Translations under genes and position numbers: made by a program
Origin: Sporomusa acidovorans
GTDB lineage: Bacteria > Bacillota > Negativicutes > Sporomusales > Sporomusaceae
Direction of reading: 5' to 3'
Assembly (NCBI RefSeq): GCF_900101845.1
Contig: NZ_FNAM01000029.1
Coordinates: 1-64,000 of the forward strand
Length of the DNA stretch: 64,000 nt
Notes under the pieces: model-generated
Database searches by the model: none
What the model was told of the DNA's origin: nothing
The model's input: only the letters and a program-made list of their open reading frames with translations
Shown: piece after piece, positions 1 to 64,000 of the stretch
How positions within the stretch are numbered: position 1 is the stretch's first letter
How the letters are laid out: every line of letters starts with the position of its first letter

Positions 1-265
<265 letters not shown>

Positions 266-427
266 AGTGCATGCCGTCTATATAACATATAACTTTTTAC
301 CGCCACTTTCATAATAGAGTAAACAAGTCACTTTATCAGAAGAGACAGGCAAAAGTTCAAAGTCATAATTGACTACATATTATTGAAGCCATTTGTTGGC
401 TCTCAAATCAAAAAATTATTTATTGAC

Positions 428-455
428 GTTGAATTATCACAAATGATAATTCAAC
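428..455 (-). other. Perfect 12-bp hairpin in the rRNA leader
   Basis: Inverted repeat gttgaattatca / tgataattcaac with a 4-base loop, between the rRNA promoters and the 16S 5' end. In the transcribed direction it is followed by an A/T-rich run ending in TTTTTT. It could be a processing stem, a leader structure subject to antitermination, or a weak terminator. The structure is seen; its role is not known. Confidence 0.6.
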
Positions 456-484
456 CGCACATCTGGCTTTTGATGCATTACTTA

Positions 485-505
485 CATTGTTCAGTTTTCA
501 GGGAA
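485..505 (-). promoter_or_regulatory. boxA-like antitermination element of the rRNA leader
   Basis: The transcribed strand reads TTCCCTGAAAACTGAACAA, resembling the TGCTCTTTGAAAACT boxA that precedes rRNA genes in Firmicutes. It lies downstream of both promoter candidates and upstream of the 16S gene, the expected place for a NusB/NusE-bound antiterminator. Assignment rests on motif similarity and position. Confidence 0.6.
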
Positions 506-536
506 CGCATCACCGCATTGCGGCAACAGCTTTTAT

Positions 537-566
537 ATAATAGCATAGTGCCTTTTGTTGTGTCAA
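537..566 (-). promoter_or_regulatory. rRNA promoter, proximal (TTGACA-18-TATTAT)
   Basis: On the minus strand TTGACA (561-566) is followed after 18 bases by TATTAT (537-542). It would start transcription about 265 bases before the 16S gene, as expected of the inner of two tandem rRNA promoters. Confidence 0.75.
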
Positions 567-617
567 TACCGGTTTTAGTGGTAATTTTTACTTTTCAAAC
601 CGCAATCAACTTTATAT

Positions 618-646
618 ATATTATCACGCACACTACAGGGTGTCAA
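618..646 (-). promoter_or_regulatory. rRNA promoter, distal (TTGACA-17-TAATAT)
   Basis: On the minus strand TTGACA (641-646) is followed after exactly 17 bases by TAATAT (618-623). Sequence upstream of the -35 is A/T-rich. Together with the proximal promoter it forms the tandem pair typical of rRNA operons. The rest of the roughly 590-base stretch between the 16S gene and the next coding gene holds only these promoters, the leader elements and the repeat described below. Confidence 0.75.
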
Positions 647-727
647 TATTACTATTTGTCGAAATTTATCATGAAACTTCGTGATAAATGACTTGGTTAT
701 ATTATCATATTGATTATTAGTGTCTAT

Positions 728-835
728 AGACATAAGAAAAGACTTGGTTTGTGCCAAGTCTTTCAGGACGCCGGCAGAAGCCGCCGTTCTTACTTATTAA
801 CAGAAAGGTTATACTTTCTGTTAATGTAAAAAACA
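728..835 (+). repeat. Dispersed ~110-bp structured repeat, copy A
   Basis: This stretch matches, in opposite orientation, the element at 7163-7273 over nearly its full length, from AGACATAA to TAATGTAAAAAACA. It contains a hairpin aaagacttgg/ccaagtcttt, the shared core caggacgccggcagaagcc and a second hairpin aacagaaagg...ctttctgtt. No terminal inverted repeats or reading frame are seen. Both copies sit next to the terminator of a gene that points towards them. Nature unknown: a REP/MITE-like element or a small structured RNA. Confidence 0.8.
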
Positions 836-854
836 TCGTATATAAACGATGTTT
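831..854 (-). terminator. Intrinsic terminator of the Spo0E-like gene
   Basis: Stem aaacatcg/cgatgttt with an 8-base loop overlaps the stop codon of the minus-strand gene and is followed on that strand by a T run (TTTTTTAC). Confidence 0.65.
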
Positions 855-1008
855 AGCAATAGCATTCAATGTACTCTTCCGTCAATCTGTCAAGTTTTTG
901 CTGCATTTCCCTGATTGTTCCTGCTGTAAAATTAAATTCCTGTAAATCATCACTATGGAGCAGAGATGAAAGTTTATCTATCTGCTTTAATAATTGAAGC
1001 TTTTTCAT
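853..1008 (-). CDS. Spo0E-like sporulation phosphatase, 51 aa (probable)
   Basis: A small, mostly helical protein starting MKKLQLLKQIDKL and ending with QQKLDRLTEEYIE. The spacing of the first helix and the second-helix pattern (Q-x-LD-x-L-x-x-Y) resemble the Spo0E family, small phosphatases that dephosphorylate Spo0A~P and delay sporulation. The first residue of the usual SQxLD signature is M rather than S, so the match is partial. The start was chosen at the ATG preceded by AAGGGAGAG, not the upstream in-frame ATG. It stands alone between the rRNA operon and the radical-SAM pair. It could be an unrelated small helical protein. Confidence 0.5.
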   Translation of the reverse strand: MKKLQLLKQIDKLSSLLHSDDLQEFNFTAGTIREMQQKLDRLTEEYIECYC

Positions 1009-1129
1009 TAGTATTACTACACTCTCCCTTAATTTTTGAACTGAATATAATATTAACAACTCTTGTTATCGTTGTAAATAAGTTTAAATAATCACAGAAG
1101 AGTAAGTTTATTCTAATAAATCAGCATGT

Positions 1130-2086
1130 TTATAAAAATTTCTTTAAAGCTGCACCATTAAGATAATTACATTGCTTTCCCTGCCAAGTATCACGTGTCA
1201 GCATCTCTTCTTCAATTGCTTCACGAATCTTCCACCAGCCAGTTTGCCAATTAGTAAAGAGCGTATTGGTCTCCGGCGCTCGCCCAATAAGTCGTTGAAT
1301 AACAATATCGGGGTGAAGATATTCAAGAAATGCCACTACTCTCTCAACATATTCTTCCTTACTAATCAGTGCAATCTCACCTTTTTGATACCAATCAGCC
1401 ATTACCGTATTTTTGACAATATATAACGCATGCAGTTTAACTTGGTCAACCCCAATTGCTGAAAGGATCTTTGCACTTTCTATTGTATCACTCATATCAT
1501 CCCAAGGAAGATTGAGGATTAGATGTGCACATACATCCATCGACCAACGTTTAACGCGCAGCGCAGCATCAATAAATTCGGCAAGAGTATGACCACGATT
1601 TATTTTTACGAGAGTATGATAATTTACCGTCTGCAACCCTAGTTCAATACTTATATCAATGTTATGCTTTTCCTTGATTGTCGCCAGCATCTCCAAATAG
1701 TTGTCATTAATGCAATCAGGCCTGGTTGCCAACGCAATAGCAACAATATCTTCCTGGCAGGCTTCCAGTACATGTTGTTTTAATTGTTCAACCGGCAAAT
1801 ACGTATTGCTAAAATTTTGGAAATAGGGGATGAATTTTTTAGCTTTATATTTAGGCGCAATATGGGCTTTGTTTGCAGCCAATTGATCACGGACAGTTAG
1901 TGAGGCTGGCAAATTTTCGTAGCCGGCACCAATTTCACCGCAAAATACACATCCTTGCCGGCCGCACTGCCCATCGCGGTTTGGACATGTTACCGGTAAA
2001 CTCACGGGTAATTTGTATACTTTTTCGCCATACTTTTGGCGCAGATAGTCAGAATACCTGTTATATCTGGTTCCAGAAGTCATCAT
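1130..2086 (-). CDS. Radical SAM protein, YhcC/YtqA type
   Basis: 318 aa with an N-terminal cysteine cluster at residues 34, 41, 46 and 49 (CPNRDGQ-CGRQG-CVFC), characteristic of the YhcC/YtqA family (TIGR01212), followed by the radical SAM barrel with IELGLQTV and HLILNLPWDD segments. The family binds a [4Fe-4S] cluster and SAM; its exact reaction is not settled as far as I know. The start overlaps the end of the upstream DUF4080-type gene by 26 bases, so the two are probably translated from one message. Two ATG codons are adjacent at the start and either could be used. Length is normal. Confidence 0.9.
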   Translation of the reverse strand: MMTSGTRYNRYSDYLRQKYGEKVYKLPVSLPVTCPNRDGQCGRQGCVFCGEIGAGYENLPASLTVRDQLAANKAHIAPKYKAKKFIPYFQNFSNTYLPVEQLKQHVLEACQEDIVAIALATRPDCINDNYLEMLATIKEKHNIDISIELGLQTVNYHTLVKINRGHTLAEFIDAALRVKRWSMDVCAHLILNLPWDDMSDTIESAKILSAIGVDQVKLHALYIVKNTVMADWYQKGEIALISKEEYVERVVAFLEYLHPDIVIQRLIGRAPETNTLFTNWQTGWWKIREAIEEEMLTRDTWQGKQCNYLNGAALKKFL

Positions 2087-3830
2087 AATTGATCACCTGA
2101 TAAGATGTTTTTAAATTTTGATAAGAGAAAAGTACCGCAACCTCGCGTTTGTCCAATTTTTCAGCACCTTGTAAATACGCGGGAATGTCCACACGAAATA
2201 CTTCTATATGATAAGTTCTTTTTATATCCCGCCAGGAAGTAAAGGTAAAATCAGGCAAATATCGCCGAACACAATCACTATTTCGCCAAAAGGCAGTTTT
2301 ATAGTCAGCCCATTTATCGTTTGCCGCCTGATTTACTTGGTTCCATGGTAAAAATTCAGGACGAACTGTTCCGTGCTCACTCATAAGTGCATCAAATTTC
2401 AAAAGTTCATCATAGGTCTGTCTGGCACTCGGATAAAACTCAGTACAAAATTCAGCCATATACCGATATAGATTCTTAGCGCTATGAGCAACAAGCTGAT
2501 ACCCATGCCGTTCCCAATAACCAGCCACTTGACTGTAAAAGGCAAACGCTCCGCCGCCGCTAAGCTGAATAAGCCAGGGCAAACTATAGCGAAAACGCCC
2601 GCTATTATATATCTGTTCAAAGACTTCCTCTAAAATCTTAAGATGTCTGATCACCGTATAATCCATATAGTTGTTTGCCAAAACTTCGTACGGGGCAGTA
2701 GCCATGGCTATATAACCATGGCTGGCGGCATTCTGCCTGATGCCTGAGCCTTTAAGCAATTTTAAAAATCCGATTTGCAGCATATCTGGCTGAAGGCCGT
2801 AAACATCGTTAAAGGATTGGGCAAAAGCTGTACTATTTTCATAGGGCAAACCCACAATTAAATCCAAATGCAAGTGAATGTTGCCATATCTCCTGATTTG
2901 ACCAACATAATTTACGATTTTCGTCCAGTTGTTATGTCTTTTTATAGCCGCAAGAGTTTGTTCATTTGTCGATTGAATACCAATTTCAAATTGAAATCTC
3001 CCCGCCGGCACCTGCTCAAGAAACTCCACCACTTCCTGATCCCAAATGTCGGCTGCAATCTCAAAATGAAAATTAGTCCGGCATGTTTGCCGCGCCAAAA
3101 ATTGCAATATAGGAAAATAATGCTCTTTACGGGCATTAAACGTGCGATCAACAAATTTAACCTGCTTTACGTTATGTTCAATAAAGAACCTTAGATCACG
3201 CAGTACCTTCTCCAAGCTAACATACCGCACACCGGCAGTTATGCTCGATAAACAGTACTGGCAGCCAAAAGGACAGCCGCGCGAGCTTTCATAATACAGT
3301 ATTTTGTCTTTAAGATCCTCCATATCTGCGTGCATATAAGGAAAGGGAATGTCATCAAGTCTGGCAACTATTTGCGGTTTACCGGCAATAACGGTTCCCG
3401 CTTGCCGATAGGCTAAGCCAGGAAGGTTGCCCGTTCGCTGTCCTGCACGCAACGTTGCCAGCAGGGTATCCAAGGTTTCCTCACCTTCACCTAATACGAT
3501 ATAATCAATAGCCGTATACTTCCGTAATAGTTCTTCAGGTTGATAAGATACCTCCGGCCCCCCCAGAACGATAATCGTTTTCGGCTGTACTTTTTTTATG
3601 AGGTCGGCAAGCTGCAAAGTTGCCTCTATGTTCCAGATATAGCAAGCTAAGCCGATGACATCAGCCTGGTAGGAAAAAAGGTCGCTAACTATCGCCAGCA
3701 ACCCATTATTGACCGTGTATTCGCGAACAACTATGTTCCGGCCCGGGGCTTGGCAAAAGGACGCTAAATAACGCAATGCCAATGATGAATGAATATATTT
3801 GGCATTCAATGTTGCCAGTGCAATGTTCAT
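2061..3830 (-). CDS. B12-binding-domain radical SAM protein (DUF4080 type)
   Basis: About 589 aa. The N-terminal 130 residues form a cobalamin-binding-like Rossmann domain (MNIALATLNAKYIHSS..., IIVLGGPEVS, YIVLGEGEET). The radical SAM motif C-x3-C-x2-C follows (GCPFGCQYC, about residues 186-193), and the last 150 residues fit the DUF4080 C-terminal domain. Such proteins are usually annotated as B12-dependent radical SAM enzymes of unknown substrate. The start was placed at the ATG preceded by GGGAG at 7 bases; a second ATG 18 bases upstream also has a GGGAG. It heads the pair with the YhcC-type gene. Confidence 0.85.
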   Translation of the reverse strand: MNIALATLNAKYIHSSLALRYLASFCQAPGRNIVVREYTVNNGLLAIVSDLFSYQADVIGLACYIWNIEATLQLADLIKKVQPKTIIVLGGPEVSYQPEELLRKYTAIDYIVLGEGEETLDTLLATLRAGQRTGNLPGLAYRQAGTVIAGKPQIVARLDDIPFPYMHADMEDLKDKILYYESSRGCPFGCQYCLSSITAGVRYVSLEKVLRDLRFFIEHNVKQVKFVDRTFNARKEHYFPILQFLARQTCRTNFHFEIAADIWDQEVVEFLEQVPAGRFQFEIGIQSTNEQTLAAIKRHNNWTKIVNYVGQIRRYGNIHLHLDLIVGLPYENSTAFAQSFNDVYGLQPDMLQIGFLKLLKGSGIRQNAASHGYIAMATAPYEVLANNYMDYTVIRHLKILEEVFEQIYNSGRFRYSLPWLIQLSGGGAFAFYSQVAGYWERHGYQLVAHSAKNLYRYMAEFCTEFYPSARQTYDELLKFDALMSEHGTVRPEFLPWNQVNQAANDKWADYKTAFWRNSDCVRRYLPDFTFTSWRDIKRTYHIEVFRVDIPAYLQGAEKLDKREVAVLFSYQNLKTSYQVINYDDFWNQI

Positions 3831-4010
3831 AATCATTCTCCCATCCACAATCTCCCTGCAAGTATAGTGGTTTCGGACTAACTTGTCAAATCTAGTGCCT
3901 TGACCGGATTAGATATAGTGCTATTCACCAATAAAATGAGCTCTGCATAAAATAAATTAAGGTAAACATTATCTTAAAGCTCACTATACTGCGTAAGGAT
4001 GGTGAAAACG

Positions 4011-4793
4011 ATGCGCATTATGCTTGACGGGCGCTATCTACCTGGTAATGCCCGCGTCAACCGTGATTTATTAATAACGCTTCGCAACATAGCGAAAGCA
4101 TTAAAATTTGGAATTCGTTATGACGCCCAACGGGAACTTGTTCTAATAAACTCCAAAGATTCCTCCATACCGCCACTGCCAAGCGAACATCTTGCAGACG
4201 AAAGAACCGAAGATGAAAACGCCCGCCTTGCAGGCAAAGTTATTTGTCTTGACCCCGGACATGGCGGCAGTGACCCGGGTGCACTTGGGCCAACCGGTAC
4301 AACGGAAAAAGACAATACCCTGGCGATTGCTTTATCACTGAAGGAAAAACTGGAAAAAAACGGTGCCACAGTGGTTATGACCAGGGATAGCGATAGCGAA
4401 GTAGTTTCCGCAGAAACCAGCGCTGCGGAAGATCTCAGCACACGGGTAGATATTGCCAATCAGTCGGAAGTAGATTTATTCATTAGCATCCATAATGATG
4501 CATTCTCCAGCCAGACAGCCGCCGGCACAACCACTTTCCACTACGGCGACAAAGATTCTATTAAATTAGCCAATCTTGTCCAACAGGGACTCTGTGAAAA
4601 ACTCGGTACTAAAAATAGAGGGGCTCGCTTTGCCAGCCTGTATGTATTGCGGTATACGAATATGCCTTCTATTTTAATTGAAATCGCTTTTATCTCCAAC
4701 ATGGTAGAAGAAATGCTATTATCCAGTGTAGATGGCCGGGATAATGCAGCTGAAAGCATTTGTGACAGTATATTAAAATATTATAAAGTATAG
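4011..4793 (+). CDS. N-acetylmuramoyl-L-alanine amidase (Amidase_3, CwlC/CwlD-like)
   Basis: 260 aa. A short N-terminal domain (about 45 residues, MRIMLDGRYLPG...) precedes a complete zinc amidase domain. Zinc ligands and catalytic glutamate are visible: H84 (LDPGHGG), E99 (TTEKDN), H161 (SIHNDA) and E224 (LIEIAF). It cleaves the amide bond between N-acetylmuramic acid and the stem peptide of peptidoglycan. No signal peptide or membrane helix is seen, which is unusual for a wall enzyme but known for mother-cell lysis amidases of the CwlC type; a role in sporulation is therefore an inference. The ATG at 4011 is preferred because AAGGATGG lies at a normal distance; an in-frame ATG at 3999 also exists. 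Confidence 0.85.
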   Translation: MRIMLDGRYLPGNARVNRDLLITLRNIAKALKFGIRYDAQRELVLINSKDSSIPPLPSEHLADERTEDENARLAGKVICLDPGHGGSDPGALGPTGTTEKDNTLAIALSLKEKLEKNGATVVMTRDSDSEVVSAETSAAEDLSTRVDIANQSEVDLFISIHNDAFSSQTAAGTTTFHYGDKDSIKLANLVQQGLCEKLGTKNRGARFASLYVLRYTNMPSILIEIAFISNMVEEMLLSSVDGRDNAAESICDSILKYYKV

Positions 4794-4894
4794 GAATTAT
4801 TTTATTTAGGGCATGCTATACCCAGGAAATACCACCCTATCTGACTAATATAATATATATTATATAATGTAAACTCTCAAAAGGAAGTGTTTTC

Positions 4895-6706
4895 ATGCCA
4901 GAACCATCTACCACATTGCCCTCCCGTGACCAAATAAAACCTGAGTATAAATGGAAAATGGAAGATATCTATGCCACAGAAGATCTATGGCAAGCTGATT
5001 TTGACACTCTCAAGGGATATTTACCAAGAATTATGGAATATAGAGAAACCCTATCGCAATCAGCCGCCAGACTTGCTGACTGTTTAAAACTGCGGGATGA
5101 AATCAGTATTATGGCCGGCAAATTGTTTGCCTATGCACGCTTGCACCGTGATGAAAATACCGCCAATGCCAAATACCAATCACTTGTTGGCAAAGCCGAA
5201 GGATTGCTGGCGGACTTAGGTGCAGCCAGTTCATTTATTGAACCGGAAATACTCGCTCTGCCTGATGCCACATTAGCACAATTCCGCAACAATGAGCATT
5301 TGGCTGATTATACCTTCTACTTTGATAATCTGGCCCGTCAAAAACAACACGTACTATCCCCGGCAGAGGAAGAAATCCTAGCCAGAGCAGCCGAAGCAAC
5401 CCAGGCAGCAGAAAATATTTTTAACATGCTGGCACATGCAGATATGACCTTCCCTGACATTACTGACGAAAACGGAAAAACGCTCACCCTGAGCGAAGGC
5501 CGTTACCGTTCCTTAATTATGTCGCCTGACCGCCGGGTTCGTAAAGATGCCTTTCTCGGGTTATTTGGCGCGTATAATGCCCTGCGTAATAGTTTTGCTG
5601 CCATACTGACAGGCAATGTAAAGAAAAACATTTTTTACGGTCGCACCCGTAGATTCACTTCCACTTTAGAATCTGCTTTGTCTGATGGCAATATTCCGGT
5701 AAACGTTTACAATAATCTGCTGACCACCGTCAACAACAACCTAGAACCCCTACACCGTTACGTTGCTCTCAAGAAAAAAGCGTTGAAACTAGACAATATC
5801 CATATGTATGATTTGTATACGCCGGTGGCTCCCAATACAAAATTTAATATACCTTACCCGGATGGCCTGCAGCTAGTCCGTGACGGGCTTGCCCCGCTAG
5901 GTCCCGAATATGCAGCAGTTTTAAATAAAGGACTGACCTCCGGCTGGATAGACGTCTATGAAAATAAAGGGAAACAAACCGGCGCTTACAGCTGGGGGGT
6001 GTATGATGTTCATCCTTTTGTTCTTTTAAATTATAATAAACGTCTGGAAGATGTCAGTACCCTCGCCCATGAAATGGGGCACGCTATCCATAGTTATTAC
6101 AGTCAGGCTTCCCAACCCTATGCGACTGCTGAATATACGATATTTACAGCCGAAGTAGCCTCGACCACCAATGAAATTCTCCTCAATAACCACCTTTTAA
6201 AAACAACGGCCGACAAACTAAAAAAACTATATTTAGTAAACCAATACCTCGAAATGGTGCGTACCACTGTTTACCGGCAAACTCTGTTTGCTGAATTCGA
6301 GAAATCCATCTATGAAAAGGCGGAAGAAGGTGAAACTCTTACTGCAGACTTACTGGATGAAATGTGGCATGCGCTTAACGCCAAATATTATGGTTCTGAA
6401 ATAGTAATTGATCCCGAAATTAACACAGAATGGGCGAGAATCCCGCATTTCTACTGGAATTTCTACGTTTACCAATATGTTACCGGTTATGCTGCAGCAA
6501 CCACCCTGGCAGAAAAAATGCTTACAGAGGATGCCGCAGCCCAACAGCGGTATATTAACTTTCTTAAAAGCGGCGGCGCCGACTATCCTATTACTATTCT
6601 CAAAAACGCCGGTGTCGATATGTCTACCCCGCAGCCTGTTGAACTTACTCTGAATAAGTTTTCCAGCATGCTTGACGAGTTGGAAAATTTATTATCCAAC
6701 TCTTGA
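4895..6706 (+). CDS. pepF: Oligoendopeptidase F
   Basis: 603 aa, the normal PepF length. It is an M3-family zinc metallopeptidase acting on cytoplasmic oligopeptides. The HExxH site is LAHEMGHAIH (H392, E393, H396), with the third ligand probably E420 (FTAEVAST). The N-terminal helical region (DQIKPEYKWKMEDIYAT) is typical of the family. The start has AAAAGGAAG nine bases upstream. It is a single gene between the amidase and the zinc-ribbon gene; its stop codon lies inside the -35 box of the next promoter, so the next gene is separately transcribed. Confidence 0.95.
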   Translation: MPEPSTTLPSRDQIKPEYKWKMEDIYATEDLWQADFDTLKGYLPRIMEYRETLSQSAARLADCLKLRDEISIMAGKLFAYARLHRDENTANAKYQSLVGKAEGLLADLGAASSFIEPEILALPDATLAQFRNNEHLADYTFYFDNLARQKQHVLSPAEEEILARAAEATQAAENIFNMLAHADMTFPDITDENGKTLTLSEGRYRSLIMSPDRRVRKDAFLGLFGAYNALRNSFAAILTGNVKKNIFYGRTRRFTSTLESALSDGNIPVNVYNNLLTTVNNNLEPLHRYVALKKKALKLDNIHMYDLYTPVAPNTKFNIPYPDGLQLVRDGLAPLGPEYAAVLNKGLTSGWIDVYENKGKQTGAYSWGVYDVHPFVLLNYNKRLEDVSTLAHEMGHAIHSYYSQASQPYATAEYTIFTAEVASTTNEILLNNHLLKTTADKLKKLYLVNQYLEMVRTTVYRQTLFAEFEKSIYEKAEEGETLTADLLDEMWHALNAKYYGSEIVIDPEINTEWARIPHFYWNFYVYQYVTGYAAATTLAEKMLTEDAAAQQRYINFLKSGGADYPITILKNAGVDMSTPQPVELTLNKFSSMLDELENLLSNS

Positions 6707-6731
6707 CAATTGGTCATATGGGGGTTATAGT
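6703..6731 (+). promoter_or_regulatory. Sigma-A promoter TTGACA-17-TATAGT
   Basis: TTGACA (6703-6708), a 17-base spacer and TATAGT (6726-6731) give a near-ideal housekeeping promoter. The -35 box includes the pepF stop codon. It would drive the zinc-ribbon gene with a leader of about 100 bases. Confidence 0.8.
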
Positions 6732-6838
6732 GTTTATATGACAAAACATAATTGCTCTCGATGGCTAGCAACTTCATGTCTTGACCAACCGACAAGCAAT
6801 TGTTTACGTCAAACACATATTACGGAGGTTGGTTAAAC

Positions 6839-7126
6839 ATGGAATTTCAAGACAAAGACCTTACCTGTAAAGAATGCGGTGCAACATTTACGTTTACCGC
6901 ATCTGAACAAGCTTTTTATGCTGAGAAAGGTTTTCAAAATGATCCTTCTCGCTGCCCGGAATGCCGCTCAGCCAGAAAACGCCAAAACGGTGGCAATTCT
7001 CGTCCGCCACGCGAAATGTTTGATGCTGTCTGCAGCGCTTGTGGTTGTGAAACCCAGGTTCCTTTCCGTCCTACTGCCGGAAAACCTGTATACTGCCGCG
7101 AATGCTTTCAAGCAAATAGAAACTAG
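6839..7126 (+). CDS. Zinc-ribbon protein (probable zinc-ribbon domain family)
   Basis: 95 aa. Four CxxC pairs can be seen (TCKEC, RCPEC, CSACGC, YCREC), the last pair in PVYCRECF, typical of small proteins annotated as 'zinc-ribbon domain-containing'. The arrangement suggests two zinc ribbons, one per half. The first part, DLTCKECGATFTFTASEQ, matches the 'zf-trcl' ribbon pattern. It probably binds nucleic acid or protein; no function can be given. The ATG was chosen for its strong ribosome binding site (CGGAGGTTGG). It has its own promoter and terminator. Confidence 0.85.
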   Translation: MEFQDKDLTCKECGATFTFTASEQAFYAEKGFQNDPSRCPECRSARKRQNGGNSRPPREMFDAVCSACGCETQVPFRPTAGKPVYCRECFQANRN

Positions 7127-7142
7127 TTAATTCGCCAATTAG

Positions 7143-7170
7143 CAGGCCAGATTTATCTGGCCTGTTTTTT
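7143..7170 (+). terminator. Intrinsic terminator of the zinc-ribbon gene
   Basis: Perfect 9-bp stem caggccaga/tctggcctg with a 4-base loop, followed by six T residues. Confidence 0.9.
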
Positions 7171-7273
7171 ACATTACCAGAGAGGTTAGCCTTTCTGATA
7201 ATAAGTAAGAACGACTAGGGCTTCTGCCGGCGTCCTGAGGGACTTGGCACAAGCCCAGTCTTTTTTTATGTCT
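7163..7273 (-). repeat. Dispersed ~110-bp structured repeat, copy B
   Basis: Inverted copy of the element at 728-835. Conserved blocks are AGACATAA, AAAAGACT, TTGTGCCAAGTC, the core CAGGACGCCGGCAGAAGCC, GTTCTTACTTATTA, CAGAAAGG and TAATGTAAAAAACA. The inner block differs by a 3-base insertion, and the hairpin arms carry some differences (gactGGGc/aagtCCC). The copy lies between a convergent terminator and the ligase gene. Confidence 0.8.
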
Positions 7274-7392
7274 GTAAATAAGATTGCTTTCCGCAGATTA
7301 TTTATTTTTGTAATATATTTATCCTGCATGCAAAAACTATTACTAGCAAATGCGTTATCGCCCTGCCTATCCAAACATTAATTGAGGTTATT

Positions 7393-8379
7393 ATGTCAAA
7401 TATCAAACCCATGTTGGCTAAAACCGGGCAGTTGCCTGCCAGCCAAAGTGAATATAGTTTTGAGATTAAATGGGATGGGATTAGAGCTCTCTTTTATCTG
7501 CAAAAAGACGGCTACAAAGTAATGAGCCGTAATCTTAAAGATATCACTTTTCAATATCCTGAGCTTGCGAGTCTGGCAGCAACTGCCGGACGCTGCCAGA
7601 GCGAATTGATTCTCGATGGTGAAATTGTGGCTTTTGATAGCGCCGGACTTCCCTCCTTTTCCTTACTTCAACACCGGATGGGGGTAAAAGACAACGCGGT
7701 TATCGCTAAACTACAAGAAAAAGTACCCATAACCTATATAATTTTTGATATTTTATCTCTTGACAATTGCTCTCTCTTGAAAAAAAATTATCTTGAACGT
7801 CGCTTTCTATTGGAAAATCTCGCTTTACACGATATCCATTGGCAGACCCCGGCCTATAAAACGGGCGACGGTAAAGCAATTCTTACAGCCAGTCGCCAGC
7901 TAGGCTTAGAAGGGATTATCGCCAAGCGCCTGGACAGTCATTACGAAGCAGGTAAACGCAGCGGTGCCTGGCTCAAAATCAAAAACCAACGCCGCCAGGA
8001 ACTCGTTATTGGCGGCTGGATCCCAGGGCAGGGTTCCCGTAAAGGAAAAATTGGTGCACTGCTGCTCGGCTACTACGATAAAGCCATCCGGGACGTTAAA
8101 TCTAGTGGTAATTCCCAGCAGTTATTATATGCGGGCAAAGTTGGCACCGGCTTTACTCAGTCAACACTCTCATCACTTGCCAAACTATTGTCTCCGTTAG
8201 AAAAAACGAGCAGTCCATTTACCCCAGACCCGGGAATTAAGGGCGCACAATTTGTTGATCCGGTTTTAGTCGGTGAGTTCGAATTTACTGAATGGACGCC
8301 CAATCATACCCTCCGTCATCCATCTTTTAAAGGATTAAGAAATGATAAAGATCCCCGCCAGGTTATTCGTGAAGACTAA
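7393..8379 (+). CDS. ATP-dependent DNA ligase, LigD ligase-domain protein (NHEJ)
   Basis: 328 aa, the size of a stand-alone LigD ligase module. The nucleotidyltransferase motif I is EIKWDGIR, with the AMP-accepting lysine at about residue 26; EGIIAKR and WLKIK are motifs IV and V, and a C-terminal OB-fold follows (LVIGGWIPGQGSRKGKIGALL). It seals double-strand breaks in bacterial non-homologous end joining. The ATG has TTGAGG upstream. It is the first gene of a three-gene operon with ku (20-base gap) and the polymerase gene. No phosphoesterase domain is fused or found nearby. Confidence 0.93.
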   Translation: MSNIKPMLAKTGQLPASQSEYSFEIKWDGIRALFYLQKDGYKVMSRNLKDITFQYPELASLAATAGRCQSELILDGEIVAFDSAGLPSFSLLQHRMGVKDNAVIAKLQEKVPITYIIFDILSLDNCSLLKKNYLERRFLLENLALHDIHWQTPAYKTGDGKAILTASRQLGLEGIIAKRLDSHYEAGKRSGAWLKIKNQRRQELVIGGWIPGQGSRKGKIGALLLGYYDKAIRDVKSSGNSQQLLYAGKVGTGFTQSTLSSLAKLLSPLEKTSSPFTPDPGIKGAQFVDPVLVGEFEFTEWTPNHTLRHPSFKGLRNDKDPRQVIRED

Positions 8380-8399
8380 AGAACTGGAGGTAATCGCCT

Positions 8400-9251
8400 A
8401 TGCCCCGTCCTATGTGGAGTGGTTCAATCAGTTTTGGTCTTGTCAACATTCCTGTAAAACTTTACAATGCCGTCAGAAAGAAATCCATTAACTTTAATCA
8501 ACTGCGGAAGTCAGACGGTTGCCGTATCCGCCTAAAAAAAGTCTGCCCGGCCGACGGTGCAGAAGTTCCTGCTGAGAATATTGTAAAAGGATATCAAATT
8601 TCTCCTGACCAATACGTAATTGTCACCAGCGAGGAACTGGAAGCGGTTCAGCCCAAAAACGCCCGGACAATTGCCATTGAAGATTTTGTTCAATTAGACC
8701 AAATTGATCCGTTATATTATGATAATTGTTATTACCTCACCCCCGATAAAGGGGCAGGCAAAGCCTATTCTTTATTATTAACAGCTATGCGGCACAGCGG
8801 AAAGATCGCTATTGCCCGGGTCGTCATGCGTAACAAAGAATATCTCACCGCCATCCGTCCTGCCGGCAAAGCACTGGCCCTTTCGACCATGCACTTTGCC
8901 GATGAAATCATTGCCGTTGACGAACTGGAAGATTTGCCAATAGACATTCCCGAACCGGATAAACGGGAATTGGCTATGGCCGAACAATTAATCAATTCCC
9001 TTTCAACCGGCTTTGAACCGGAAAAATACTATGATCAATATTATCAACAGGTAATGGCCATGCTGGAGAAAAAGGCTGAGGGGCAAATCGTAGTAAGTCA
9101 GCCTGAAGTAAAAGAAAAAGGCAAAGTAATTGACTTAATGGCAGCTCTTGAAGCCAGCATTTCGGCCATAAAAAACAAACCCGAAAATGGCAGGGAAAAG
9201 CAGATTAAAAATTCTGCTAGTAAAACCAGAAAGAAAAAAGCCCATGCCTAA
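8400..9251 (+). CDS. ku: Ku protein, NHEJ end-binding homodimer
   Basis: 283 aa. It starts with the hallmark MPRPMWSGSISFGLVNIPVKLY and continues through the Ku core (CRIRLKKVCPADGAEVP, RNKEYLTAIRP, FADEI) to a lysine-rich tail (KTRKKKAHA), as in longer bacterial Ku proteins. It forms a ring on broken DNA ends and recruits LigD. A strong ribosome binding site (CTGGAGG) precedes the ATG. The stop codon overlaps the start of the polymerase gene by 8 bases, which implies translational coupling. Confidence 0.96.
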   Translation: MPRPMWSGSISFGLVNIPVKLYNAVRKKSINFNQLRKSDGCRIRLKKVCPADGAEVPAENIVKGYQISPDQYVIVTSEELEAVQPKNARTIAIEDFVQLDQIDPLYYDNCYYLTPDKGAGKAYSLLLTAMRHSGKIAIARVVMRNKEYLTAIRPAGKALALSTMHFADEIIAVDELEDLPIDIPEPDKRELAMAEQLINSLSTGFEPEKYYDQYYQQVMAMLEKKAEGQIVVSQPEVKEKGKVIDLMAALEASISAIKNKPENGREKQIKNSASKTRKKKAHA

Positions 9252-10167
9252 TAATAACAAAACGAAAACAAGTATTGAGGTAGCCGGACGCACACTAAAA
9301 ATCGGCAACCTTGATAAAATATTTTATTCTGCCACAGGTTTTACCAAAGGCCAGATGCTTGACTACTACATTCGTATAGCCCCTGTTCTTTTACCCCACC
9401 TTGCCAATCACCCGTTGACTATGAAGCGCTATCCGCATGGTGCGCAGGGCAAATTTTTCTATCAAAAAGAATGTCCCTCTCCCCGTCCGGACTGGGTCAA
9501 AACCATACCGGTATGGAGTAGAGGTAATAACCGCAACATTAATTTTTGCAATGCCATTGATCTGCCAACCTTGGTATGGGCTGTCAACCTGGCTGCACTT
9601 GAATTGCATACTTCCCTGTCAGTAGCTCCGGCAATAAGCCGTCCCTCGCTGCTGGTGTTTGATCTTGACCCCGGTCCGCCGGCCACTATTATTGAATGCG
9701 CTCAAGTCAGCTTACTGTTAAAAGAATATTTTGACAGGCATAATCTGCAAAGCTTCCCAAAAACATCAGGCTCAAAAGGTCTGCAGGTTTATCTTCCACT
9801 AAATACACCGGTAAATTATGACACAACTAAAAATTTTGCCAGAGCTTTAGCAACTCGCTTTCAACAAAAATACCCTGACCAGATTGTTGCCAATATGAAG
9901 AAAATACTACGCACGGGCAAAGTATTTATTGATTGGAGTCAAAATGACGAACATAAAACAACCGTCTGCGTTTATTCGCTGCGTGCCAGGGAGCATCCAA
10001 CCGTATCAACTCCGGTAACCTGGCAGGAAGTTACCCAGGCTCATAAACAAAGAAACCCCGATTTACTCACCTTTGAAGCAGCTCAGGTACTGGAACGTGT
10101 ATCTCAGACGGGTGATTTATTTTCTCCAGTGCTAACTCTTAGGCAAAAACTGCCTGCCATACACTAA
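9244..10167 (+). CDS. LigD polymerase/primase-domain protein (NHEJ)
   Basis: About 307 aa, a stand-alone polymerase domain of the archaeo-eukaryotic primase type. Visible are the N-terminal IGNLDKIFY, MKRYPHG, FFYQKECP, the catalytic pair in LLVFDLDPGPP, TSGSKGLQVYLPL and VFIDWSQN. It extends ends and fills gaps at breaks before ligation. The ATG overlapping the ku stop is preferred to an in-frame ATG 57 bases upstream that lies inside ku. In many bacteria this domain is fused to the ligase; here the two are separate genes flanking ku. Confidence 0.92.
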   Translation: MPNNNKTKTSIEVAGRTLKIGNLDKIFYSATGFTKGQMLDYYIRIAPVLLPHLANHPLTMKRYPHGAQGKFFYQKECPSPRPDWVKTIPVWSRGNNRNINFCNAIDLPTLVWAVNLAALELHTSLSVAPAISRPSLLVFDLDPGPPATIIECAQVSLLLKEYFDRHNLQSFPKTSGSKGLQVYLPLNTPVNYDTTKNFARALATRFQQKYPDQIVANMKKILRTGKVFIDWSQNDEHKTTVCVYSLRAREHPTVSTPVTWQEVTQAHKQRNPDLLTFEAAQVLERVSQTGDLFSPVLTLRQKLPAIH

Positions 10168-10198
10168 AAAGAGAGCCCGCCGCAGCAATAGCAAGAAA

Positions 10199-10234
10199 AA
10201 GGCCGCAGTTCACACTTACGCGAACTACGACCTT
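10199..10234. terminator. Bidirectional terminator between the NHEJ operon and pckA
   Basis: Stem aaggccgcagttc/gaactacgacctt (two G-U pairs) with A runs on the left and T runs on the right, so it can act for both convergent transcripts. Confidence 0.8.
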
Positions 10235-10239
10235 TTTTA

Positions 10240-11775
10240 TTAAGACTTAGGGCCGGCAGCAATAATTTCAGAAGAAACATTATGTTTAAACTTGCTAAAG
10301 TTTTGAGCAAACAGCCGGGCAAGTTCCCTTGCTTTTTGCTCGTAAGCTGATTTATCTATCCAGGTATTTCGGGGAATCAAAACTTCACCCGGCACGCCTG
10401 GGCAGCTTTCCGGTATATAAATATTAAAAATGGGGTCCAACTGGTAAGAGACATCCTTCAACAATCCCTCAATTGCCGCAGTCACCATAGCCCTGGTATA
10501 AGCTAGTTTCATCCTTTTGCCAATACCATAGGGACCACCTGACCAACCGGTATTAATTAAAAACACACTGGTTTGATGGCGCGTGAGTTTTTCACCCAAA
10601 AGCTTTGCATACATATTGGCTGAAAGCGGTAAAAACGGCGCTCCAAAACAAGCTGAAAAAGTAGCCTGGGGTTCAGTAATGCCGCGTTCTGTACCGGCAA
10701 GTTTACTGGTATAGCCTGATAAAAAATGATACATTGCTTGTTCGGCATTGAGCTTGGCAATTGGCGGCAATACGCCAAAAGCATCTGCTGTTAAGAAAAT
10801 GATCGTTTGCGGATGACCGGCCACTCCGGGAATCAAAGCATTGGGGATATATTCCACCGGATATGCAACTCTGGTATTTTCGGTAAATGAACCATCATCA
10901 AAATCCGGTTGGCGGGTTGCCTTGTCAATGGCTACATTTTCCAGGACGGCGCCAAACCGAATCGCCTCCCAGATCTGAGGCTCAGTCTCACGCTTTAGAC
11001 CAATACATTTGGCGTAGCAGCCACCCTCAATATTAAAAATTCCCCGTTCACTCCACCCATGTTCATCATCACCAATTAATTGCCGGTCAGGATCTGCCGA
11101 CAAGGTAGTTTTGCCGGTACCGCTTAATCCGAAAAACAGGGCTGCATCGCCTTTCATGCCAACATTAGCGGAACAATGCATGGAAAGCACGTTGCGTTCC
11201 GGTAAAATATAATTCATGACTGTAAATATTGATTTTTTCATTTCTCCGGCATAATGGGTCCCCCCAATAAGCACCAATCGTTTGTCAAAATTTAGAACGA
11301 TGAAGGCTTCGGAGGCAGTACCATCAACAGTAGGAGCAGCCTTAAAATCCGGTAGACAAATTACGTTAAAATCGGGAGTCATGTCAGACTGATCTATCTC
11401 ACTGCCAATAAACAGTTGATGCACAAATAAATTTTGCCAGGCAAATTCATTAGTAAACCGGACATGAATACGATTTTCCGGATCTGCTCCTGCGAAACCG
11501 TCAAAAACAAAGATTTCCCTTTTCTGCATATAGGCCTGCATTCTATGGTATAACTGGTCAAATTTCTCTGGGGAAAAAGGCTTATTTTCTCCCCAGGCAA
11601 TCTTCTCATGCACTGCGGGTGAATCAACAATAAACTTGTCATGTGGTGAACGGCCGGTATATTTACCGGTAGTAACCTGAAGCGCACCACTAGCGGTCAG
11701 CTGACCTTCCCCTCTTAGAATGGCGGTCTCTACCAATTGCGCCGGACTTAAACCACGATGCACACTCCCTGTCAT
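10240..11775 (-). CDS. pckA: Phosphoenolpyruvate carboxykinase (ATP)
   Basis: 511 aa, near the usual length. It interconverts oxaloacetate + ATP and phosphoenolpyruvate + CO2. The P-loop GLSGTGKTT (216-224), the metal-binding segment GDDEHGW (from 235), [10 protein letters not shown] and [16 protein letters not shown] are all present. In an acetogen or fermenter it may work in gluconeogenesis or in the carboxylating direction. The start has AAGGGAGTAG upstream. It follows thrC by 13 bases on the same strand and is probably the last gene of that transcript, ending at the bidirectional terminator. Confidence 0.96.
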
Positions 11776-11788
11776 ATTCTCTACTCCC

Positions 11789-13291
11789 TTATTTTATCTG
11801 TAATGTCGTTTTTACTACCGTTGGCATATCTTGTTTTTGGCATACCATTGTATGACGGATAGCTTTATGTTCGAGCGCGGCCAGCGCCGGCGGCACAGGC
11901 TTGTTAATCAGTTGAGACAACTGTTGTAAAACCGCAAATCCAGACTGTTCCGCAAAACTACCAGCTCCGGCTAGTGCGCTTAGCACTGTCTCGTTAAATT
12001 TAAACGGACTGGCGGTTGAAACAATAATCGTCGGCGTTGTATCACCGGTTTGACCGCGATAAGCATCTGCAACCTGCCAGGCAACAGCCGTATGCGGATC
12101 AAGAGCATATCCGTACTTTTTAAATACCCGGCCAATGGTTACTGTTGTTTGCGCATCATCCACCCAGCCGGCGGGAAACACCTCTTTAAGCGCCGCTAAA
12201 TGATTATCGCCAATTTTATACTCACCGGTCGTATTAAGTTCTTCCAGCCAACGGCCGACCTGCTTGGCATCCTGCTCAGTAACATGATACAACAGCCGTT
12301 CCAAATTACTTGAGATAAGTATATCCATTGAAGGTGAGTATGTCTTATAAAACCTGCGGTTACGATTGTACACACCGGTCATAAGAAAATCGGTCAAAAC
12401 ATTATTACTATTTGATGCACAAATCAGTTTCTTAATAGGTAATCCCATTTGTTTCGCATAGAAACCGGCTAAAATATTGCCAAAGTTACCTGTTGGAACA
12501 ACAAAATTAACATTATCCCCCTGAGCAATCTGCTGACTGTTAACCAAATCGGCGTAAGCACTAAAATAATACACAATCTGCGGCACTAGCCGCCCCCAGT
12601 TAATTGAGTTGGCTGACGAAAGTTTAAAGCCATTGGCCGCAAGTTCAGAGTTAAAAGTACTATCGTTAAATATCCGCTTTACACCGGTCTGCGCATCATC
12701 AAAGTTGCCTTGCACCGCAAAAACCTTGAGGTTTTTCCCTTCCTGGGTAACCATTTGCAGACGTTGAATTCGGCTTACTCCTTCTTCAGGATAAAAAACC
12801 ATAACCTTTGTCTGTTCGACATCCTTGAACCCTTCCAGAGCTGCTTTTCCCGTATCCCCCGAAGTCGCAACCAGAATAACAATTTCGGTCTGTTCGCCAA
12901 TCTTTTTGAGTGCACAAGTTAAAAGCCTGGGCAGCAATTGCAGCGCCATATCTTTAAAAGCACTGGTTGGCCCATGCCATAATTCTAAGACAAAAACTCC
13001 TTTGTCAATCTTGACGACAGGAGCCACCGCCGGATCGCTAAATTTACCATTTCCGTAAGCACCGGCTACGCAGCTTTTGAGTTCATCTTTCATATAATCA
13101 GTTAAAAATAATTGCAAGATAGTAGTTGCCCGCTCTTGATAACTAAGCGAACTTAACCCGGCAATAAACTGTTCGTCTACACTGGGAATCGCTGCCGGTA
13201 CAAACAAGCCGCCATCAGGAGCTATCCCCCGGGCAATGGCTTGGGCTGCCGTCAGCTTCTCTACCTGGCCGCGTGTACTAGTAAAATACAT
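11789..13291 (-). CDS. thrC: Threonine synthase
   Basis: About 500 aa, the long (type II) threonine synthase class. It converts O-phosphohomoserine to threonine using PLP. The start MYFTSTRG, the PLP lysine at about residue 113 ([15 protein letters not shown]) and the loop [12 protein letters not shown] are clear. The ATG was chosen because GGGAGGAG lies nine bases upstream; the reading frame is open further upstream. It is 33 bases from the B3/B4 gene. No other threonine genes are adjacent. Confidence 0.95.
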
Positions 13292-13324
13292 ACCAAAAAC
13301 TCCTCCCGCTAAGAGCAATACTGC

Positions 13325-14002
13325 TTATGATTCCTTGGCATTAACGATATGTTTCTCGGACACATATCCGCCGTTATAACAAACAAACATGGCAGCGGCA
13401 AAATCAAGCACCTCATTTAATTCCGCAGCACCGACACTCTCGTCGGCATAAATAACAGCCAACAAATTTCGTGTTGCCAGATTAACGGCCGTACGACGCG
13501 AATCGGCCGTAGGATTGCCGAAAACGCCAATATTATCCGCCAAAAAAGGCTTATTATCAGTAGAAACTTCTTTACCTGCTATATTCGTATAGTACCCTTC
13601 TGTTGCCCGGACATAGGCAACATCACCAACGATTTTGCCCAAATCATACAGGCCGAAGGGCAGCAGAAACTTAATTGAACAATAATTATTAACATCCACT
13701 GCACTGTTAACATAGTATAAGTATTTTTTCTGCAGCACACGCCGCACCAAAGCCTCAGATGCCGGCCGGTAACGGGCCGGATCAAAGTTAAGCTTTTTAT
13801 ACATATTTCGCACTGAAAGAATCCGGGGAAGCTTTGGCAAAATATCCATGTCATAGGCTTTAGCCACTTCAATTTGCAATTTATCAAATTCCTGGTTTAA
13901 CGCAGGCGGCGTTCCCCGTACAATAACGTCATTAATAATTAAATATCCTAAGTGGCAATTAGGAACAACATGACTAATACTCTCATGTATAGTAAGTTTC
14001 AT
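13325..14002 (-). CDS. B3/B4 (tRNA-editing-domain-like) protein
   Basis: 225 aa resembling the stand-alone B3/B4 domain of phenylalanyl-tRNA synthetase beta subunits (COG3382): LSVRNMYKKLNFDPARYRPASEAL followed by NNYCSIKFLLPFGLYDLGKI and a C-terminal EVLDFAAAMF segment. The B3/B4 fold carries the editing site in PheRS, so a trans-editing or tRNA-related role is possible but unproven. It sits between a YbaK-type trans-editing deacylase and thrC, so two potential proofreading proteins are side by side. Confidence 0.8.
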   Translation of the reverse strand: MKLTIHESISHVVPNCHLGYLIINDVIVRGTPPALNQEFDKLQIEVAKAYDMDILPKLPRILSVRNMYKKLNFDPARYRPASEALVRRVLQKKYLYYVNSAVDVNNYCSIKFLLPFGLYDLGKIVGDVAYVRATEGYYTNIAGKEVSTDNKPFLADNIGVFGNPTADSRRTAVNLATRNLLAVIYADESVGAAELNEVLDFAAAMFVCYNGGYVSEKHIVNAKES

Positions 14003-14034
14003 AATAAAAAAACTCCTCCCCGGACAAAAGCTGA

Positions 14035-14514
14035 CTAATCCTGACTACCGCGGGCGATTGGGCAAACCTGAGCGTTTACCGCCTGCACCAAATGGTCAGG
14101 CGACAGGATAATCTGACACCCTCGCACACCGGCACTAATGGCAATGACCTGCCAGTTTGTTGCGCTTATATCTAAAAAAACAGGATAGCGCTTTTTCGGC
14201 CCTAATGGTGAAACACCGCCGCGTACATACCCGGTAAGCGGCTGCACCTCCTTAAGTGCCACCATTTCCACTTTTTTATTACCACTGGCGGCTGCTAAAG
14301 CTTTTAAATCAAGTTCATCAGCCCCTGGTATGCAGGCCATAATGACTCCTGTCTTATCGCCTCTGGCTACCAGAGTTTTAAAAACCTGCTTATCCGGCAT
14401 TCCCACTTTATTTGCCACATTTTGCGCGCTTAAATCATTCTCATCAACTTTATATTCACGCAGTTCGTAATTAAATTTGAGACCATCTAAGATTCTGGCA
14501 GCATTTGTTTTCAT
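14035..14514 (-). CDS. YbaK/EbsC-type aminoacyl-tRNA deacylase
   Basis: About 159 aa. The sequence ([56 protein letters not shown]) matches the Cys-tRNA(Pro) deacylase family, which hydrolyses mischarged tRNA in trans. The conserved lysine in VFKTLV and the GGVSPLG loop are intact. The ATG chosen has GGAGGAG about 14 bases upstream, slightly far; an in-frame ATG 45 bases earlier is possible. Downstream come the B3/B4 gene and thrC on the same strand with gaps of about 30 bases. Confidence 0.88.
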
Positions 14515-14592
14515 CTTACTATAAACTTCTCCTCCGATTCCTCCATCACGGCAATTCATTTATCACATAATCATTATACCGCAAAATTATCA

Positions 14593-15666
14593 TCATTCAA
14601 TCGTAATAAGCTGATAATCAAGTGATCCCATCCCGATTTTTGCCGCATGTTCCACCTGGATCATCGCATCATGATGGGCATAGGACATTTCTGCCAACGT
14701 TCTGCCATGCGCTTTGGCGGTAAGATCAAGCGTGGCTTTATCAATGGCCACCGGATCGTCAGAAGCCAGCAGGCCAATATCCGGAATCAGTTTAGTCTGG
14801 TTAACCGCAAAACAATCGCAGTCTTTCGTCATGTCAATGAGCACATTAAAATAGAAGCTCTTACCCGCTTTACCGATAACACTCCCATAGGCATGTTCAG
14901 CCATACTCCGTTGGATATAGCCTGACTCGGCATTCCAGTCATATTTTACGGCATCGAACCGGCAAACAGCCAGGCACTCTCCGCAGCCAATACACTTTTC
15001 AGTAACAATATGCGCTTTGCCGTCTTGCTCAATAATAGCATTCTGCGGGCACCATTTGATACATTTCTGACAATACTGGCAGGATTTGCGATTAATTTCC
15101 GGCATCATCGCGGAGTGTTGACGCATTTTCCCCATACGACTGGACAATCCCATCCCAATATTTTTGATGCATGCTCCCAGACCAGTCGCAGGATGGCCTG
15201 TTGGATGAGAAACTACCAGCAATGCATCGGCGCTGACAATTTCTCTGGCAACCTTGACCGTCTTATGCAGTTCACCGTTGATTTCAACTTCAAACTCTGT
15301 ATTTCCAGTTAAGCCGTCAGCCATAATGAAAGGAGCACCGACATTTTCGATGCCAAACCCGTGTTTATGGGCATGTAAGATATGCTTTACCGCATTCTCC
15401 CGTTCCCCTTTATAGAGCGTAGACGTCTCGGTTAGAAAAGGCTGACCGCCCAACTTTCTGGTCTTTTCCACCAGTTCCTTAACTATTTCCGGTTTAATAT
15501 GCGTTGTATTTTGCTTCTCACCAACATGAATTTTTATCGCCACAAAATCGTTGCCGCCAATTACCTGCGCCGCACCGGAAGCATCAAAAATCTTTGCCAT
15601 AGCGTTAGCCTGTGCAGCGGGCGGCAAAGCATCCTTAACGGGAATAAAGTAAACTTTGGCAATCAA
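14593..15666 (-). CDS. DUF362 protein with two [4Fe-4S] ferredoxin clusters
   Basis: 357 aa starting at a TTG codon with GGAGGG six bases upstream. The DUF362 domain (FVAIKIHVGEKQNTTHIKPEIVKELV, HPTGHPATGLGACIKNIGMG) is interrupted by a dicluster ferredoxin insert of about 60 residues (CQYCQKCIKWCP and CIGCGECLAVC). The last part, LIPDIGLLASDDPVAIDKATLDL, is also typical. Function unknown; an electron-transfer or metal role is usually inferred. A deleted and frameshifted relative lies at 38590-39330. It is separated from the deacylase gene downstream by about 80 bases. Confidence 0.85.
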   Translation of the reverse strand: MIAKVYFIPVKDALPPAAQANAMAKIFDASGAAQVIGGNDFVAIKIHVGEKQNTTHIKPEIVKELVEKTRKLGGQPFLTETSTLYKGERENAVKHILHAHKHGFGIENVGAPFIMADGLTGNTEFEVEINGELHKTVKVAREIVSADALLVVSHPTGHPATGLGACIKNIGMGLSSRMGKMRQHSAMMPEINRKSCQYCQKCIKWCPQNAIIEQDGKAHIVTEKCIGCGECLAVCRFDAVKYDWNAESGYIQRSMAEHAYGSVIGKAGKSFYFNVLIDMTKDCDCFAVNQTKLIPDIGLLASDDPVAIDKATLDLTAKAHGRTLAEMSYAHHDAMIQVEHAAKIGMGSLDYQLITIE

Positions 15667-15821
15667 AATTATCCCTCCGCAGTTAATTTTTATCGATATC
15701 TCTTGTATTTTTCCACAGTATATTATTGTTTCCTCAATTTGTCAATCAATTACACTTCGCGTATAGAAATTAACGCCGCCGGCAGATAAACAGTTACGAG
15801 CGCGGTAAGCCGCGCCCGTAG

Positions 15822-16082
15822 TCACCAGTCCAGTGTCATGTATTTTACTTTTACATTAGGTATTTGTTTCAATTCTTCTTCAATTTGCTTTGTTGGTACA
15901 TTCTCACCACATAGCTGCAAAAGAATAATACCCGTATTGGTACAAGAGTCTACGGCCGCATCGTGAAGACCCAGTCGCACGCGGATGTAGCAGCCATATC
16001 GTGTCAGCACATCCTGAACTTTGACAGCTGTTTCCACCCTGTTATCCTGGATAATGGCCATAATTGTCGAGCAGTTGGTCAT
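15822..16082 (-). CDS. TM1266-like small regulator (ferredoxin-fold, NikR C-domain like)
   Basis: 86 aa. It shares with the protein at 47385-47639 the pattern LxxYGxYIxxRxG(L/I)...SxxxIIxLxx...L...IPxVxxKxx, the signature of the iron-only hydrogenase system regulator family (TM1266), which resembles the C-terminal domain of NikR. It lacks a DNA-binding domain. Strong ribosome binding site GGAGGTG. It is divergent from the HD-GYP gene across an intergenic inverted repeat. A hydrogenase role for this copy is not supported by its neighbours. Confidence 0.7.
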   Translation of the reverse strand: MTNCSTIMAIIQDNRVETAVKVQDVLTRYGCYIRVRLGLHDAAVDSCTNTGIILLQLCGENVPTKQIEEELKQIPNVKVKYMTLDW

Positions 16083-16162
16083 GTAAGCAACACCTCCGCC
16101 ATATTATTCCTGTCAAAACGCGTAAACTGCTAGGCACAGCACAAGACATGGTTCTTTATACT

Positions 16163-16209
16163 ATTTTGCCATAAATAGTATAAAATCCTTCTTACTATTA
16201 TGGCAAAAT
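16163..16209. promoter_or_regulatory. Long inverted repeat between divergent genes
   Basis: attttgccataaatagta (16163-16180) faces tactattatggcaaaat (16193-16209), complementary except for one bulged base, with a 12-base loop. It lies in the 234-base gap between the TM1266-like gene and the HD-GYP gene, so it may be an operator or a hairpin in one of the leaders. No clear -35/-10 pair could be fixed here. Confidence 0.5.
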
Positions 16210-16316
16210 TAGATAATTTTAACACAAAGTTTCCAATATTTAAAGGATTTATCCATATTATGTTGAACTAGTAATTGTTATAAATACTACTATCATTCTG
16301 ATATTGTGAGGTTTTT

Positions 16317-17390
16317 ATGAACGAGCCAGACGAAAATCGGAAAATAATCGAACAATCCATTGAATATCTTGTTCCCGGAATGGAATTAGCCCGTGATGTC
16401 TGTTCAAGTGATGGTAAAGTATTATTTAGTCAAAATAGCATTCTTGCCCAACATAACATTCAAAAACTAATCAGTTGGCAAATTCCTAAAGTGTTTGTCT
16501 ACGCGGAAGTTACCACCGCCAATCCGATTATCGACCCCAAATTGCAAAAATTCCTTAATACGTATAACCAATCGGTCACAGTCGTACAAAAAGCTTTCGA
16601 CGATATCCGCTCTACCCAGGAAATCCCTATCGACACCCTTGCGGCAACCGCTGACGATATTGCCGCCGGTGTTGCCGAGACAGGCAATATCATTGACCGT
16701 CTGTATAATTTACCACCCTGCGACGATTATACCATGTATCATAGCGTCAATGTAAGTGCTATTTCCGCCCTTATTGCTATTTGGCTTAAGTATCCGCCGG
16801 AGTCTGTCAATGCCATTTCTTTAGCCGGTTTGCTGCATGATGTCGGCAAATCCTGCTTACCGACGGAACTTTTAAATAAACCCAACAAACTTCCGCCAAA
16901 TCAATATGAAGAATATATGAAGCACGTTACCCTGGGATATGATTTGGTTAGAAAAACTCCCAACATATCGCAAAGCATTGCCACAGCCGTTTTCCAGCAT
17001 CATGAAAGGCGGGATGGCAGCGGTTATCCAGGCGGCCTTACGGACTTCCATATCCATCCTTATGCAAAAATCATCGCGGTAGCGGATTTATATGATGAAG
17101 GGATGACCATTAACTGTGAAAACCCGCAGTCTAAATTAAGTCCCTATTTGAGCCTGCAAAAGCTGCGTGAGAATGTCCACCGCTTAAATCCCAAGGTTTG
17201 CATTATTTTCACTGATAATATGGTTAATTTTTTATCCGGTAATCAGGTAGCGCTCACAGACGGACGCCAGGGCCGCGTGGTATTTATTAATAAAGATCAG
17301 CCTGCGCGTTCCATGGTCCAATTGGATAATGGAACCGTTCTTGATTTGTCTGAACAAACCGAAGTCAGTATCCATTACATAATACGTTAA
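16317..17390 (+). CDS. HD-GYP domain protein, probable c-di-GMP phosphodiesterase
   Basis: 357 aa. The N-terminal 130 residues contain a short domain common in HD-GYP proteins (IEYLVPGMELARDVCSSDGKVLF). The HD-GYP domain has HD at 174-175 (GLLHDVGK), HH at 228-229 and the RRDGSGYPGG signature (231-240), so the catalytic residues look intact. It probably degrades the second messenger c-di-GMP. Shortly after the signature the usual DVYDAMT becomes DLYDEGMTINCENPQSK, a small deviation. No membrane segment or receiver domain. TGAGG precedes the ATG; a terminator follows directly. Confidence 0.88.
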   Translation: MNEPDENRKIIEQSIEYLVPGMELARDVCSSDGKVLFSQNSILAQHNIQKLISWQIPKVFVYAEVTTANPIIDPKLQKFLNTYNQSVTVVQKAFDDIRSTQEIPIDTLAATADDIAAGVAETGNIIDRLYNLPPCDDYTMYHSVNVSAISALIAIWLKYPPESVNAISLAGLLHDVGKSCLPTELLNKPNKLPPNQYEEYMKHVTLGYDLVRKTPNISQSIATAVFQHHERRDGSGYPGGLTDFHIHPYAKIIAVADLYDEGMTINCENPQSKLSPYLSLQKLRENVHRLNPKVCIIFTDNMVNFLSGNQVALTDGRQGRVVFINKDQPARSMVQLDNGTVLDLSEQTEVSIHYIIR

Positions 17391-17394
17391 TCTC

Positions 17395-17416
17395 AAACCG
17401 CCTTTTTAGGCGGTTT
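17395..17416 (+). terminator. Terminator of the HD-GYP gene
   Basis: Perfect 8-bp stem aaaccgcc/ggcggttt directly after the stop codon, with T-rich flanks. Confidence 0.75.
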
Positions 17417-17566
17417 ATTATATATTGTGTACTTTACCTTTTCCTATACGCATTATAGTATCTAATTAAGATTAAAATAAGGTAATATTAATAATTTAAG
17501 AAGGACAAGCACTCACCGGCAGCGAACAAAACATTGCATGGATTTATACGTAGGGGTGAATGGTAT

Positions 17567-19456
17567 TTGCTAAAAATTGCTTTAGGCCAGATGGAGGTCC
17601 TGCCAGGCAGGCCGGACATAAATACGGATAAAATGTTATCCATGATTCAACATGCCCGCAACGAGCGAGCTGACTTAATTATCTTTCCGGAAATGGCTAT
17701 CCCCGGTTATTTATTGGGAGATACCTGGGAACAACCGTCTTTTTTGCGTGATTGTGAAGCTTTTGGCCAGCAGATAATTGCTGCTTCCCGCGATATTTGC
17801 GTCATTTTTGGGAACGTTGCCGTAGACTGGGATAGGCACGGTGATGACGGCCGGGTTCGTAAACATAATGCCTGCTTTGTTGCGCAAGCTGGACGGCTTA
17901 TTGGCACGTGCATTAAAACCTTGCAGCCAAACTACCGGGAATTCGATGATACCCGCCACTTTTTTAGCCTGCGAAAATTAGCTTTGGAACGCAACCAGAA
18001 TATCGACAGCTTGCTGACACCGGTAACGGTAACGATAAGAAATGACAAATACCGTTTGGGCTGTATTATTTGCGAGGATGGCTGGAATGATGATTACAAT
18101 ATTGATCCCATTGCCATACTTCGCACGCAAGGCCCTCTTGATTTAATTATTAATATTTCCAGTTCTCCCTTTACTTTAGGCAAAAACAATAAACGCAACC
18201 GGGTATTTTCCAAACAGGCACAGGAAACCGGCGTACCGCTTATCTATCTCAATACTACGGGAATCCAGAATAATGGTAAGACAGTTTATACCTTTGACGG
18301 CTTTAGTACCGTATATAACCGCCTGGGAGAGATTATCGCCTATTGCCCCCCGTTTACAGAAACACTGGATTACCTTGATCTTCCCGTTAAAGCTGCAGGA
18401 CAGGATCTTGCGCCAACCAGCGTACCTGATGACTCTACTATTGACAGCATATACCTAACACTCAGCTATGGCATCAAAAAGTTTCTACAGTCAATTGGTA
18501 TGAACAAAGTTGTTATTGGCCTTTCCGGCGGCATTGATTCGGCAGTCAGCGCCGCACTCTTTGCCAGCATCTTACATCCGGAAAATATTTTATTGGTCAA
18601 CATGCCCAGCAAGTTCAACTCTCAAACCACCAGGGATTTAGCCGCACAGCTGGCACAAAATCTCGGCTGCCTTTATACAGTAATGCCTATTGAACAATCA
18701 GTCGAATATACTGCCTCTCAAATTGCCGGTACACCCATAACCAATCTTGCTAATGGCCGTCAGTGCAACTTATTGGTTTCTTCTTTTGTACTTGAAAACA
18801 TCCAGGCCCGCGATCGTTCCTCCCGGCTGCTGGCAGGTATTGCGGCTGCCTTTGGCGGCGGCTTCACGTGCAATGCCAATAAAAGCGAACTCACTGTAGG
18901 CTACTCGACCCTCTATGGCGACCAGGCCGGTTTTTTGGCAGCCCTTGCTGATTTATGGAAATATCAGGTTTATCAATTGGCCAACTACCTAAATGACAAA
19001 GTCTATGGACGGGAAGTGATTCCCCAGGCAATCATAGATTTAATGCCGAGTGCTGAACTTTCCTATGATCAGTCGGTTGACCAGGGCAAGGGCGATCCGA
19101 TTATCTATGCCTATCATGATTACCTGTTCCGGGCTTTTATGGAACATTGGAACCGGGCAACTCCTGAAGATATTTTAAACTGGTACAGTCAGGGAACTGC
19201 TGTTCTTGAACAAAAATTAGGCTGCCAGGACGGCCTTATCAACAAATTATTTTCCAGTCCGCGTGAGTTTATTGAAGATCTTGAACGCTGGTGGCGTCTT
19301 TACACCGGCATGGCGGTAGCTAAACGGATTCAAGCTCCCCCCGTATTGGCTGTCAGTCGCCGGGTCTATGGGTTTGATCACCGTGAAGCCCAAAATCGTG
19401 TGTATTTTACCCAGGAATATCTAAGAATAAAAGACCGGTTATTATCTACCATGTAA
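17567..19456 (+). CDS. nadE: Glutamine-dependent NAD+ synthetase
   Basis: 629 aa beginning at TTG (AGGGGTGA eight bases upstream), which removes eleven non-homologous residues from the open frame. The N-terminal nitrilase-type glutaminase has its Glu-Lys-Cys triad: E42 (IIFPEMAIPG), K117 (CIKTLQPNY) and C169 (GCIICEDGW). The C-terminal synthetase has the PP-loop SGGIDS at about 320-325. It amidates nicotinic acid adenine dinucleotide to NAD+ using glutamine-derived ammonia. It is a single gene ending before a strong terminator. Confidence 0.94.
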   Translation: MLKIALGQMEVLPGRPDINTDKMLSMIQHARNERADLIIFPEMAIPGYLLGDTWEQPSFLRDCEAFGQQIIAASRDICVIFGNVAVDWDRHGDDGRVRKHNACFVAQAGRLIGTCIKTLQPNYREFDDTRHFFSLRKLALERNQNIDSLLTPVTVTIRNDKYRLGCIICEDGWNDDYNIDPIAILRTQGPLDLIINISSSPFTLGKNNKRNRVFSKQAQETGVPLIYLNTTGIQNNGKTVYTFDGFSTVYNRLGEIIAYCPPFTETLDYLDLPVKAAGQDLAPTSVPDDSTIDSIYLTLSYGIKKFLQSIGMNKVVIGLSGGIDSAVSAALFASILHPENILLVNMPSKFNSQTTRDLAAQLAQNLGCLYTVMPIEQSVEYTASQIAGTPITNLANGRQCNLLVSSFVLENIQARDRSSRLLAGIAAAFGGGFTCNANKSELTVGYSTLYGDQAGFLAALADLWKYQVYQLANYLNDKVYGREVIPQAIIDLMPSAELSYDQSVDQGKGDPIIYAYHDYLFRAFMEHWNRATPEDILNWYSQGTAVLEQKLGCQDGLINKLFSSPREFIEDLERWWRLYTGMAVAKRIQAPPVLAVSRRVYGFDHREAQNRVYFTQEYLRIKDRLLSTM

Positions 19457-19516
19457 GGGATTGGAAGAATTAACTGATCTTGCTCTTTATAAACGCAACC
19501 AACTACAGTGTATTCA

Positions 19517-19548
19517 AAAAGCGCGGAACATTTTGTTTCCGCGCTTTT
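19517..19548. terminator. Bidirectional terminator (nadE / zinc-ribbon membrane protein)
   Basis: Perfect 12-bp stem aaaagcgcggaa/ttccgcgctttt between convergent genes. Confidence 0.9.
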
Positions 19549-19557
19549 CTTAATAAA

Positions 19558-19917
19558 CTATTTTCTTAACATCCGCAATAACCAAATACCTATAACCGCA
19601 GCGCCAACAACCAATAAAATAAACATGAGTAAAGGAAGAAAAAAGAATAGTAATACAGCTAAAGCGGCAGCTACCATTAATTTACCGGTCCAGCCGTAAC
19701 ATCCAAAAGAAAGGTTGATTCGCTTGATCCGCGGCGCGCCAGTGAATTCATAGTTGCCGTACTGCCGGCGGTTATCATTAATGGTATCGTCCTCAATGGT
19801 TATGCCATTAAAATTATCACGTTCCTGATGACTTAGTACGGTTACTTCCAATTTTTGGCCACAGTGAGGACAGTCCACGCCTGGTTGTGCTTGCTCACCA
19901 CAATTAGGGCATTGCAT
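19558..19917 (-). CDS. Zinc-ribbon membrane protein, 119 aa, unknown function
   Basis: The N-terminus is a zinc ribbon (CPNC at 3-6, CPHC at 16-19). A polar linker follows, then a long hydrophobic C-terminal stretch from about residue 76 (MVAAALAVLLFFFLPLLMFILLVVGAA in part) that could form one long or two short membrane helices. A basic tail (LLRMLRK) ends the protein. It is likely a cytoplasmic zinc finger anchored in the membrane. It lies 18 bases after the 518-aa gene on the same strand, so the two are probably cotranscribed. Confidence 0.75.
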   Translation of the reverse strand: MQCPNCGEQAQPGVDCPHCGQKLEVTVLSHQERDNFNGITIEDDTINDNRRQYGNYEFTGAPRIKRINLSFGCYGWTGKLMVAAALAVLLFFFLPLLMFILLVVGAAVIGIWLLRMLRK

Positions 19918-19935
19918 AGTTTCCCCTCCTGATGC

Positions 19936-21492
19936 TTATTGTAAATCATATAGCAACGAGACAATACCTTCTTCACTTAAGTATCTGGGATCATATTTTT
20001 CCAGCTTCAATGCCTCGAAAATCTTACTCCGATTGGCACTAATACTCGATTTGCCTACTGCCATTTCCTCGGCTAATGTATCCACCGGCAACTCGGACTC
20101 ACCGTTATTAATCTGTGAATAAGCCTGAATAACAGCAGCCGCCCATACAGCCGGTTTGCGAATAGTAACGGTGGCAATTTTGGAGAAATCTCGCCAAAGT
20201 TTCTGTGCCAAAACAGCATCATGCCAGGAATAACCAAATTTAGGCATAAAGATTGCAATTGATTCTGTTACGGCTTTATTAACAGTTTTGTTATCATCTG
20301 TGGGTTGGGGAAAGTTGCGTTCAACCTGAGCATAGGAAGTCACATTGACCCTGGCCCAGGTAGCCAGCAAATCAATCGTATGTCTTACGGCATTAGCATG
20401 CCGCCCGACAAAATCATCCCAGGTAGCTCCGGTCTGCTGCAATTCCAGCATTGCTTTCTGCCGGTTTATCTCTTCCTTTATCCGCCGGCGTAAATTATTA
20501 CTAATTTCAACGCTAGTGATAAAATTAATCATAACAAGTTCATGTTCTTCCTGCTGCAAAAAGACATGCCCATAAAACAACAATTTTTTGATAAGTTTAT
20601 AATCGTAATTAGGATTAGGCAGGCGGAACTTTTCATCAGTCAGCAGATTGACACACTCAACCCAATCCTGGTTAATTACGCTTTCAACATAAAAGACGGT
20701 AAATTTTGCCCCCATAAGCTCATGCAATATCTTCCGTTCCTCATCGGTCAGCCGGTCTTTGTAATCGATACTAAACTGATTAATCGGCGTACGGTCATTT
20801 GTCAACAAGTGATAGTCAAATAAAAAATAATCCCAAAACTCCAACCAAAATTCATCGTCATTTTCATCTTCCGGCATTTGTCCAAGTGGTCCTAAATAGA
20901 GGACAAGCGCCCGGTCAAAATCCTCGATAAAATTTTCCTGTTGAAAATAGGAGCTAAATTTTAGCATTAACCGTTCTACCGCTTCTCCCACAATGCGGCC
21001 AATATCTTTTGGTAAGGTCAAAGAAGATTTTGTCTGTTGCTGGGTTTCCTCATCCCCTGATTCAATGAATCTTAGTCGCTTACTTCCAGTCATAAACTGT
21101 GCTGCCTGCTCAATTTCTGCGGTATCAAAAGTTATCTTTTTGGTAGTCAGGTAGTCGTAAAATTCCCGTAATATGGCAAAAAAATGACTTACCGTCTTGA
21201 CGTTAGGCTTAAATTCTTCTATTTGAACAATCATCCATTCAACGGCTAAACTATATTCAGCCGCCGTCATCTCATCAATTGCCACATCGCCAGAATAGGC
21301 TAAATAGGATACGAACATTTGAAGATTGCGCCACAAATCCCGTAAATTTTCATCATCGGCTCCCTGCCACGCCTTCTGCCGCAAAAATCCTTCCACCCAT
21401 TCCCTTTTTATTGCAGAATTCCATTCCAGTTCTTCGTCAAAAAAGATCTGGACTTCATCGTAAACATTTTTTATATTGGTCATGGTAAACAT
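19936..21492 (-). CDS. Unrecognised 518-aa protein with a C-terminal helix-turn-helix-like region
   Basis: I do not recognise the family. The protein is acidic and helical. Residues 1-130 look like an N-terminal SAM-like helical bundle, as in integrase core-binding domains (LRDLWRNLQMFVSYLAYSG, SHFFAILREFYDYLTTKKI). The middle (about 190-250) is rich in D, E and W. The C-terminal 60 residues (VWAAAVIQAYSQIN..., LAEEMAVGKSSISANRSKIFEAL) resemble a cyclin/TFIIB-like or helix-turn-helix unit. No catalytic tyrosine pattern is seen, so it is not a recombinase. GGAG is four bases from the first ATG; a second ATG three codons later is possible. Downstream is the zinc-ribbon membrane protein. Confidence 0.7.
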   Translation of the reverse strand: MFTMTNIKNVYDEVQIFFDEELEWNSAIKREWVEGFLRQKAWQGADDENLRDLWRNLQMFVSYLAYSGDVAIDEMTAAEYSLAVEWMIVQIEEFKPNVKTVSHFFAILREFYDYLTTKKITFDTAEIEQAAQFMTGSKRLRFIESGDEETQQQTKSSLTLPKDIGRIVGEAVERLMLKFSSYFQQENFIEDFDRALVLYLGPLGQMPEDENDDEFWLEFWDYFLFDYHLLTNDRTPINQFSIDYKDRLTDEERKILHELMGAKFTVFYVESVINQDWVECVNLLTDEKFRLPNPNYDYKLIKKLLFYGHVFLQQEEHELVMINFITSVEISNNLRRRIKEEINRQKAMLELQQTGATWDDFVGRHANAVRHTIDLLATWARVNVTSYAQVERNFPQPTDDNKTVNKAVTESIAIFMPKFGYSWHDAVLAQKLWRDFSKIATVTIRKPAVWAAAVIQAYSQINNGESELPVDTLAEEMAVGKSSISANRSKIFEALKLEKYDPRYLSEEGIVSLLYDLQ

Positions 21493-21663
21493 TTAACTCC
21501 TTTAAGCACTTTAACGAACCTTATTATACCACGATTACCCCCTCTAAACCAATAGTGTTACGGTGACTGTTTACGATATGCCAGAATATACTTACTTTTT
21601 CCCTTGCCAAATGATTGTCAGTTATTAAAAAAAATGTTATTCTGAGAAAATGGAGGGACCAAT

Positions 21664-23364
21664 ATGTCAGAACAGTTGCTGATTGAATTGATCGAGAGGA
21701 TGAGCGTGGCGGCCACGCTTGCCTTTGTATTGTCTCAAACCAATATATTCAGACGCCTGATTAACCGCCGCAACACCCCTAAGGATGCCGTTCTTCTTAC
21801 CATCTTCTTTGGTCTTATCGGTATTACAGGCACCTATGCGGGTATTCCTGTCAACGATGCCATTGCTAATTCCCGGGTTGTCGGCGTTATGGCAGCCGGA
21901 CTTATTGGCGGTCCTTTTATGGGATTATCAGCCGGTCTGATAGCCGGCGGCCACCGCTATCTGTTAGGTGGATTTACCGCCTTTTCGTGTGCGCTAGCCA
22001 ACGTGTGCGAAGGCCTGTTAGCCGGCATAATCCAGAAACGCTATCCTGGCCGGCCTATTCCGTGGTGGCTCGCTCTTTTGGCGGGTGTTTTGGGAGAAAC
22101 CATGCAAATGGGCATCATTTTATTAACGGCACGACCCTACTACATGGCGGCCGAACTTGTCGGTGAAATTGCCGTGCCGATGATTGTTGCCAATTCCCTG
22201 GGGTTAGCCGTATTTATGCTGATGATTAAGACCGCTATGGTTTCTCAGGAGAGAATTGGTGCCGAACAATCCCATAAAGCGCTTGATATTGCCAATAAAA
22301 CCTTACCTTATTTAAGACGCGGGCTAAATGCAGAGTCAGCTCACGCGACGGCTCATATCATTTTGGCCACTGCCGGCTATGATGCTGTTGCCATTACTGA
22401 TACCGAGCGAATATTGGCTTTTATTGGGGCGGAGAGTTCCCATCATGCCCCTCCCGCTAATATCACGCTGACAACGGCCACCCGTCAAGTTCTCGCCACC
22501 GGACATATGCAACTTGCTCAGGACAAGACCGGTATTGGCTGTTCCCATACCGGTTGTCAGTTATTAAGCGCTATTATTGTCCCGCTAAAATGTGCCGATA
22601 GAGTGATCGGTGCATTAAAACTCTACTATACCCGCAAAAATGCCATCGGCCAGTCGGATCTTGTTTTCGCTACCGGCTTAGCTCACTTATTTTCTACGCA
22701 ACTTGAACTTACTGAAATTGACCATCAGTCAAAAATGGCCGCCAAGGCCAGACTGAAAGCCCTGCACGCTCAGATCAATCCGCACTTTTTATTTAATACC
22801 TTAAACACGATAATTTCACTTGTCAGGACAAAGCCTGACCTGGCGCGGGATCTGCTCATTAAACTAAGCGCCATCTTCCGTTATACCTTGCATAAGACCG
22901 GACAAAACATTACTATTGACGAAGAATTAGCCCAAGTCCGAGCGTATCTTTCCATTGAGCAGGCCCGCCACGGCGAAAAACTTGTCATAAAAGAAACAAT
23001 CGATCCCGGGCTTGGTCACTACCGGATTCCCTCACTTACCATCCAGCCGCTGGTTGAAAATGCTATCAAGCACGGCCTGCAGCCAAAACCTGCAGGCGGA
23101 ACACTTACCCTTAAAGTTACCGATTGCGGACAAGCTATTGAAATTAACATTATAGATGACGGTATCGGCATGGATTTAGAGGCTCATAATCCGCTTGAGC
23201 ACCCCAGCGGCGAAAGCATTGGCCTAATTAATGTACATGAACGACTCTATGGCCAGTACGGTGCCAGTTACGGCTTAACGCTTGCCAGTCAGCCTAATCA
23301 AGGTACCACAATTACACTGCGTTTTCCTAAAATTCTAACTGACGAGGTGGATGACTGTGCTTAA
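21664..23364 (+). CDS. LytS-family sensor histidine kinase
   Basis: 566 aa. N-terminal 5TMR-LYT membrane domain with the family motifs NSRVVGVMAAGLIGGPFMG and GLIAGGHRYLLGGFTAFSCALA (first 190 residues), a GAF-like domain (about 215-355), then a His_kinase domain with the phosphoacceptor H374 in QINPHFLFNTLNTI and an HATPase domain (VENAIKHGL, DDGIGMD). It senses an unknown signal at the membrane and phosphorylates the LytTR regulator encoded downstream, whose start it overlaps. The usual target lrgAB is not in the window; CstA-family genes are the other known target class. Confidence 0.93.
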   Translation: MSEQLLIELIERMSVAATLAFVLSQTNIFRRLINRRNTPKDAVLLTIFFGLIGITGTYAGIPVNDAIANSRVVGVMAAGLIGGPFMGLSAGLIAGGHRYLLGGFTAFSCALANVCEGLLAGIIQKRYPGRPIPWWLALLAGVLGETMQMGIILLTARPYYMAAELVGEIAVPMIVANSLGLAVFMLMIKTAMVSQERIGAEQSHKALDIANKTLPYLRRGLNAESAHATAHIILATAGYDAVAITDTERILAFIGAESSHHAPPANITLTTATRQVLATGHMQLAQDKTGIGCSHTGCQLLSAIIVPLKCADRVIGALKLYYTRKNAIGQSDLVFATGLAHLFSTQLELTEIDHQSKMAAKARLKALHAQINPHFLFNTLNTIISLVRTKPDLARDLLIKLSAIFRYTLHKTGQNITIDEELAQVRAYLSIEQARHGEKLVIKETIDPGLGHYRIPSLTIQPLVENAIKHGLQPKPAGGTLTLKVTDCGQAIEINIIDDGIGMDLEAHNPLEHPSGESIGLINVHERLYGQYGASYGLTLASQPNQGTTITLRFPKILTDEVDDCA

Positions 23365-24124
23365 AGCCATTATTGTCGATGATGAACTGCCTGCCCGCGA
23401 CGAACTAAAATTTTTATTGTCTCAGCTGTCAAGCATTAGCGTAATCGGCGAGGCGGATAACGGTCCAACAGCAGTCGGCCTCGCCGCCCAGCTTTGCCCT
23501 GACGTAGTTTTCCTGGACATTCAAATGCGCGGCATGAACGGAATTGAAACAGCGCTGGCGTTAAGAACCGCTTCACCGCAATCCCTTATTGTGTTTGCTA
23601 CAGCCTATGATGAATATGCGATTAAAGCCTTTGAGATTGGCGCTGTCGACTATCTGTTAAAGCCTTTTGAAGGGGAGCGGGTAACTGCCACCGTACTGCG
23701 TTTGGAAAAATATCATCCTGAAGAATGGCAGCTGGCTGCCAACCGTCTGGACCAAACGTTAACTTCTGTCATTAAACAGCCGGTACACAAATTAGCCGTT
23801 GAAAAAAATGGAAAAATCGTATTAATTGATTATGATGATATCATCTATGTCCATACCCAAACCGGCTCAGTCAGTGTTGTAACCGAAAAGGGAGAATACA
23901 CCTACACCGGCACACTGTCAGAACTACAGGAACGGTTGCGCGGGACGACTATTTTACGGGTACATCGAAGTTATCTCGTCCATATGGGCAAAGTCAAGGA
24001 GATAATTCCCTGGTTTAAAGGAACTTACTGGCTTAAGCTCCCGGTTCCCGGTACTAGCGACCTTGAAATTCCTGTCGGCAAGGGGCAAATTAAGAAACTT
24101 AAAGAATTATTAGGACTAAAATAA
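23357..24124 (+). CDS. LytTR-family response regulator
   Basis: About 255 aa. The receiver domain has the acidic pair (IIVDDE) and phosphoacceptor aspartate at about residue 54 (VVFLDIQM). The LytTR DNA-binding domain occupies the last 100 residues (KNGKIVLIDYDDIIYVHTQTGSVSVVT, RVHRSYLVHM). The GTG start is preferred since GAGG sits nine bases upstream; the ATG six bases earlier lies only three bases from it. It overlaps the kinase gene, a normal two-component arrangement. Confidence 0.93.
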   Translation: MLKAIIVDDELPARDELKFLLSQLSSISVIGEADNGPTAVGLAAQLCPDVVFLDIQMRGMNGIETALALRTASPQSLIVFATAYDEYAIKAFEIGAVDYLLKPFEGERVTATVLRLEKYHPEEWQLAANRLDQTLTSVIKQPVHKLAVEKNGKIVLIDYDDIIYVHTQTGSVSVVTEKGEYTYTGTLSELQERLRGTTILRVHRSYLVHMGKVKEIIPWFKGTYWLKLPVPGTSDLEIPVGKGQIKKLKELLGLK

Positions 24125-24159
24125 ACTGTCCAAATTTAATACCTAACAGAAAATAATTC

Positions 24160-24188
24160 TTGACTGGAAGCATTCTATTTGCTATAGT
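24160..24188 (+). promoter_or_regulatory. Promoter TTGACT-17-TATAGT with a ~160-base leader
   Basis: TTGACT (24160-24165), 17 bases, TATAGT (24183-24188). The following untranslated leader of about 160 bases contains taattggta paired with ttaccaatt around a 45-base loop, enclosing gtaattgcgg. It precedes a 65-aa protein. The leader is longer than needed, so post-transcriptional control or a small RNA is possible. Confidence 0.7.
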
Positions 24189-24352
24189 ATTAATGATTAT
24201 TGTCATATGGGTATAGACCTCTATTTAGAAAAAGTAAATTTCGCCGAATCTTTCTTGTTCTAATTAGTAATTGGTAGTAGTCGAAGGTAATTGCGGCTGA
24301 TTGCGTTCTCTGACGTAATAATTACCAATTTAGAATTAAGGAGGAATCGATA

Positions 24353-24550
24353 ATGAAACAGATTACATCATTAATTAAACGCCTTTCATTTCTGGGTTAT
24401 TGTACCTTTGAAATTAAAAGTATCATTAAAGAAGCTATTGGTATTGACATCATTAATGATTTAAGCGTTTCTCAGGAAATTGCCGTTATTCAGCAGCTTG
24501 AAATGTATGAACAATTAGGGCTGAATTATTTACAAACATATAGTAAATAA
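24353..24550 (+). CDS. Small protein of unknown function, 65 aa
   Basis: MKQITSLIKRLSFLGYCTFEIKSIIKEAIG..., ending ...QLGLNYLQTYSK. No family recognised; predicted to be all helical, with no membrane segment and one cysteine. The evidence that it is real is the strong ribosome binding site (AAGGAGG nine bases before ATG), its own sigma-A promoter and a strong terminator just after the stop codon. It is not part of the LytS/LytTR operon. Confidence 0.7.
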   Translation: MKQITSLIKRLSFLGYCTFEIKSIIKEAIGIDIINDLSVSQEIAVIQQLEMYEQLGLNYLQTYSK

Positions 24551-24554
24551 AAGT

Positions 24555-24590
24555 AATAAAGTGGAGACATGACTATGTCTTCACTTTATT
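24555..24590. terminator. Bidirectional terminator
   Basis: Stem aataaagtggagacat/atgtcttcactttatt (one G-U pair) with a 4-base loop, between the small protein and the convergent ABC operon. Confidence 0.85.
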
Positions 24591-24625
24591 TATTATATTA
24601 TCTTTCTTATTGTTTCTTGAAATGA

Positions 24626-25750
24626 TTAAGCGATTTTCTTTTGAAATTTTATAATACTGATCGACAAAGCTGCCAGGATATATACGACAAGAGCAAACAC
24701 CTGCGACCACAGTAAGTTGAGGCCAATCCCTTTGAGAACAATACCACGTAGTATTTCCAAATAGAAAGTAAGCGGCAGTAACTGCCCCAAATAGTAGAAG
24801 ATCTGTGGCATCGCTTCCCTGGGAAACATAAAACCGGATAACAGCACACTGGGCAAAAAGACAAAAAACGACATTTGCATCGCTTGCATTTGTGTCTTAG
24901 CGATCGTAGAGATGAGTACCCCTAAAGATAAAGAAGCAATAATAAATAGTGTCGTCAATCCATACAGCAGGCCAATACTTCCCCGCATCGGCACATCAAA
25001 TACCAGTGCACCAACAATCAGGGCCAAAGTAGCCTGAACATAACCAACAAAAATATAAGGGATAATTTTCCCCAGCATTAATTCATGTGATTTCATTGGC
25101 GTCACAATCAACTGTTCCATTGTGCCCCGCTCCCGTTCCCGCACAATCGCCATAGAAGTAATCATTACCATGGTCATGGTCAGTACAACACCCAATATAC
25201 CCGGCACCATATAAAACGCGGAGATAAAGTCAGGATTATACCAAGCGCGAATGCGAATATCTATGGGTGAAATCAACTGCTTTCCCAGCGATCCCTGCAT
25301 CCGTTTTATTAGTATTTCCTGGGAACGGATCTGCCCAATTAATTGTGCCGACGAAATAGCTGAGGAAGCCGCCATAGAATCAGATGCGTCCACAATCACC
25401 TGCACGGCGGCGCTGCGCCCATGTTTCAGATTATCTGTGTAATCGGGTGGAATAATTACGCCGACCTTTGCCTTGCCACTCTCAACAGCCTCTGTCACTT
25501 CCTGATAATTTTTTGCCGCATAATTTATAGAAAAATATTCACTGGCTTGGAAGGCCGACAATAATTCGCGTCCTTCCTGCTGCAGCGACTGATCAAAGAC
25601 AATGGTGGACAAATGCTTGACATCGGTATTAATGGCAAACCCAAACAATAGCAATTGTACAATTGGCAGACCTACCATCATAGCGAAGGTCAGTCGATCC
25701 CGCCGCATTTGGATAAACTCTTTAATCAGTAAGGCTCTCAGACGAATCAT
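24626..25750 (-). CDS. ABC-2 type efflux permease (YbhS/YbhR/YhhJ-like)
   Basis: 374 aa with one N-terminal helix, a large extracytoplasmic loop (about 45-170) and five helices in the C-terminal half, the ABC-2 (NatB-like) layout. The RERERGTMEQLIVTPM segment before the second helix is characteristic. It forms the membrane channel for the two ATPases encoded just upstream and the HlyD-type adaptor, exporting an unknown compound. It overlaps the ATPase gene by 4 bases. Only one permease gene is present, so the channel would be a homodimer unless a second lies elsewhere. Confidence 0.92.
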   Translation of the reverse strand: MIRLRALLIKEFIQMRRDRLTFAMMVGLPIVQLLLFGFAINTDVKHLSTIVFDQSLQQEGRELLSAFQASEYFSINYAAKNYQEVTEAVESGKAKVGVIIPPDYTDNLKHGRSAAVQVIVDASDSMAASSAISSAQLIGQIRSQEILIKRMQGSLGKQLISPIDIRIRAWYNPDFISAFYMVPGILGVVLTMTMVMITSMAIVRERERGTMEQLIVTPMKSHELMLGKIIPYIFVGYVQATLALIVGALVFDVPMRGSIGLLYGLTTLFIIASLSLGVLISTIAKTQMQAMQMSFFVFLPSVLLSGFMFPREAMPQIFYYLGQLLPLTFYLEILRGIVLKGIGLNLLWSQVFALVVYILAALSISIIKFQKKIA

Positions 25751-26655
25751 AAACCCCTCTCCTTCCGCTTAGCTTTAACATAATATACAAACACATCTTC
25801 CAGCGAGGGAGTGATTATTCGATACTCATAGGTTTGATAGTCTATTAACCGTTCCTCATGAATTAGCACATGGACGCTCGTTCCATAAGGATAGACATCC
25901 AAAACCTCCCGCTCAAACGCCATAAGATCATTAAGCAACCCCATGGGATCTTGTGTGGGAAGCTCCAGCAGCACTCCCGGCAAATCGCGTTTGAGGCTGG
26001 CTGGGGTATTATCGGCGATTAAGTTACCTTCATAAATAAACCCGATATAATCACAATGTTCAACCTCATCCATAAAATGAGTCGTAACCATAATGGTTGT
26101 ACCTTTGTTTGCCAAATCATAGATAATGTCCCAAAACATACGGCGGGATTTGGGATCAACACCGCCGGTTGGTTCGTCCAAAAACAAAATGGATGGTTCA
26201 TGCAAAATGGAACAGCCTAACGCCAATCGTTGTTTCCAGCCACCTGACAGATTGGCCGTCATTTCGTGCTGACGATCCTTCAGTCGAGCCATCTCCAGCA
26301 TATTCTCGATCCGCTCCTGCCGCTGAACCGTCGTCAGACTGTACAAACCAGCGTAAAATTCAAGATTTTCCATCACCGTTAAATCATCATACAAACTAAA
26401 TTTCTGCGACATATAACCAATTTTTTCTTTAATGGCTTCTCCCTGTTTGGTCAAATCCATCCCCAGAATATGGCCGCTTCCGCTTGAAGGCGCCAAAATT
26501 CCGCAAAGCATACGAATCGTTGTCGACTTTCCTGAGCCATTAGGTCCTAAAAATCCGTAAATGCTGCCTTGGGGAATTCTAAGATTCACTCGATTGACGG
26601 CAACAAAATCACCAAAAGTTCGAGTAAGTTCTTGGGTTTCAACAGCATATTTCAT
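25747..26655 (-). CDS. ABC transporter ATP-binding protein (second of two)
   Basis: 302 aa. Walker A GPNGSGKST, signature NLSGGWKQRLALG, Walker B SILFLDEPTGGVD and the switch histidine (VTTHFMDEV) are intact. A C-terminal extension of about 90 residues (LLELPTQDPMGLLNDL...) follows, as in multidrug-type ATPases such as the halves of YbhF. It powers the permease encoded downstream. Its start overlaps the previous ATPase gene by 4 bases. Confidence 0.94.
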   Translation of the reverse strand: MKYAVETQELTRTFGDFVAVNRVNLRIPQGSIYGFLGPNGSGKSTTIRMLCGILAPSSGSGHILGMDLTKQGEAIKEKIGYMSQKFSLYDDLTVMENLEFYAGLYSLTTVQRQERIENMLEMARLKDRQHEMTANLSGGWKQRLALGCSILHEPSILFLDEPTGGVDPKSRRMFWDIIYDLANKGTTIMVTTHFMDEVEHCDYIGFIYEGNLIADNTPASLKRDLPGVLLELPTQDPMGLLNDLMAFEREVLDVYPYGTSVHVLIHEERLIDYQTYEYRIITPSLEDVFVYYVKAKRKERGL

Positions 26656-27554
26656 GCTTCTCCTCCCCCTGCCAGGTGAACAAAAATGTCCTCTAGCGTT
26701 GGTGGAATTTCCCGCAAGCCATATCCACTTATTCCGGCCGCCTTTAAGGCAGCTTCAATAGGCAGTTCGCCCTCTAAGTCAGGCGCCGTTACCAAATGAT
26801 AATAACTGCCGAAAGCATTAATATCAAGTATAGGACACTTTGCCAGCAGCTTTTTTATTTGTTTACTCTCAGCTTTAAGCTCCAACAGGCGATAAGGATA
26901 AGCCGCCTTCAGGCGTTCAGGCGTATCACAGGCTACTACTTGACCTTGATTCATAAACGCTACCTGTGTACACAATTCTGCTTCGTCCATATAGGGAGTA
27001 GAAACAAAAATTGTCATTCCTTCTTTATTTAGGCGGTACAGCATCTGCCAGAACTCCCGGCGCGAAACAGGATCAACACCGGTTGTGGGTTCATCCAGGA
27101 AAAAAACTTTGGGCCGGTGCATAAGACCGGCAGCCAATGCCAGCTTTTGCTTCATGCCGCCGGAAAGGTTGTCGGTCAAACGGTCTTTGAACGGCAACAG
27201 ATTGGTAAATGCCAATATTTCTGTGCCGAGCTCCTTGACCCGCCGTTCATCAGCCCCATACAGGGCGCCGATAACCCGGATATTTTCCATAACTGTAAGA
27301 TCGCCATAAAGGCTGAACTTTTGCGGAACATAGCCGATTTGATCTTTAACCTGTTCAATCTGATCACTGCCTAACAAATTGATATGCCCTGCCGACAACT
27401 CCATTATCCCGACAATCATGCGAATTGTGGTAGTCTTACCGGCGCCGTCCGGCCCGACTAAACCAAAAATTTTACCGGCCTCAACCCGTAAATTGAGGTT
27501 ATTTACGGCCGTTAATTTTCCAAATCGTTTCGTTACATTTGTCAAGGTGATCAT
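26652..27554 (-). CDS. ABC transporter ATP-binding protein (first of two)
   Basis: 300 aa. Walker A GPDGAGKTT, signature NLSGGMKQKLALA, Walker B KVFFLDEPTTGVDP. In place of the switch histidine it has STPYMDEAE, where relatives usually have STHYMDEAE, so this site may hydrolyse poorly and the pair could be asymmetric. In E. coli the equivalent YbhF carries two ATPase domains in one chain; here they are separate but overlapping genes. Confidence 0.93.
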   Translation of the reverse strand: MITLTNVTKRFGKLTAVNNLNLRVEAGKIFGLVGPDGAGKTTTIRMIVGIMELSAGHINLLGSDQIEQVKDQIGYVPQKFSLYGDLTVMENIRVIGALYGADERRVKELGTEILAFTNLLPFKDRLTDNLSGGMKQKLALAAGLMHRPKVFFLDEPTTGVDPVSRREFWQMLYRLNKEGMTIFVSTPYMDEAELCTQVAFMNQGQVVACDTPERLKAAYPYRLLELKAESKQIKKLLAKCPILDINAFGSYYHLVTAPDLEGELPIEAALKAAGISGYGLREIPPTLEDIFVHLAGGGEA

Positions 27555-28528
27555 TTAAGCACCACATCGGCAGGCATACCCGGCTTCAAAATTCCTTCTG
27601 AATTGTCAAGCTTTACCTTAACCGCAAATACCAGATTGGCCCGTTCACTCTGGGTAATACTTTGACGCGGCGTAAACTCGGCGTTTTGGTTAATTTCCTT
27701 AATTTCTCCCCGGAATATTCTGTCCGGAAAAGAATCCACTTTGACTTTAGCCTCTTGCCCTACAGAAATTAGTCCGAGTTGAGCTGACGAAATATAAATC
27801 TTGACCCAGCAATCACTCATATCGCCAACAGTTAAAATAGCCGCCCCGGGATTCACGTACTCGCCGTCTTCAAAATTTTTGGAAAGAATCAGTCCGCTAA
27901 TCGGACTGATCACTTCCGTATCGGCTAACAATACTTTGCTGGCAGCCAACACAGCCTTGCTGCGCTCCAGTTCCTGGCGCTGAGCCTCAATAACTTCCGG
28001 GCGATTGCCTTCATTTCCAAGGCTTAACCGCTGATTGGCCGCTGCCATACTGCTATAGGCCACTTCCAGGCTAGAGCGGGCGGCATCCAGTTGCTGGGCA
28101 GAAATCGCACCTGCTGCATATAAATTTTGGTAACGCTGATAATCCTGCTTCGCCTTTTCATATACTGATTGCGCCGAATCAAGCGCAGCCTGCAACTCCT
28201 GCAATTCCTGACTGCGCGACCCTGCTTCCAGATCCCGCAGTTGAGCAGAGGCTTTGGCTAACACCGCTTCATCCCGAATAACCTGCGCTTCAAGGTCATT
28301 TCTGGTTATCTCGGCCACCTTTTGCCGGGCCTGGACAGTGTCCCCCACCTTTACCTTTAGTCCGGTCAGATAGCCGCTCACTTTAGGCATCACGTCCGCT
28401 CTCGTTACCTCAACAGTGCCGGTGGCCGTAATGCCGGTTTCCCCCGGTCGCAAATATTTATATCCTCCCACCGCCACTGCCAGTACAATAATCACAACAC
28501 CAGCAATTATCTTTTTATTCATTGCCAT
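27551..28528 (-). CDS. HlyD/YbhG-type membrane-fusion adaptor
   Basis: 325 aa. An N-terminal signal anchor (IIAGVVIIVLAVAVGGYKYL) is followed by a biotinyl-lipoyl half-motif (VEVTRADVMPKVSGYLTGLKVKVGDTV), a long coiled coil (about 75-195, many Q and E residues), the second lipoyl half and a beta-barrel domain. It would link the ABC permease to the cell envelope. The ATG with GGGGTGG six bases upstream was chosen. The start overlaps the TetR gene by 14 bases. A periplasm-spanning adaptor fits an outer-membrane-bearing Negativicutes host. Confidence 0.92.
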   Translation of the reverse strand: MAMNKKIIAGVVIIVLAVAVGGYKYLRPGETGITATGTVEVTRADVMPKVSGYLTGLKVKVGDTVQARQKVAEITRNDLEAQVIRDEAVLAKASAQLRDLEAGSRSQELQELQAALDSAQSVYEKAKQDYQRYQNLYAAGAISAQQLDAARSSLEVAYSSMAAANQRLSLGNEGNRPEVIEAQRQELERSKAVLAASKVLLADTEVISPISGLILSKNFEDGEYVNPGAAILTVGDMSDCWVKIYISSAQLGLISVGQEAKVKVDSFPDRIFRGEIKEINQNAEFTPRQSITQSERANLVFAVKVKLDNSEGILKPGMPADVVLK

Positions 28529-29117
28529 AATTGGCCACCCCATTTAAAAATATCTCTACAGCTTTCATGACAAACTCTTTATCCTGTTCACTATCACCAG
28601 GTACAAAGCGCTGCGAAATAGGACGGGTAATAAAATAGAAATTCATCATACCGGCTAAAGCCAGCGCCGCCGTATTTACATCAATATTTTTGCGAAATTC
28701 GCCGCAGCGAATCCCTTCCCGCAACGTTTCAACCAAAAAATTATAGATCCGGTGAATATACTTTTGGATAAACGGTTCAAAGAAACGCGATGGGTTAATA
28801 ATCTCGCCTATAAGAAATTTCGTAAGAAAAGGCACTGTTCCGTGCACTTTGGCGACACAGCGTGCATAGGTAAGAATTTTTTCAGTAGGTGAAATCTCTG
28901 TTCCCGAAACCGAGTCCAACAACGCATTGATTGGTGAAAACTGTTTTTCAAGAATGGCTGAATATAACCCTTCTTTGCTGCCAAAGTGGTAGGAAATTAG
29001 AGCGCTGTTCGCGCCTGCTTCCCTCGCGAGTTCACGGATAGAAACTCCTGACAAACCCTTTTCCGAAAACAATCTTTCCCCTGTCTCCATTAATTTTTCC
29101 CTCGTATCCTTTTCCAC
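28515..29117 (-). CDS. TetR/AcrR-family regulator, CecR-like
   Basis: 200 aa. The N-terminal helix-turn-helix (LSGVSIRELAREAGANSALISYHFGSKEGLYSAIL) is a classic TetR domain; the C-terminal ligand-binding domain contains ALALAGMMNFYFITRP. It is the first gene of the efflux operon, with the order TetR, adaptor, ATPases, permease, as in the E. coli cecR-ybhGFSR operon, so self-repression relieved by an exported compound is likely. An inverted repeat just upstream is a candidate operator. Confidence 0.92.
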   Translation of the reverse strand: MEKDTREKLMETGERLFSEKGLSGVSIRELAREAGANSALISYHFGSKEGLYSAILEKQFSPINALLDSVSGTEISPTEKILTYARCVAKVHGTVPFLTKFLIGEIINPSRFFEPFIQKYIHRIYNFLVETLREGIRCGEFRKNIDVNTAALALAGMMNFYFITRPISQRFVPGDSEQDKEFVMKAVEIFLNGVANYGNE

Positions 29118-29138
29118 AGTACCCCTCCCGAAATTAAA

Positions 29139-29154
29139 TTAATCGTTTGATTAA
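29139..29154. promoter_or_regulatory. Candidate operator for the TetR regulator
   Basis: Perfect inverted repeat ttaatc-gttt-gattaa, 22 bases upstream of the TetR start codon and flanked by A/T. Position and symmetry suit a TetR dimer; this is inference. Confidence 0.5.
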
Positions 29155-29268
29155 ATAATAACGGAAACACCTCTAATTTGTCAATAATAGCCTGAATTAT
29201 TTTTTAATTACCAGCCCATACGCAAATCGCAAAAAAGCTACCCTCAATTGTTTAAAATAAAAAATTTA

Positions 29269-29296
29269 TTACACGTAAAGCAAAATAAGCTATAAT
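29269..29296 (+). promoter_or_regulatory. Promoter TTACAC-16-TATAAT
   Basis: TTACAC (29269-29274) and TATAAT (29291-29296) with a 16-base spacer, 50 bases before the sigma-54 activator gene. The activator itself would thus be made by the housekeeping sigma factor. Confidence 0.6.
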
Positions 29297-29347
29297 ATTA
29301 ATAGTACGCAATTGCATTTTTAATTCGTTTAAAGGGGCTTTTGTCAA

Positions 29348-31399
29348 ATGGATTATGGGTCATTGCATGAAATGCAAAAAAAACATTTCACATCACACAC
29401 TCTATCGGAAATGTTATCTTTTTTTCATTATACGTCGAGTCAATACACAGAAATTCAAAATTACTATACAAATTTAATTAAATACAATCAACCTCCGTCT
29501 GAGAAATCAATTGTAAGAATACCTATAGTCAATTCCTGGATTCGCTCGAAAAATAATAATATCAAGCCTGATAGAGCACTGATTTTAAAACGAGTCAGCG
29601 ACAGGCAAATTAAAATGCTGCTGAAAGATAATAAAATATTAATTGATTCGGCAATTCCTTTATTGACGAATTTATCTCATACGCTTCTAAATAAATCATC
29701 CGGATTATCTTTATATGATAAAAATGGTATTAATTTATTTGTGGCTAATAGTGCTTTAGATGGAATGGGCTTAGGCAATGATTTGTCCGAAGAATCCGTC
29801 GGCACTACTTCCCACTCGCTTTGCATTAATTTGGAAAAGCCTGTCTATGTTCTTTCACCGGAAAATTATCATCCGGATTTACGAAAGCCGAAAGTTACTT
29901 TTTCTGTCCCCATTTATGATCAAACCGATAGAATTATAGCCGCACTTACAATTCCATACTTTGGAGACCTTACATACACAGAAATAGAAAAGTCTCATTT
30001 TTTATGGATGCTCAATTTCCTGTTTATGCTGGAAAAAAACATCGAACAATCTATTGTATCACTGACTTATAAGCCCCAAATCCGGGTAGAAAATGTTTCG
30101 TTTGATACGGCGATGTCCTTAGTCGACGAATCTGTCATCGCTGTCGATTCGACAGGGAACATTTCCTACATAAATAACAACGGGGAAGCTTTATTGGGAA
30201 CCCCCAAAGGCAACGTAATGGGAAAGCCCTATTCTGTTATTCTTGGCGTAATTCCGGAAATAGAAAGACTCCTCAAGAAAAAAATAAAGAATAACCATGT
30301 AATTGCGCAGTATACCTTTGTAAGTAATGATCAAAAATATCTCATTAAAATGAAATCCGCTTCCATGCCGCAAGATGAGCATTCTGTGTTACTCTGCATT
30401 TCTAATGTTACTGCCAACAGCAAAGCTCCAATAAGAGATGCAGCAGGCATAACCCATCCGGTAGATATAATTTTAGGCAACAGCGAGGAAATGTTAAAAG
30501 CTAAACAAATAACGAAAAAAGTAGCCAATACGATGAAAAGCATATTACTTATCGGCGAAAGCGGGACAGGTAAAGAACTATTTGCTCACGCAATTCATCA
30601 GGCATCACGACCGGAAGGGCCTTTTGTTGCTGTCAATTGTGCCGCTCTGCCAAAAGGTATTCTCGAAAGCGAACTTTTTGGCTATGAAGGCGGAGCTTTC
30701 ACGGGCGCTGACAAAAACGGACGCGTAGGAAAGATTCAAATGGCACATGGCGGAACCCTATTTCTGGATGAAATAGGGGACATGCCGCTAGAATTGCAGG
30801 CCGTATTTCTTCGTGTTTTGGAAGATAAGCAGGTTATGCGTATTGGCGGAACGGAATCCAGCAAAGTTGATTTCCGTATCGTAGCGGCAACCAACCAAAA
30901 TTTGCAGGAAATGATCGACAATAAGAGCTTCCGGGAAGATTTGTATTATCGTATTGCAACTTTCGAAATTTTGATTCCGCCGCTGCGGCAAAGGAAAAGC
31001 GACATTTTAAGACTGGCGCAACAGTTTATTGAAGATGAATGTTCAATGCAGACTGTGATACCGCAAATGGATGATGCAGTAAAACAAAAACTTTTGAAAT
31101 ATGAATGGCCTGGAAATGTACGGCAATTGAAAAATACCATTGATTATGCAGTCAGTATGTTAATCGGCGAAAAAATAACCTTAGACGATTTGCCCGAAAA
31201 AATAATAAGAAGTAAAAACCTGCCTCAGAAAGCCATTTCAGTTAAAACCATGGCGGAATTAGAAAGAGAAGCGATTGAAGATGCATTATTATCGGCAAAC
31301 AATAGTGTCAAAGAGGCAGCCGACATTCTACAGATGAGTCGCACTACGTTATATAGAAGGATTAAGGAATATGGCATCTCCTGTATGGACTTAGACTAA
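29348..31399 (+). CDS. Sigma-54-dependent activator (GAF/PAS-AAA+-Fis), first copy
   Basis: 683 aa, AcoR-like architecture: sensory GAF-like region (about 90-230, with [15 protein letters not shown]), PAS domain (about 250-350), AAA+ domain and C-terminal Fis helix-turn-helix ([23 protein letters not shown]). Walker A is GESGTGKE (about 403), the sigma-54 contact loop is GAFTGA, and Walker B is [10 protein letters not shown]. It opens promoters bound by sigma-54 polymerase in response to an unknown ligand. It is convergent with the chemoreceptor gene and very similar in layout to the activator at 39449-41497. Likely targets are the -24/-12 promoters described here. Confidence 0.93.
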
Positions 31400-31460
31400 A
31401 TACTGCCTTTCAGGTTGTTTCTAAGCTTCTGCTACTTGTTTTTCTGCCAAAAAGTAAATA

Positions 31461-31507
31461 AATGAGTTGCTAATTATAAAACTTAATTCTATAATTAGCA
31501 ACTCATT
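31461..31507. terminator. Bidirectional terminator, perfect 18-bp stem
   Basis: aatgagttgctaattata pairs perfectly with tataattagcaactcatt across an 11-base loop, T-rich on both exits, between convergent genes. Confidence 0.9.
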
Positions 31508-31627
31508 TTAATTTTTCAATATAATACTATATATTCCCCAACCCACCACCGCCTGCAAAACTGTAATGTGTTGTATATAGTATCCATAAAATTGATAACG
31601 AGGTTATTGGTAAAGCAGCGAGTTGGC

Positions 31628-33601
31628 TTACATCCTGAACTTATTGATTGTCGCCTGTAGTTCTTCTGCCAATTGTGCCAGGTGATGACTTGAAGATGCG
31701 ATCTCCTCCATGGACGCCGATTGTTCCTCGGTTGCAGCAGAAATACTTTGTGTCTGACCGGCAATTTCACGGCAGATAATCTCAATTTCTTTCATTGATG
31801 CAAGAACCTGTGTACTGAAGCTGGCAAGTCGTTTCATTCCATCGGCGGCTTCCTGAGCGATGAACGCCATTTGTTTTATCTGTGTATCAATATCCATAAA
31901 GGACTTACCGGCCTGATTAACCACCTCGGAGCCAATCTTAACTTCCTGCGTGCCCGTATTCATCGCAGCTACCGCCCTATCTGTTTTACTCTGGATATTG
32001 CCAATGAGGGCTGCAATCTGCTTAGCCGCCTCCTGGGATTGCTCGGCCAATTTTCTAACTTCTTCAGCAACTACGGCAAACCCTCTTCCCTGTTCGCCTG
32101 CCCGTGCCGCCTCAATAGCGGCGTTTAATGCCAATAAATTGGTTTGTCCGGCTAAGCCGGAAATTGTTTCGACAATTTGTCCAATTTCTTGGGATTGTTG
32201 TCCAAGTTCAGAAACTACCTGTGCAGAATTATCTACCGTCTGCCTAATATTATTCATCTGCTGAATAGCGCTTTCCACTGCGCTATTTCCCGCTGCAGCC
32301 GCACTAACAGCTTTGGTGGCAATAGCAATGGAATTCTCCGTCTTAGCAGCCTCTTCCTGAGCACCAGACGTAATTTTTTCCACCATGCTTAATGCTTCCT
32401 CCACAGCTTTCACCTGACGCTCAACACTCTGAGCGGTATCAGTAATAGAGGAACTCACCTGGCCTGCAACCTGGGCTACCTGTTCGGAATTCGCAGTTAG
32501 CTCTTGCGAAGAGGCGGCAACCTGTTCAGAGGAACCATTAATATGCTGTACCAGACGTCGCAGATTAGCCGTCATTGTTTCAAAAGCACGGGCCACATGA
32601 CCCATTTCATCCTGAGAATAAACGTTAATGTCGCTCAGCGTAAGATCCCCGTCAGCAATGCATCCGGCCGCACTCTCAAGCTTTTTCAACGGCTTAGCGA
32701 ATTTGCTTGCTAACAGCAGCACAATAGCAGCAGCTATAATCAGCACAAGCAGACTGATACCAACTGATGTCCAGGTAAATGTGTTAAGTTTTGCTCTTAC
32801 TTCATTCTCCGGCACATTTACACCTATCGACCAATTGCACCCCGCAATTGGCGCATAAGCAAGATATCTTTTACTTCCGAAATTTTCGTATCGTACAATG
32901 CCTTGTTCCCCTTTGATCATTTTTTCAGTAGCGGCCTTTAATGTTGGCGGTGCATTAGGATCAATAAGGCAGCTGATCGAATTGATCAATTCTTTATTGG
33001 GATGCATGATAATAGTTCCGTCACCCCGAATCATATAGGCATAGCCTGTTTCGCCTGACTTTACTTCAGAAACTAGTTTTTCCAGCTCCTCAATATGAAT
33101 CAGAGCAGCAATCACGCCGATGATGCGGTTTTCAACCCGAATGGGAACCGAGATAACAGTAACTGACTTATTCGTTTCTTTAGACACAATAGGATCGGAA
33201 ATATACGTTTCTCCCTTAATTGAGCGTTTAAAATACTCACGTTCTGCTAAATTTCTTGTGACTCCTTTATGGTCAAACGAATCGCCATTGCCAGCAATCC
33301 ATATCAAACCTTCATAAATCTTAGCATCTTCCAGTTCAGAGGCTAGGTAAGGCATTATCGTGTCTTGCTTGCCGCTAGCAATAATAGGTGAGCGGGCAAT
33401 TAATGCAATTTCATTCTTTTGGCTATTCAACCAGCCGCTGATTTGGAAGGCACTCCCTTGTGCTTTACTAGTAAGTTCTTGTTCTGTGTCCTGTACTATA
33501 ATTTTTTGAGCCTGCCAATAATTCAATCCTGCCAGTAAACCTAATGCAAGTGCAACTAAGCTAAGAACAATTGCAGCAAATTTTATCTTGATACTCTTCA
33601 T
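31628..33601 (-). CDS. Methyl-accepting chemotaxis protein with Cache sensor domain
   Basis: 657 aa. An N-terminal helix, an extracytoplasmic double-Cache domain (about 35-265; [23 protein letters not shown] and [16 protein letters not shown] are typical), a second helix, HAMP and a complete signalling domain whose hairpin tip contains [22 protein letters not shown]. It probably steers swimming towards a small carboxylate or related ligand. The internal ATG with GAGGGTG upstream was chosen over one 24 bases earlier. It lies downstream of the SLC13 transporter gene on the same strand, suggesting they share a substrate. Confidence 0.93.
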
Positions 33602-33672
33602 AAAAAAATTCACCCTCATACGCATTTTTTGTGCAATGTTTCTGACGAGTTGCCAATCATCCCTGTATTACC

Positions 33673-33688
33673 TGCAACTTTGCTTCCA
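33673..33688 (-). promoter_or_regulatory. Weak candidate sigma-54 promoter before the chemoreceptor
   Basis: Minus strand TGGAAGCAAAGTTGCA keeps GG at -24 and TTGC at -12 with the correct spacing, but deviates at the CA(C/T) positions. The 13-base palindromic motif at 33747-33759 lies about 60 bases upstream, a plausible activator distance. Confidence 0.35.
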
Positions 33689-33746
33689 CATACCTATCGT
33701 ATAAATTCTGTTTACTTTACTATGTAAAAAAACAAAAGGTTTAACC

Positions 33747-33759
33747 ATGACATTGCCAT
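33747..33759. promoter_or_regulatory. Palindromic 13-base motif, ATGRCAWTGYCAT type (copy 1)
   Basis: atgacattgccat, nearly palindromic, upstream of the chemoreceptor gene. The same 13 bases recur at 35289-35301 and with one change at 35310-35322, before the transporter gene. Candidate binding site for one of the neighbouring activators. Confidence 0.5.
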
Positions 33760-33814
33760 TATTTTTTAATGAGCAATATCATAGTTAAAGTCGTCATACT
33801 CTAAGACTTTACAA

Positions 33815-35200
33815 TTATAGGCCAATTAAAGAAACAATAAAGGGTACCACGACGGCTAAAGTCACAATCAACCCTATGGAAGGTAAAATCCCTGCTTTCA
33901 ACGTGTCGGTCATTTTATAATAACCCTCATTATAAGTTAGCAGAAAAACCGGATTGATCGGCAATAGCCAGGTTGCCCCAAAACCGAATGCCAGCACAAA
34001 TGCGATAATCACCGGCGAGAAGCCACCGGCATTGGCAACCGCTACCATCGGTGCAGTAAACATGGCAACTGCCGCCGGTCCAACCGGAAACACAGCATGC
34101 ATACAAACAATAAGCAGTGAAAAGAATAGCAAAATAGGTAAAACGGCCATATTTTGCGTAGAGTGTATGAATAAATCAGCAATCCACTGGGCGGCTCCAT
34201 GTTTTAAAACCGCAGCGGCAACAACATTTACACTACCAAATACAATGACAACGGCCCAGGGAACCCCCTTGCAGAACTCATCCCAGGTCATAAGTTCAAT
34301 TTTAGGCAGAAACATGGCTACCAGTCCTACAATTGCCACGATAGTCGTATTCAGGGCCGGAATCCAGCTCCCGGCAATCCATAGCACAAACAAAGTGGTG
34401 ATTGCAATAATAACCTTTTGTTCATAGGCATCAGACTGTCCCAGTTGACTTGCTTTACTTCGCACCTCTGCCAAAATTTCTTCGGTAATCGGCTCCGGCT
34501 TGAATATTTTAACAAGCGAAAACCAGGTTAAGGTTGTCATGATAAGGTACATCGGAACTCCTACATACATCCATTGTACAAAGGTTATCGCCGTACCTGT
34601 GGCTTGTTCAAAGAGACTCATGGCAAGAATATTGATATTGGTTCCCGCCGGTGTGCCAAAACCGCCGATCATTGCCGAGATAGGTATCCCGATCATTAAG
34701 CACTTGCCCAAATTGGAAGAACCCGGCTTGGCATTAACGGCTTTTAATATCGGGTAGGATAAGCCAAGAAACATTAAGGCATCAGGTGTATTTGACACAA
34801 CCGTAGATAAAGTTGCCGTGCAAAACAAAAATCCAAACACCAATTTTTCAGGATTTGTTCCTGCCCAATTCATCATTCTAGCGACTATCTTTTCAGGAAT
34901 TTTGGTTTTACGTAAAATTACTACAATGGAAAAAGAGGCAATGATAAAAAATACGGATATATTGCCAAAATTTTTAAACGCATTGGTCATATCCATGAGG
35001 TTAAATATCGGCACCAGTACCATCAACAGCAAGCCGGTGATTGCCGAAGGTAAAGTTTCACAAATCCATAAGGCAATGCCTGACGCCAATATACCCAAAG
35101 AAAGCAATCCTTGTTCTGAAAGCCCTGCCGGTGGGGACACAAGCTTCGCACCTATTAAAAATATAACCCCAAGGATAAGGCCAATAATTTTTTTTGTCAA
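33815..35200 (-). CDS. SLC13/DASS-type anion transporter
   Basis: 461 aa, start TTG with GGGAGG eight bases upstream. About 11-12 hydrophobic helices and repeated SLC13-like segments (VVSNTPDALMFLGLSYPIL, IGGFGTPAGTNINILA, GFGATWLLPINPVFLLTYNEGYY). The family moves di- and tricarboxylates or sulfate with Na+. The substrate is unknown. It lies downstream of the oxidoreductase, Fe-S and zinc-ribbon genes, and a tandem palindromic motif precedes it, so it could have its own regulated promoter. Likely function: import of the substrate, or exchange with the product, of the oxidoreductase. Confidence 0.88.
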   Translation of the reverse strand: MTKKIIGLILGVIFLIGAKLVSPPAGLSEQGLLSLGILASGIALWICETLPSAITGLLLMVLVPIFNLMDMTNAFKNFGNISVFFIIASFSIVVILRKTKIPEKIVARMMNWAGTNPEKLVFGFLFCTATLSTVVSNTPDALMFLGLSYPILKAVNAKPGSSNLGKCLMIGIPISAMIGGFGTPAGTNINILAMSLFEQATGTAITFVQWMYVGVPMYLIMTTLTWFSLVKIFKPEPITEEILAEVRSKASQLGQSDAYEQKVIIAITTLFVLWIAGSWIPALNTTIVAIVGLVAMFLPKIELMTWDEFCKGVPWAVVIVFGSVNVVAAAVLKHGAAQWIADLFIHSTQNMAVLPILLFFSLLIVCMHAVFPVGPAAVAMFTAPMVAVANAGGFSPVIIAFVLAFGFGATWLLPINPVFLLTYNEGYYKMTDTLKAGILPSIGLIVTLAVVVPFIVSLIGL

Positions 35201-35288
35201 TGTAACACCCTCCCTACATATTTGAATGACAAAAAACAACCGCAAAATTTTCCGATGAAGTTTTCGAAATATACCAACATCCAAAAGC

Positions 35289-35322
35289 ATGACATTGCCA
35301 TCCTTGAAAATGACAATGCCAT
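35289..35322. promoter_or_regulatory. Tandem 13-base palindromic motifs before the transporter gene
   Basis: atgacattgccat (35289-35301) and atgacaatgccat (35310-35322), starts 21 bases apart, that is two helical turns on the same face. This is a typical layout for cooperative regulator binding. No clean -24/-12 or -35/-10 pair could be fixed between them and the TTG start. Confidence 0.55.
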
Positions 35323-35347
35323 ACTAAGCAAATTCAATTTAGCAATA

Positions 35348-35464
35348 TTAATTCTTCGGTAATGGTTCTTTACATTTTTTGCAAACAGTACTTGTAGAAG
35401 GGTTTAAGGTTCCACATGAAGGACACTTTACCGGTTTTATTGCAGTTGGTGGACGAAAACACAT
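35348..35464 (-). CDS. 38-aa zinc-ribbon protein
   Basis: A short gene: MCFRPPTAIKPVKCPSCG..., ending in CKKCKEPLPKN. Two CxxC pairs (CPSC at 14-17, CKKC at 29-32) make a minimal rubredoxin-like zinc ribbon. A strong ribosome binding site (GGGAGG, nine bases before ATG) supports it as real. It lies 30 bases after the Fe-S subunit gene, so it belongs to the oxidoreductase operon. Function unknown; it could be a small metal- or electron-handling partner or assembly factor. Confidence 0.75.
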   Translation of the reverse strand: MCFRPPTAIKPVKCPSCGTLNPSTSTVCKKCKEPLPKN

Positions 35465-35494
35465 ACTAATTATTCCTCCCTTACGTTTAATTTT

Positions 35495-35824
35495 TTATTT
35501 TAATGAAAATAAAACCATTTTCTCGCGGTTGATTTTTTTTGCCAAATCAGTTACTTCACCGAATGACATACAACCGGCTTGACAGTGTTTTACACAACTC
35601 GGAACTTTGCCTTTTTCAACTCTATTTTGGCAATGATCACACAACGCCGTAGGTGTAGGTATAAAATCATATTGCCATTTCTGATTCTCGAGCTGAGTAG
35701 GACCAAGTGTTTTTATCTCAATTCCCAATGTTTTAGCATCATAGCCGTGCTCTTGTTGACACGCGACTTCACAAGTGTGGCAGCCACTGCAATATTGATA
35801 ATCAATCAGTAAACCATGCGCCAT
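35495..35824 (-). CDS. Iron-sulfur subunit of the molybdopterin oxidoreductase
   Basis: 109 aa with cysteines at 12, 15, 18, 22 (CSGCHTCEVAC) and at 62, 65, 77, 81, 85, the pattern of DmsB/FdhB-type electron-transfer subunits with two [4Fe-4S] clusters, but shortened: the usual protein has four clusters and 180-280 residues. Its start overlaps the stop of the large subunit, so the two are surely coexpressed. It would shuttle electrons to the molybdenum subunit. Confidence 0.88.
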   Translation of the reverse strand: MAHGLLIDYQYCSGCHTCEVACQQEHGYDAKTLGIEIKTLGPTQLENQKWQYDFIPTPTALCDHCQNRVEKGKVPSCVKHCQAGCMSFGEVTDLAKKINREKMVLFSLK

Positions 35825-38145
35825 TACTGATCGCTCCCTTCATATTTGGAAATTTTACATAACAATGATTTATAGGACGCGCCAATACCGGATTTCCCTG
35901 GTCTCATTGGAACCAGACAGTTAACATTGGACTCAAATACTCCGAATAAAGTACCATCTTCCGGATCTCTTTCCGGGAACCACCATGCATGGTCAGCCGA
36001 TACCGTATCTTTACGGATGCTGATCGAAAGCTCTGCTTTTAATTTACACTTACCGAAGTTGTTTTCAACCTCTACCCAGTCATCATCCTTAATTCCATAT
36101 TTGGCCGCAGTTTCCGGATGAATGATAATCATAGGCTCTGGATTTATCCGGCGCATAGATGGACTTTGCCGATGTTCTGAATGGAACAGCGCCCATCTTC
36201 TGGCACCGGTTGTTAAAACAAGTGGATATTCTTTAGCTAGTTCGGGAGTACTGACAGGGCTTTCCGGCGGTTCCGTATAAGAAGCCACTGAATCCAAATC
36301 AAACATTTCCATAAAATCACACTTGAATTCGTATTTTCCACTTGCTGTCTCAAATCCGGGCTCTCCGTCAGATCGTAGCAGACCTTTTTCATGTTTGTAA
36401 TATTCAAACTCTGGATAAGCCCAAGTCCGTTTCCTCATATCTTCATACGTAATACCGGCATGCTCAAGGATTGTGTTATAGAACTCCTCGTCGTTATTCC
36501 ATTCATTTCTATCCGGCCTAAAACGTTTACCGATTTCATAAATTATTTGTTGGTCGGATTTACATTCACCAACTGGCTCAACAGCTTTAACAATCGCCCC
36601 AAGATAATAAGGCTGATGTCCTGTTAATCCGATTCTCTCGGCAAAACCTGCGGCTGGCAACACCACATCGGCAGCAGCAAGTGCAGTCGGCGTCATAAAC
36701 ATATCTACAACAACATTGAATTCCATCTTCAGTAAGGCTTCCAGAATTCGTTTCGGATCTGCCCCCATGCAGGTAATCGGGTTATTCGTCTGCATCCAGG
36801 TAGCTTTGATCGGATAGGGCTCACCGGTAAGCATTGCTTTTAGTAACATATCCTGACTAATACAATTCATTGCTTGTAAGACAGGATAATCTGAATTCAT
36901 TCTCTTTTGCGCTTGTTCTTCCGAAAGCATGGGTTTTTCTCCACCCCAGCGTCCCGACCAGGTTTGAGCTACGCCGAAGCAAGGACGAGCTGCAACCATA
37001 GAACCTGGCTTTTCAATATTACCTGTGAGAGCAAGCAAATCCATACATGCCATACCGGTTATAAAGCCTTCAGAGGTATGATCCATGGCGACGCCCCACT
37101 GCAGTGCTGTAGATCTTGCTTTTGCAAACGCACGTGCAGCCTCCCGTATTATGGAAGCGTCGATGCCACATATCTCAGCCGCCTTTTCCGGAGTATATTC
37201 TTTACAATGTTCAGCATACTCCTCAAAGCCATAAGTCCACTTTTCTACGAATTCTCTGTCATACAAGCCTTCCTCACAGATAACATTAGCAAATGCTAGC
37301 GCTAACGCGGCATCCGTTCCCGGTCTGACCTGCAAGAAGTACTCTGAACGTGATGCCAGCCATGTCATTTTAGGGTCAATTGTAATTAATTTACTGCCTC
37401 TTTTCATACATTCAACAATCCAGTGTCCTAACAAACCATCTGAATTCGACACAACCGGATTATTGCCCCAAATCAAAATATATTCGGGTATTTCATACCC
37501 CGGATGATCATAGCGGTCAGGGAAAAATTGAGAATAGTCCGCAACAACCAAAACACCCAGTTTTAATGCAGTACTGAAAACTCTCGGAACATAACAGGCA
37601 TTACCGCTAAGAAACCCCATGCCATAATTGGGACTTCCCATGGATTGGGCGACTCTACCGCCATAGCCATTAATATCCCGGCCGGTTCCCTGCATGACAT
37701 AAATGCTCTCCGGGCCATATTTTTCAAAAACCCCTTTTAATTTTTCCTCAATAAAATCATAGGCTTCATCCCAGGTAAGTCTTTCCCATTTATTTTCACC
37801 GCGCTTGCCAACACGTTTCATGGGATATTTGAGGCGATCCGGATGGTAAAGCATCTCTTTAACAGCTAGGCATCTAGGACAAAGCCGTCCTTGATTATAG
37901 GGATTTTCCGGATCTCCTTCAATCTTTTCTAATACACCGTCTTTAACATACATTAAAACCCCGCAGTTGTCGTGGCAGCCCGGACCTGTACGGGCATTGC
38001 CGCGAAAAACAGTATATCCGTCTTCTTCCCAGGTCCATTTGCGATCCCTCGGGTCGTCCTGGGTTTTAAATTCGTTAACCTCTACTATGGCATTGCCATA
38101 TTTAATTGCGGCACTGCCTTCCGTGTTTAAGTTTTTCTCTTCCAT
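35824..38145 (-). CDS. Molybdopterin oxidoreductase large subunit (DMSO-reductase superfamily)
   Basis: 773 aa, cytoplasmic (no Tat signal). Bis-MGD family features: an N-terminal cluster region with C57, C61, C89 and C92 (the first cysteine of the usual C-x2-C-x3-C is missing), WERLTWDEAYDFI, ILIWGNNPVVSNSD, KLITIDPKMTWLASRSEYFLQ in part, RPGTDAALALAFANVI and a C-terminal domain (YPLVLTTGARRWALFHSEHRQSP). Candidate metal ligands are S180 or C184 (SGNACYVPR). The family includes acetylene hydratase, pyrogallol transhydroxylase and catechol dehydroxylases; the substrate here is not known. A sigma-54 promoter precedes it, and an aromatic-type transporter gene lies nearby, so an aromatic substrate is my inference. 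Confidence 0.88.
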   Translation of the reverse strand: MEEKNLNTEGSAAIKYGNAIVEVNEFKTQDDPRDRKWTWEEDGYTVFRGNARTGPGCHDNCGVLMYVKDGVLEKIEGDPENPYNQGRLCPRCLAVKEMLYHPDRLKYPMKRVGKRGENKWERLTWDEAYDFIEEKLKGVFEKYGPESIYVMQGTGRDINGYGGRVAQSMGSPNYGMGFLSGNACYVPRVFSTALKLGVLVVADYSQFFPDRYDHPGYEIPEYILIWGNNPVVSNSDGLLGHWIVECMKRGSKLITIDPKMTWLASRSEYFLQVRPGTDAALALAFANVICEEGLYDREFVEKWTYGFEEYAEHCKEYTPEKAAEICGIDASIIREAARAFAKARSTALQWGVAMDHTSEGFITGMACMDLLALTGNIEKPGSMVAARPCFGVAQTWSGRWGGEKPMLSEEQAQKRMNSDYPVLQAMNCISQDMLLKAMLTGEPYPIKATWMQTNNPITCMGADPKRILEALLKMEFNVVVDMFMTPTALAAADVVLPAAGFAERIGLTGHQPYYLGAIVKAVEPVGECKSDQQIIYEIGKRFRPDRNEWNNDEEFYNTILEHAGITYEDMRKRTWAYPEFEYYKHEKGLLRSDGEPGFETASGKYEFKCDFMEMFDLDSVASYTEPPESPVSTPELAKEYPLVLTTGARRWALFHSEHRQSPSMRRINPEPMIIIHPETAAKYGIKDDDWVEVENNFGKCKLKAELSISIRKDTVSADHAWWFPERDPEDGTLFGVFESNVNCLVPMRPGKSGIGASYKSLLCKISKYEGSDQ

Positions 38146-38222
38146 TTTTTCCTCCTTGAATATCTATTTCGGATTCTCAATGCAGTCCTAACAATCCACC
38201 TCCTACGTTGAATCAGTAGTAC

Positions 38223-38238
38223 GCAAAATTCATGCCAT
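38223..38238 (-). promoter_or_regulatory. Sigma-54 (-24/-12) promoter of the oxidoreductase operon
   Basis: Minus strand TGGCATGAATTTTGCG matches TGGCAYRNNNNTTGCW at all but the last base. Transcription would start near 38211, about 65 bases before the coding start. The 440-base gap between this operon and the DUF362 remnant contains no gene; a ctaaat...atttag inverted repeat near 38304-38322 is the only other structure I see. Confidence 0.8.
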
Positions 38239-38589
38239 ATTTACTTCGCACTTTACTAGTCCATCAGGATATGACGCTAAAATTAAACTTCAGATTATCC
38301 CTCTAAATCTAGCAAATTTAGTCATTTTTTTAATTAATAATGCAGGGAGAAATTTTTTTAATTTATCATTCGCCTATTGTTTCACTGTCATCATTTTCCG
38401 GATCAAATAGGTAGTCAAGCGCAAATTTTTTCAGATTGAACTAGCCGGCATCGTTTCTGTTTCAGATTGGTCTAAAAATTTAATCCTTTTATCTTGCAAG
38501 ACATACCTTGGAATAAAAAAATTCTATAACTAGAAGCACGCCCATTGTCAACGACAGCAGATATTGTCTAACATTGTGTGTCCTTTTCA

Positions 38590-39330
38590 TTAGTCAGTTA
38601 CCTCAATTAACTCATACTCCATTGATCCCATGCCTATTTGGGCTGCGTGTTCAATTTGAATACAGGCATTTCTTTGTGGAAAAGCCAAGTGGCCTAATGT
38701 TTGTCCATAGGCAGCTCTTGTTAAATCCTGTGTTGCCTGGTCAATGGCTACCGGATCATTGGATGTCAGGATTCCAAGATCGGGTATTAGTTTCGCGTCC
38801 GGCTTCTTACAAGGCAATCGCAATTTTGCGTCATATTGATTAACACATTAAAATAAAAGCACTTTCCCGGCTTATCAATCACGGCACCGCAGGCGTGTTC
38901 AGCCATACTTTTCTGAAGATAGCCCTCATCTGCATTAAAATTGTATTTTACTGCATCGAACCGGCAGGTTGCGATACACTCGCCGCAGCCAATACATTTG
39001 TCGGCGACAATATACGCTTTGCCATTGTCCTGGATAATAGCATCAGCGGGACACCATTTCATACATTTTTTACAATAAGTACATTGTGAACTGTCAATGA
39101 TGGGTAATACAGCCGAATGCTGGCGCCTCTTTCCTTTGCGGCTTGCCAGCCCCATACCGAGATTTTTAATGCATGCGCCGAGCCCTGTAGAGATTATGCC
39201 GTTCTCCTTTATATAATGTTGATGTTTCTGTTAAAAACGGAACAGCGTCTTCATGATTCACTCTTTTTACCAGTTCACGGATTAATTCCGGTCTAATGCG
39301 AGTATTATTGATTCCTTCGCCCTGGCTTAC
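38590..39330 (-). pseudogene. Decayed DUF362 ferredoxin gene
   Basis: Three pieces in different frames together resemble the intact protein at 14593-15666. The first piece matches residues about 53-90 (NNTRIRPELIRELV, FLTETSTLYKGER). About 70 codons are then missing and the frame shifts. The second piece covers GLGACIKNLGMG and both cluster motifs (CTYCKKCMKWCP, CIGCGECIATC) up to NCDC. A second frameshift follows, and the last piece is KLIPDLGILTSNDPVAID to the end. The first 50 residues are also replaced. It cannot make the full protein. A sigma-54-like promoter and a cobalamin riboswitch fragment lie just upstream. Confidence 0.85.
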
Positions 39331-39341
39331 ATTATCTGTAT

Positions 39342-39357
39342 TGCACAATTCATGCCA
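39342..39357 (-). promoter_or_regulatory. Sigma-54-like promoter before the DUF362 remnant
   Basis: Minus strand TGGCATGAATTGTGCA fits the -24/-12 consensus except for one T at -14, and shares its first eleven bases with the oxidoreductase promoter. It indicates that the decayed gene once belonged to the same regulon. Confidence 0.65.
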
Positions 39358-39362
39358 ATAAT

Positions 39363-39417
39363 AAAAAAGACTTGGGTCACGGCAGGTCTTCCGACCAACC
39401 ATAACCAAGTCTTTTTC
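39363..39417 (-). promoter_or_regulatory. Cobalamin riboswitch remnant with terminator-like stem
   Basis: On the minus strand GTCGGAAGACCTGCC is present, the strongly conserved 3' motif of cobalamin riboswitches. It is enclosed by the stem AAAGACTTGG/CCAAGTCTTT followed by T's. The rest of the aptamer (the GGGAA and GCCACTG boxes) is absent, so only the closing stem and the 3' part remain. Probably non-functional as a B12 sensor, though it may still terminate transcription. It also lies directly after the second activator gene and could serve as its terminator. Confidence 0.65.
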
Positions 39418-39448
39418 GCTTTAGCCTCGCGTATTTTACAGTTTTTTA

Positions 39449-41497
39449 TCAGTGTTCAACATGAATGCCGTATGCTTTAATTTTTCGATACAGAGTTGTA
39501 CGGCCTAACCCCAGTATTATTGCCGTTTCTCCTAAACTATTCCCCGTATAGGCCAAGGCTTCTTCTATGGCCTCTTTTTCTAATTCGGTTAATGATCTTA
39601 TTGTTTTTTGCTGATTTTTTTCCGCAATATCCAGTAGTTCCTCTGGCAAATCGCGTAAACGGATAGTTCCCTTTTCCCGCATATTAACCGCAAAACACAT
39701 AGCATTCTTCAATTGCCGGATATTTCCCGGCCAATCATATTGCATAAGGCGTTTACAAACCGCCGCCTCCATTTCAGGTACCGGTCGGTTAAGGTCACTG
39801 CTTTGCTTGTGAATAAACAGGCGGGCCAATTCTAAAATATCCTTGCCTCTGCTTCGTAACGGCGGTATAGAAAGTTTAAAGGTCGCCAGGCGAAAATACA
39901 GGTCCTCCCGAAACTCCTTTTGTTGCACCGCCTGGTAGAGATTCTTATTTGTTGCGGCAATAACACGAAAATCAACTTTTATATAGGTTTCGCCGCCAAT
40001 GCGCATAACACGTTTATCTTCCAGTACCCGTAATAACACAGCCTGTACCTCAAGCGGCATATCCCCAATTTCATCCAAAAATAAAGTTCCACCGTTGGCC
40101 ATTTCTAACTTCCCGACTTTTCCTTTGCGCGCCGCTCCGGTAAAACTTCCTCCTTCATAGCCAAACAGTTCGCTTTCTATCAGGCTCTTAGGAATAGAAG
40201 CACAATTAATGGCAACAAAAGGACTTTGCGGGCGACAGGCATTATGAATGGCATGGGCAAACAGTTCCTTTCCCGTGCCGCTCTCGCCAATTAACAATAT
40301 ACTGCCGCCGGTACCGGCGATTTTTTGTGCCACTTGCTTTGCTCTGACCATGGCAATACTTTTTCCGTAAATATCATTAAACGTGTAGATGGCTTTAAAT
40401 CGTTCTTTTTTTTCTGTACTGCCGGCGGCTTTTATTTCCTTTAAATGAATAACTGCGCCTTCCATGCAGTCTTGGCTATCCATGATCGACTTTACTTCGC
40501 ATAAACAGTGTTTAAATTTCTTGCCGGTAATGATGTCTGCTGCAAAAGTGGCTTCCGTTATTTTTCCCTGTAATACATTGTCAATCATCGGTGAATTGCC
40601 AATAATATCAGAATAAGGTTTCCCTAAGATCTTGTTTTGGCCTATCCCCAGAATTTTTTCCCCGCCACTGCTTACATAAATAACCCTTCCCGAGCAGTTT
40701 ACGCCAACCATCCCGTCTTCCAGCATGGACATCGCCGTAGACAAGAGACTAATATCAAAACTGTACATGTGTTTCTGACTAGCCATTTCCATAGCATTTT
40801 CAATTCTCTGAGCCATTGAAATTTGCCAGGCAATCCACCATACAAACAAAGTCTCTTCATCCTTACTTTGAGCAAGATCACGGTGATAAGAAAAGGTAAA
40901 GGAGGCGACAATGTTTTTTCTGGCGTCATGTATGGGAATTGCCGTTATAACTTTACTGCTTCTTTGCATAACTTCGTTATAATGTTCCGGTCCTATTAAA
41001 TACATAGGCTTATCTAATTGTAGGCAGATAGCATGGGCAGATGTACCGACCGACTCTTCGGAAAGATTTAAGCCGGAACACTTTAACTGGTCAATATGGG
41101 AATTATATAAAAACAGCAGAATCCCGTTACGATCCGTCAACCCTACCCGGAAAGGTTTTGTCTTGTTTAAAAAGTGAACTTGCTTACTTAATAATGGCAC
41201 TGCAACTTGCATAAGTTGTTCATTCTCTTTTAGCACTTTGTTAAATTGCGCTGAATCTAAGACTTTTCGCGTCAACGGCTGATTAGGAACTACACCATAA
41301 TTTTTAGACCGGTGCCAGGAAGCCATAACTTCCGGACGAACAGCAGCAAAGGTTTCTGATTCTCCCGTATTTTTCAAAAAATTTTCTCTACACTTGCTGA
41401 TTTTTTCCCATTGCTTGAATTGAGAACGAAAAAAGGCGGTAAGTTCTTTAATCTGTTTTTCCTCATTTTCTTCTAAAATAAACTGCCGGCCCTGCAT
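39449..41497 (-). CDS. Sigma-54-dependent activator (GAF/PAS-AAA+-Fis), second copy
   Basis: 682 aa, the same layout as the activator at 29348: GAF-like sensor ([30 protein letters not shown] in part), PAS (about 255-350), AAA+ with GESGTGKE and [10 protein letters not shown], and a C-terminal Fis domain ([23 protein letters not shown]). The sigma-54 contact loop reads GSFTGA instead of GAFTGA. It points away from the MFS gene, which has a perfect sigma-54 promoter, and towards the DUF362 remnant and oxidoreductase. It is likely the activator of one or both. A good ribosome binding site (AGGAGG) precedes the start. Confidence 0.93.
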
Positions 41498-42044
41498 TAT
41501 CTAACCTCCTTTAGGCACTTCCAGCTAATAATGCTATGTAATGTGAAACAAAACTTTAAATATTTTGTATTATGTCATATTTAAAAATTCGACGCAAGAG
41601 ATGATTTTCCTCATAGTTTAAAAATATAGAAAAAATTTTTTTAAAGTGGGTAATGAACTCAGACTACTTCTAAATTTTATCATTACATTAAAAATATTTA
41701 TAAAAATTGTTCCATATCGATCGATTTAGCAATGTAACGATTATTTTTTTGTTTCATTTTGGAATATATTTTTCCGGTTATTATTTTATTAAACTCTAAT
41801 TATTTGTTTTGCTATGCTCACTTCCAGGCCACCGGCACTAAGTATCCCTTTAGCATATTTTTACTATTCTCCTTTCGGTATTTTGTTCCGTTTTGAACCA
41901 TTAGACACCGCCAACAAATTTTTGCATTGCATGGAATCTACAAATTCACTTATGCTATATTCTCGTCTGTAAAGCGCTAAGATCCAGTTCTGTTAGAATT
42001 TTGCCAATAGATAACATAGAGATCACAGGTGTAACAAAATAGCC
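41498..42044. other. Long A/T-rich intergenic region between activator and MFS gene
   Basis: No convincing gene on either strand. It separates the divergent activator and MFS genes and must hold the activator's own promoter and any upstream activator sites for the sigma-54 promoter at 42045. I could not assign these sites by eye. Confidence 0.5.
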
Positions 42045-42060
42045 TGGCACACAAATTGCA
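42045..42060 (+). promoter_or_regulatory. Perfect sigma-54 promoter TGGCAC-N5-TTGCA
   Basis: TGGCACACAAATTGCA matches the -24/-12 consensus at every fixed position. The start would be near 42071, giving a leader of about 120 bases before the MFS gene. That leader has a second AAGGAGG (42099-42105) and a direct repeat ttaccaaattttt (42106 and 42137). Confidence 0.88.
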
Positions 42061-42191
42061 TTGTTTTATCGATTGTCAGCCTGACTTCACTAACAAACAA
42101 GGAGGTTACCAAATTTTTGAGAATTATAAAGATGCTTACCAAATTTTTATGTAAATCTTAGACATATGCCTTTGGCAAGGGAGATTAGTTT

Positions 42192-43508
42192 ATGAATACA
42201 TTCGACGTTAAGAAGTTACTTGATGAGAGCTCTATACAGAAACATCATTGGCGATTATTTTTCTGTTGTTTAACAGCGCTTTCTTTTGATGGCTATGATC
42301 TTGTTGTATATGCTACAACAATCCCCCTGCTACTCGCCGAATGGAATATGAGCCCCGCTTATGCAGGACTCATTGGCAGTTATGCATTTGGTGCCGGTGT
42401 GTTTGGTGCTGTATTAGGTGGCGTTTTAGGAGATAAATGGGGAAGAAAAGCTACCATTATTACATCTGTGGTGATATTTACGGTAGGTACCTTTGCAACG
42501 GCATTGGCAAACAGCCCGCTGTTATTTGGTGTATTCCGCACAATTACCGGTTTGGGACTTGGCATGACATCGCCTAATGTCATGGCCTTAATTTCAGAAT
42601 ATTTTCCCAATAAATCAAAACAAGCAGCCGTTTCTGCGAGTGCCACCGGCATGCAAATAGGCGGAATCATGTCCGCCCTGGCCGGTATGTACTTACTGGC
42701 TCCTTTCGGCTGGAAGTCCGTTTTTTACTTTGGGTCAATCGTAATTTTTCTAGTGCCCCTTCTCTACTGGTACATGCCGGAAACGCCCTGGATACTGGTA
42801 GCTAAAAACAAAATTCCCCAGCTCAAACAAATATTGAACAAATTCAGGCCAGACATTACTGTACCTGATGATGCCCATTTTGAGTATCCTCATGCCAAAG
42901 AAAAGTCATCACTTACCAATGTTTTTGCCGAGAACAGGAGTTTAAGCACAGGTCTTTTTTGGTTAGTATATTTCATGAACATGTATATGATTTTTGGCAC
43001 CAACACCTGGATACCAACATTGATGATGAATGCGGGCCATGAATTTGGATTGAGCTTATGGTTTTTTCTGTCCCTGTTCCTGGGTGCAGGTATAGGGAGC
43101 CTGGTTTGCGGATATTTGACCGAACATTTTGGAGCCAAACGAATTTTAGTGATTCTCTACTATGGCGCTTTTTTTTCCATCTCGCTATTAAGTGTCCCCA
43201 TGAACATGTATTGGACGACAATTATTACCGCGCTTGTAGGTGCCTGTACTATGGGGGCTCAAAATGTCACCCACGGATATATTGCGCAATACTATCCACC
43301 TGCTGTACGGGCGACCATGATGGGATGGGGACTTGGCTTAGGCCGGTTTGGCGGTCTTCTTGGCCCTATCGTTGGCGGCATGTTGTTGTCCATGAAAGTC
43401 AGCCTGTTCCAGAATTTTCTTTGTTTTGCAATACCAGGCCTGATTGCCGGTACTTGTATTGCACTTATACAGGACAAATATAGTTACGCCAGCCGTCCCA
43501 CGCCATAA
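42192..43508 (+). CDS. MFS transporter, aromatic acid:H+ symporter (AAHS) type
   Basis: 438 aa with 12 hydrophobic helices. Helix 1 carries the AAHS hallmark FDGYDLVVY, and the loop after helix 2 has GVLGDKWGRK, the MFS signature. Members of this family import benzoate, 4-hydroxybenzoate, protocatechuate and similar acids with protons. The substrate here is unknown. The perfect sigma-54 promoter and adjacent sigma-54 activator tie expression to the presence of an inducer. The start has AAGGGAG upstream, and a strong terminator follows. Confidence 0.9.
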   Translation: MNTFDVKKLLDESSIQKHHWRLFFCCLTALSFDGYDLVVYATTIPLLLAEWNMSPAYAGLIGSYAFGAGVFGAVLGGVLGDKWGRKATIITSVVIFTVGTFATALANSPLLFGVFRTITGLGLGMTSPNVMALISEYFPNKSKQAAVSASATGMQIGGIMSALAGMYLLAPFGWKSVFYFGSIVIFLVPLLYWYMPETPWILVAKNKIPQLKQILNKFRPDITVPDDAHFEYPHAKEKSSLTNVFAENRSLSTGLFWLVYFMNMYMIFGTNTWIPTLMMNAGHEFGLSLWFFLSLFLGAGIGSLVCGYLTEHFGAKRILVILYYGAFFSISLLSVPMNMYWTTIITALVGACTMGAQNVTHGYIAQYYPPAVRATMMGWGLGLGRFGGLLGPIVGGMLLSMKVSLFQNFLCFAIPGLIAGTCIALIQDKYSYASRPTP

Positions 43509-43585
43509 TCACTGAGCAGCCTCACATAGCAACATCAATAATACGTTACTACATTTAAAAACTTATAGTACAAAACTCCAAAAAT

Positions 43586-43628
43586 ATAAGAAGTTGTGTT
43601 GAATTTTGACGTCAACACAACTTCTTAT
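43586..43628. terminator. Bidirectional terminator, perfect 17-bp stem
   Basis: ataagaagttgtgttga/tcaacacaacttcttat with a 9-base loop and T-rich exits, between convergent genes. Confidence 0.9.
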
Positions 43629-43685
43629 GTTTTTCAAATAACTTACCAAGTCTAATCTATTTTCAGTCTCTTATTCAGATATAGC

Positions 43686-44396
43686 TTATTTTTGAATGTT
43701 ACCCTCCGTACTGATGGTTACTACATTGCAGGGAATTGCTTTATGAGAATTAACCAACGCCGCTTGTACAGCGTTTACAATTCCCCCGCAACAGGGAACT
43801 TCCATTCTGATTACGGTAATGCTCTTTATGTCATGGAGCTGCAGGATGTCTGTTAATTTAGCGGCATAATCTGCTTTATCCAGCTTAGGGCAGCCAATAA
43901 CTGTAATCCTGCCGCGCATAAATTCTGCATGCAGGTTCGCATAGGCATAGGCCGCACAATCGGCCGCAACAAGTAGATGGGCCTGATCAAAATAAGGAGC
44001 ACCGGCCGGTACCAATTGCAACTGGCAGGGCCATTGCCGTAATTCCGATCTCAAATTTTCCTCTTTGCTGCTAGGATTAAATTCGGTTTTCTTCTTGATC
44101 TCCTTGGCCATGCTTCCGGGACAGCCGCAGGCCATTGGCTGAGAATCGCTCTGCACATTGAGTGCAATATGTTGTTGAACAGCGGCTTCATCAAAAGCAG
44201 GCGCTTCCCGTTCAATAATCGTAATAGCCCCTTGCGGGCAATCCGGCAAACAGGCTCCCAGGCCGTCACATAGGTGATCAGATACCAATTTTGCTTTGCC
44301 GTCAACTAATTGAAGAGCAGCTTCATGACATGCTCCGATACAAAGGCCGCAGCCATTACATTTTTCTTCGTTTATCTGTACAATTTTTCTTAACAT
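43686..44396 (-). CDS. Ferredoxin-type 4Fe-4S protein, 236 aa
   Basis: The N-terminal dicluster domain has C13, C16, C19 and C23 (CNGCGLCIGAC) and a second motif CDGLGACLPDCP (C43, C49, C53) that lacks one cysteine. A linker with CGCPGS follows, then a C-terminal domain (about 125-236: LLVAADCAAYAYANLH, ITVIGCPKLDKADYA, RMEVPCCGG) of a kind often found with ferredoxin modules in anaerobes. It probably transfers electrons or handles a metal centre; no partner gene is adjacent. The start has GGAGG. Single gene. Confidence 0.8.
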   Translation of the reverse strand: MLRKIVQINEEKCNGCGLCIGACHEAALQLVDGKAKLVSDHLCDGLGACLPDCPQGAITIIEREAPAFDEAAVQQHIALNVQSDSQPMACGCPGSMAKEIKKKTEFNPSSKEENLRSELRQWPCQLQLVPAGAPYFDQAHLLVAADCAAYAYANLHAEFMRGRITVIGCPKLDKADYAAKLTDILQLHDIKSITVIRMEVPCCGGIVNAVQAALVNSHKAIPCNVVTISTEGNIQK

Positions 44397-44578
44397 ATTA
44401 TCTCCTCCATTTTTCGTTAACCAAACTATTGTCGCTACAAATAAGATAGCATAGTTTATACTACTTAGCCGTGATAAGAATCACATTTTCATAGCAAGTG
44501 GAGTTATCTCATGTCTTGACGAAAAAAGAAAAAAGTAGGACTATAGTATTATTACTATTTATCCGGAGATGATCACTT

Positions 44579-45730
44579 ATGCAAAAGCTTCAGATACCGA
44601 CAAAATTCAGGCCTGCCATACTATTAATTATTATGATCCTGGTAGTAGGCCTATTCATTGTTAGCCATAACGGTTTCGGGTTTGTACAAGGCTTCTCACC
44701 AAAGACGGTAAGCGTAACAACCGCCCCGGTCAGCATGATCAATAAACCGGTTGACATTATTGTTCCCGGCTCTGTCCAAAGCCGCCAGGCTGTTATTGTC
44801 AGTGCGGAAATTGCCGGCAAAATCAGTGAACTCAATATAGCAGAAGGACAGACGGTAAACGCCGGCCAACTGCTTGTTCACATCGAAGGTTCCGGAGGAC
44901 AAACCATAGCAGAATCGCCGATCAGTCCCACTCTCGGCCAAAGCGGTGATTCGCAGCAGCAGGCCCAAGCTAACTATGACAAAATTTTAAAAGAATATGA
45001 ACGTTACGAAAAATTGTACCAAGTCGGCGGTATTGCCCGCAAGCAATTTGAAAATGTGGCGGCGCGTTTGCAAGCGGCACGTCAAGCCCTCGATAGTGCT
45101 GCCGGAACCGAAGAAACTGCGTCGGCCGGTTCTGCCATAAGTACGCCGGCACGGCAACCAGGCTTTGCTAATATAACCGCCCCGATTAGCGGTAAAGTAA
45201 CCGGGCTTGCTGCTGCCGCAGGGAATACAGTACAGGCCGGCCAGCGTTTAATGGTGCTGGATACCGGCGGTGAACTCCGTGTCGCCATCCATTTGGATCA
45301 GAAAGATTTATATCTAATTCAGACCGGAACCCAGGCGGAAATTGTAGGCGATGATTCTCCAAACCAACCCGTTATCGGCCAGGTAGAGGCCATTTATCCG
45401 GAAGTGGGAACCGGTACGCCAACGTTTCTTGCCCATATCAGGCTAGAAAATAATAATGGCCTTCTCAAACAAGACATTCCCGTAAAAGTTCATTTAAAAA
45501 CCGGCCAGACAATACCGGCTTATGCAGTACCGACTGCGGCACTCTTTCAGGATCAAGCGGTTAACTATGTCTATTTGGCCGTTGATGGAAAAATTATGCG
45601 GCAGCAAGTAGACGTAGGCATAACGCTTGATAACCTAACAGAAATTACCTCTCCTTTGCCGGAACAAGCCGTTATTGTAACGAGTGGCATAAATAACGTA
45701 AAAGACGGTGATACGCTGTCTATCCAATAA
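44579..45730 (+). CDS. RND-type efflux periplasmic adaptor, orphan
   Basis: 383 aa. N-terminal membrane anchor (AILLIIMILVVGLFIV), a lipoyl half (IVSAEIAGKISELNIAEGQTVNAGQLLVHI), a short coiled coil (about 120-170), the second lipoyl half (ITAPISGKVTGLAAAAGNTVQAG), a beta-barrel domain and a C-terminal domain, as in AcrA/MexA-type proteins. No RND pump or outer-membrane channel gene follows; the gene ends and a terminator comes next. It must work with components encoded elsewhere. Distinct from the ABC-linked adaptor at 27551. Confidence 0.9.
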   Translation: MQKLQIPTKFRPAILLIIMILVVGLFIVSHNGFGFVQGFSPKTVSVTTAPVSMINKPVDIIVPGSVQSRQAVIVSAEIAGKISELNIAEGQTVNAGQLLVHIEGSGGQTIAESPISPTLGQSGDSQQQAQANYDKILKEYERYEKLYQVGGIARKQFENVAARLQAARQALDSAAGTEETASAGSAISTPARQPGFANITAPISGKVTGLAAAAGNTVQAGQRLMVLDTGGELRVAIHLDQKDLYLIQTGTQAEIVGDDSPNQPVIGQVEAIYPEVGTGTPTFLAHIRLENNNGLLKQDIPVKVHLKTGQTIPAYAVPTAALFQDQAVNYVYLAVDGKIMRQQVDVGITLDNLTEITSPLPEQAVIVTSGINNVKDGDTLSIQ

Positions 45731-45862
45731 ATAAAAATTGTTAACCCTAGAAAAAAAACACCCCACCGCAAAAGGCAAGGTGCAAGAGGTCACGTCATAG
45801 GGATGCGTTCCTATGACATATGTATCTTATAATAAATTTATTTAAAAAGAATTAGAAAATGT

Positions 45863-45898
45863 AAAAATGACGCTCCTCATCCAGGCAGCGTCATTTTT
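45863..45898. terminator. Bidirectional terminator (adaptor / hydG)
   Basis: aaaaatgacgct/agcgtcattttt with a 12-base loop, between convergent genes. Confidence 0.88.
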
Positions 45899-45917
45899 AT
45901 TAACTAAAGCCTTGCTG

Positions 45918-47336
45918 TTAAAAACGGAAATCCCGTTTCCCTTCTTTAAGTTCAGACAGATGCTCTATGGCAATTTTACGGACTTTTTCATTGGTAATGC
46001 GAGGGATTTCATTGGCAATTACCTTTTCGCCCTTAGCTTTGGTATCCGCCGAAGCATAATCCTCTAAATATTCCTTAAGGGTCATAAGCGCATTCGGCTG
46101 ACAGCAGTTGGCTATTTGACCTGTTTTTACCAAGCTCATGAAACGGTCGCCGGTACGTCCTTCGCGATAGCAGGCAGTACAGAAGCTTGGAATATAACCT
46201 AATGCTAATAACCAATTTACAATTTCATCCAGCGTGCGTCGGTCATTTACATCAAACTGGGCTGAATTATCATCCTCAGCCTCCGGCTCAACATAACCAC
46301 CGACACTGGTGCTGGAACCGCCGCTAATTTGAGAGATTCCCAATTCAAGCACACGCTGACGGGTTTTTTGTGATTCACGGGTAGATACGATCATGCCGGT
46401 GTAAGGAACCGCAATCCGCAGTACGGTTACAATTTTGGCAAAAATGTCATCCGAAATAGCATTGCTGAAGTTCTTGGGATCAATATCATCAGCCGGACGA
46501 ATGCGCGGAACGCTAATGGTGTGCGGACCAACTCCCATAGCGGCTTCCAAATGTTCAGCATGCATCAGCAAGCCGACAAAATCATAACGATACATATTTA
46601 AGCCAAATAAAACACCCAAACCAACATCGTCAATGCCGCCTTCCATGGCACGGTCCATTGCTTCGGTATGATAAGCATAATCGCTCTTAGGACCGGTAGG
46701 ATGCAGTTCTTCATAGGATTTTTTATTATAGGTTTCTTGGAATAAAATATAAGTACCAATTCCCGCTTCCTTCAATTTGCGATAGTTTTCCACTGTTGTT
46801 GCGGCAATATTAACGTTTACGCGGCGAATGGCGCCGTTTTTATGTTTGATGCTATATATGGTTTTAATACTTTCCAATACATATTCGATCGGATTGTTAA
46901 CAGGATCCTCACCTGTTTCCAAAGCCAGCCGTTTATGCCCCATATCCTGCAAGGCAATGACCTCACGCACAATATCTTCCTGCGAAAGTTTTTTACGGGA
47001 AATGTGTTCATTGGTGCGATGATAGGGGCAGTATACGCAGCCGTTTATACAGTAATTGGAAAGATACAGCGGCGCAAACATGACAATGCGGTTGCCATAA
47101 AATTTTTGCTTAATTTCTTTGGCCAGGGACTTCATTTTATTGTTTTCTGCTTCTAAATCACACTCTAAAAGTACCGCTGCCTCACGATGCGTAAGGCCCT
47201 TGCAATCCTTGGCCCGTTCCAGAAGGCTGTCGATTAATTCACGGTTGCTTTTATTTTTCTGAGCATAGGCAAGTGTATCCAGAATTTCCTGATCATCAAT
47301 AAATTCGGTGGCAATTTTTGACTTGCAATTATACAT
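45918..47336 (-). CDS. hydG: [FeFe]-hydrogenase maturase HydG
   Basis: 472 aa, the expected length. The radical SAM motif CINGCVYCPY follows YLSNY, and the C-terminal auxiliary cluster ligands are in CTACYREGRTGDRF and QIANCCQPNA. HydG splits tyrosine to give the CO and CN- ligands of the H-cluster precursor and p-cresol. GVGPHTISVPRIRPADD is typical of the HydG/ThiH group; the C-terminal extension distinguishes it from ThiH. HydE, HydF and the hydrogenase are not in the window. It follows the TM1266-type regulator by 48 bases on the same strand. Confidence 0.94.
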   Translation of the reverse strand: MYNCKSKIATEFIDDQEILDTLAYAQKNKSNRELIDSLLERAKDCKGLTHREAAVLLECDLEAENNKMKSLAKEIKQKFYGNRIVMFAPLYLSNYCINGCVYCPYHRTNEHISRKKLSQEDIVREVIALQDMGHKRLALETGEDPVNNPIEYVLESIKTIYSIKHKNGAIRRVNVNIAATTVENYRKLKEAGIGTYILFQETYNKKSYEELHPTGPKSDYAYHTEAMDRAMEGGIDDVGLGVLFGLNMYRYDFVGLLMHAEHLEAAMGVGPHTISVPRIRPADDIDPKNFSNAISDDIFAKIVTVLRIAVPYTGMIVSTRESQKTRQRVLELGISQISGGSSTSVGGYVEPEAEDDNSAQFDVNDRRTLDEIVNWLLALGYIPSFCTACYREGRTGDRFMSLVKTGQIANCCQPNALMTLKEYLEDYASADTKAKGEKVIANEIPRITNEKVRKIAIEHLSELKEGKRDFRF

Positions 47337-47384
47337 AATAAAACCTCTTTTCTTAAATTTTTTTACTAATGTAATTTACCATGC

Positions 47385-47639
47385 TTACTGACTAGGCAGC
47401 TTAGAATACACTGTTTTGGTGTTAACATGAGGAATCATGCCAAGCTTGCCGGAAAGAGCACTGATTATATCGTTAGGAGCATCAACTACAATACTGATTA
47501 CGGAAACACTGCGTTTCGGATAAGGAATTCCCATCCGGCCGACGATATACTCCCCGTATTCGTGCAGAATATCATTAATTTTTTTTGCAGATTCTTTGTG
47601 TTCAACCACAATTCCAATTAACGCGATTCTTGTTTCCAT
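47385..47639 (-). CDS. Iron-only hydrogenase system regulator (TM1266 family)
   Basis: 84 aa: METRIALIGIVVEHKESAKKINDILHEYG, then GRMGIPYPKRSVSVISIVVDAPND and IPHVNTKTVYSK. It is a single ferredoxin-like domain related to the NikR C-terminal domain and is often encoded beside hydE/F/G. It probably regulates or senses something in hydrogenase maturation, though the ligand is unknown. The start has AAAGGAA upstream. A long leader with an intrinsic terminator precedes it. Confidence 0.85.
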   Translation of the reverse strand: METRIALIGIVVEHKESAKKINDILHEYGEYIVGRMGIPYPKRSVSVISIVVDAPNDIISALSGKLGMIPHVNTKTVYSKLPSQ

Positions 47640-47896
47640 AGAAAATTCCTTTCTAATCTAAATATAAAATCCTTGTACCCAAAAAGGCACAAGGATAGAT
47701 ATCAATAATCAGAAAAGCAAACTGCGTAACGTTACTTTTCTCCACTATTACTCTATTCTCTCGCCTTCTCATTGGGGGACAAACCCTCATGGTTTAGCAC
47801 GATAACTTTTTCATTACAATACGCTATGGTTTACTCTAAGAAAAGAGATGTTGACTCTCTATCTTGTCAGCTCACCATTAAATCAGGTAAATTGTA
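47640..47896 (-). promoter_or_regulatory. Promoter and ~245-base attenuator-like leader of the hydG operon
   Basis: Minus strand: -35 TTGCTT, 17 bases, -10 TACAAT (47891-47896). The transcript then runs about 245 bases before the first gene. Just before that gene lies a terminator hairpin, ATCCTTGTGCC...GGTACAAGGAT followed by TTTTATATTT, so the leader can stop transcription early. Other structure: ACCATGAGGGTTTGTCCCCCAATG and the palindrome GTAACGTTAC. It resembles a riboswitch layout, but I cannot match it to a known class. Confidence 0.6.
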
Positions 47897-47940
47897 ACAT
47901 ATTTTCTGACAAAAAGCAATGCTCACTTTCTTCATTTCCA

Positions 47941-48000
47941 TTTACCCTCTGTCTATTTACACCCATTGGTCAATTTATTCTGTTTACCGCTTTTCTATTT
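47941..48000. promoter_or_regulatory. Direct repeats upstream of cstA
   Basis: tttaccctctgtctattt (47941-47958) and tttaccgcttttctattt (47983-48000) match at 14 of 18 positions and start 42 bases (about four helical turns) apart. A candidate promoter TTGCGT-17-TAATTC (48015-48043) follows. CstA-type pyruvate transporters are known LytTR targets, and LytTR regulators bind direct repeats, so this could be a site for the LytTR regulator in this window. Confidence 0.4.
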
Positions 48001-48064
48001 CCCTTACCAATAGGTTGCGTTATATTTATATTGTAAATAATTCTGAAAATAGGAGGGGTTCTTT

Positions 48065-49876
48065 GTGAACGGTATTTATCTTGTCATTATTGCCGCACTT
48101 TGGCTGATGTTTGCTTACCGTATTTATGGTTCCTTCATTGCAGCCAAAGTGCTCACTCTGGACGAAAACAGGACTACACCGGCAGTACGCCATAATGATG
48201 GCCGTGACTATGTTCCAACCAATAAATGGGTCACTTTTGGTCATCATTTTGCAGCAATCGCTGGTGCCGGTCCGCTGGTAGGTCCGGTCATTGCCGCTCA
48301 GTTCGGCTATCTGCCCGGTACATTATGGCTGCTGATCGGTGCTGTACTTGCCGGTGCTGTCCATGATATGGTCATTATGTTCGCATCAGTGCGTCATGAC
48401 GGCTTGTCGGTAGCGGAAATCGCAAAACAGGAGGTTAGCAAGCTCTCCGGGTTCTGTACTTCTATCGCTGTACTGTTTTTGCTGATTATTACCCTTGCCG
48501 GTATGGCGGTTGTAGTAGCCAATGCCTTGTATAATAGTCCCTGGGGTGCCTTTACCGTGGGTGCTACCATTCCAATTGCTATTTTTATCGGTATTTACCT
48601 GCGTTGGCTGCGTCCTGGTAAAATTCAGGAAGCCACAGTTATCGGTGTAACACTGGTGCTGCTTGCTGTCTTTGTGGGTCCGTGGGTTCAACATTCCGCA
48701 CTTGCTCCTTATTTTACATTTAGCATTAAGCAGCTATCGATAATGTTGGCAATTTATGGATTTTTCGCCGCCGCATTACCGGTATGGTTACTGCTGGCGC
48801 CACGTGATTACCTTAGCACTTATATGAAAATCGGTACCATCGCCGCCTTAACATTAGGTATCATCTTAGTTAGACCAGACATTCACATGCCTGCATTCAG
48901 TCAGTTTGTCAATGGCGGCGGCCCGGTTATCGGCGGTCCCGCATGGCCCTTTGTATTTATTACCATTGCCTGCGGCGCATTATCCGGGTTCCATTCTCTG
49001 ATCAGCACAGGGACAACCCCCAAAATGCTGACAAACGAAAAAGAAATTCTTCCTATCGGTTTTGGTGCCATGCTGGTCGAAAGCTTTATTGCCTTAATGG
49101 CCTTGATTGCTGCTACCAGCCTGCAGCCTGCCGACTATTTTGCCATCAATGCCGCTCCGGCCGCATTTGCCAAATTAGGCCTACAGGTTCAAGAATTACC
49201 GGCCCTGGCGCATATGGTTGGCGAAGATATTGCCGGCAGACCAGGCGGTGCTGTTTCTCTTGCTGTTGGCATGGCCCATATTTTCTCGAAACTACCCGGT
49301 ATGGAAGCTTTAATGTCCTTCTGGTATCACTTCTGCATTATGTTTGAGGCCCTGTTCATCCTGACACTGATTGACGCCGGCACCCGCGTTGGCCGTTATC
49401 TCCTCCAGGAAATGGGCGGCAAAATTTATAAACCGCTGCAAAACCCCAACTGGTGGCCTGGAATTATCTTTACCAGCGCGCTGATCTGCTGCGCCTGGGG
49501 CTATCTGGTTCTGCAAGGCAATATTTCCACGATTTGGCCGCTATTTGGCGTTTCTAATCAGTTGTTAGGAACTTTAACCCTGGCCATTGGCACAACGGTA
49601 CTGTTCCGTATGGGACGCGGCCGTTATGCCTGGGTTACGATTATACCAATGATTTTTTTGGCAACAGTTACCTTTACCGCCGATTATATGAATATCTTCA
49701 ACACTTATTTACCGGCAAAAAATTATCTTTTAGCCGGTGTGAGTGGAATCATGTTTGTCTTAGTCATTCTTGTTCTGGTTGACTCCATTCAGCACTGGTT
49801 TAAGTTAGCACGGACTATTCCACCTGATAATGCTAACGAAAAACAGTTAAAAGCCGCTGAGGTAACCAACCAATAA
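48065..49876 (+). CDS. CstA-family carbon-starvation/peptide or pyruvate transporter
   Basis: 603 aa, start GTG with AGGAGGGG. Around 15 hydrophobic helices and family motifs TFGHHFAAIAGAGPLVGPVIAAQ, GAVLAGAVHDM, GTTPKMLTNEKEI and the C-terminal ISTIWPLFGVSNQLLGTL. CstA/BtsT proteins import pyruvate or peptides under starvation. The sequence is shorter than E. coli CstA (701 aa), as is common in Firmicutes. Upstream direct repeats may be regulator sites. A strong perfect terminator follows the stop codon. Confidence 0.93.
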   Translation: MNGIYLVIIAALWLMFAYRIYGSFIAAKVLTLDENRTTPAVRHNDGRDYVPTNKWVTFGHHFAAIAGAGPLVGPVIAAQFGYLPGTLWLLIGAVLAGAVHDMVIMFASVRHDGLSVAEIAKQEVSKLSGFCTSIAVLFLLIITLAGMAVVVANALYNSPWGAFTVGATIPIAIFIGIYLRWLRPGKIQEATVIGVTLVLLAVFVGPWVQHSALAPYFTFSIKQLSIMLAIYGFFAAALPVWLLLAPRDYLSTYMKIGTIAALTLGIILVRPDIHMPAFSQFVNGGGPVIGGPAWPFVFITIACGALSGFHSLISTGTTPKMLTNEKEILPIGFGAMLVESFIALMALIAATSLQPADYFAINAAPAAFAKLGLQVQELPALAHMVGEDIAGRPGGAVSLAVGMAHIFSKLPGMEALMSFWYHFCIMFEALFILTLIDAGTRVGRYLLQEMGGKIYKPLQNPNWWPGIIFTSALICCAWGYLVLQGNISTIWPLFGVSNQLLGTLTLAIGTTVLFRMGRGRYAWVTIIPMIFLATVTFTADYMNIFNTYLPAKNYLLAGVSGIMFVLVILVLVDSIQHWFKLARTIPPDNANEKQLKAAEVTNQ

Positions 49877-49893
49877 TAAAAAAGCAATAAAAC

Positions 49894-49941
49894 AAAAAAC
49901 TAAGAGGAACTATGCCATGGCATAGTTCCTCTTAGTTTTTT
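49894..49941. terminator. Terminator of cstA, perfect ~23-bp palindrome
   Basis: aaaaaactaagaggaacta and its exact complement form a very long stem ending in TTTTTT, placed between cstA and the convergent glucosaminidase gene. Confidence 0.92.
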
Positions 49942-49980
49942 GACCACGCGCAAACTATATACAACGTGCTAAAAATTTTT

Positions 49981-50056
49981 GCAGGCTGGCAGTGTGTTGG
50001 CAAAAGCGGAAGTCAAACGCCAGTGGTGGAGCGTTGTCAATACATCACCAGCCTGC
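49981..50056. other. Inverted repeat gcaggctgg / ccagcctgc in a short non-coding gap
   Basis: 9-bp perfect arms (49981-49989 and 50048-50056) enclose about 58 bases with a smaller cgc...gcg stem. It could be a structured small RNA or the 3' region of the glucosaminidase mRNA. Nothing else is recognised in this gap. Confidence 0.35.
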
Positions 50057-50093
50057 GCCTGCAAACTTCTTTAATGCGGAATATATAGCAATG

Positions 50094-50708
50094 TTACGTT
50101 TTTTCCGCCATGATTTGTTCATGGATCTGCAATATTCTTTGACCGTAAGATGTTCCCGGTATGGCCCACTTGCCATTAAGCCCAATCCAGGTTTTTGCTC
50201 CGCCAAAATTTTTACTGTTTTTTAAATAGTTATAGCGAGGGTCAACAATTTCTTTTTTCGGTAAATCCGTGGAAGTGTAACCTAAAAGGTGCTGTATCTG
50301 AGCTCTGACACCAAGCTGCGCTGAGCTAAACCATGCGCCGCGCCCCCCGTCACCAGTTGTACCTAAACCGCAAAAATTATTTTGCAGCGGAACTACATCG
50401 CCGCCGTATTTAAAATAACCGGTCTCATACAGCGCCTGAGCAAAGGCAACATCAGGCCTGATACCTTCAGCCATCCCCTCGATATAAAAATAATTGACCA
50501 ATTCATCCGCCGGTACAGTAAGCGCCGGCAAAGAATTTTTACTTAACAGGTGCTGCAAACATTGTTGCTGAGTCGCTAACGGCGGCCCCATAATGGATAA
50601 ATCAAATACGGTATTCGTATCAAGTTCATCACCAGCCAACGATAATTCCGCGTTTGCCACCGGGATAAGAGCAAGGATAAAAACAACAGCTAGAACCAAA
50701 ATGCGCAT
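50094..50708 (-). CDS. Secreted glucosaminidase-domain protein
   Basis: 204 aa. A signal peptide of about 20 residues (MRILVLAVVFILALIPVANA) precedes a glucosaminidase (GH73-like) domain in which the probable catalytic glutamate is in ALYETGYFKYGG; NNFCGLGTTGDGGRGAWF and SAQLGVRAQIQHL are also typical. It likely hydrolyses peptidoglycan glycan strands outside the cytoplasmic membrane, in cell separation, growth or spore germination. No cell-wall-binding repeats. Single gene. Confidence 0.87.
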   Translation of the reverse strand: MRILVLAVVFILALIPVANAELSLAGDELDTNTVFDLSIMGPPLATQQQCLQHLLSKNSLPALTVPADELVNYFYIEGMAEGIRPDVAFAQALYETGYFKYGGDVVPLQNNFCGLGTTGDGGRGAWFSSAQLGVRAQIQHLLGYTSTDLPKKEIVDPRYNYLKNSKNFGGAKTWIGLNGKWAIPGTSYGQRILQIHEQIMAEKT

Positions 50709-50826
50709 TACTTTTCCCCCAAAAGAAAACCAAAACCCAATTGTTATGCCAATACAATAGTTATGACTAAACTATTCTTCTCTAATAAAATGCTGAATTC
50801 CTTTGCTTTGCTCCACTTATTTCCAT

Positions 50827-50855
50827 AAAAAAATTCGTCTCTTCAGACGAATTTT
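50827..50855. terminator. Terminator of the 120-aa protein gene
   Basis: Perfect stem aaaaattcgtct/agacgaattttt with loop cttc and T/A runs on both sides. Confidence 0.88.
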
Positions 50856-50860
50856 TTATT

Positions 50861-51223
50861 TTACCGCGTTTTTATTGTGCTGTACTCGACAAATTGGTTG
50901 ATAAATGAGTTTGAAATAGCCGGGCCATCAGCTTCATGCTTAGCTTCCTCTATAGCTTTTTTAACGGCTAACAGAGAATCGGTAATGATTTTAAGGTTAT
51001 TGGCCAGAGATGAAAGAACAGCCACATAACTTTCAAAAGAGAGATTATTCTTTTTCAACTTAGTCTCTTGAATGCCTCTATAAATATCTACAAGGAGTTC
51101 ACGCAGTGCGTGTTCTAAATATTGTAGGTCAGTTAGCGTGTAACAGCCGGGATCACTGTCGACATATAACATAATTTTTCCATTTTCTAAAATATCACTA
51201 TTGGCATTGACTCGCGCAAACAT
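50861..51223 (-). CDS. 120-aa protein of unknown function
   Basis: No family recognised. It starts MFARVNANSDILENGKIMLYVDSDPGCYTL and continues with helices (LQYLEHALRELLVDIYRGI, YVAVLSSLANNLKIITDSLLAVKKAIEEA). Soluble, no signal sequence. The ATG with GAGGGAGG seven bases upstream was chosen over one 24 bases earlier. A structured leader containing its own terminator lies directly upstream, so the gene may be under attenuation control. Confidence 0.7.
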   Translation of the reverse strand: MFARVNANSDILENGKIMLYVDSDPGCYTLTDLQYLEHALRELLVDIYRGIQETKLKKNNLSFESYVAVLSSLANNLKIITDSLLAVKKAIEEAKHEADGPAISNSFINQFVEYSTIKTR

Positions 51224-51298
51224 AGGTTTTCCTCCCTCATCAATCAAATATAAGAACTATCCTGATTTTATGTAAATCCACAGGCCATCTGTTAAAAT

Positions 51299-51515
51299 AA
51301 AACAAGCCTTCCCATTTTGGAAAGGCTTGCTAGCAGATTCAAGCAACATGGAGCATCACTAATAAGCGCATAGTATTGCGCTGCCTGAAAATTGCTCCTT
51401 TCCAAAAGGGAGACATAGCCGTTTCCAGCTATACCGATCGGCTGAACACCATACCATGCTGGGTTAGGCAATTCAGCTAGGGAGCCAGTATTTACTTTAA
51501 CTACCCATTAATCAT
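51299..51515 (-). promoter_or_regulatory. Structured leader or small RNA with intrinsic terminator
   Basis: On the minus strand a likely promoter (TTGTTT-18-TATGAT, near 51512-51541) is followed by about 180 bases with several hairpins: GCTGAA...TTCAGC, ATAGC-TGGAAACG-GCTAT, CTCCCTTT-TGG-AAAGGAG and GCGCA...TGCGC. Three segments, GCTCC, GGAGC and GCTCC, could pair in alternative ways. It ends in the terminator CAAGCCTTTCC...GGGAAGGCTTG followed by TTTTATTTT. This fits a riboswitch/attenuator for the downstream gene, or a separate small RNA. The rest of the 480-base gap holds no gene. Confidence 0.6.
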
Positions 51516-51731
51516 AACTAACATTAACAAATATAAACAAACTATTTCTTTCTGTATAATACTATTATATTTCCTTTAGTTAGATAAAGCAAGAGGATTC
51601 CGCTTTATTCTTAATCTTATAATTTAAAAATTTCATAAACTGGTACATATTGAATACTCCGTTAACGCATTTAATTAACCGTAGCAAGGATATGCTATAT
51701 ATAAATACCATCAAAGGGGGAACCAAACAAA

Positions 51732-52430
51732 ATGGCAAGCAGACGGTATACACAATACCTTAAGCCCAATACACTGAAACACTTTGAACAAATACTGAAA
51801 GAAGAAAAGGACCGTTTAGTACAGGTTGTTAGCCGGCTTGAAGAAACAGGCATTGGTGATACGATGTCAGATTCAGTAAGTGAACTTTCCATGTATGATA
51901 ACCACCCGGCGGATTTGGGAGATGTCGTGTTTGAACGCAGTAAGGATGTGGCCTTACGTGATAATGAACATGTACTTCTGGAACAAGTGGAAGCCGCTTT
52001 AACCAAAATACAGGAAGGCTCTTACGGTATCTGTGAGATTTGCGGTAAACCCATTGATAGGGAACGGCTTGAAGCAGTTCCCTGGGCTACACACTGCATT
52101 GACTGCCAAGCAGCCAACGATGTTACGGATACCACCCCGCGTCCGTTAGAAGAAGAAATATTGGAGCCTCCCTTTCACCGTACATTTTTGGATACAGCAA
52201 AATTCAATTTTGTCGGTTTTGATGGTGAAGACGCCTTACAGTCGGTACTAAAATGGGGCAGTTCAGACACACCCCAGGATATTCCGGGTTCTTATGATTA
52301 CAAGGCTGTCTGGCCAAATAGCAACGAACACCAGGGAATAGTGGACAGGACAGATGCGATTCCCAATAATACTGCCAATACACAACCTCGGTCAGATCAT
52401 AAACATCGCCAAAATAGAAAATCAAAATAA
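51732..52430 (+). CDS. TraR/DksA zinc-finger protein, YteA type
   Basis: 232 aa. A coiled N-terminal region (HFEQILKEEKDRLVQVVSRLEE), the YteA-type motif MYDNHPADLGDVVFERSKDV, then a zinc finger with C101, C104, C122 and C125 (CEICGKP...THCIDCQ). The C-terminal 90 residues are less conserved. YteA-type proteins are found in spore-formers and are related to DksA, which binds the RNA polymerase secondary channel. The start has AAAGGGGG upstream. Single gene with its own terminator. Confidence 0.9.
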   Translation: MASRRYTQYLKPNTLKHFEQILKEEKDRLVQVVSRLEETGIGDTMSDSVSELSMYDNHPADLGDVVFERSKDVALRDNEHVLLEQVEAALTKIQEGSYGICEICGKPIDRERLEAVPWATHCIDCQAANDVTDTTPRPLEEEILEPPFHRTFLDTAKFNFVGFDGEDALQSVLKWGSSDTPQDIPGSYDYKAVWPNSNEHQGIVDRTDAIPNNTANTQPRSDHKHRQNRKSK

Positions 52431-52512
52431 TCCTTGTTGACAGGCTATATTGGCAGAAATGCTAAAAACTAGCGTATACAAAAATGTGGCCGACAGGCCC
52501 AACGGCAGCAGG

Positions 52513-52552
52513 AAGCATAATATGTCTAACTGGCAATTATGCTTTTTTTTTG
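52513..52552 (+). terminator. Terminator of the YteA-type gene
   Basis: aagcataat/attatgctt followed by a run of T's; a G/C-rich hairpin (ggccgacaggcc) lies just before it. Confidence 0.85.
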
Positions 52553-52595
52553 CATCCATAAATTAAACTGCTCCTGCCAGCGGATTTAGCGATTA

Positions 52596-53162
52596 CTAAT
52601 TGTCTAAATTACCAAAGGCGGAATAAATTCCTGCGATTATTGCCCCGATAGTGTTACTGATCAAATCAAAGTCTGTATCTTCAAGACTGGGCTGGTTTAA
52701 AATTTGAGGATTCATAATTGTATCTGCCGCAAACTCAATGATTTCATTAAGACTCCCCACAGCCATCCCAATAGCCGCTACAAAAACAAATTTTATCCAG
52801 CGTGTTTCGATGGCTGTTTTCATAAAATTTGTTATGATATTGTAAAAAAATAGAGAAAACGCAAATATGCCAAAAATATGTTGTATTCTATCAAAAGCCG
52901 GCGACGTAACATAAAGGTTTAAATAGAAGCCGCAGAAGCTGTCGCTCATAATGGCTATAAGTACAGCTAACCGCAAATAATAATTACCTTTAAGTCTATA
53001 AATATATTCCAATACCAGATACGCGATCCAAAACAGCGTCGAACCAATAATATTATTAATAAAGTCATGATTACCCCGGCTAATAATTCCCAGCAGACTA
53101 AAGCCCTGAACAGCAATGAGAACAATGCATAAAACCACATTTGTTCGCAAATACGTATTCAT
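52596..53162 (-). CDS. DUF2238/YjdF-like membrane protein
   Basis: 188 aa with about six hydrophobic helices. The motif AFDRIQHIFGIF in the middle and the closing DTDFDLISNTIGAIIAG resemble the paired DRxxH... and DTQxDMxxNxxGA motifs of the YjdF/DUF2238 family (VanZ-related membrane proteins). Function unknown. The start with GGAG nine bases upstream was preferred to an ATG 15 bases earlier. It follows the long hairpin after the RACo-type gene, so it is probably separately transcribed. Confidence 0.72.
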   Translation of the reverse strand: MNTYLRTNVVLCIVLIAVQGFSLLGIISRGNHDFINNIIGSTLFWIAYLVLEYIYRLKGNYYLRLAVLIAIMSDSFCGFYLNLYVTSPAFDRIQHIFGIFAFSLFFYNIITNFMKTAIETRWIKFVFVAAIGMAVGSLNEIIEFAADTIMNPQILNQPSLEDTDFDLISNTIGAIIAGIYSAFGNLDN

Positions 53163-53281
53163 TAAAATCATCTCCAATTATAATGGTCTTTTTAAGTATA
53201 GCCAATAGTTTTTTATAGAGTCTGTTTAGTATTTTCCGTTAATTAAAATAATATTAATACAAGGAATCAAAACCAATAACC

Positions 53282-53335
53282 GTGAAATAGCAGAAGAAGC
53301 AAGGCAATACCGCCTTGCTTCTTCTGCTATTTCAC
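53282..53335. terminator. 24-bp perfect hairpin after the methyl-transfer operon
   Basis: gtgaaatagcagaagaag... (from 53282) pairs perfectly over 24 bases with the arm ending at 53335, around a 6-base loop. It ends the RACo-type gene transcript. There is no long T run, so it may work as a stabiliser or a Rho-independent terminator of unusual type. Confidence 0.7.
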
Positions 53336-53346
53336 TAGGACAAAAC

Positions 53347-55209
53347 CTATAGACATATACTAATATTCTCTGGGAAACTGAGATTTGATAAAAATCTATT
53401 CTGGAAGCCTGGCTGTGCTGCCAGTTCCAGATAATTGACTTTGGTGGCAATAGCAGCACACCGTTGCATTTTTTCTGTAGATATAAGTACCTGCACTGCG
53501 CCATTCCCGGCTGCATTACCGACTGAACAGACAGTTTCCCTTTTAAACCCGGGGAACATGCCAATCCTTATAGCACTGTCGATATCAATATAATTACCAA
53601 AAGCACCGGCTAAGCACACTTTTTCATATTGAGTCCCTGCCGGCATTTTTTCCATTAAAAATTGGATTCCCGTACATATTGATGATTTTACCAACTGAAT
53701 CTGCCGGATGTCGGCTTGCGTAATGGAAATGTCGGCACCATTGGCAGAATTTTTTCCTTCTACCAGGATAAACTCCCATTGACCGTCCTGGTTTTTTAAC
53801 CGATTTCTAAGCTTTTCCGGAAAATCAACCGCCGCTGCCTTCATAAACCGTCCATTTGTGTTTATTAACCCTGCTTTTAACAGCTCTGCCACGGCCTTTA
53901 CAATACCGGATCCACAGATGCCGATTGCTTTACAGTTGCCGCTTACTTGAACCAAAACATTATCCTCGCTAATGACAACATCAGTAATAGCGCCGTCGGT
54001 AGCCCGCATGCCATCCCGGATATGGGCACCCTCGAAGGCCGGCCCGGCGGCAGTCGAGCAGGCATAAAGCCTATTTCCGTCCCCAATAACCATTTCACCA
54101 TTAGTTCCTAAATCGACCAGCAGCAACGGCGACTGGGCAATATCTTGATCCACAGCGACAATGGCAGCTGTCGTATCTGAGCCGACAAAGCTCGCAATAT
54201 TAGGCAGTACAAGGACTTTCCCCTGCGAATTTATTTCCAGTTCCATTTCCTGCGGACTGAGCGGCGATATGTATTTAAATAAAGCGGCATAAGGCTTGCG
54301 TACCAGTGTTGACGGTGAAATTTCCAATACCAAATGCGCCATCGTGGCATTGCCTGCAATGGTGACCGCATAAATCTGCTGCCGGGTTACCTCCGCCGCG
54401 CTACATAGCTCAGCAATAATTTGATTTAGGCAATGGCGAATAAGTTGCGATAATCTCTCTAACCCACCCTCAAGCTCATGGGTAGCTTGAATGCGCGAAA
54501 TCACGTCAGCACCCATGGAAGCCTGCGGATTGTTTTTTGAACATACGGAAACTACCTTGTTGGTAGTAAGATCCACCAGCATACCGACAACTGTAGTTGT
54601 ACCTATATCAAAGGCTGCCCCATACAGCACACTTGACGTATCGCCAACCTCAAGCGCTATGGGCTTATTATTAAGCGCCACAATCGTGATAAACTCAGGT
54701 TTGGTTTCCACTACTTCACTTAGCTGTCGCAACATAACAGCATTATCAATAATACCTGCATTGTCAACACCACTCTCCGGCGAGGCGGTCAAGGCATGTT
54801 GTATCATTTCCTGTAATGAATAATGATTATCTACTGTTGGGTAAGTTGGTGCGAGAACCACCTTTCTTATTAATGGCAGCCCCTCAGCAACTGCAATTTC
54901 TGAGGTTTGTCCCTTTTGGCTTACTTGTGCCTGCTGCAAAAGAATTGTCAGATCTCCTTGCGGATAAACCTGGCAGGCTAGATAGGTATTATCCGGTGCC
55001 GGCTGAATTTCAACACCGTCTTTATTGACAACCTTGCCTTGAAGAACCCGTATTTTACATTTACCGCACGTGCCTCTGCCCCCGCAGTTAGCTTCAAGAA
55101 ATATGCCGCCATCAATAAGCGCCTGCAAAATTGTTTTTTCCCGCTGGCAGAACAATTGTCTGTCTTCACCTTCCAGTAATAATTTATAGACTGAGGATGC
55201 TGCTTTCAT
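53347..55209 (-). CDS. Reductive activator of corrinoid proteins (RACo/RamA-like, DUF4445)
   Basis: 620 aa. An N-terminal plant-type [2Fe-2S] domain (C42, C48, C51 in CGGRGTCGKC, and C79), a linker, then an ASKHA ATPase-like domain (AFDIGTTTVVGMLVDL, LLLVDLGTNGEMVIGD, CSTAAGPAFEGAHI, CGSGIVKAVAELL). The family uses ATP to reduce inactive cob(II)alamin of corrinoid proteins to Co(I). It is the last gene of the methyl-transfer operon, and the corrinoid protein upstream is the probable partner. The 138-base gap before it contains a hairpin (ccaaaaagaagaac/gttcttcctttgg). Confidence 0.93.
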   Translation of the reverse strand: MKAASSVYKLLLEGEDRQLFCQREKTILQALIDGGIFLEANCGGRGTCGKCKIRVLQGKVVNKDGVEIQPAPDNTYLACQVYPQGDLTILLQQAQVSQKGQTSEIAVAEGLPLIRKVVLAPTYPTVDNHYSLQEMIQHALTASPESGVDNAGIIDNAVMLRQLSEVVETKPEFITIVALNNKPIALEVGDTSSVLYGAAFDIGTTTVVGMLVDLTTNKVVSVCSKNNPQASMGADVISRIQATHELEGGLERLSQLIRHCLNQIIAELCSAAEVTRQQIYAVTIAGNATMAHLVLEISPSTLVRKPYAALFKYISPLSPQEMELEINSQGKVLVLPNIASFVGSDTTAAIVAVDQDIAQSPLLLVDLGTNGEMVIGDGNRLYACSTAAGPAFEGAHIRDGMRATDGAITDVVISEDNVLVQVSGNCKAIGICGSGIVKAVAELLKAGLINTNGRFMKAAAVDFPEKLRNRLKNQDGQWEFILVEGKNSANGADISITQADIRQIQLVKSSICTGIQFLMEKMPAGTQYEKVCLAGAFGNYIDIDSAIRIGMFPGFKRETVCSVGNAAGNGAVQVLISTEKMQRCAAIATKVNYLELAAQPGFQNRFLSNLSFPENISICL

Positions 55210-55347
55210 CTAAAGCCCTCCCTGCAGATTAGTAAAAACCAAAAAGAAGAACCACGTTCCCCTGTAAGTAGTTCTTCCTTTGGCAGAATGTATGTAACGC
55301 GCCTAGCTAAAAACGGGAGGCAACGTAACAACCTATCTCTATCCAAT

Positions 55348-55803
55348 TCACGCTTCACACTGACTGTCTTTGCGGAAGTTAACAAGTGAATGATTAACGA
55401 GTTCAGCAATAACCTTTTTGCTATACCCAAATACCAGTACGTTGATATCTAATTTAACCCGGCTGAACTTAGCAACTGTATCGGTTGTCCATTTGTCAGA
55501 CAACTTTATATCCACTCGATCCATTCTTGTTAGCGATACAAACATGAACTCCTCATCCAGCTTGGCCAGTACCTTGATATGTCCCACAATAATTTCATTA
55601 TGAGCCAAAGGTCTGCCAATCGCCTGTATTAACCGCGTTACCATTTTCTCTACAGTTGGCTTGGTTACAGGTTTCTCAAACTCAATGCAGTAGGTCTCGC
55701 TAAAAACTGTTGCGTCAGTCAGGTTTATGGGGGCATGATCGTGCTCATGGTTATGATTATGATTTTTTTTAGCAAGCTTGAACTTATGTGTAAGTTTATC
55801 CAA
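55348..55803 (-). CDS. His-rich companion of the COG0523 GTPase
   Basis: About 151 aa from a TTG start (GAGGAGG nine bases upstream) that overlaps the GTPase stop by 8 bases. The N-terminus has HNHNHEHDHAP, a probable metal-binding run, then a domain of about 120 residues (EFEKPVTKPTVEKMVTRLIQAIGR, HIKVLAKLDEEFMFVSLTRMDRVD) that I do not recognise. In COG0523 proteins a His-rich segment normally links GTPase and C-terminal domains, so this may be the split-off C-terminal part. Likely role: metal or cobalamin delivery to the corrinoid protein. Confidence 0.75.
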   Translation of the reverse strand: MDKLTHKFKLAKKNHNHNHEHDHAPINLTDATVFSETYCIEFEKPVTKPTVEKMVTRLIQAIGRPLAHNEIIVGHIKVLAKLDEEFMFVSLTRMDRVDIKLSDKWTTDTVAKFSRVKLDINVLVFGYSKKVIAELVNHSLVNFRKDSQCEA

Positions 55804-56389
55804 AATGAATAACCTCCTCAATGACAGCCGGAGGTAATTGATTGGCGGCACTGGCAACCTTAATCGGTACATTCTGGACTATCTGCCTAATATCCTCGAC
55901 AATTTCCTGGCGATTGGCCTCTTCAATGTCCGCCTTGTTCACAATAACAAAGTCCGTTTTCTCTACCTGCCCGGTAACAAGGGGTCCTAATACCTCTTTT
56001 AACTCGGGCCACCGTCCCATGTCGACAATTGTTACGGTTTTAAAACCGGTATAAAAATTGCAATACTCGTGAATCAGCTTGGCAATATTACCGGGAATAG
56101 CCAAACCGGTCATTTCAATAATCAGCCAGTCCGGTTTTATGGTATCGTTGATTTCCCTAACAGAACTTACTAAATCGCTTGTAATCTGACAACATACACA
56201 ACCGCCAAAAAGCGGCCGTACCTGTAATCCGCTGTCAGCAAACAATTTGTCATCAATGCCTGCTTCACCAATTTCATTTTCGATAAGAGCTACCGTTTCG
56301 TGCTTATTTTCGGTAATATACTTGGCAACTTGCAATATCGTGGTTGTCTTGCCTGAGCCTAAGAAACCGCCAAACAGTAATATCCGCAT
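55796..56389 (-). CDS. COG0523 (CobW/HypB-like) GTPase, lacking the C-terminal domain
   Basis: 197 aa, about half the usual CobW length. P-loop GGFLGSGKTTT (7-17), IENEIGEAGID, the metal-binding CxCC motif GCVCCQ (63-68), EMTGLAIP and VNKADIEE are present, but the protein ends right after the GTPase fold. The following gene overlaps it and is His-rich. The family comprises metallochaperones for Zn, Co and other metals. Its place between a corrinoid protein and its activator points to a cobalamin-related job. Confidence 0.9.
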   Translation of the reverse strand: MRILLFGGFLGSGKTTTILQVAKYITENKHETVALIENEIGEAGIDDKLFADSGLQVRPLFGGCVCCQITSDLVSSVREINDTIKPDWLIIEMTGLAIPGNIAKLIHEYCNFYTGFKTVTIVDMGRWPELKEVLGPLVTGQVEKTDFVIVNKADIEEANRQEIVEDIRQIVQNVPIKVASAANQLPPAVIEEVIHFG

Positions 56390-56490
56390 TCTTTTATTTC
56401 CCCCCTTTACCCATACACGCTAATTCATGGTCTGCTACTCTTCAGTGTACCATTTACCCGGCAAATAAAAAAACTTTTCAGGATTCTCAA

Positions 56491-56536
56491 TCCTAGAAAA
56501 ATCCGGATTGACAAACAACCCGGATTACTCCTAGGA
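56491..56536 (-). terminator. Hairpin between the 76-aa gene and the GTPase gene
   Basis: AATCCGG/CCGGATT followed by TTTT on the minus strand, surrounded by an outer tcctag/ctagga stem. It would partly uncouple the last three genes of the operon from the first three. Confidence 0.6.
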
Positions 56537-56566
56537 TAATAATCTTGCGTTTTCCTGTCAGCCAAC

Positions 56567-56797
56567 TCATTTTGCCAAAGGCTGCGCACTATCACTTTCT
56601 AAAGGGGATTTACGTTCACAAAGCCAGCCAATTTCTTTCGCAATACTTAATATTCTATCAATAATTTGGCGTATATCTTCGTTCGCATATTGAGACTTTC
56701 CACTCTGACTATCAGGCAGGGCATCCTGCCTAGCAATCTCAGGCTTGGAGTTCTTGCTATCAACTGTAGCGTTCCTTTTTATAGATTCAAGCTCCAT
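56567..56797 (-). CDS. 76-aa hypothetical protein in the methyl-transfer operon
   Basis: MELESIKRNATVDSKNSKPE..., polar and probably disordered for 40 residues, then one helix (NEDIRQIIDRILSIAKEIGWLCERK). Unrecognised. Real because of the strong ribosome binding site (AAAGGAGGG ten bases before ATG) and its place 71 bases after the corrinoid protein gene. It may be a small partner of the corrinoid system. Confidence 0.65.
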   Translation of the reverse strand: MELESIKRNATVDSKNSKPEIARQDALPDSQSGKSQYANEDIRQIIDRILSIAKEIGWLCERKSPLESDSAQPLAK

Positions 56798-56868
56798 TGC
56801 AGTAAATACCCTCCTTTAACCAGATTTTTCAGTTAATTCAGCTTGACATGCGGCCTTGCAAAGAAGTA

Positions 56869-57498
56869 TTAGTTAACCCCGGAAGCCTTTTTAGACATTT
56901 CAACAGCGTCATATGCGTTTTTGCAATATCCGTCAGCACTGCACCATTTAGCAACATTTTCATCAACAGGGCCACCACCAACAAGAACCGTTGCTTTCGT
57001 TCCGGTAGCTTTTACTGCCGCTACTGTTTCTTTCATTACGTCAAAAGCAGTCGTCAATAAACAGAACATGCCGACAACGTCAGGATTATGGTTTTTTACA
57101 GCCTCAATAAAAGTTTCAATCGGGGCATCAACACCGATATCCACTACCTTAAAGCCATTGCAGCTTAAAATCGTAGATACAATATTTTTACCAATGTCAT
57201 GAATATCGTCTTTTACCGTACCTAAGATAACTGTCCCAATTGCTTTTTTATCGCCGCCAGCCGCAAGCGCCGAACCGAGAAGGGCAGCAGCATTAGAGAA
57301 TACTTCAGCCGACATGATCAATTCGGATAAATAATAATCACCGGCTTCATACAGTTTACCTACGCCTTCCATACCTGCTTGCAGCTGTCCAAGAATTTCC
57401 ACAGCTTGCACCCCAGCCGCAAGTTGTTCATTGACTCCCTGAATAACTAAATCTTCTTCTAACTCCGTAACCGCTTTTACCAAATCGACTTTTGCCAT
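56869..57498 (-). CDS. Corrinoid (methyltransferase) protein, MtaC/MtvC-like
   Basis: About 209 aa. N-terminal cap domain of helices (first 85 residues) and a B12-binding domain with the lower-ligand motif DIHDIGKNI (His about 100), GVDAPIETFIEAVKN and VLVGGGPV. It carries the methyl group on cobalt between a methyl donor and tetrahydrofolate. The ATG with GGGGGAA upstream was chosen. It is followed by the accessory genes and preceded 66 bases upstream by the methyltetrahydrofolate methyltransferase gene. No methyltransferase I (substrate-specific) gene is adjacent. Confidence 0.93.
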   Translation of the reverse strand: MAKVDLVKAVTELEEDLVIQGVNEQLAAGVQAVEILGQLQAGMEGVGKLYEAGDYYLSELIMSAEVFSNAAALLGSALAAGGDKKAIGTVILGTVKDDIHDIGKNIVSTILSCNGFKVVDIGVDAPIETFIEAVKNHNPDVVGMFCLLTTAFDVMKETVAAVKATGTKATVLVGGGPVDENVAKWCSADGYCKNAYDAVEMSKKASGVN

Positions 57499-57564
57499 TT
57501 GAAATTCCCCCATATCATTTATTTTTTAAACTCACATAAGTTGCCTTCGGTTGTTTGCCAGGTA

Positions 57565-58368
57565 TTACGCGTAGATTCCTTTCCGATGAGCCTTTAGATA
57601 ATTTTTGCAATATCGGTCATTTCCCAATAAAGCTTGTCCGGCATAAACCACACCCATCATCGCTTTATCAGTCGGGTTAAGAATATAACCGTCCATGCCC
57701 ACGGTCATAGTTTGCACTACGAAAAGCCGGTTAAGAACGGCCCGATTAGGAAATCCGTAAGAAATATTGCTCAATCCACAGGTTAAGTGCACTGCAGGAT
57801 ATTTTTGCTTAATGGCATAGATGGCATCCAATACCGACTTGCCATATTTATCATTAGTACTTAATGGTTTGATTAACGGATCAAGATAGATATCGTCCTG
57901 CGCAATGCCCTCTTTAGTCATATCGTCCACCAGTTTACTCGCAATCCGCAGACGATCTTCGGCGGTCTCCGGCATACCTGCATCCTCAATACAAAGAGCA
58001 ATGATCTTGGCGTCAAACTCTTTTACAAGCGGAATCACTGCTTGGTAGCGTTTTTCTTCAGCGGTAGTAGAATTAATCATTCTCTTGCCGTTGCCGCTCT
58101 TCGCCAAAGTCAAACCGGCTCTCAAGGCATTTTCATCAGGGCTGTCAATACAAAGTGGCAAATCAGTGACCTCTTGAATGGTGTTAACCAACCATTCCAT
58201 ACATTCGATTTCCTGACCGACCATGGTCCCGCAGTTTACATCCAGATAATTGGCACCGGCTTCCGTCTGTTGTTTAGCCACTTCCTGGATATAAGCCGCA
58301 TTTCTTGCCTCCACAGCTTCGCGAATTGCTTTGCGGCTGGTGTTTATCAATTCTCCAATTATTAGCAT
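57565..58368 (-). CDS. Methyltetrahydrofolate:corrinoid methyltransferase (pterin-binding)
   Basis: 267 aa, a single pterin-binding (DHPS-like) TIM-barrel: MLIIGELINTSRK, GANYLDVNCGT, LPLCIDSPD, MINSTTAEEKR, LCIEDAGMP, DIYLDPLIKPLS and CGLSNISYGFPNR. These match the AcsE/MtvA/MtgA group that moves the methyl group between corrinoid protein and tetrahydrofolate. The ATG with GGAGGAG upstream was selected; the frame continues 39 bases further. It is the first gene of the operon and its promoter region carries the shared 19-base sequence described separately. Confidence 0.93.
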   Translation of the reverse strand: MLIIGELINTSRKAIREAVEARNAAYIQEVAKQQTEAGANYLDVNCGTMVGQEIECMEWLVNTIQEVTDLPLCIDSPDENALRAGLTLAKSGNGKRMINSTTAEEKRYQAVIPLVKEFDAKIIALCIEDAGMPETAEDRLRIASKLVDDMTKEGIAQDDIYLDPLIKPLSTNDKYGKSVLDAIYAIKQKYPAVHLTCGLSNISYGFPNRAVLNRLFVVQTMTVGMDGYILNPTDKAMMGVVYAGQALLGNDRYCKNYLKAHRKGIYA

Positions 58369-58395
58369 TGAAAAAAACTCTCCTCCTATCGCGTG

Positions 58396-58414
58396 TTGTA
58401 TATACATCTATATT
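58396..58414 (-). promoter_or_regulatory. Shared 19-base element upstream of the methyl-transfer operon
   Basis: Minus strand AATATAGATGTATATACAA, containing the palindrome TGTATATACA and A/T-rich -10-like hexamers. The identical 19 bases occur at 63676-63694 upstream of the DUF2284 gene. Likely an operator or shared promoter. Confidence 0.55.
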
Positions 58415-58523
58415 TGTATAGTAACTCTCTTTATTCTTCTTGTCAATAGTATTTTCTCACATTTCTAAAAAATTATAATTTACAGTAACGATTGATTAAA
58501 ATGAATAACCAGATAACTTAATA

Positions 58524-58562
58524 TAAAAAAATCAGGATTGCCATAAGCAGCTTCCTGATTTT
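58524..58562. terminator. Terminator of fhs
   Basis: AAATCAGGA/TCCTGATTT with T runs on the minus-strand exit, directly after the fhs stop codon. Confidence 0.85.
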
Positions 58563-58580
58563 TTTACAACTTATAAAATG

Positions 58581-60248
58581 TTAAAACAGCCCTACGATTT
58601 TACCGCTATTGTCGATATCCATCTTTTCTGCCGACGGTTGTTTTGGCAGTCCGGGCATTGTCATAATGTCACCAGTAATGGCCACCAAGAAACCTGCACC
58701 GGCAGCTACCCGTACTTCCCGTACAGTAATGCTAAAACCGGTTGGACGTCCCATTTTAGTCATATCATCGCTCAAAGAATACTGGGTCTTGGCCATGCAA
58801 ATCGGCGTCTTATCAAATCCCAGAGCAGTCAGTTCTTTAATCGTTTTTTCTGCCGCAGCCGTATAGTTAACACCATCGGCACCGTAAATTTTAGTGGCAA
58901 TAGCGGCAATTTTTTCTTTTATGGAAGCTTGTTCATCATAAGCAAATTTAAAATGACTTGGCTTTTCACAGGCAGCCAGCACTTTGTCTGCCAGCGCCTG
59001 TCCCCCTAAACTGCCTTTAGCCCATACTTCGGATAGTGCAACTTCAGCTCCCAATGCATTGCACTTTTCTTCAACAAAGCGCAGTTCGGCGGCAGTATCG
59101 GTAGGAAACGCATTAATCGCTACTACTGCCGGCAGACCAAATTGCTGAATGTTTTCAATATGCTTGGTAAGGTTGGCGAGCCCCTTCTCCAAAGCCGCCA
59201 TATTTTCACCGGTCAACTCATTTTTAGGAACACCGCCATGCATTTTAAGAGCACGAACGGTAGCCACAATTACGACGGCACTGGGTTTAAAACCGGCAAA
59301 ACGGCATTTAATATCCAGGAACTTTTCCGCACCCAGGTCAGCGCCGAATCCTGCCTCTGTTACGCAGTAATCAGCCAATTTTAACGCGTATTTTGTTGCC
59401 GAAACACTGTTGCAACCGTGAGCGATATTGGCAAACGGCCCGCCATGAACAAAAGCGGGTGTATTTTCCAGCGTCTGCACGAGATTAGGTTTGATGGCAT
59501 CTTTAAATAATAGCGTCAAGGCACCGGTTACTTTTAGATCATTAGGAGTTACCGGTTTGCCTTCATACGTGTAGGCAACAATAATCCGTCCAATTCTTTC
59601 TTTCATATCATCTAGATCTTTAGCCAGGCAAAGAATCGCCATCATTTCGGAAGCAACGGTTATATCAAAGCCGGTTTCCCGGGGAACACCATTGGCTTTG
59701 CCGCCAAGTCCGCAAACTATATTCCGTAACGCCCGTTCGTTAAGATCGAGCACCCTTCTCCAGGTAATCCGGCGGGAATCAATGCCCAGAGCATTGCCAT
59801 GATGAAGGTGATTGTCAATAATGGCAGCCAATAAGTTATGGGCGGTAGTAATGGCATGAAAATCACCGGTAAAGTGAAGGTTGATATCTTCCATAGGCAC
59901 AACCTGGGCATAGCCGCCGCCGGCAGCACCGCCTTTAACACCAAAACATGGTCCTAACGACGGCTCCCTAAGAGCAATGACAACTTTCTTGCCTTTGTGC
60001 CGCAGAGAATCTCCAAGCCCAACTGTTGTTGTTGTTTTTCCTTCACCGGCAGGAGTAGGATTAATAGCGGAAACCAGGATAAGTTTGCCGTTAGGTTTAT
60101 CCTTAATCCGCTCCCAGGTCGCAAGGGATACTTTCGCCTTGTAATTGCCGTAAAGTTCTAATTCCTCGGCAGGAATCATCAATTCCTTAGCCACTTCACT
60201 GATAGGATTCATCTTGGCTTCTTGAGCAATTTCAACGTCACTTTTCAT
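58581..60248 (-). CDS. fhs: Formate-tetrahydrofolate ligase
   Basis: 555 aa, normal length. N-terminal start [18 protein letters not shown]-loop [18 protein letters not shown] (about 67-84), [23 protein letters not shown] in part, [15 protein letters not shown] and [16 protein letters not shown] are all typical. It activates formate with ATP to 10-formyltetrahydrofolate, the first tetrahydrofolate step of the methyl branch of the Wood-Ljungdahl pathway. It has its own terminator before the methyl-transfer operon but shares strand and function with it. The start has AGGAGGAC. Confidence 0.97.
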
Positions 60249-60343
60249 AAAAAGTCCTCCTAGTATGCTTATAATTTTCTATTGTAGCGTATCACCCATT
60301 AATTCCGCATAAAATTCATAACTTTGGATATTACAAAAACATT

Positions 60344-60377
60344 AAAAAAACACCAACCTATCATAGTTGGTGTTTTT
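60344..60377. terminator. Terminator overlapping the end of the response-regulator gene
   Basis: aaaacaccaac/gttggtgtttt with A and T runs on both sides; the stop codon of the regulator lies in the loop. Confidence 0.9.
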
Positions 60378-61077
60378 CCGCTTCCTTATTGGCAATCATA
60401 TAGCCGACCCCCGGGTAGGTTACGATTACCCCCCCTTCGTAATCTACGTGTTTAATTTTTTGGCGGATACGGGCGATAGCCACCCGCAGGTATTCAACAT
60501 CATCCCGGTATTCACTGCCCCAGACATCACTTAAGAGTTGTTCATGTGTCAGTACTTTCCCCGCATTAACCATTAATAAAGAAAATAAGCCATATTCTGT
60601 TTCTGTTAATTTCAATTCTTTATTGCCTATCCAAATCCGACGCTGAGCCAGGTTTATTGTAACCTCACCGTTTTTTATCTCACTTGTCGTGTAGTTATTA
60701 ACTAATCGATTGGCAGAACGACGCAAAACAGCCTGCACTCTGGCAAAAAGTTCTTCAAGGGAAAAAGGCTTGGTAAGGTAATCATCAGCCCCCATGTTGA
60801 GTCCCTGCACTTTGTCAGATGAATTGCCGCGCGCTGTCAAAATAATTACCGGCACGTCAGAAAATGTTCTCAGTCTTTTTAAAAACGCAAAGCCATCCAT
60901 CTCCGGCATCATGATATCTAACAGGATAAGCTCCGGGTCCAGTAAATCAATTTTCTCCAGCGCCTCCAAACTATTTTGAAAGCTATATGGGTCATAGCCC
61001 AATGATTTGAGATTGGCTGAAATAAAGCGCAGTATTTTCGGTTCATCGTCAACAATGAATATTTTACTTTTCTTCAT
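60361..61077 (-). CDS. OmpR/PhoB-family response regulator
   Basis: About 238 aa. Receiver domain (IFIVDDEPKI, phosphoacceptor D in ELILLDIMMP, K in YLTKPF) and winged-helix domain (LKLTETEYGLFSLLM, HEQLLSDVWG, RVAIARIRQKI, VGYMI). The start was set at MKKSK, since upstream residues have no match; it overlaps the kinase gene by 14 bases. The residue pattern of the DNA-binding domain is KdpE-like, but no kdp genes are present, so its target is unknown. Confidence 0.94.
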   Translation of the reverse strand: MKKSKIFIVDDEPKILRFISANLKSLGYDPYSFQNSLEALEKIDLLDPELILLDIMMPEMDGFAFLKRLRTFSDVPVIILTARGNSSDKVQGLNMGADDYLTKPFSLEELFARVQAVLRRSANRLVNNYTTSEIKNGEVTINLAQRRIWIGNKELKLTETEYGLFSLLMVNAGKVLTHEQLLSDVWGSEYRDDVEYLRVAIARIRQKIKHVDYEGGVIVTYPGVGYMIANKEAEKHQL

Positions 61078-62941
61078 CCTTGTCACCATCGCAATTATAT
61101 TGAGGTATGGAAATAGTAAATACGCTCCCGCTGTCCTGGTCGCTTTCCACGCTGATACTTCCTCCATGAGCTTCAACAATTCCCTTACAAATTGCCAACC
61201 CCAGCCCTGTACTGCCACTTGGTCTTAAGCGTCCATTGTCCACACAGTAAAACCGGTCAAAAACCTTATCGATATGCTCTTTATTTATTCCAATGCCATT
61301 ATCGGCTACACTGATATGCACATATCTTTCGTCATAACTAGCTAAAATTTTAATATGCGGATAACGCTCATTATATCGAATCGCATTTGTAAAAAGATTG
61401 AGAAGTACTTGGGCCAACCGAATTCTATCACCATATATAAAAGGCAAATTTTTCTCTACCGTAGACTCAATGGTTACCCCACTAGCAAAATGTTTAGGTA
61501 ACTTTTTTATGGCGTTTTCCACAACAATACTTGGCCGTACGGGCTCTCTATCTAACCCAATAGCCTTGGCATCAATTCTGGAAATGTCCAGCCAGTCATT
61601 AACCAACTCTTGAATGCGATCAATATCTTCATGAATTGCTGTCAACATTTCCCGTTTGAAATCTTCCTCCCACTCTGCGTCTACACGCAACAAAGTTTCC
61701 ACACTGCCTTTTATACTGGTAATCGGTGTTTTAAATTCATGGGACACCATTGAAATTAAATCGCTTTTCAGTTTATCTATTTCCTGATCCTTAGTAACAT
61801 CCCAAAAAACGAATCCCTTGCCGATCGTGTATTTTTTATCACTAATAACAGGAAAAGCTGACAGCATCATATATCGTTGCCCGTCTCCATTCGTAAGTTT
61901 GAACTTGTAGATGCCATAATTCTGTCTGGCCTGCATGACAAAATTCCTGTCAGCATCAGACATTCGACAAGCCAGCGTCCCGAATATATATTCTTCCGGC
62001 AAACCGCGCAGCTTATCACAAGGGATATCAAGCAACTGGGCCATCCGGCCGTTGGCATAGGCCACCTCCTGCCGGTTGTCAACTAACGTAATGGCATCAT
62101 TCAGACTCTCCAAAACAGCCTTTAATACTGCATTATGTTTTTGCAAGGTTTGTGATAGCATCTCTTTTTGGATAATGACTCCTGCATATCTTGCCAGACT
62201 TTCCAGAAAACTCTTGTCTGCCTGGCTAAGCGGGCAATTAGATACTACCAAATGTCCAAGCGTTGTATTTCCGGAACGAATGGGTTGAATATAATACCGA
62301 TAGGCATTTTTATGCCTGGGTCGCTGCATGGCTTCGTCGTCTATGCCGCTCATGTCCTCATTATAAGGGCTCAGCAAGGAGAATACCGGCTTGGTAAGAT
62401 ATAGTTTTACAGTAACACCTGATATCTCAAAAAACTGCTGCAAACACTCTCTTATTATATCACCGCCGCCCGGGGAAGGGATAACCGGATTATTTAGCTG
62501 ATTTAATATAGCTAGTTCCTGGTTAGTGCGCTGCAGGCTTGCCGTTCGCTCCGCAACGCGCTGCTCCAACTCAGCATTGAGTTTAAGCAGCGCCTGCTGC
62601 CCTTCCTTCGTTTTCTGCGCCAATAAGCAAAAATGTTCTGCCATCATCTGAAATTCGCGGGGAGCAAATCGCGGGAATTTAGCTGGTTTTATCTCACAGC
62701 CTTCGCTCATGACTTCTTGAATATATTCTGCAAGGATTTTAATTGTATTAGTAATTCGCTTTGCCGGAAAATATCCTAATAAGAGGGTAAATACTAACGT
62801 AATACCGATATTAAAAAACGTCGACAGCAGCGATGTCTCATGGGTTTGCATTAATTGCAAAATGCTGAGAAAAACTACCATAATCATTGGGATAACAGCA
62901 AAGGCAATCCAAAGATGTGCCCTAATCGATAAACTTTTCAT
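61064..62941 (-). CDS. Sensor histidine kinase (TM-GAF-PAS-HisKA-HATPase)
   Basis: 625 aa. Two N-terminal helices with a very short loop between them (residues about 8-55), a helical linker and coiled coil (LLKLNAELEQRVAERTASLQRTNQEL), a GAF domain (about 150-260), a PAS domain (about 270-385), the HisKA box with the phosphoacceptor in MVSHEFKTPITSIKGSVETLL and an HATPase domain (NLFTNAIRYNERYP, VADNGIGI, STGLGLAICKGIVEAHGG). With almost no extracytoplasmic part, it probably senses an internal signal. Cotranscribed with the regulator. Confidence 0.94.
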   Translation of the reverse strand: MKSLSIRAHLWIAFAVIPMIMVVFLSILQLMQTHETSLLSTFFNIGITLVFTLLLGYFPAKRITNTIKILAEYIQEVMSEGCEIKPAKFPRFAPREFQMMAEHFCLLAQKTKEGQQALLKLNAELEQRVAERTASLQRTNQELAILNQLNNPVIPSPGGGDIIRECLQQFFEISGVTVKLYLTKPVFSLLSPYNEDMSGIDDEAMQRPRHKNAYRYYIQPIRSGNTTLGHLVVSNCPLSQADKSFLESLARYAGVIIQKEMLSQTLQKHNAVLKAVLESLNDAITLVDNRQEVAYANGRMAQLLDIPCDKLRGLPEEYIFGTLACRMSDADRNFVMQARQNYGIYKFKLTNGDGQRYMMLSAFPVISDKKYTIGKGFVFWDVTKDQEIDKLKSDLISMVSHEFKTPITSIKGSVETLLRVDAEWEEDFKREMLTAIHEDIDRIQELVNDWLDISRIDAKAIGLDREPVRPSIVVENAIKKLPKHFASGVTIESTVEKNLPFIYGDRIRLAQVLLNLFTNAIRYNERYPHIKILASYDERYVHISVADNGIGINKEHIDKVFDRFYCVDNGRLRPSGSTGLGLAICKGIVEAHGGSISVESDQDSGSVFTISIPQYNCDGDKDEEK

Positions 62942-62965
62942 GTATTTCCTCCCAGCTATATAAAA

Positions 62966-62994
62966 AAACCAGGCCGCAACACGGTTCCTGGTCC
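62966..62994 (-). terminator. Terminator of the DUF2284 gene
   Basis: On the minus strand ACCAGGAACCG...CGGCCTGGT is followed by seven T's, between the DUF2284 gene and the kinase gene, so these are separate transcripts. Confidence 0.8.
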
Positions 62995-63008
62995 GTTTTT
63001 TGTTCCTA

Positions 63009-63572
63009 TTATTCTTTTTCGCTATTAAACAGGATAAGTCCTACATAAGAAACTGTATTTTTTCCGTTATAGTAGGGAATTCCACACGCCTTTTCCAAGT
63101 GAATCACATCAATACCATAGGCTTCCACTGACGCAAAAGCCTCTTCCGGAAACCTGCAGGGCTCCTTATCCAGGTAGGCACAGCGGGCGCAAAATTCGCA
63201 GGCACCTGCATTTAAAGGAAGAAAATTCTGCATGTGATGCTTGTTTTTCACCTTATCAAGGATCGCTCTAAAAACTCTGTCATGAATTTTCTTGGCCGCC
63301 ACCATGCCGTTCCAATCAAATGAGCTTTTCATCTGATGAACGGTTTGAAACAGCAGTCCGTATTTATACCGGCAAGCCCGCTCTCTCAATTCGTTAAAAT
63401 GACCGACAGCCGGCGGACAAACCCAATTTGTATTATATTTCCGGCACACATTTTGTTCGCAGGCTTTCCTGAAATCCTCGACAAATTTGATTTTGTCCAC
63501 CTCAACAATGGCAGCGTGATCGGCTTTTACTGCTAAAGCATCTTGTACCAAGTTGCTAAAAAAGGGTTCCAT
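63009..63572 (-). CDS. DUF2284 metal-binding protein
   Basis: About 187 aa. Cysteine clusters: VCRKY and WVCPPAVG in the N-terminal half and CEFCARCAYLDKEPC near residue 130, then EKACGIPYYNGKNTVSYVGLILF. This matches DUF2284 ('predicted metal-binding protein'), which is common near corrinoid methyltransferase genes in anaerobes. The start has AGGAGG upstream. It shares a 19-base upstream sequence with the methyl-transfer operon, supporting a link with corrinoid methyl metabolism. Confidence 0.85.
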   Translation of the reverse strand: MEPFFSNLVQDALAVKADHAAIVEVDKIKFVEDFRKACEQNVCRKYNTNWVCPPAVGHFNELRERACRYKYGLLFQTVHQMKSSFDWNGMVAAKKIHDRVFRAILDKVKNKHHMQNFLPLNAGACEFCARCAYLDKEPCRFPEEAFASVEAYGIDVIHLEKACGIPYYNGKNTVSYVGLILFNSEKE

Positions 63573-63593
63573 TTCCTTGCCTCCTAAATTCAA

Positions 63594-63925
63594 GTGTCCT
63601 ATCTGGTAACATGCTTTTCTTAAAGAATCGGTTTCTAAAAGTCAAACAAAATCATGGCGGGATAGCCGTTGCATTTTGTATATACATCTATATTATATGG
63701 TATCAAATTATCATTATCAATATTTTTTTACTATTCATGCAAAATATGCTGCCTTCATCAAATCAAAGGAAAACACCTCCCTGTATGGGTAGTGTTGCTT
63801 TCACTCACTTTACCAGCCAGGGAGATGGTGGGGAGTTTAGAAGAAAAAGTCGAATTCGGCTTTTACCGTATTCAATTTTCCGGTATGAATGCCGTCGGTG
63901 GGCTTGAGGGATGCGGCCCAAAACA
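63594..63925. other. Intergenic region upstream of the DUF2284 gene
   Basis: No gene seen in these 330 bases. It contains the shared 19-base element (63676-63694, with AATATAGATGTATATACAA on the minus strand) and a long imperfect hairpin cacctccctg.../cagggagatggtg (about 63774-63836) that could be a leader structure or the end of the upstream gene's transcript. Confidence 0.5.
63676..63694 (-). promoter_or_regulatory. Shared 19-base element upstream of the DUF2284 gene
   Basis: Exact copy of 58396-58414, about 104 bases before the start codon of the DUF2284 gene and containing the palindrome TGTATATACA. Confidence 0.55.
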
Positions 63926-64000
63926 TCATCCCAACAGGTAATCAAATTTACCGGCCTTAATGGTTGTGGCGCCTACAAGACCTTCGGCGTACATTTGGTC
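63926..64000 (-). CDS. C-terminal end of a minus-strand gene (partial)
   Basis: The last 24 codons of an open frame that enters from the right edge, ending in KAGKFDYLLG and a TGA stop. The codon pattern and tidy end suggest a real gene, but too little is present to name it. Confidence 0.45.
   Translation of the reverse strand, partial: DQMYAEGLVGATTIKAGKFDYLLG

Follow-up and report, generated by a model that had tools for sequence, protein, structure and literature searches.

A 64,000-nucleotide stretch of Sporomusa acidovorans DNA (the window) carries a two-subunit molybdopterin oxidoreductase (35495-38145, minus strand) in the company of two sigma-54-dependent activators, a chemoreceptor, SLC13 and AAHS carriers and a 38-aa zinc ribbon (Table 1). 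All of these genes had been named in a first-pass annotation made from the sequence, and domain and family searches recovered every one. Besides the Sigma54_activat domain, both activators contain an AAA lid, HTH_8 and weak PAS matches, and they are best called AcoR/DhaR-like. The carriers score below their family cut-offs, slightly so for SLC13 (TIGR00785, 187.6 bits against 198.6) and also for AAHS (TIGR00895, 302 bits against 418.55). Comparison with Sporomusa sp. KB1 by eye suggests that SLC13 translation may start at the TTG at 35200. Gene order is the same in KB1, at 78-94% identity, except for one additional MFS gene placed between the AAHS carrier and activator B. A DUF362 pseudogene had been overlooked in the first-pass annotation. 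The KB1 copy is intact (L122:8112-9182). An intact DUF362 paralog lies at 14593-15666, and all other reading frames of the locus are open.

Table 1 Features of the S. acidovorans locus, in window coordinates
Feature	Position	Strand	Evidence and remarks
Sigma-54-dependent activator A (AcoR/DhaR-like, 683 aa)	29348..31399	+	PF00158 (Sigma54_activat) E 1.8e-66, HTH_8; KB1 80%, syntenic
dCache_1 methyl-accepting chemoreceptor	31628..33625	-	PF02743 E 9.6e-29, MCPsignal; KB1 83%
Weak -24/-12-like site TGGAAG-N5-TTGCA	33673..33688	-	Score 10.1; before chemoreceptor; not conserved in KB1
SLC13/DASS anion carrier	33815..35290	-	PF00939 E 3.4e-41, PF03600, TIGR00785
38-aa zinc-ribbon microprotein, MCFRP family	35351..35464	-	Motif conservation and enzyme linkage
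Small subunit for electron transfer (109 aa; two cysteine motifs of 4Fe-4S type)	35495..35824	-	Matches DmsB-type subunits in part
Catalytic subunit, catechol dehydroxylase family (773 aa)	35824..38145	-	PF00384/PF01568/PF04879
-24/-12 promoter-like site TGGCATGAATTTTGCG	38222..38237	-	Score 13.8; before dehydroxylase operon; conserved in KB1
DUF362 ferredoxin-type pseudogene	38599..39321	-	Stretches missing, frame broken; three tblastn pieces against intact 356-aa relative
-24/-12 promoter-like site	39342..39357	-	Score 14.3; before DUF362 relic; KB1 counterpart
Sigma-54-dependent activator B (682 aa)	39449..41497	-	PF00158 E 5.4e-65
Perfect -24/-12 site TGGCACACAAATTGCA	42045..42060	+	Score 18.5, the maximum; before AAHS carrier
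AAHS-type (aromatic acid:H+ symport) MFS carrier	42192..43508	+	TIGR00895 E 4.5e-90; KB1 90%

Sequence comparison places the oxidoreductase in the cytoplasmic, two-subunit, Gordonibacter-type group of catechol dehydroxylases, which includes Dodh, Gp Hcdh, (-)-Eddh/Cldh, (+)-Eldh1/2, Gs Vadh and Eadh1-3. In a 195-sequence FastTree phylogeny, a single tree method with weakly supported deeper nodes (0.23, 0.50), the window enzyme and its KB1 ortholog were sister to 15 Coriobacteriia enzymes, forming a 17-leaf clade with support of 1.0. Large-subunit identity to these 15 enzymes is 55-68% (62-68% at the closest loci), and all matches outside the ortholog group were at most 51% identical in the five Coriobacteriia genomes searched. 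The small subunit gene lies within 400 bases of that for the large subunit at all 45 related loci. By eye, neither a twin-arginine leader in the translated N-terminus nor a membrane-anchor gene beside the dehydroxylase at the locus was seen. Of the enzyme classes named in the first-pass annotation, the tree favors the catechol dehydroxylase branch over acetylene hydratase and transhydroxylase. Nor did the large subunit group with a non-aromatic clade of known function, an outcome for which the annotation had allowed.

None of the clade's members has a substrate assigned to it in the literature searched. Dodh was anchored through its published primer, which has an exact match in G. pamelaeae 7-10-1-b (G045:C1:1999994-2000013). 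The match falls inside a paralog with 45% identity to the window enzyme, and Dodh was rejected as an ortholog; it sits in the same branch but is only a cousin, and another paralog from the window's own genome (C117) falls in the sister group of the Dodh clade (support 1.00). Gs Vadh is also an unlikely ortholog, since the orthologous locus of Gordonibacter sp. 28C has one MFS carrier and a LysR regulator, as opposed to the two transporters of the published description. A rough estimate from locus-tag numbers likewise disagrees with an orthologous Gs Vadh. As an adjacent pair, (+)-Eldh1/2 received a candidate placement only.

The neighboring transporters expected of Gordonibacter-type dehydroxylases are present here as SLC13 and AAHS, with cargo predicted by family. 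SLC13 homologs (38-41% identity) occur within 6 kb at seven of the 18 Coriobacteriia loci examined, which hints at a carboxylated substrate; similar genes also lie near some Coriobacteriia dehydroxylases outside the window clade (L132, L134, L148). SLC13 carriers usually transport di- or tricarboxylates or sulfate, so that the substrate might instead be non-aromatic, a di- or tricarboxylate with a hydroxyl group or unsaturation that this carrier takes up. The gene's presence at only 2/45 related loci, both of the window clade, and its recurrence in Coriobacteriia fit such a substrate. Nonetheless, we judge this unlikely, as the characterized enzymes of the branch use catechol-type substrates in the literature searched and the locus also includes an AAHS carrier gene preceded by a perfect sigma-54 site.

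A second alternative is that the enzyme is a non-reductive relative, a hydratase or transhydroxylase that adds or moves hydroxyls. Among solved structures, acetylene hydratase (2e7z) comes nearest by sequence (E 1.2e-85) and is the best fold match of the large-subunit model (pLDDT 70.6), which served for fold matching only. Additionally, pyrogallol-transhydroxylase homologs in this genome are accompanied by the same ribbon and activator type. Against this stand the position of the window enzyme within the catechol dehydroxylase branch, the small Fe-S subunit dedicated to it and the presence of separate transhydroxylase-like genes in its genome. The enzyme also departs from the CxxCxxxC...C Fe-S pattern of acetylene hydratase: position 54, where the classical motif starts, is a glycine, and the cysteines are Cys57, Cys61, Cys89 and Cys92 (the alignment begins behind the hydratase's first Cys). 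Cys92 is the candidate for the fourth Fe-S ligand, and Cys184 the candidate for the molybdenum ligand. Pyrogallol transhydroxylase (4v4c) ranked 29 by fold and was absent from the sequence matches listed (E up to 1e-20), and its subunits (~870 and 270 aa) differ in size from those seen here (773 and 109 aa). A non-reductive enzyme is accordingly quite improbable.

The first-pass annotation had also proposed several -24/-12 promoters. Scored against the consensus as commonly known, such sites are no more numerous in the window than expected by chance (three thresholds gave 8, 5 and 4 sites, where 50 dinucleotide shuffles averaged 8.2, 4.0 and 2.5); what holds is their placement. Three of the five sites scoring at least 13 are correctly oriented just upstream of the AAHS carrier, the DUF362 relic and the dehydroxylase. 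No site was seen in the window scan before SLC13, the ribbon or either activator, and the region upstream of the chemoreceptor is not conserved in KB1. The KB1 stretch has ten sites scoring at least 12; four precede the AAHS carrier, one MFS gene, DUF362 and the dehydroxylase, and six are not before any of those genes. A search for an inverted-repeat activator site common to the AAHS, dehydroxylase, chemoreceptor and DUF362 upstream regions found none.

Comparison across genomes backs the claim of sigma-54 control. RpoN is present in the genome, alongside AAA+/HTH activators and predicted sites before their targets, the features of a sigma-54 regulon. A strong upstream site was found for 28/51 molybdoenzyme genes in related genomes, versus 2/51 on the reverse strand, in a set that includes two entries with almost no upstream sequence and some genes other than dehydroxylases. 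Sites also precede 12 of the 14 ribbon starts examined, some of them the same sites as in the 51-gene scan. An activator similar to B lies within 6 kb at 27/45 related loci and is absent from that distance at 18, some at contig ends; a similar chemoreceptor lies within 8 kb at 12/45. Placement and recurrence alone, not number, argue for the -24/-12 sites, and the recurrence in related genomes makes sigma-54 control seem a design common to these loci. The decayed DUF362 neighbor might imply a locus that is losing function, but a remnant, decaying or silent and with neighbors that are not co-regulated, is hardly probable given the open remaining frames, the gene order and identity kept in KB1, the conservation there of the dehydroxylase and DUF362 upstream sites, and the intact DUF362 paralog.

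The most surprising part of the locus is the zinc-ribbon microprotein, which belongs to a family so far without a name that looks new. Its pattern is MCFRP...CxxC...CxxC, with M1, C2, F3, R4, P5 and the four Cys invariant in 15 ribbons; the structure model is middling (pLDDT 75.5, pTM 0.36). We counted as MCFRP ribbons those matches that start at model position 1 with E below 1e-10, as a looser threshold (E 0.01) gave some match in 37/41 surveyed genomes, general zinc ribbons included. The alignment was built from the 15 ribbons beside dehydroxylases, 11 of them from five of these 41 genomes, and the 41-genome count is therefore partly circular. An even draw of 299 genomes across the phylum is fairer. 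Here 11 genomes had a homolog of catechol dehydroxylase or pyrogallol transhydroxylase; nine of these 11 also carried the ribbon, which occurred in 0/288 without such an enzyme; up to 23 ribbon and three enzyme candidates were scored per genome, so misses are possible. Two genomes (G154, G055) had an enzyme and no ribbon. Outside the window's genome, seven of ten ribbon matches have an enzyme gene no more than 5 kb away, and the others are 28 kb off (G114) or on a separate contig (G161, G266).

The ribbon is linked to both enzyme families in Coriobacteriia too. There, 23/69 ribbons have no listed dehydroxylase within 5 kb, and among 15 of these that were fetched, eight stretches contain a transhydroxylase-like gene (35-60% identity), four another DMSO-reductase-family gene and three neither. 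We lean slightly toward the view that, in Bacillota and Actinomycetota, catechol dehydroxylases and pyrogallol-type transhydroxylases have the MCFRP ribbon as a common working part, that cofactor or Fe-S assembly depends on it or it acts as a mini electron carrier, and that it marks new class members in any genome.

The reading of the first-pass annotation, a sigma-54 regulon that processes an aromatic acid reductively, fits best; more specifically, the locus is probably a substrate-inducible cassette that reductively dehydroxylates a carboxylated catechol. Reaction, substrate class, electron source, co-regulation and ribbon role are what we infer here. Activator A or B would sense the catechol acid, or a cue related to it, and drive RpoN-RNA polymerase at the -24/-12 promoters before the AAHS gene and the operon of the dehydroxylase (both subunits, the ribbon and probably SLC13), perhaps with the chemoreceptor under the same drive. 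The two carriers would import the substrate, and the cytoplasmic bis-MGD enzyme would remove one ring hydroxyl as water with electrons arriving through the small 4Fe-4S subunit. The microprotein may be a dedicated accessory factor in assembly, metal handling or electron transfer. An acetogen could thereby gain an extra electron sink and make use of catechols left when methoxylated lignin monomers are O-demethylated; protocatechuate and gallate are presumed products of O-demethylation by Sporomusa phylotypes (PMC4585845).

Work characterizing catechol dehydroxylases has centered on gut Coriobacteriia, where their expression can need accessory genes that are only partly understood. A sigma-54 version in an acetogen, present at several loci of a single genome, would put this chemistry into lignin and tannin turnover, where such bacteria themselves produce catechols through O-demethylation. 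At its small size the microprotein is easily missed in annotation. Should it be an accessory factor, it could bear on heterologous expression, and it offers a simple way of flagging both enzyme families in genomes. The combination of genes had been suggested to be possibly undescribed. The enzyme class is known, and it is the sigma-54-controlled and Sporomusa versions of a catechol dehydroxylase that we did not find in the literature searched; the sigma-54 switch and the zinc-ribbon partner of this known kind of gut-bacterial enzyme look new.

Among known systems, acetylene hydratase of Pelobacter acetylenicus resembles the window enzyme as its nearest solved structure, but is one chain in the solved entry, carries the classical Fe-S pattern and catalyzes a non-redox reaction. 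Pyrogallol-phloroglucinol transhydroxylase, which performs a non-reductive transfer, shares the DMSO reductase superfamily, and its homologs in this genome share the ribbon, activator type and sigma-54 sites; its large subunit is distant, however, and the small subunit of the homolog is a 272-aa protein that carries an additional C-terminal domain. Eggerthella-type enzymes (Dadh, Hcdh, Cadh), compared by description rather than sequence, belong to the same reaction class, but they are reported to be Tat-exported and membrane-anchored, Dadh with a TorD-like chaperone (PMC7028382, PMC11887054), and none of these three features was seen at the locus. Gordonibacter-type dehydroxylases match in their two cytoplasmic subunits, sequence branch, transporter neighbors and many paralogs per genome, and Dodh is flanked by two ribbons, one of MCFRP type and, on the opposite side, a variant with its motif start replaced. 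The window locus differs from them in its own ortholog clade, for which no substrate is reported, its Sporomusa acetogen host, its linked dCache chemoreceptor, and its sigma-54 activators in place of the LuxR/LysR regulators reported for the gut relatives.

All the genes named in the first-pass annotation were found in the window (see table), which belongs to a 6.0 Mb genome in 126 contigs from a host that we infer to be an acetogenic Sporomusa of the Bacillota. The gene order is the same in Sporomusa sp. KB1, where DUF362 is intact as opposed to the window's pseudogene and one additional MFS gene lies between AAHS and activator B.

Features of the window and of related loci (C, contig; L, locus; C117, C23 and L205-L207 belong to the source genome)
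Feature	Location	Coordinates	Strand
Activator A	window	29348-31399	+
dCache chemoreceptor	window	31628-33625	-
SLC13 carrier	window	33815-35290	-
38-aa zinc ribbon	window	35351-35464	-
Small Fe-S subunit	window	35495-35824	-
Molybdopterin subunit	window	35824-38145	-
DUF362 pseudogene	window	38599-39321	-
Activator B	window	39449-41497	-
AAHS carrier	window	42192-43508	+
16S rRNA gene, 5' part (window edge)	window	1-265	-
Second DUF362 protein, intact (62.5% identical to DUF362 of another dehydroxylase locus)	window	14593-15666	-
Molybdenum/tungsten cofactor riboswitch (Rfam RF01055, 56.4 bits)	window	51379-51496	-
Dehydroxylase paralog	C117	382-2592	
Dehydroxylase paralog	C23	176-2386	
Dehydroxylase paralog and CoA-related genes	L121 (C28)	7691-18732	
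Tat-type molybdoenzyme region	L216 (C38)	7195-12687	
Tat-type molybdoenzyme region	L217 (C28)	7170-13554	
Pyrogallol-transhydroxylase-like two-subunit enzyme	L205 (C42)	6756-10167	
Pyrogallol-transhydroxylase-like two-subunit enzyme	L206 (C46)	6752-10180	
Pyrogallol-transhydroxylase-like two-subunit enzyme	L207 (C54)	9549-12941	
Longer cysteine-rich ribbon	L117	5742-6062	
Longer cysteine-rich ribbon	L119	4917-5195	
Longer cysteine-rich ribbon	L123	13029-13325	

The oxidoreductase had been related to acetylene hydratase, transhydroxylase or catechol dehydroxylase, and a 195-sequence tree with a dodh primer anchor narrows these options to the last. Acetylene hydratase is the nearest solved protein by sequence (E 1.2e-85) and, in a moderate-confidence model, by fold. 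Among named genomes the closest ortholog is that of KB1 (94% identical), followed by Raoultibacter, Adlercreutzia, Gordonibacter, Ellagibacter and other Coriobacteriia at 62-68% and further Coriobacteriia relatives at 55-60%; of 41 genomes related to the host, only that of KB1 has a match above 53%. In the tree, where support is weak at deeper nodes, the window and KB1 proteins are sister to 15 Coriobacteriia sequences (support 1.0), and transfer of the gene between phyla, in either direction, is plausible. Five Coriobacteriia genomes carry 15 to 47 matches each at E 1e-100 or better, none exceeding 51% identity outside the ortholog group, which takes in two partial matches (64 and 69%) in G. 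pamelaeae 7-10-1-b. Primer sequences for the gene of the DOPAC dehydroxylase, dodh, are given in PMC7028382. One of them matches 7-10-1-b exactly inside a paralog other than the window ortholog; Dodh was therefore rejected as the ortholog and is a cousin (45% identity). The group that contains a source-genome paralog on contig C117 is the sister of the Dodh clade (support 1.00). Tree placement, Dodh anchor and C117 paralog together place the window enzyme, as judged from sequence, among the two-subunit, cytoplasmic, Gordonibacter-type catechol dehydroxylases; no substrate was found for its ortholog clade. The C117 paralog and one of equal score on C23 lie at two contig ends, and could be a tandem copy, such as KB1 has, or a single gene split by assembly.

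Across the 195 aligned proteins, Cys54 (the first cysteine of the usual CxxCxxxC) and Cys92 are mutually exclusive: 24 have only Cys54, 149 only Cys92, 22 neither and none both. With cysteines at 57, 61, 89 and 92 in the window enzyme, it looks as though one cluster ligand was swapped from Cys54 to Cys92, marking most of the dehydroxylase branch. Cys184, invariant in 162/162 sequences of at least 40% identity, is a candidate molybdenum ligand.

Neighbourhoods were tallied for 45 dehydroxylase loci in 17 genomes, some misses falling at contig ends. The small subunit is adjacent in all 45. A distance of up to 6 kb takes in an MCFRP start motif at 32 loci, a sigma-54 activator at 27 and an AAHS-like carrier at seven, and a dCache receptor lies no more than 8 kb away at 12. 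SLC13 occurs at two, both of the window enzyme's clade. Relatives of SLC13 (38-41%) lie within 6 kb at 7/18 Coriobacteriia loci of the window kind (L039, L040, L044, L046, L049, L097, L101), and SLC13-like genes also occur outside the clade, at three dehydroxylase loci of Gordonibacter sp. 28C (L132, L134, L148).

The source genome encodes RpoN. With a matrix based on consensus values, the several -24/-12 promoters proposed earlier could be placed ahead of AAHS (a perfect site, 42045), the DUF362 relic (39357) and the dehydroxylase (38237; both good sites), but the window shows no enrichment, the count equalling chance expectation. KB1 has 10 sites scoring at least 12 in 19 kb, four of them ahead of AAHS, an MFS gene, DUF362 and the dehydroxylase. 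At loci of related genomes, such a site lies within 450 bases upstream of 28/51 large-subunit genes versus 2/51 on the reverse strand (near-identical genes merged; some are not dehydroxylases and two have almost no upstream sequence); the corresponding Coriobacteriia counts are 4/47 and 1/47. Such sites also precede 12 of 14 ribbon starts examined, some being the same as in the 28/51 count. This comparative evidence is a stronger argument for sigma-54 control than the site count in the window. Activators resembling activator B number 56 in the source genome; by our reading of gene positions, 11 of the best 15 have a catechol dehydroxylase or transhydroxylase-like gene no more than 6 kb away, three lie near Tat-type molybdoenzymes and one (C19) lies near neither enzyme kind.

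The ribbon's M-C-F-R-P start and two CxxC pairs are invariant in 15 sequences. Of the members scanned, none is assigned to a Pfam or NCBIfam family, and the window ribbon falls below every cut-off among the matches listed, the best being general ribbons. In 41 genomes, the host's included, full-length matches (E <1e-10) occur in 17/17 with a dehydroxylase and 1/24 without (G002, 58% complete); of the 43 matches, 40 are on the same contig as a gene for one of the two enzymes, dehydroxylase or transhydroxylase, at a distance of no more than 3 kb in 30 cases and no more than 6 kb in 35. A sample of 299 genomes drawn evenly from the Bacillota (ribbon E 1e-9, enzymes E 1e-150) tests this more fairly: the ribbon occurs in nine, all among the 11 with a dehydroxylase (7) or transhydroxylase homolog (7), and in 0/288 others (Fisher p 1e-15, or 3e-14 minus the window's own genome; kinship uncorrected). 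Outside the window's genome this sample has 10 ribbon matches, and seven have an enzyme gene no more than 5 kb away. In five Coriobacteriia genomes, 46/69 ribbons (E 1e-6) have a dehydroxylase match no more than 5 kb away, versus 6.3 expected; 15 of the remaining 23 were examined, and eight of these stretches hold a transhydroxylase-like gene. Dodh has ribbons on both sides, one of the MCFRP type and one a variant. Transhydroxylase homologs were identified via pyrogallol hydroxytransferase 4v4c (E 2e-137), and at three such loci of the source genome the ribbon is accompanied by an activator of similar type, with a sigma-54 site preceding either the ribbon or the enzyme gene. The MCFRP ribbon is probably a new partner protein. 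A second, longer, cysteine-rich family (e.g. CWSCNPYCGGC...) recurs at dehydroxylase loci.

The earlier proposal of a sigma-54 regulon for reductive acid processing thus holds largely in direction, given the dehydroxylase branch and recurrent upstream sites; substrate and co-response remain putative. In such a system, the activator would sense a catechol acid, sigma-54 would drive transcription of carriers and enzyme, the imported substrate would lose a ring hydroxyl in a two-electron step, and the product would be exported; for the acetogen this would be an additional electron sink. Clostridium ljungdahlii is also an acetogen. Dehydroxylase homologs in diverse environmental bacteria, C. ljungdahlii included, already appear in PMC7028382, so finding the enzyme in an acetogen is no novelty in itself. 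Sporomusa phylotypes are suggested to form protocatechuate and gallate by O-demethylation of methoxylated acids, and 3-hydroxybenzoate was detected in a vanillate enrichment, later steps being credited to other bacteria (PMC4585845); the window enzyme may act on such O-demethylation products. Our searches of the open-licence PMC literature (supplements aside) returned PMC4585845 alone for Sporomusa, catechol and dehydroxylation, no report of a Sporomusa catechol dehydroxylase or of catechol dehydroxylase with sigma-54, nothing on a zinc ribbon with transhydroxylase and, in a set of nine papers, no mention of "zinc ribbon".

L121 combines a dehydroxylase paralog with a nearby CoA-transferase family III gene, thioesterase and acyl-CoA ligase, and may encode a CoA-linked phenylacrylate pathway. 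Regulators described for Coriobacteriia dehydroxylases are LuxR-type (PMC9734109) and, for one enzyme, LysR (PMC11887054). The Tat-type molybdoenzymes of L216 and L217 each lie near an activator-B relative, and acetylene hydratase is the nearest solved relative of the former. Their neighbours resemble, by eye, a membrane anchor and a chaperone, a gene plan that looks similar to that of Eggerthella-type dehydroxylases.
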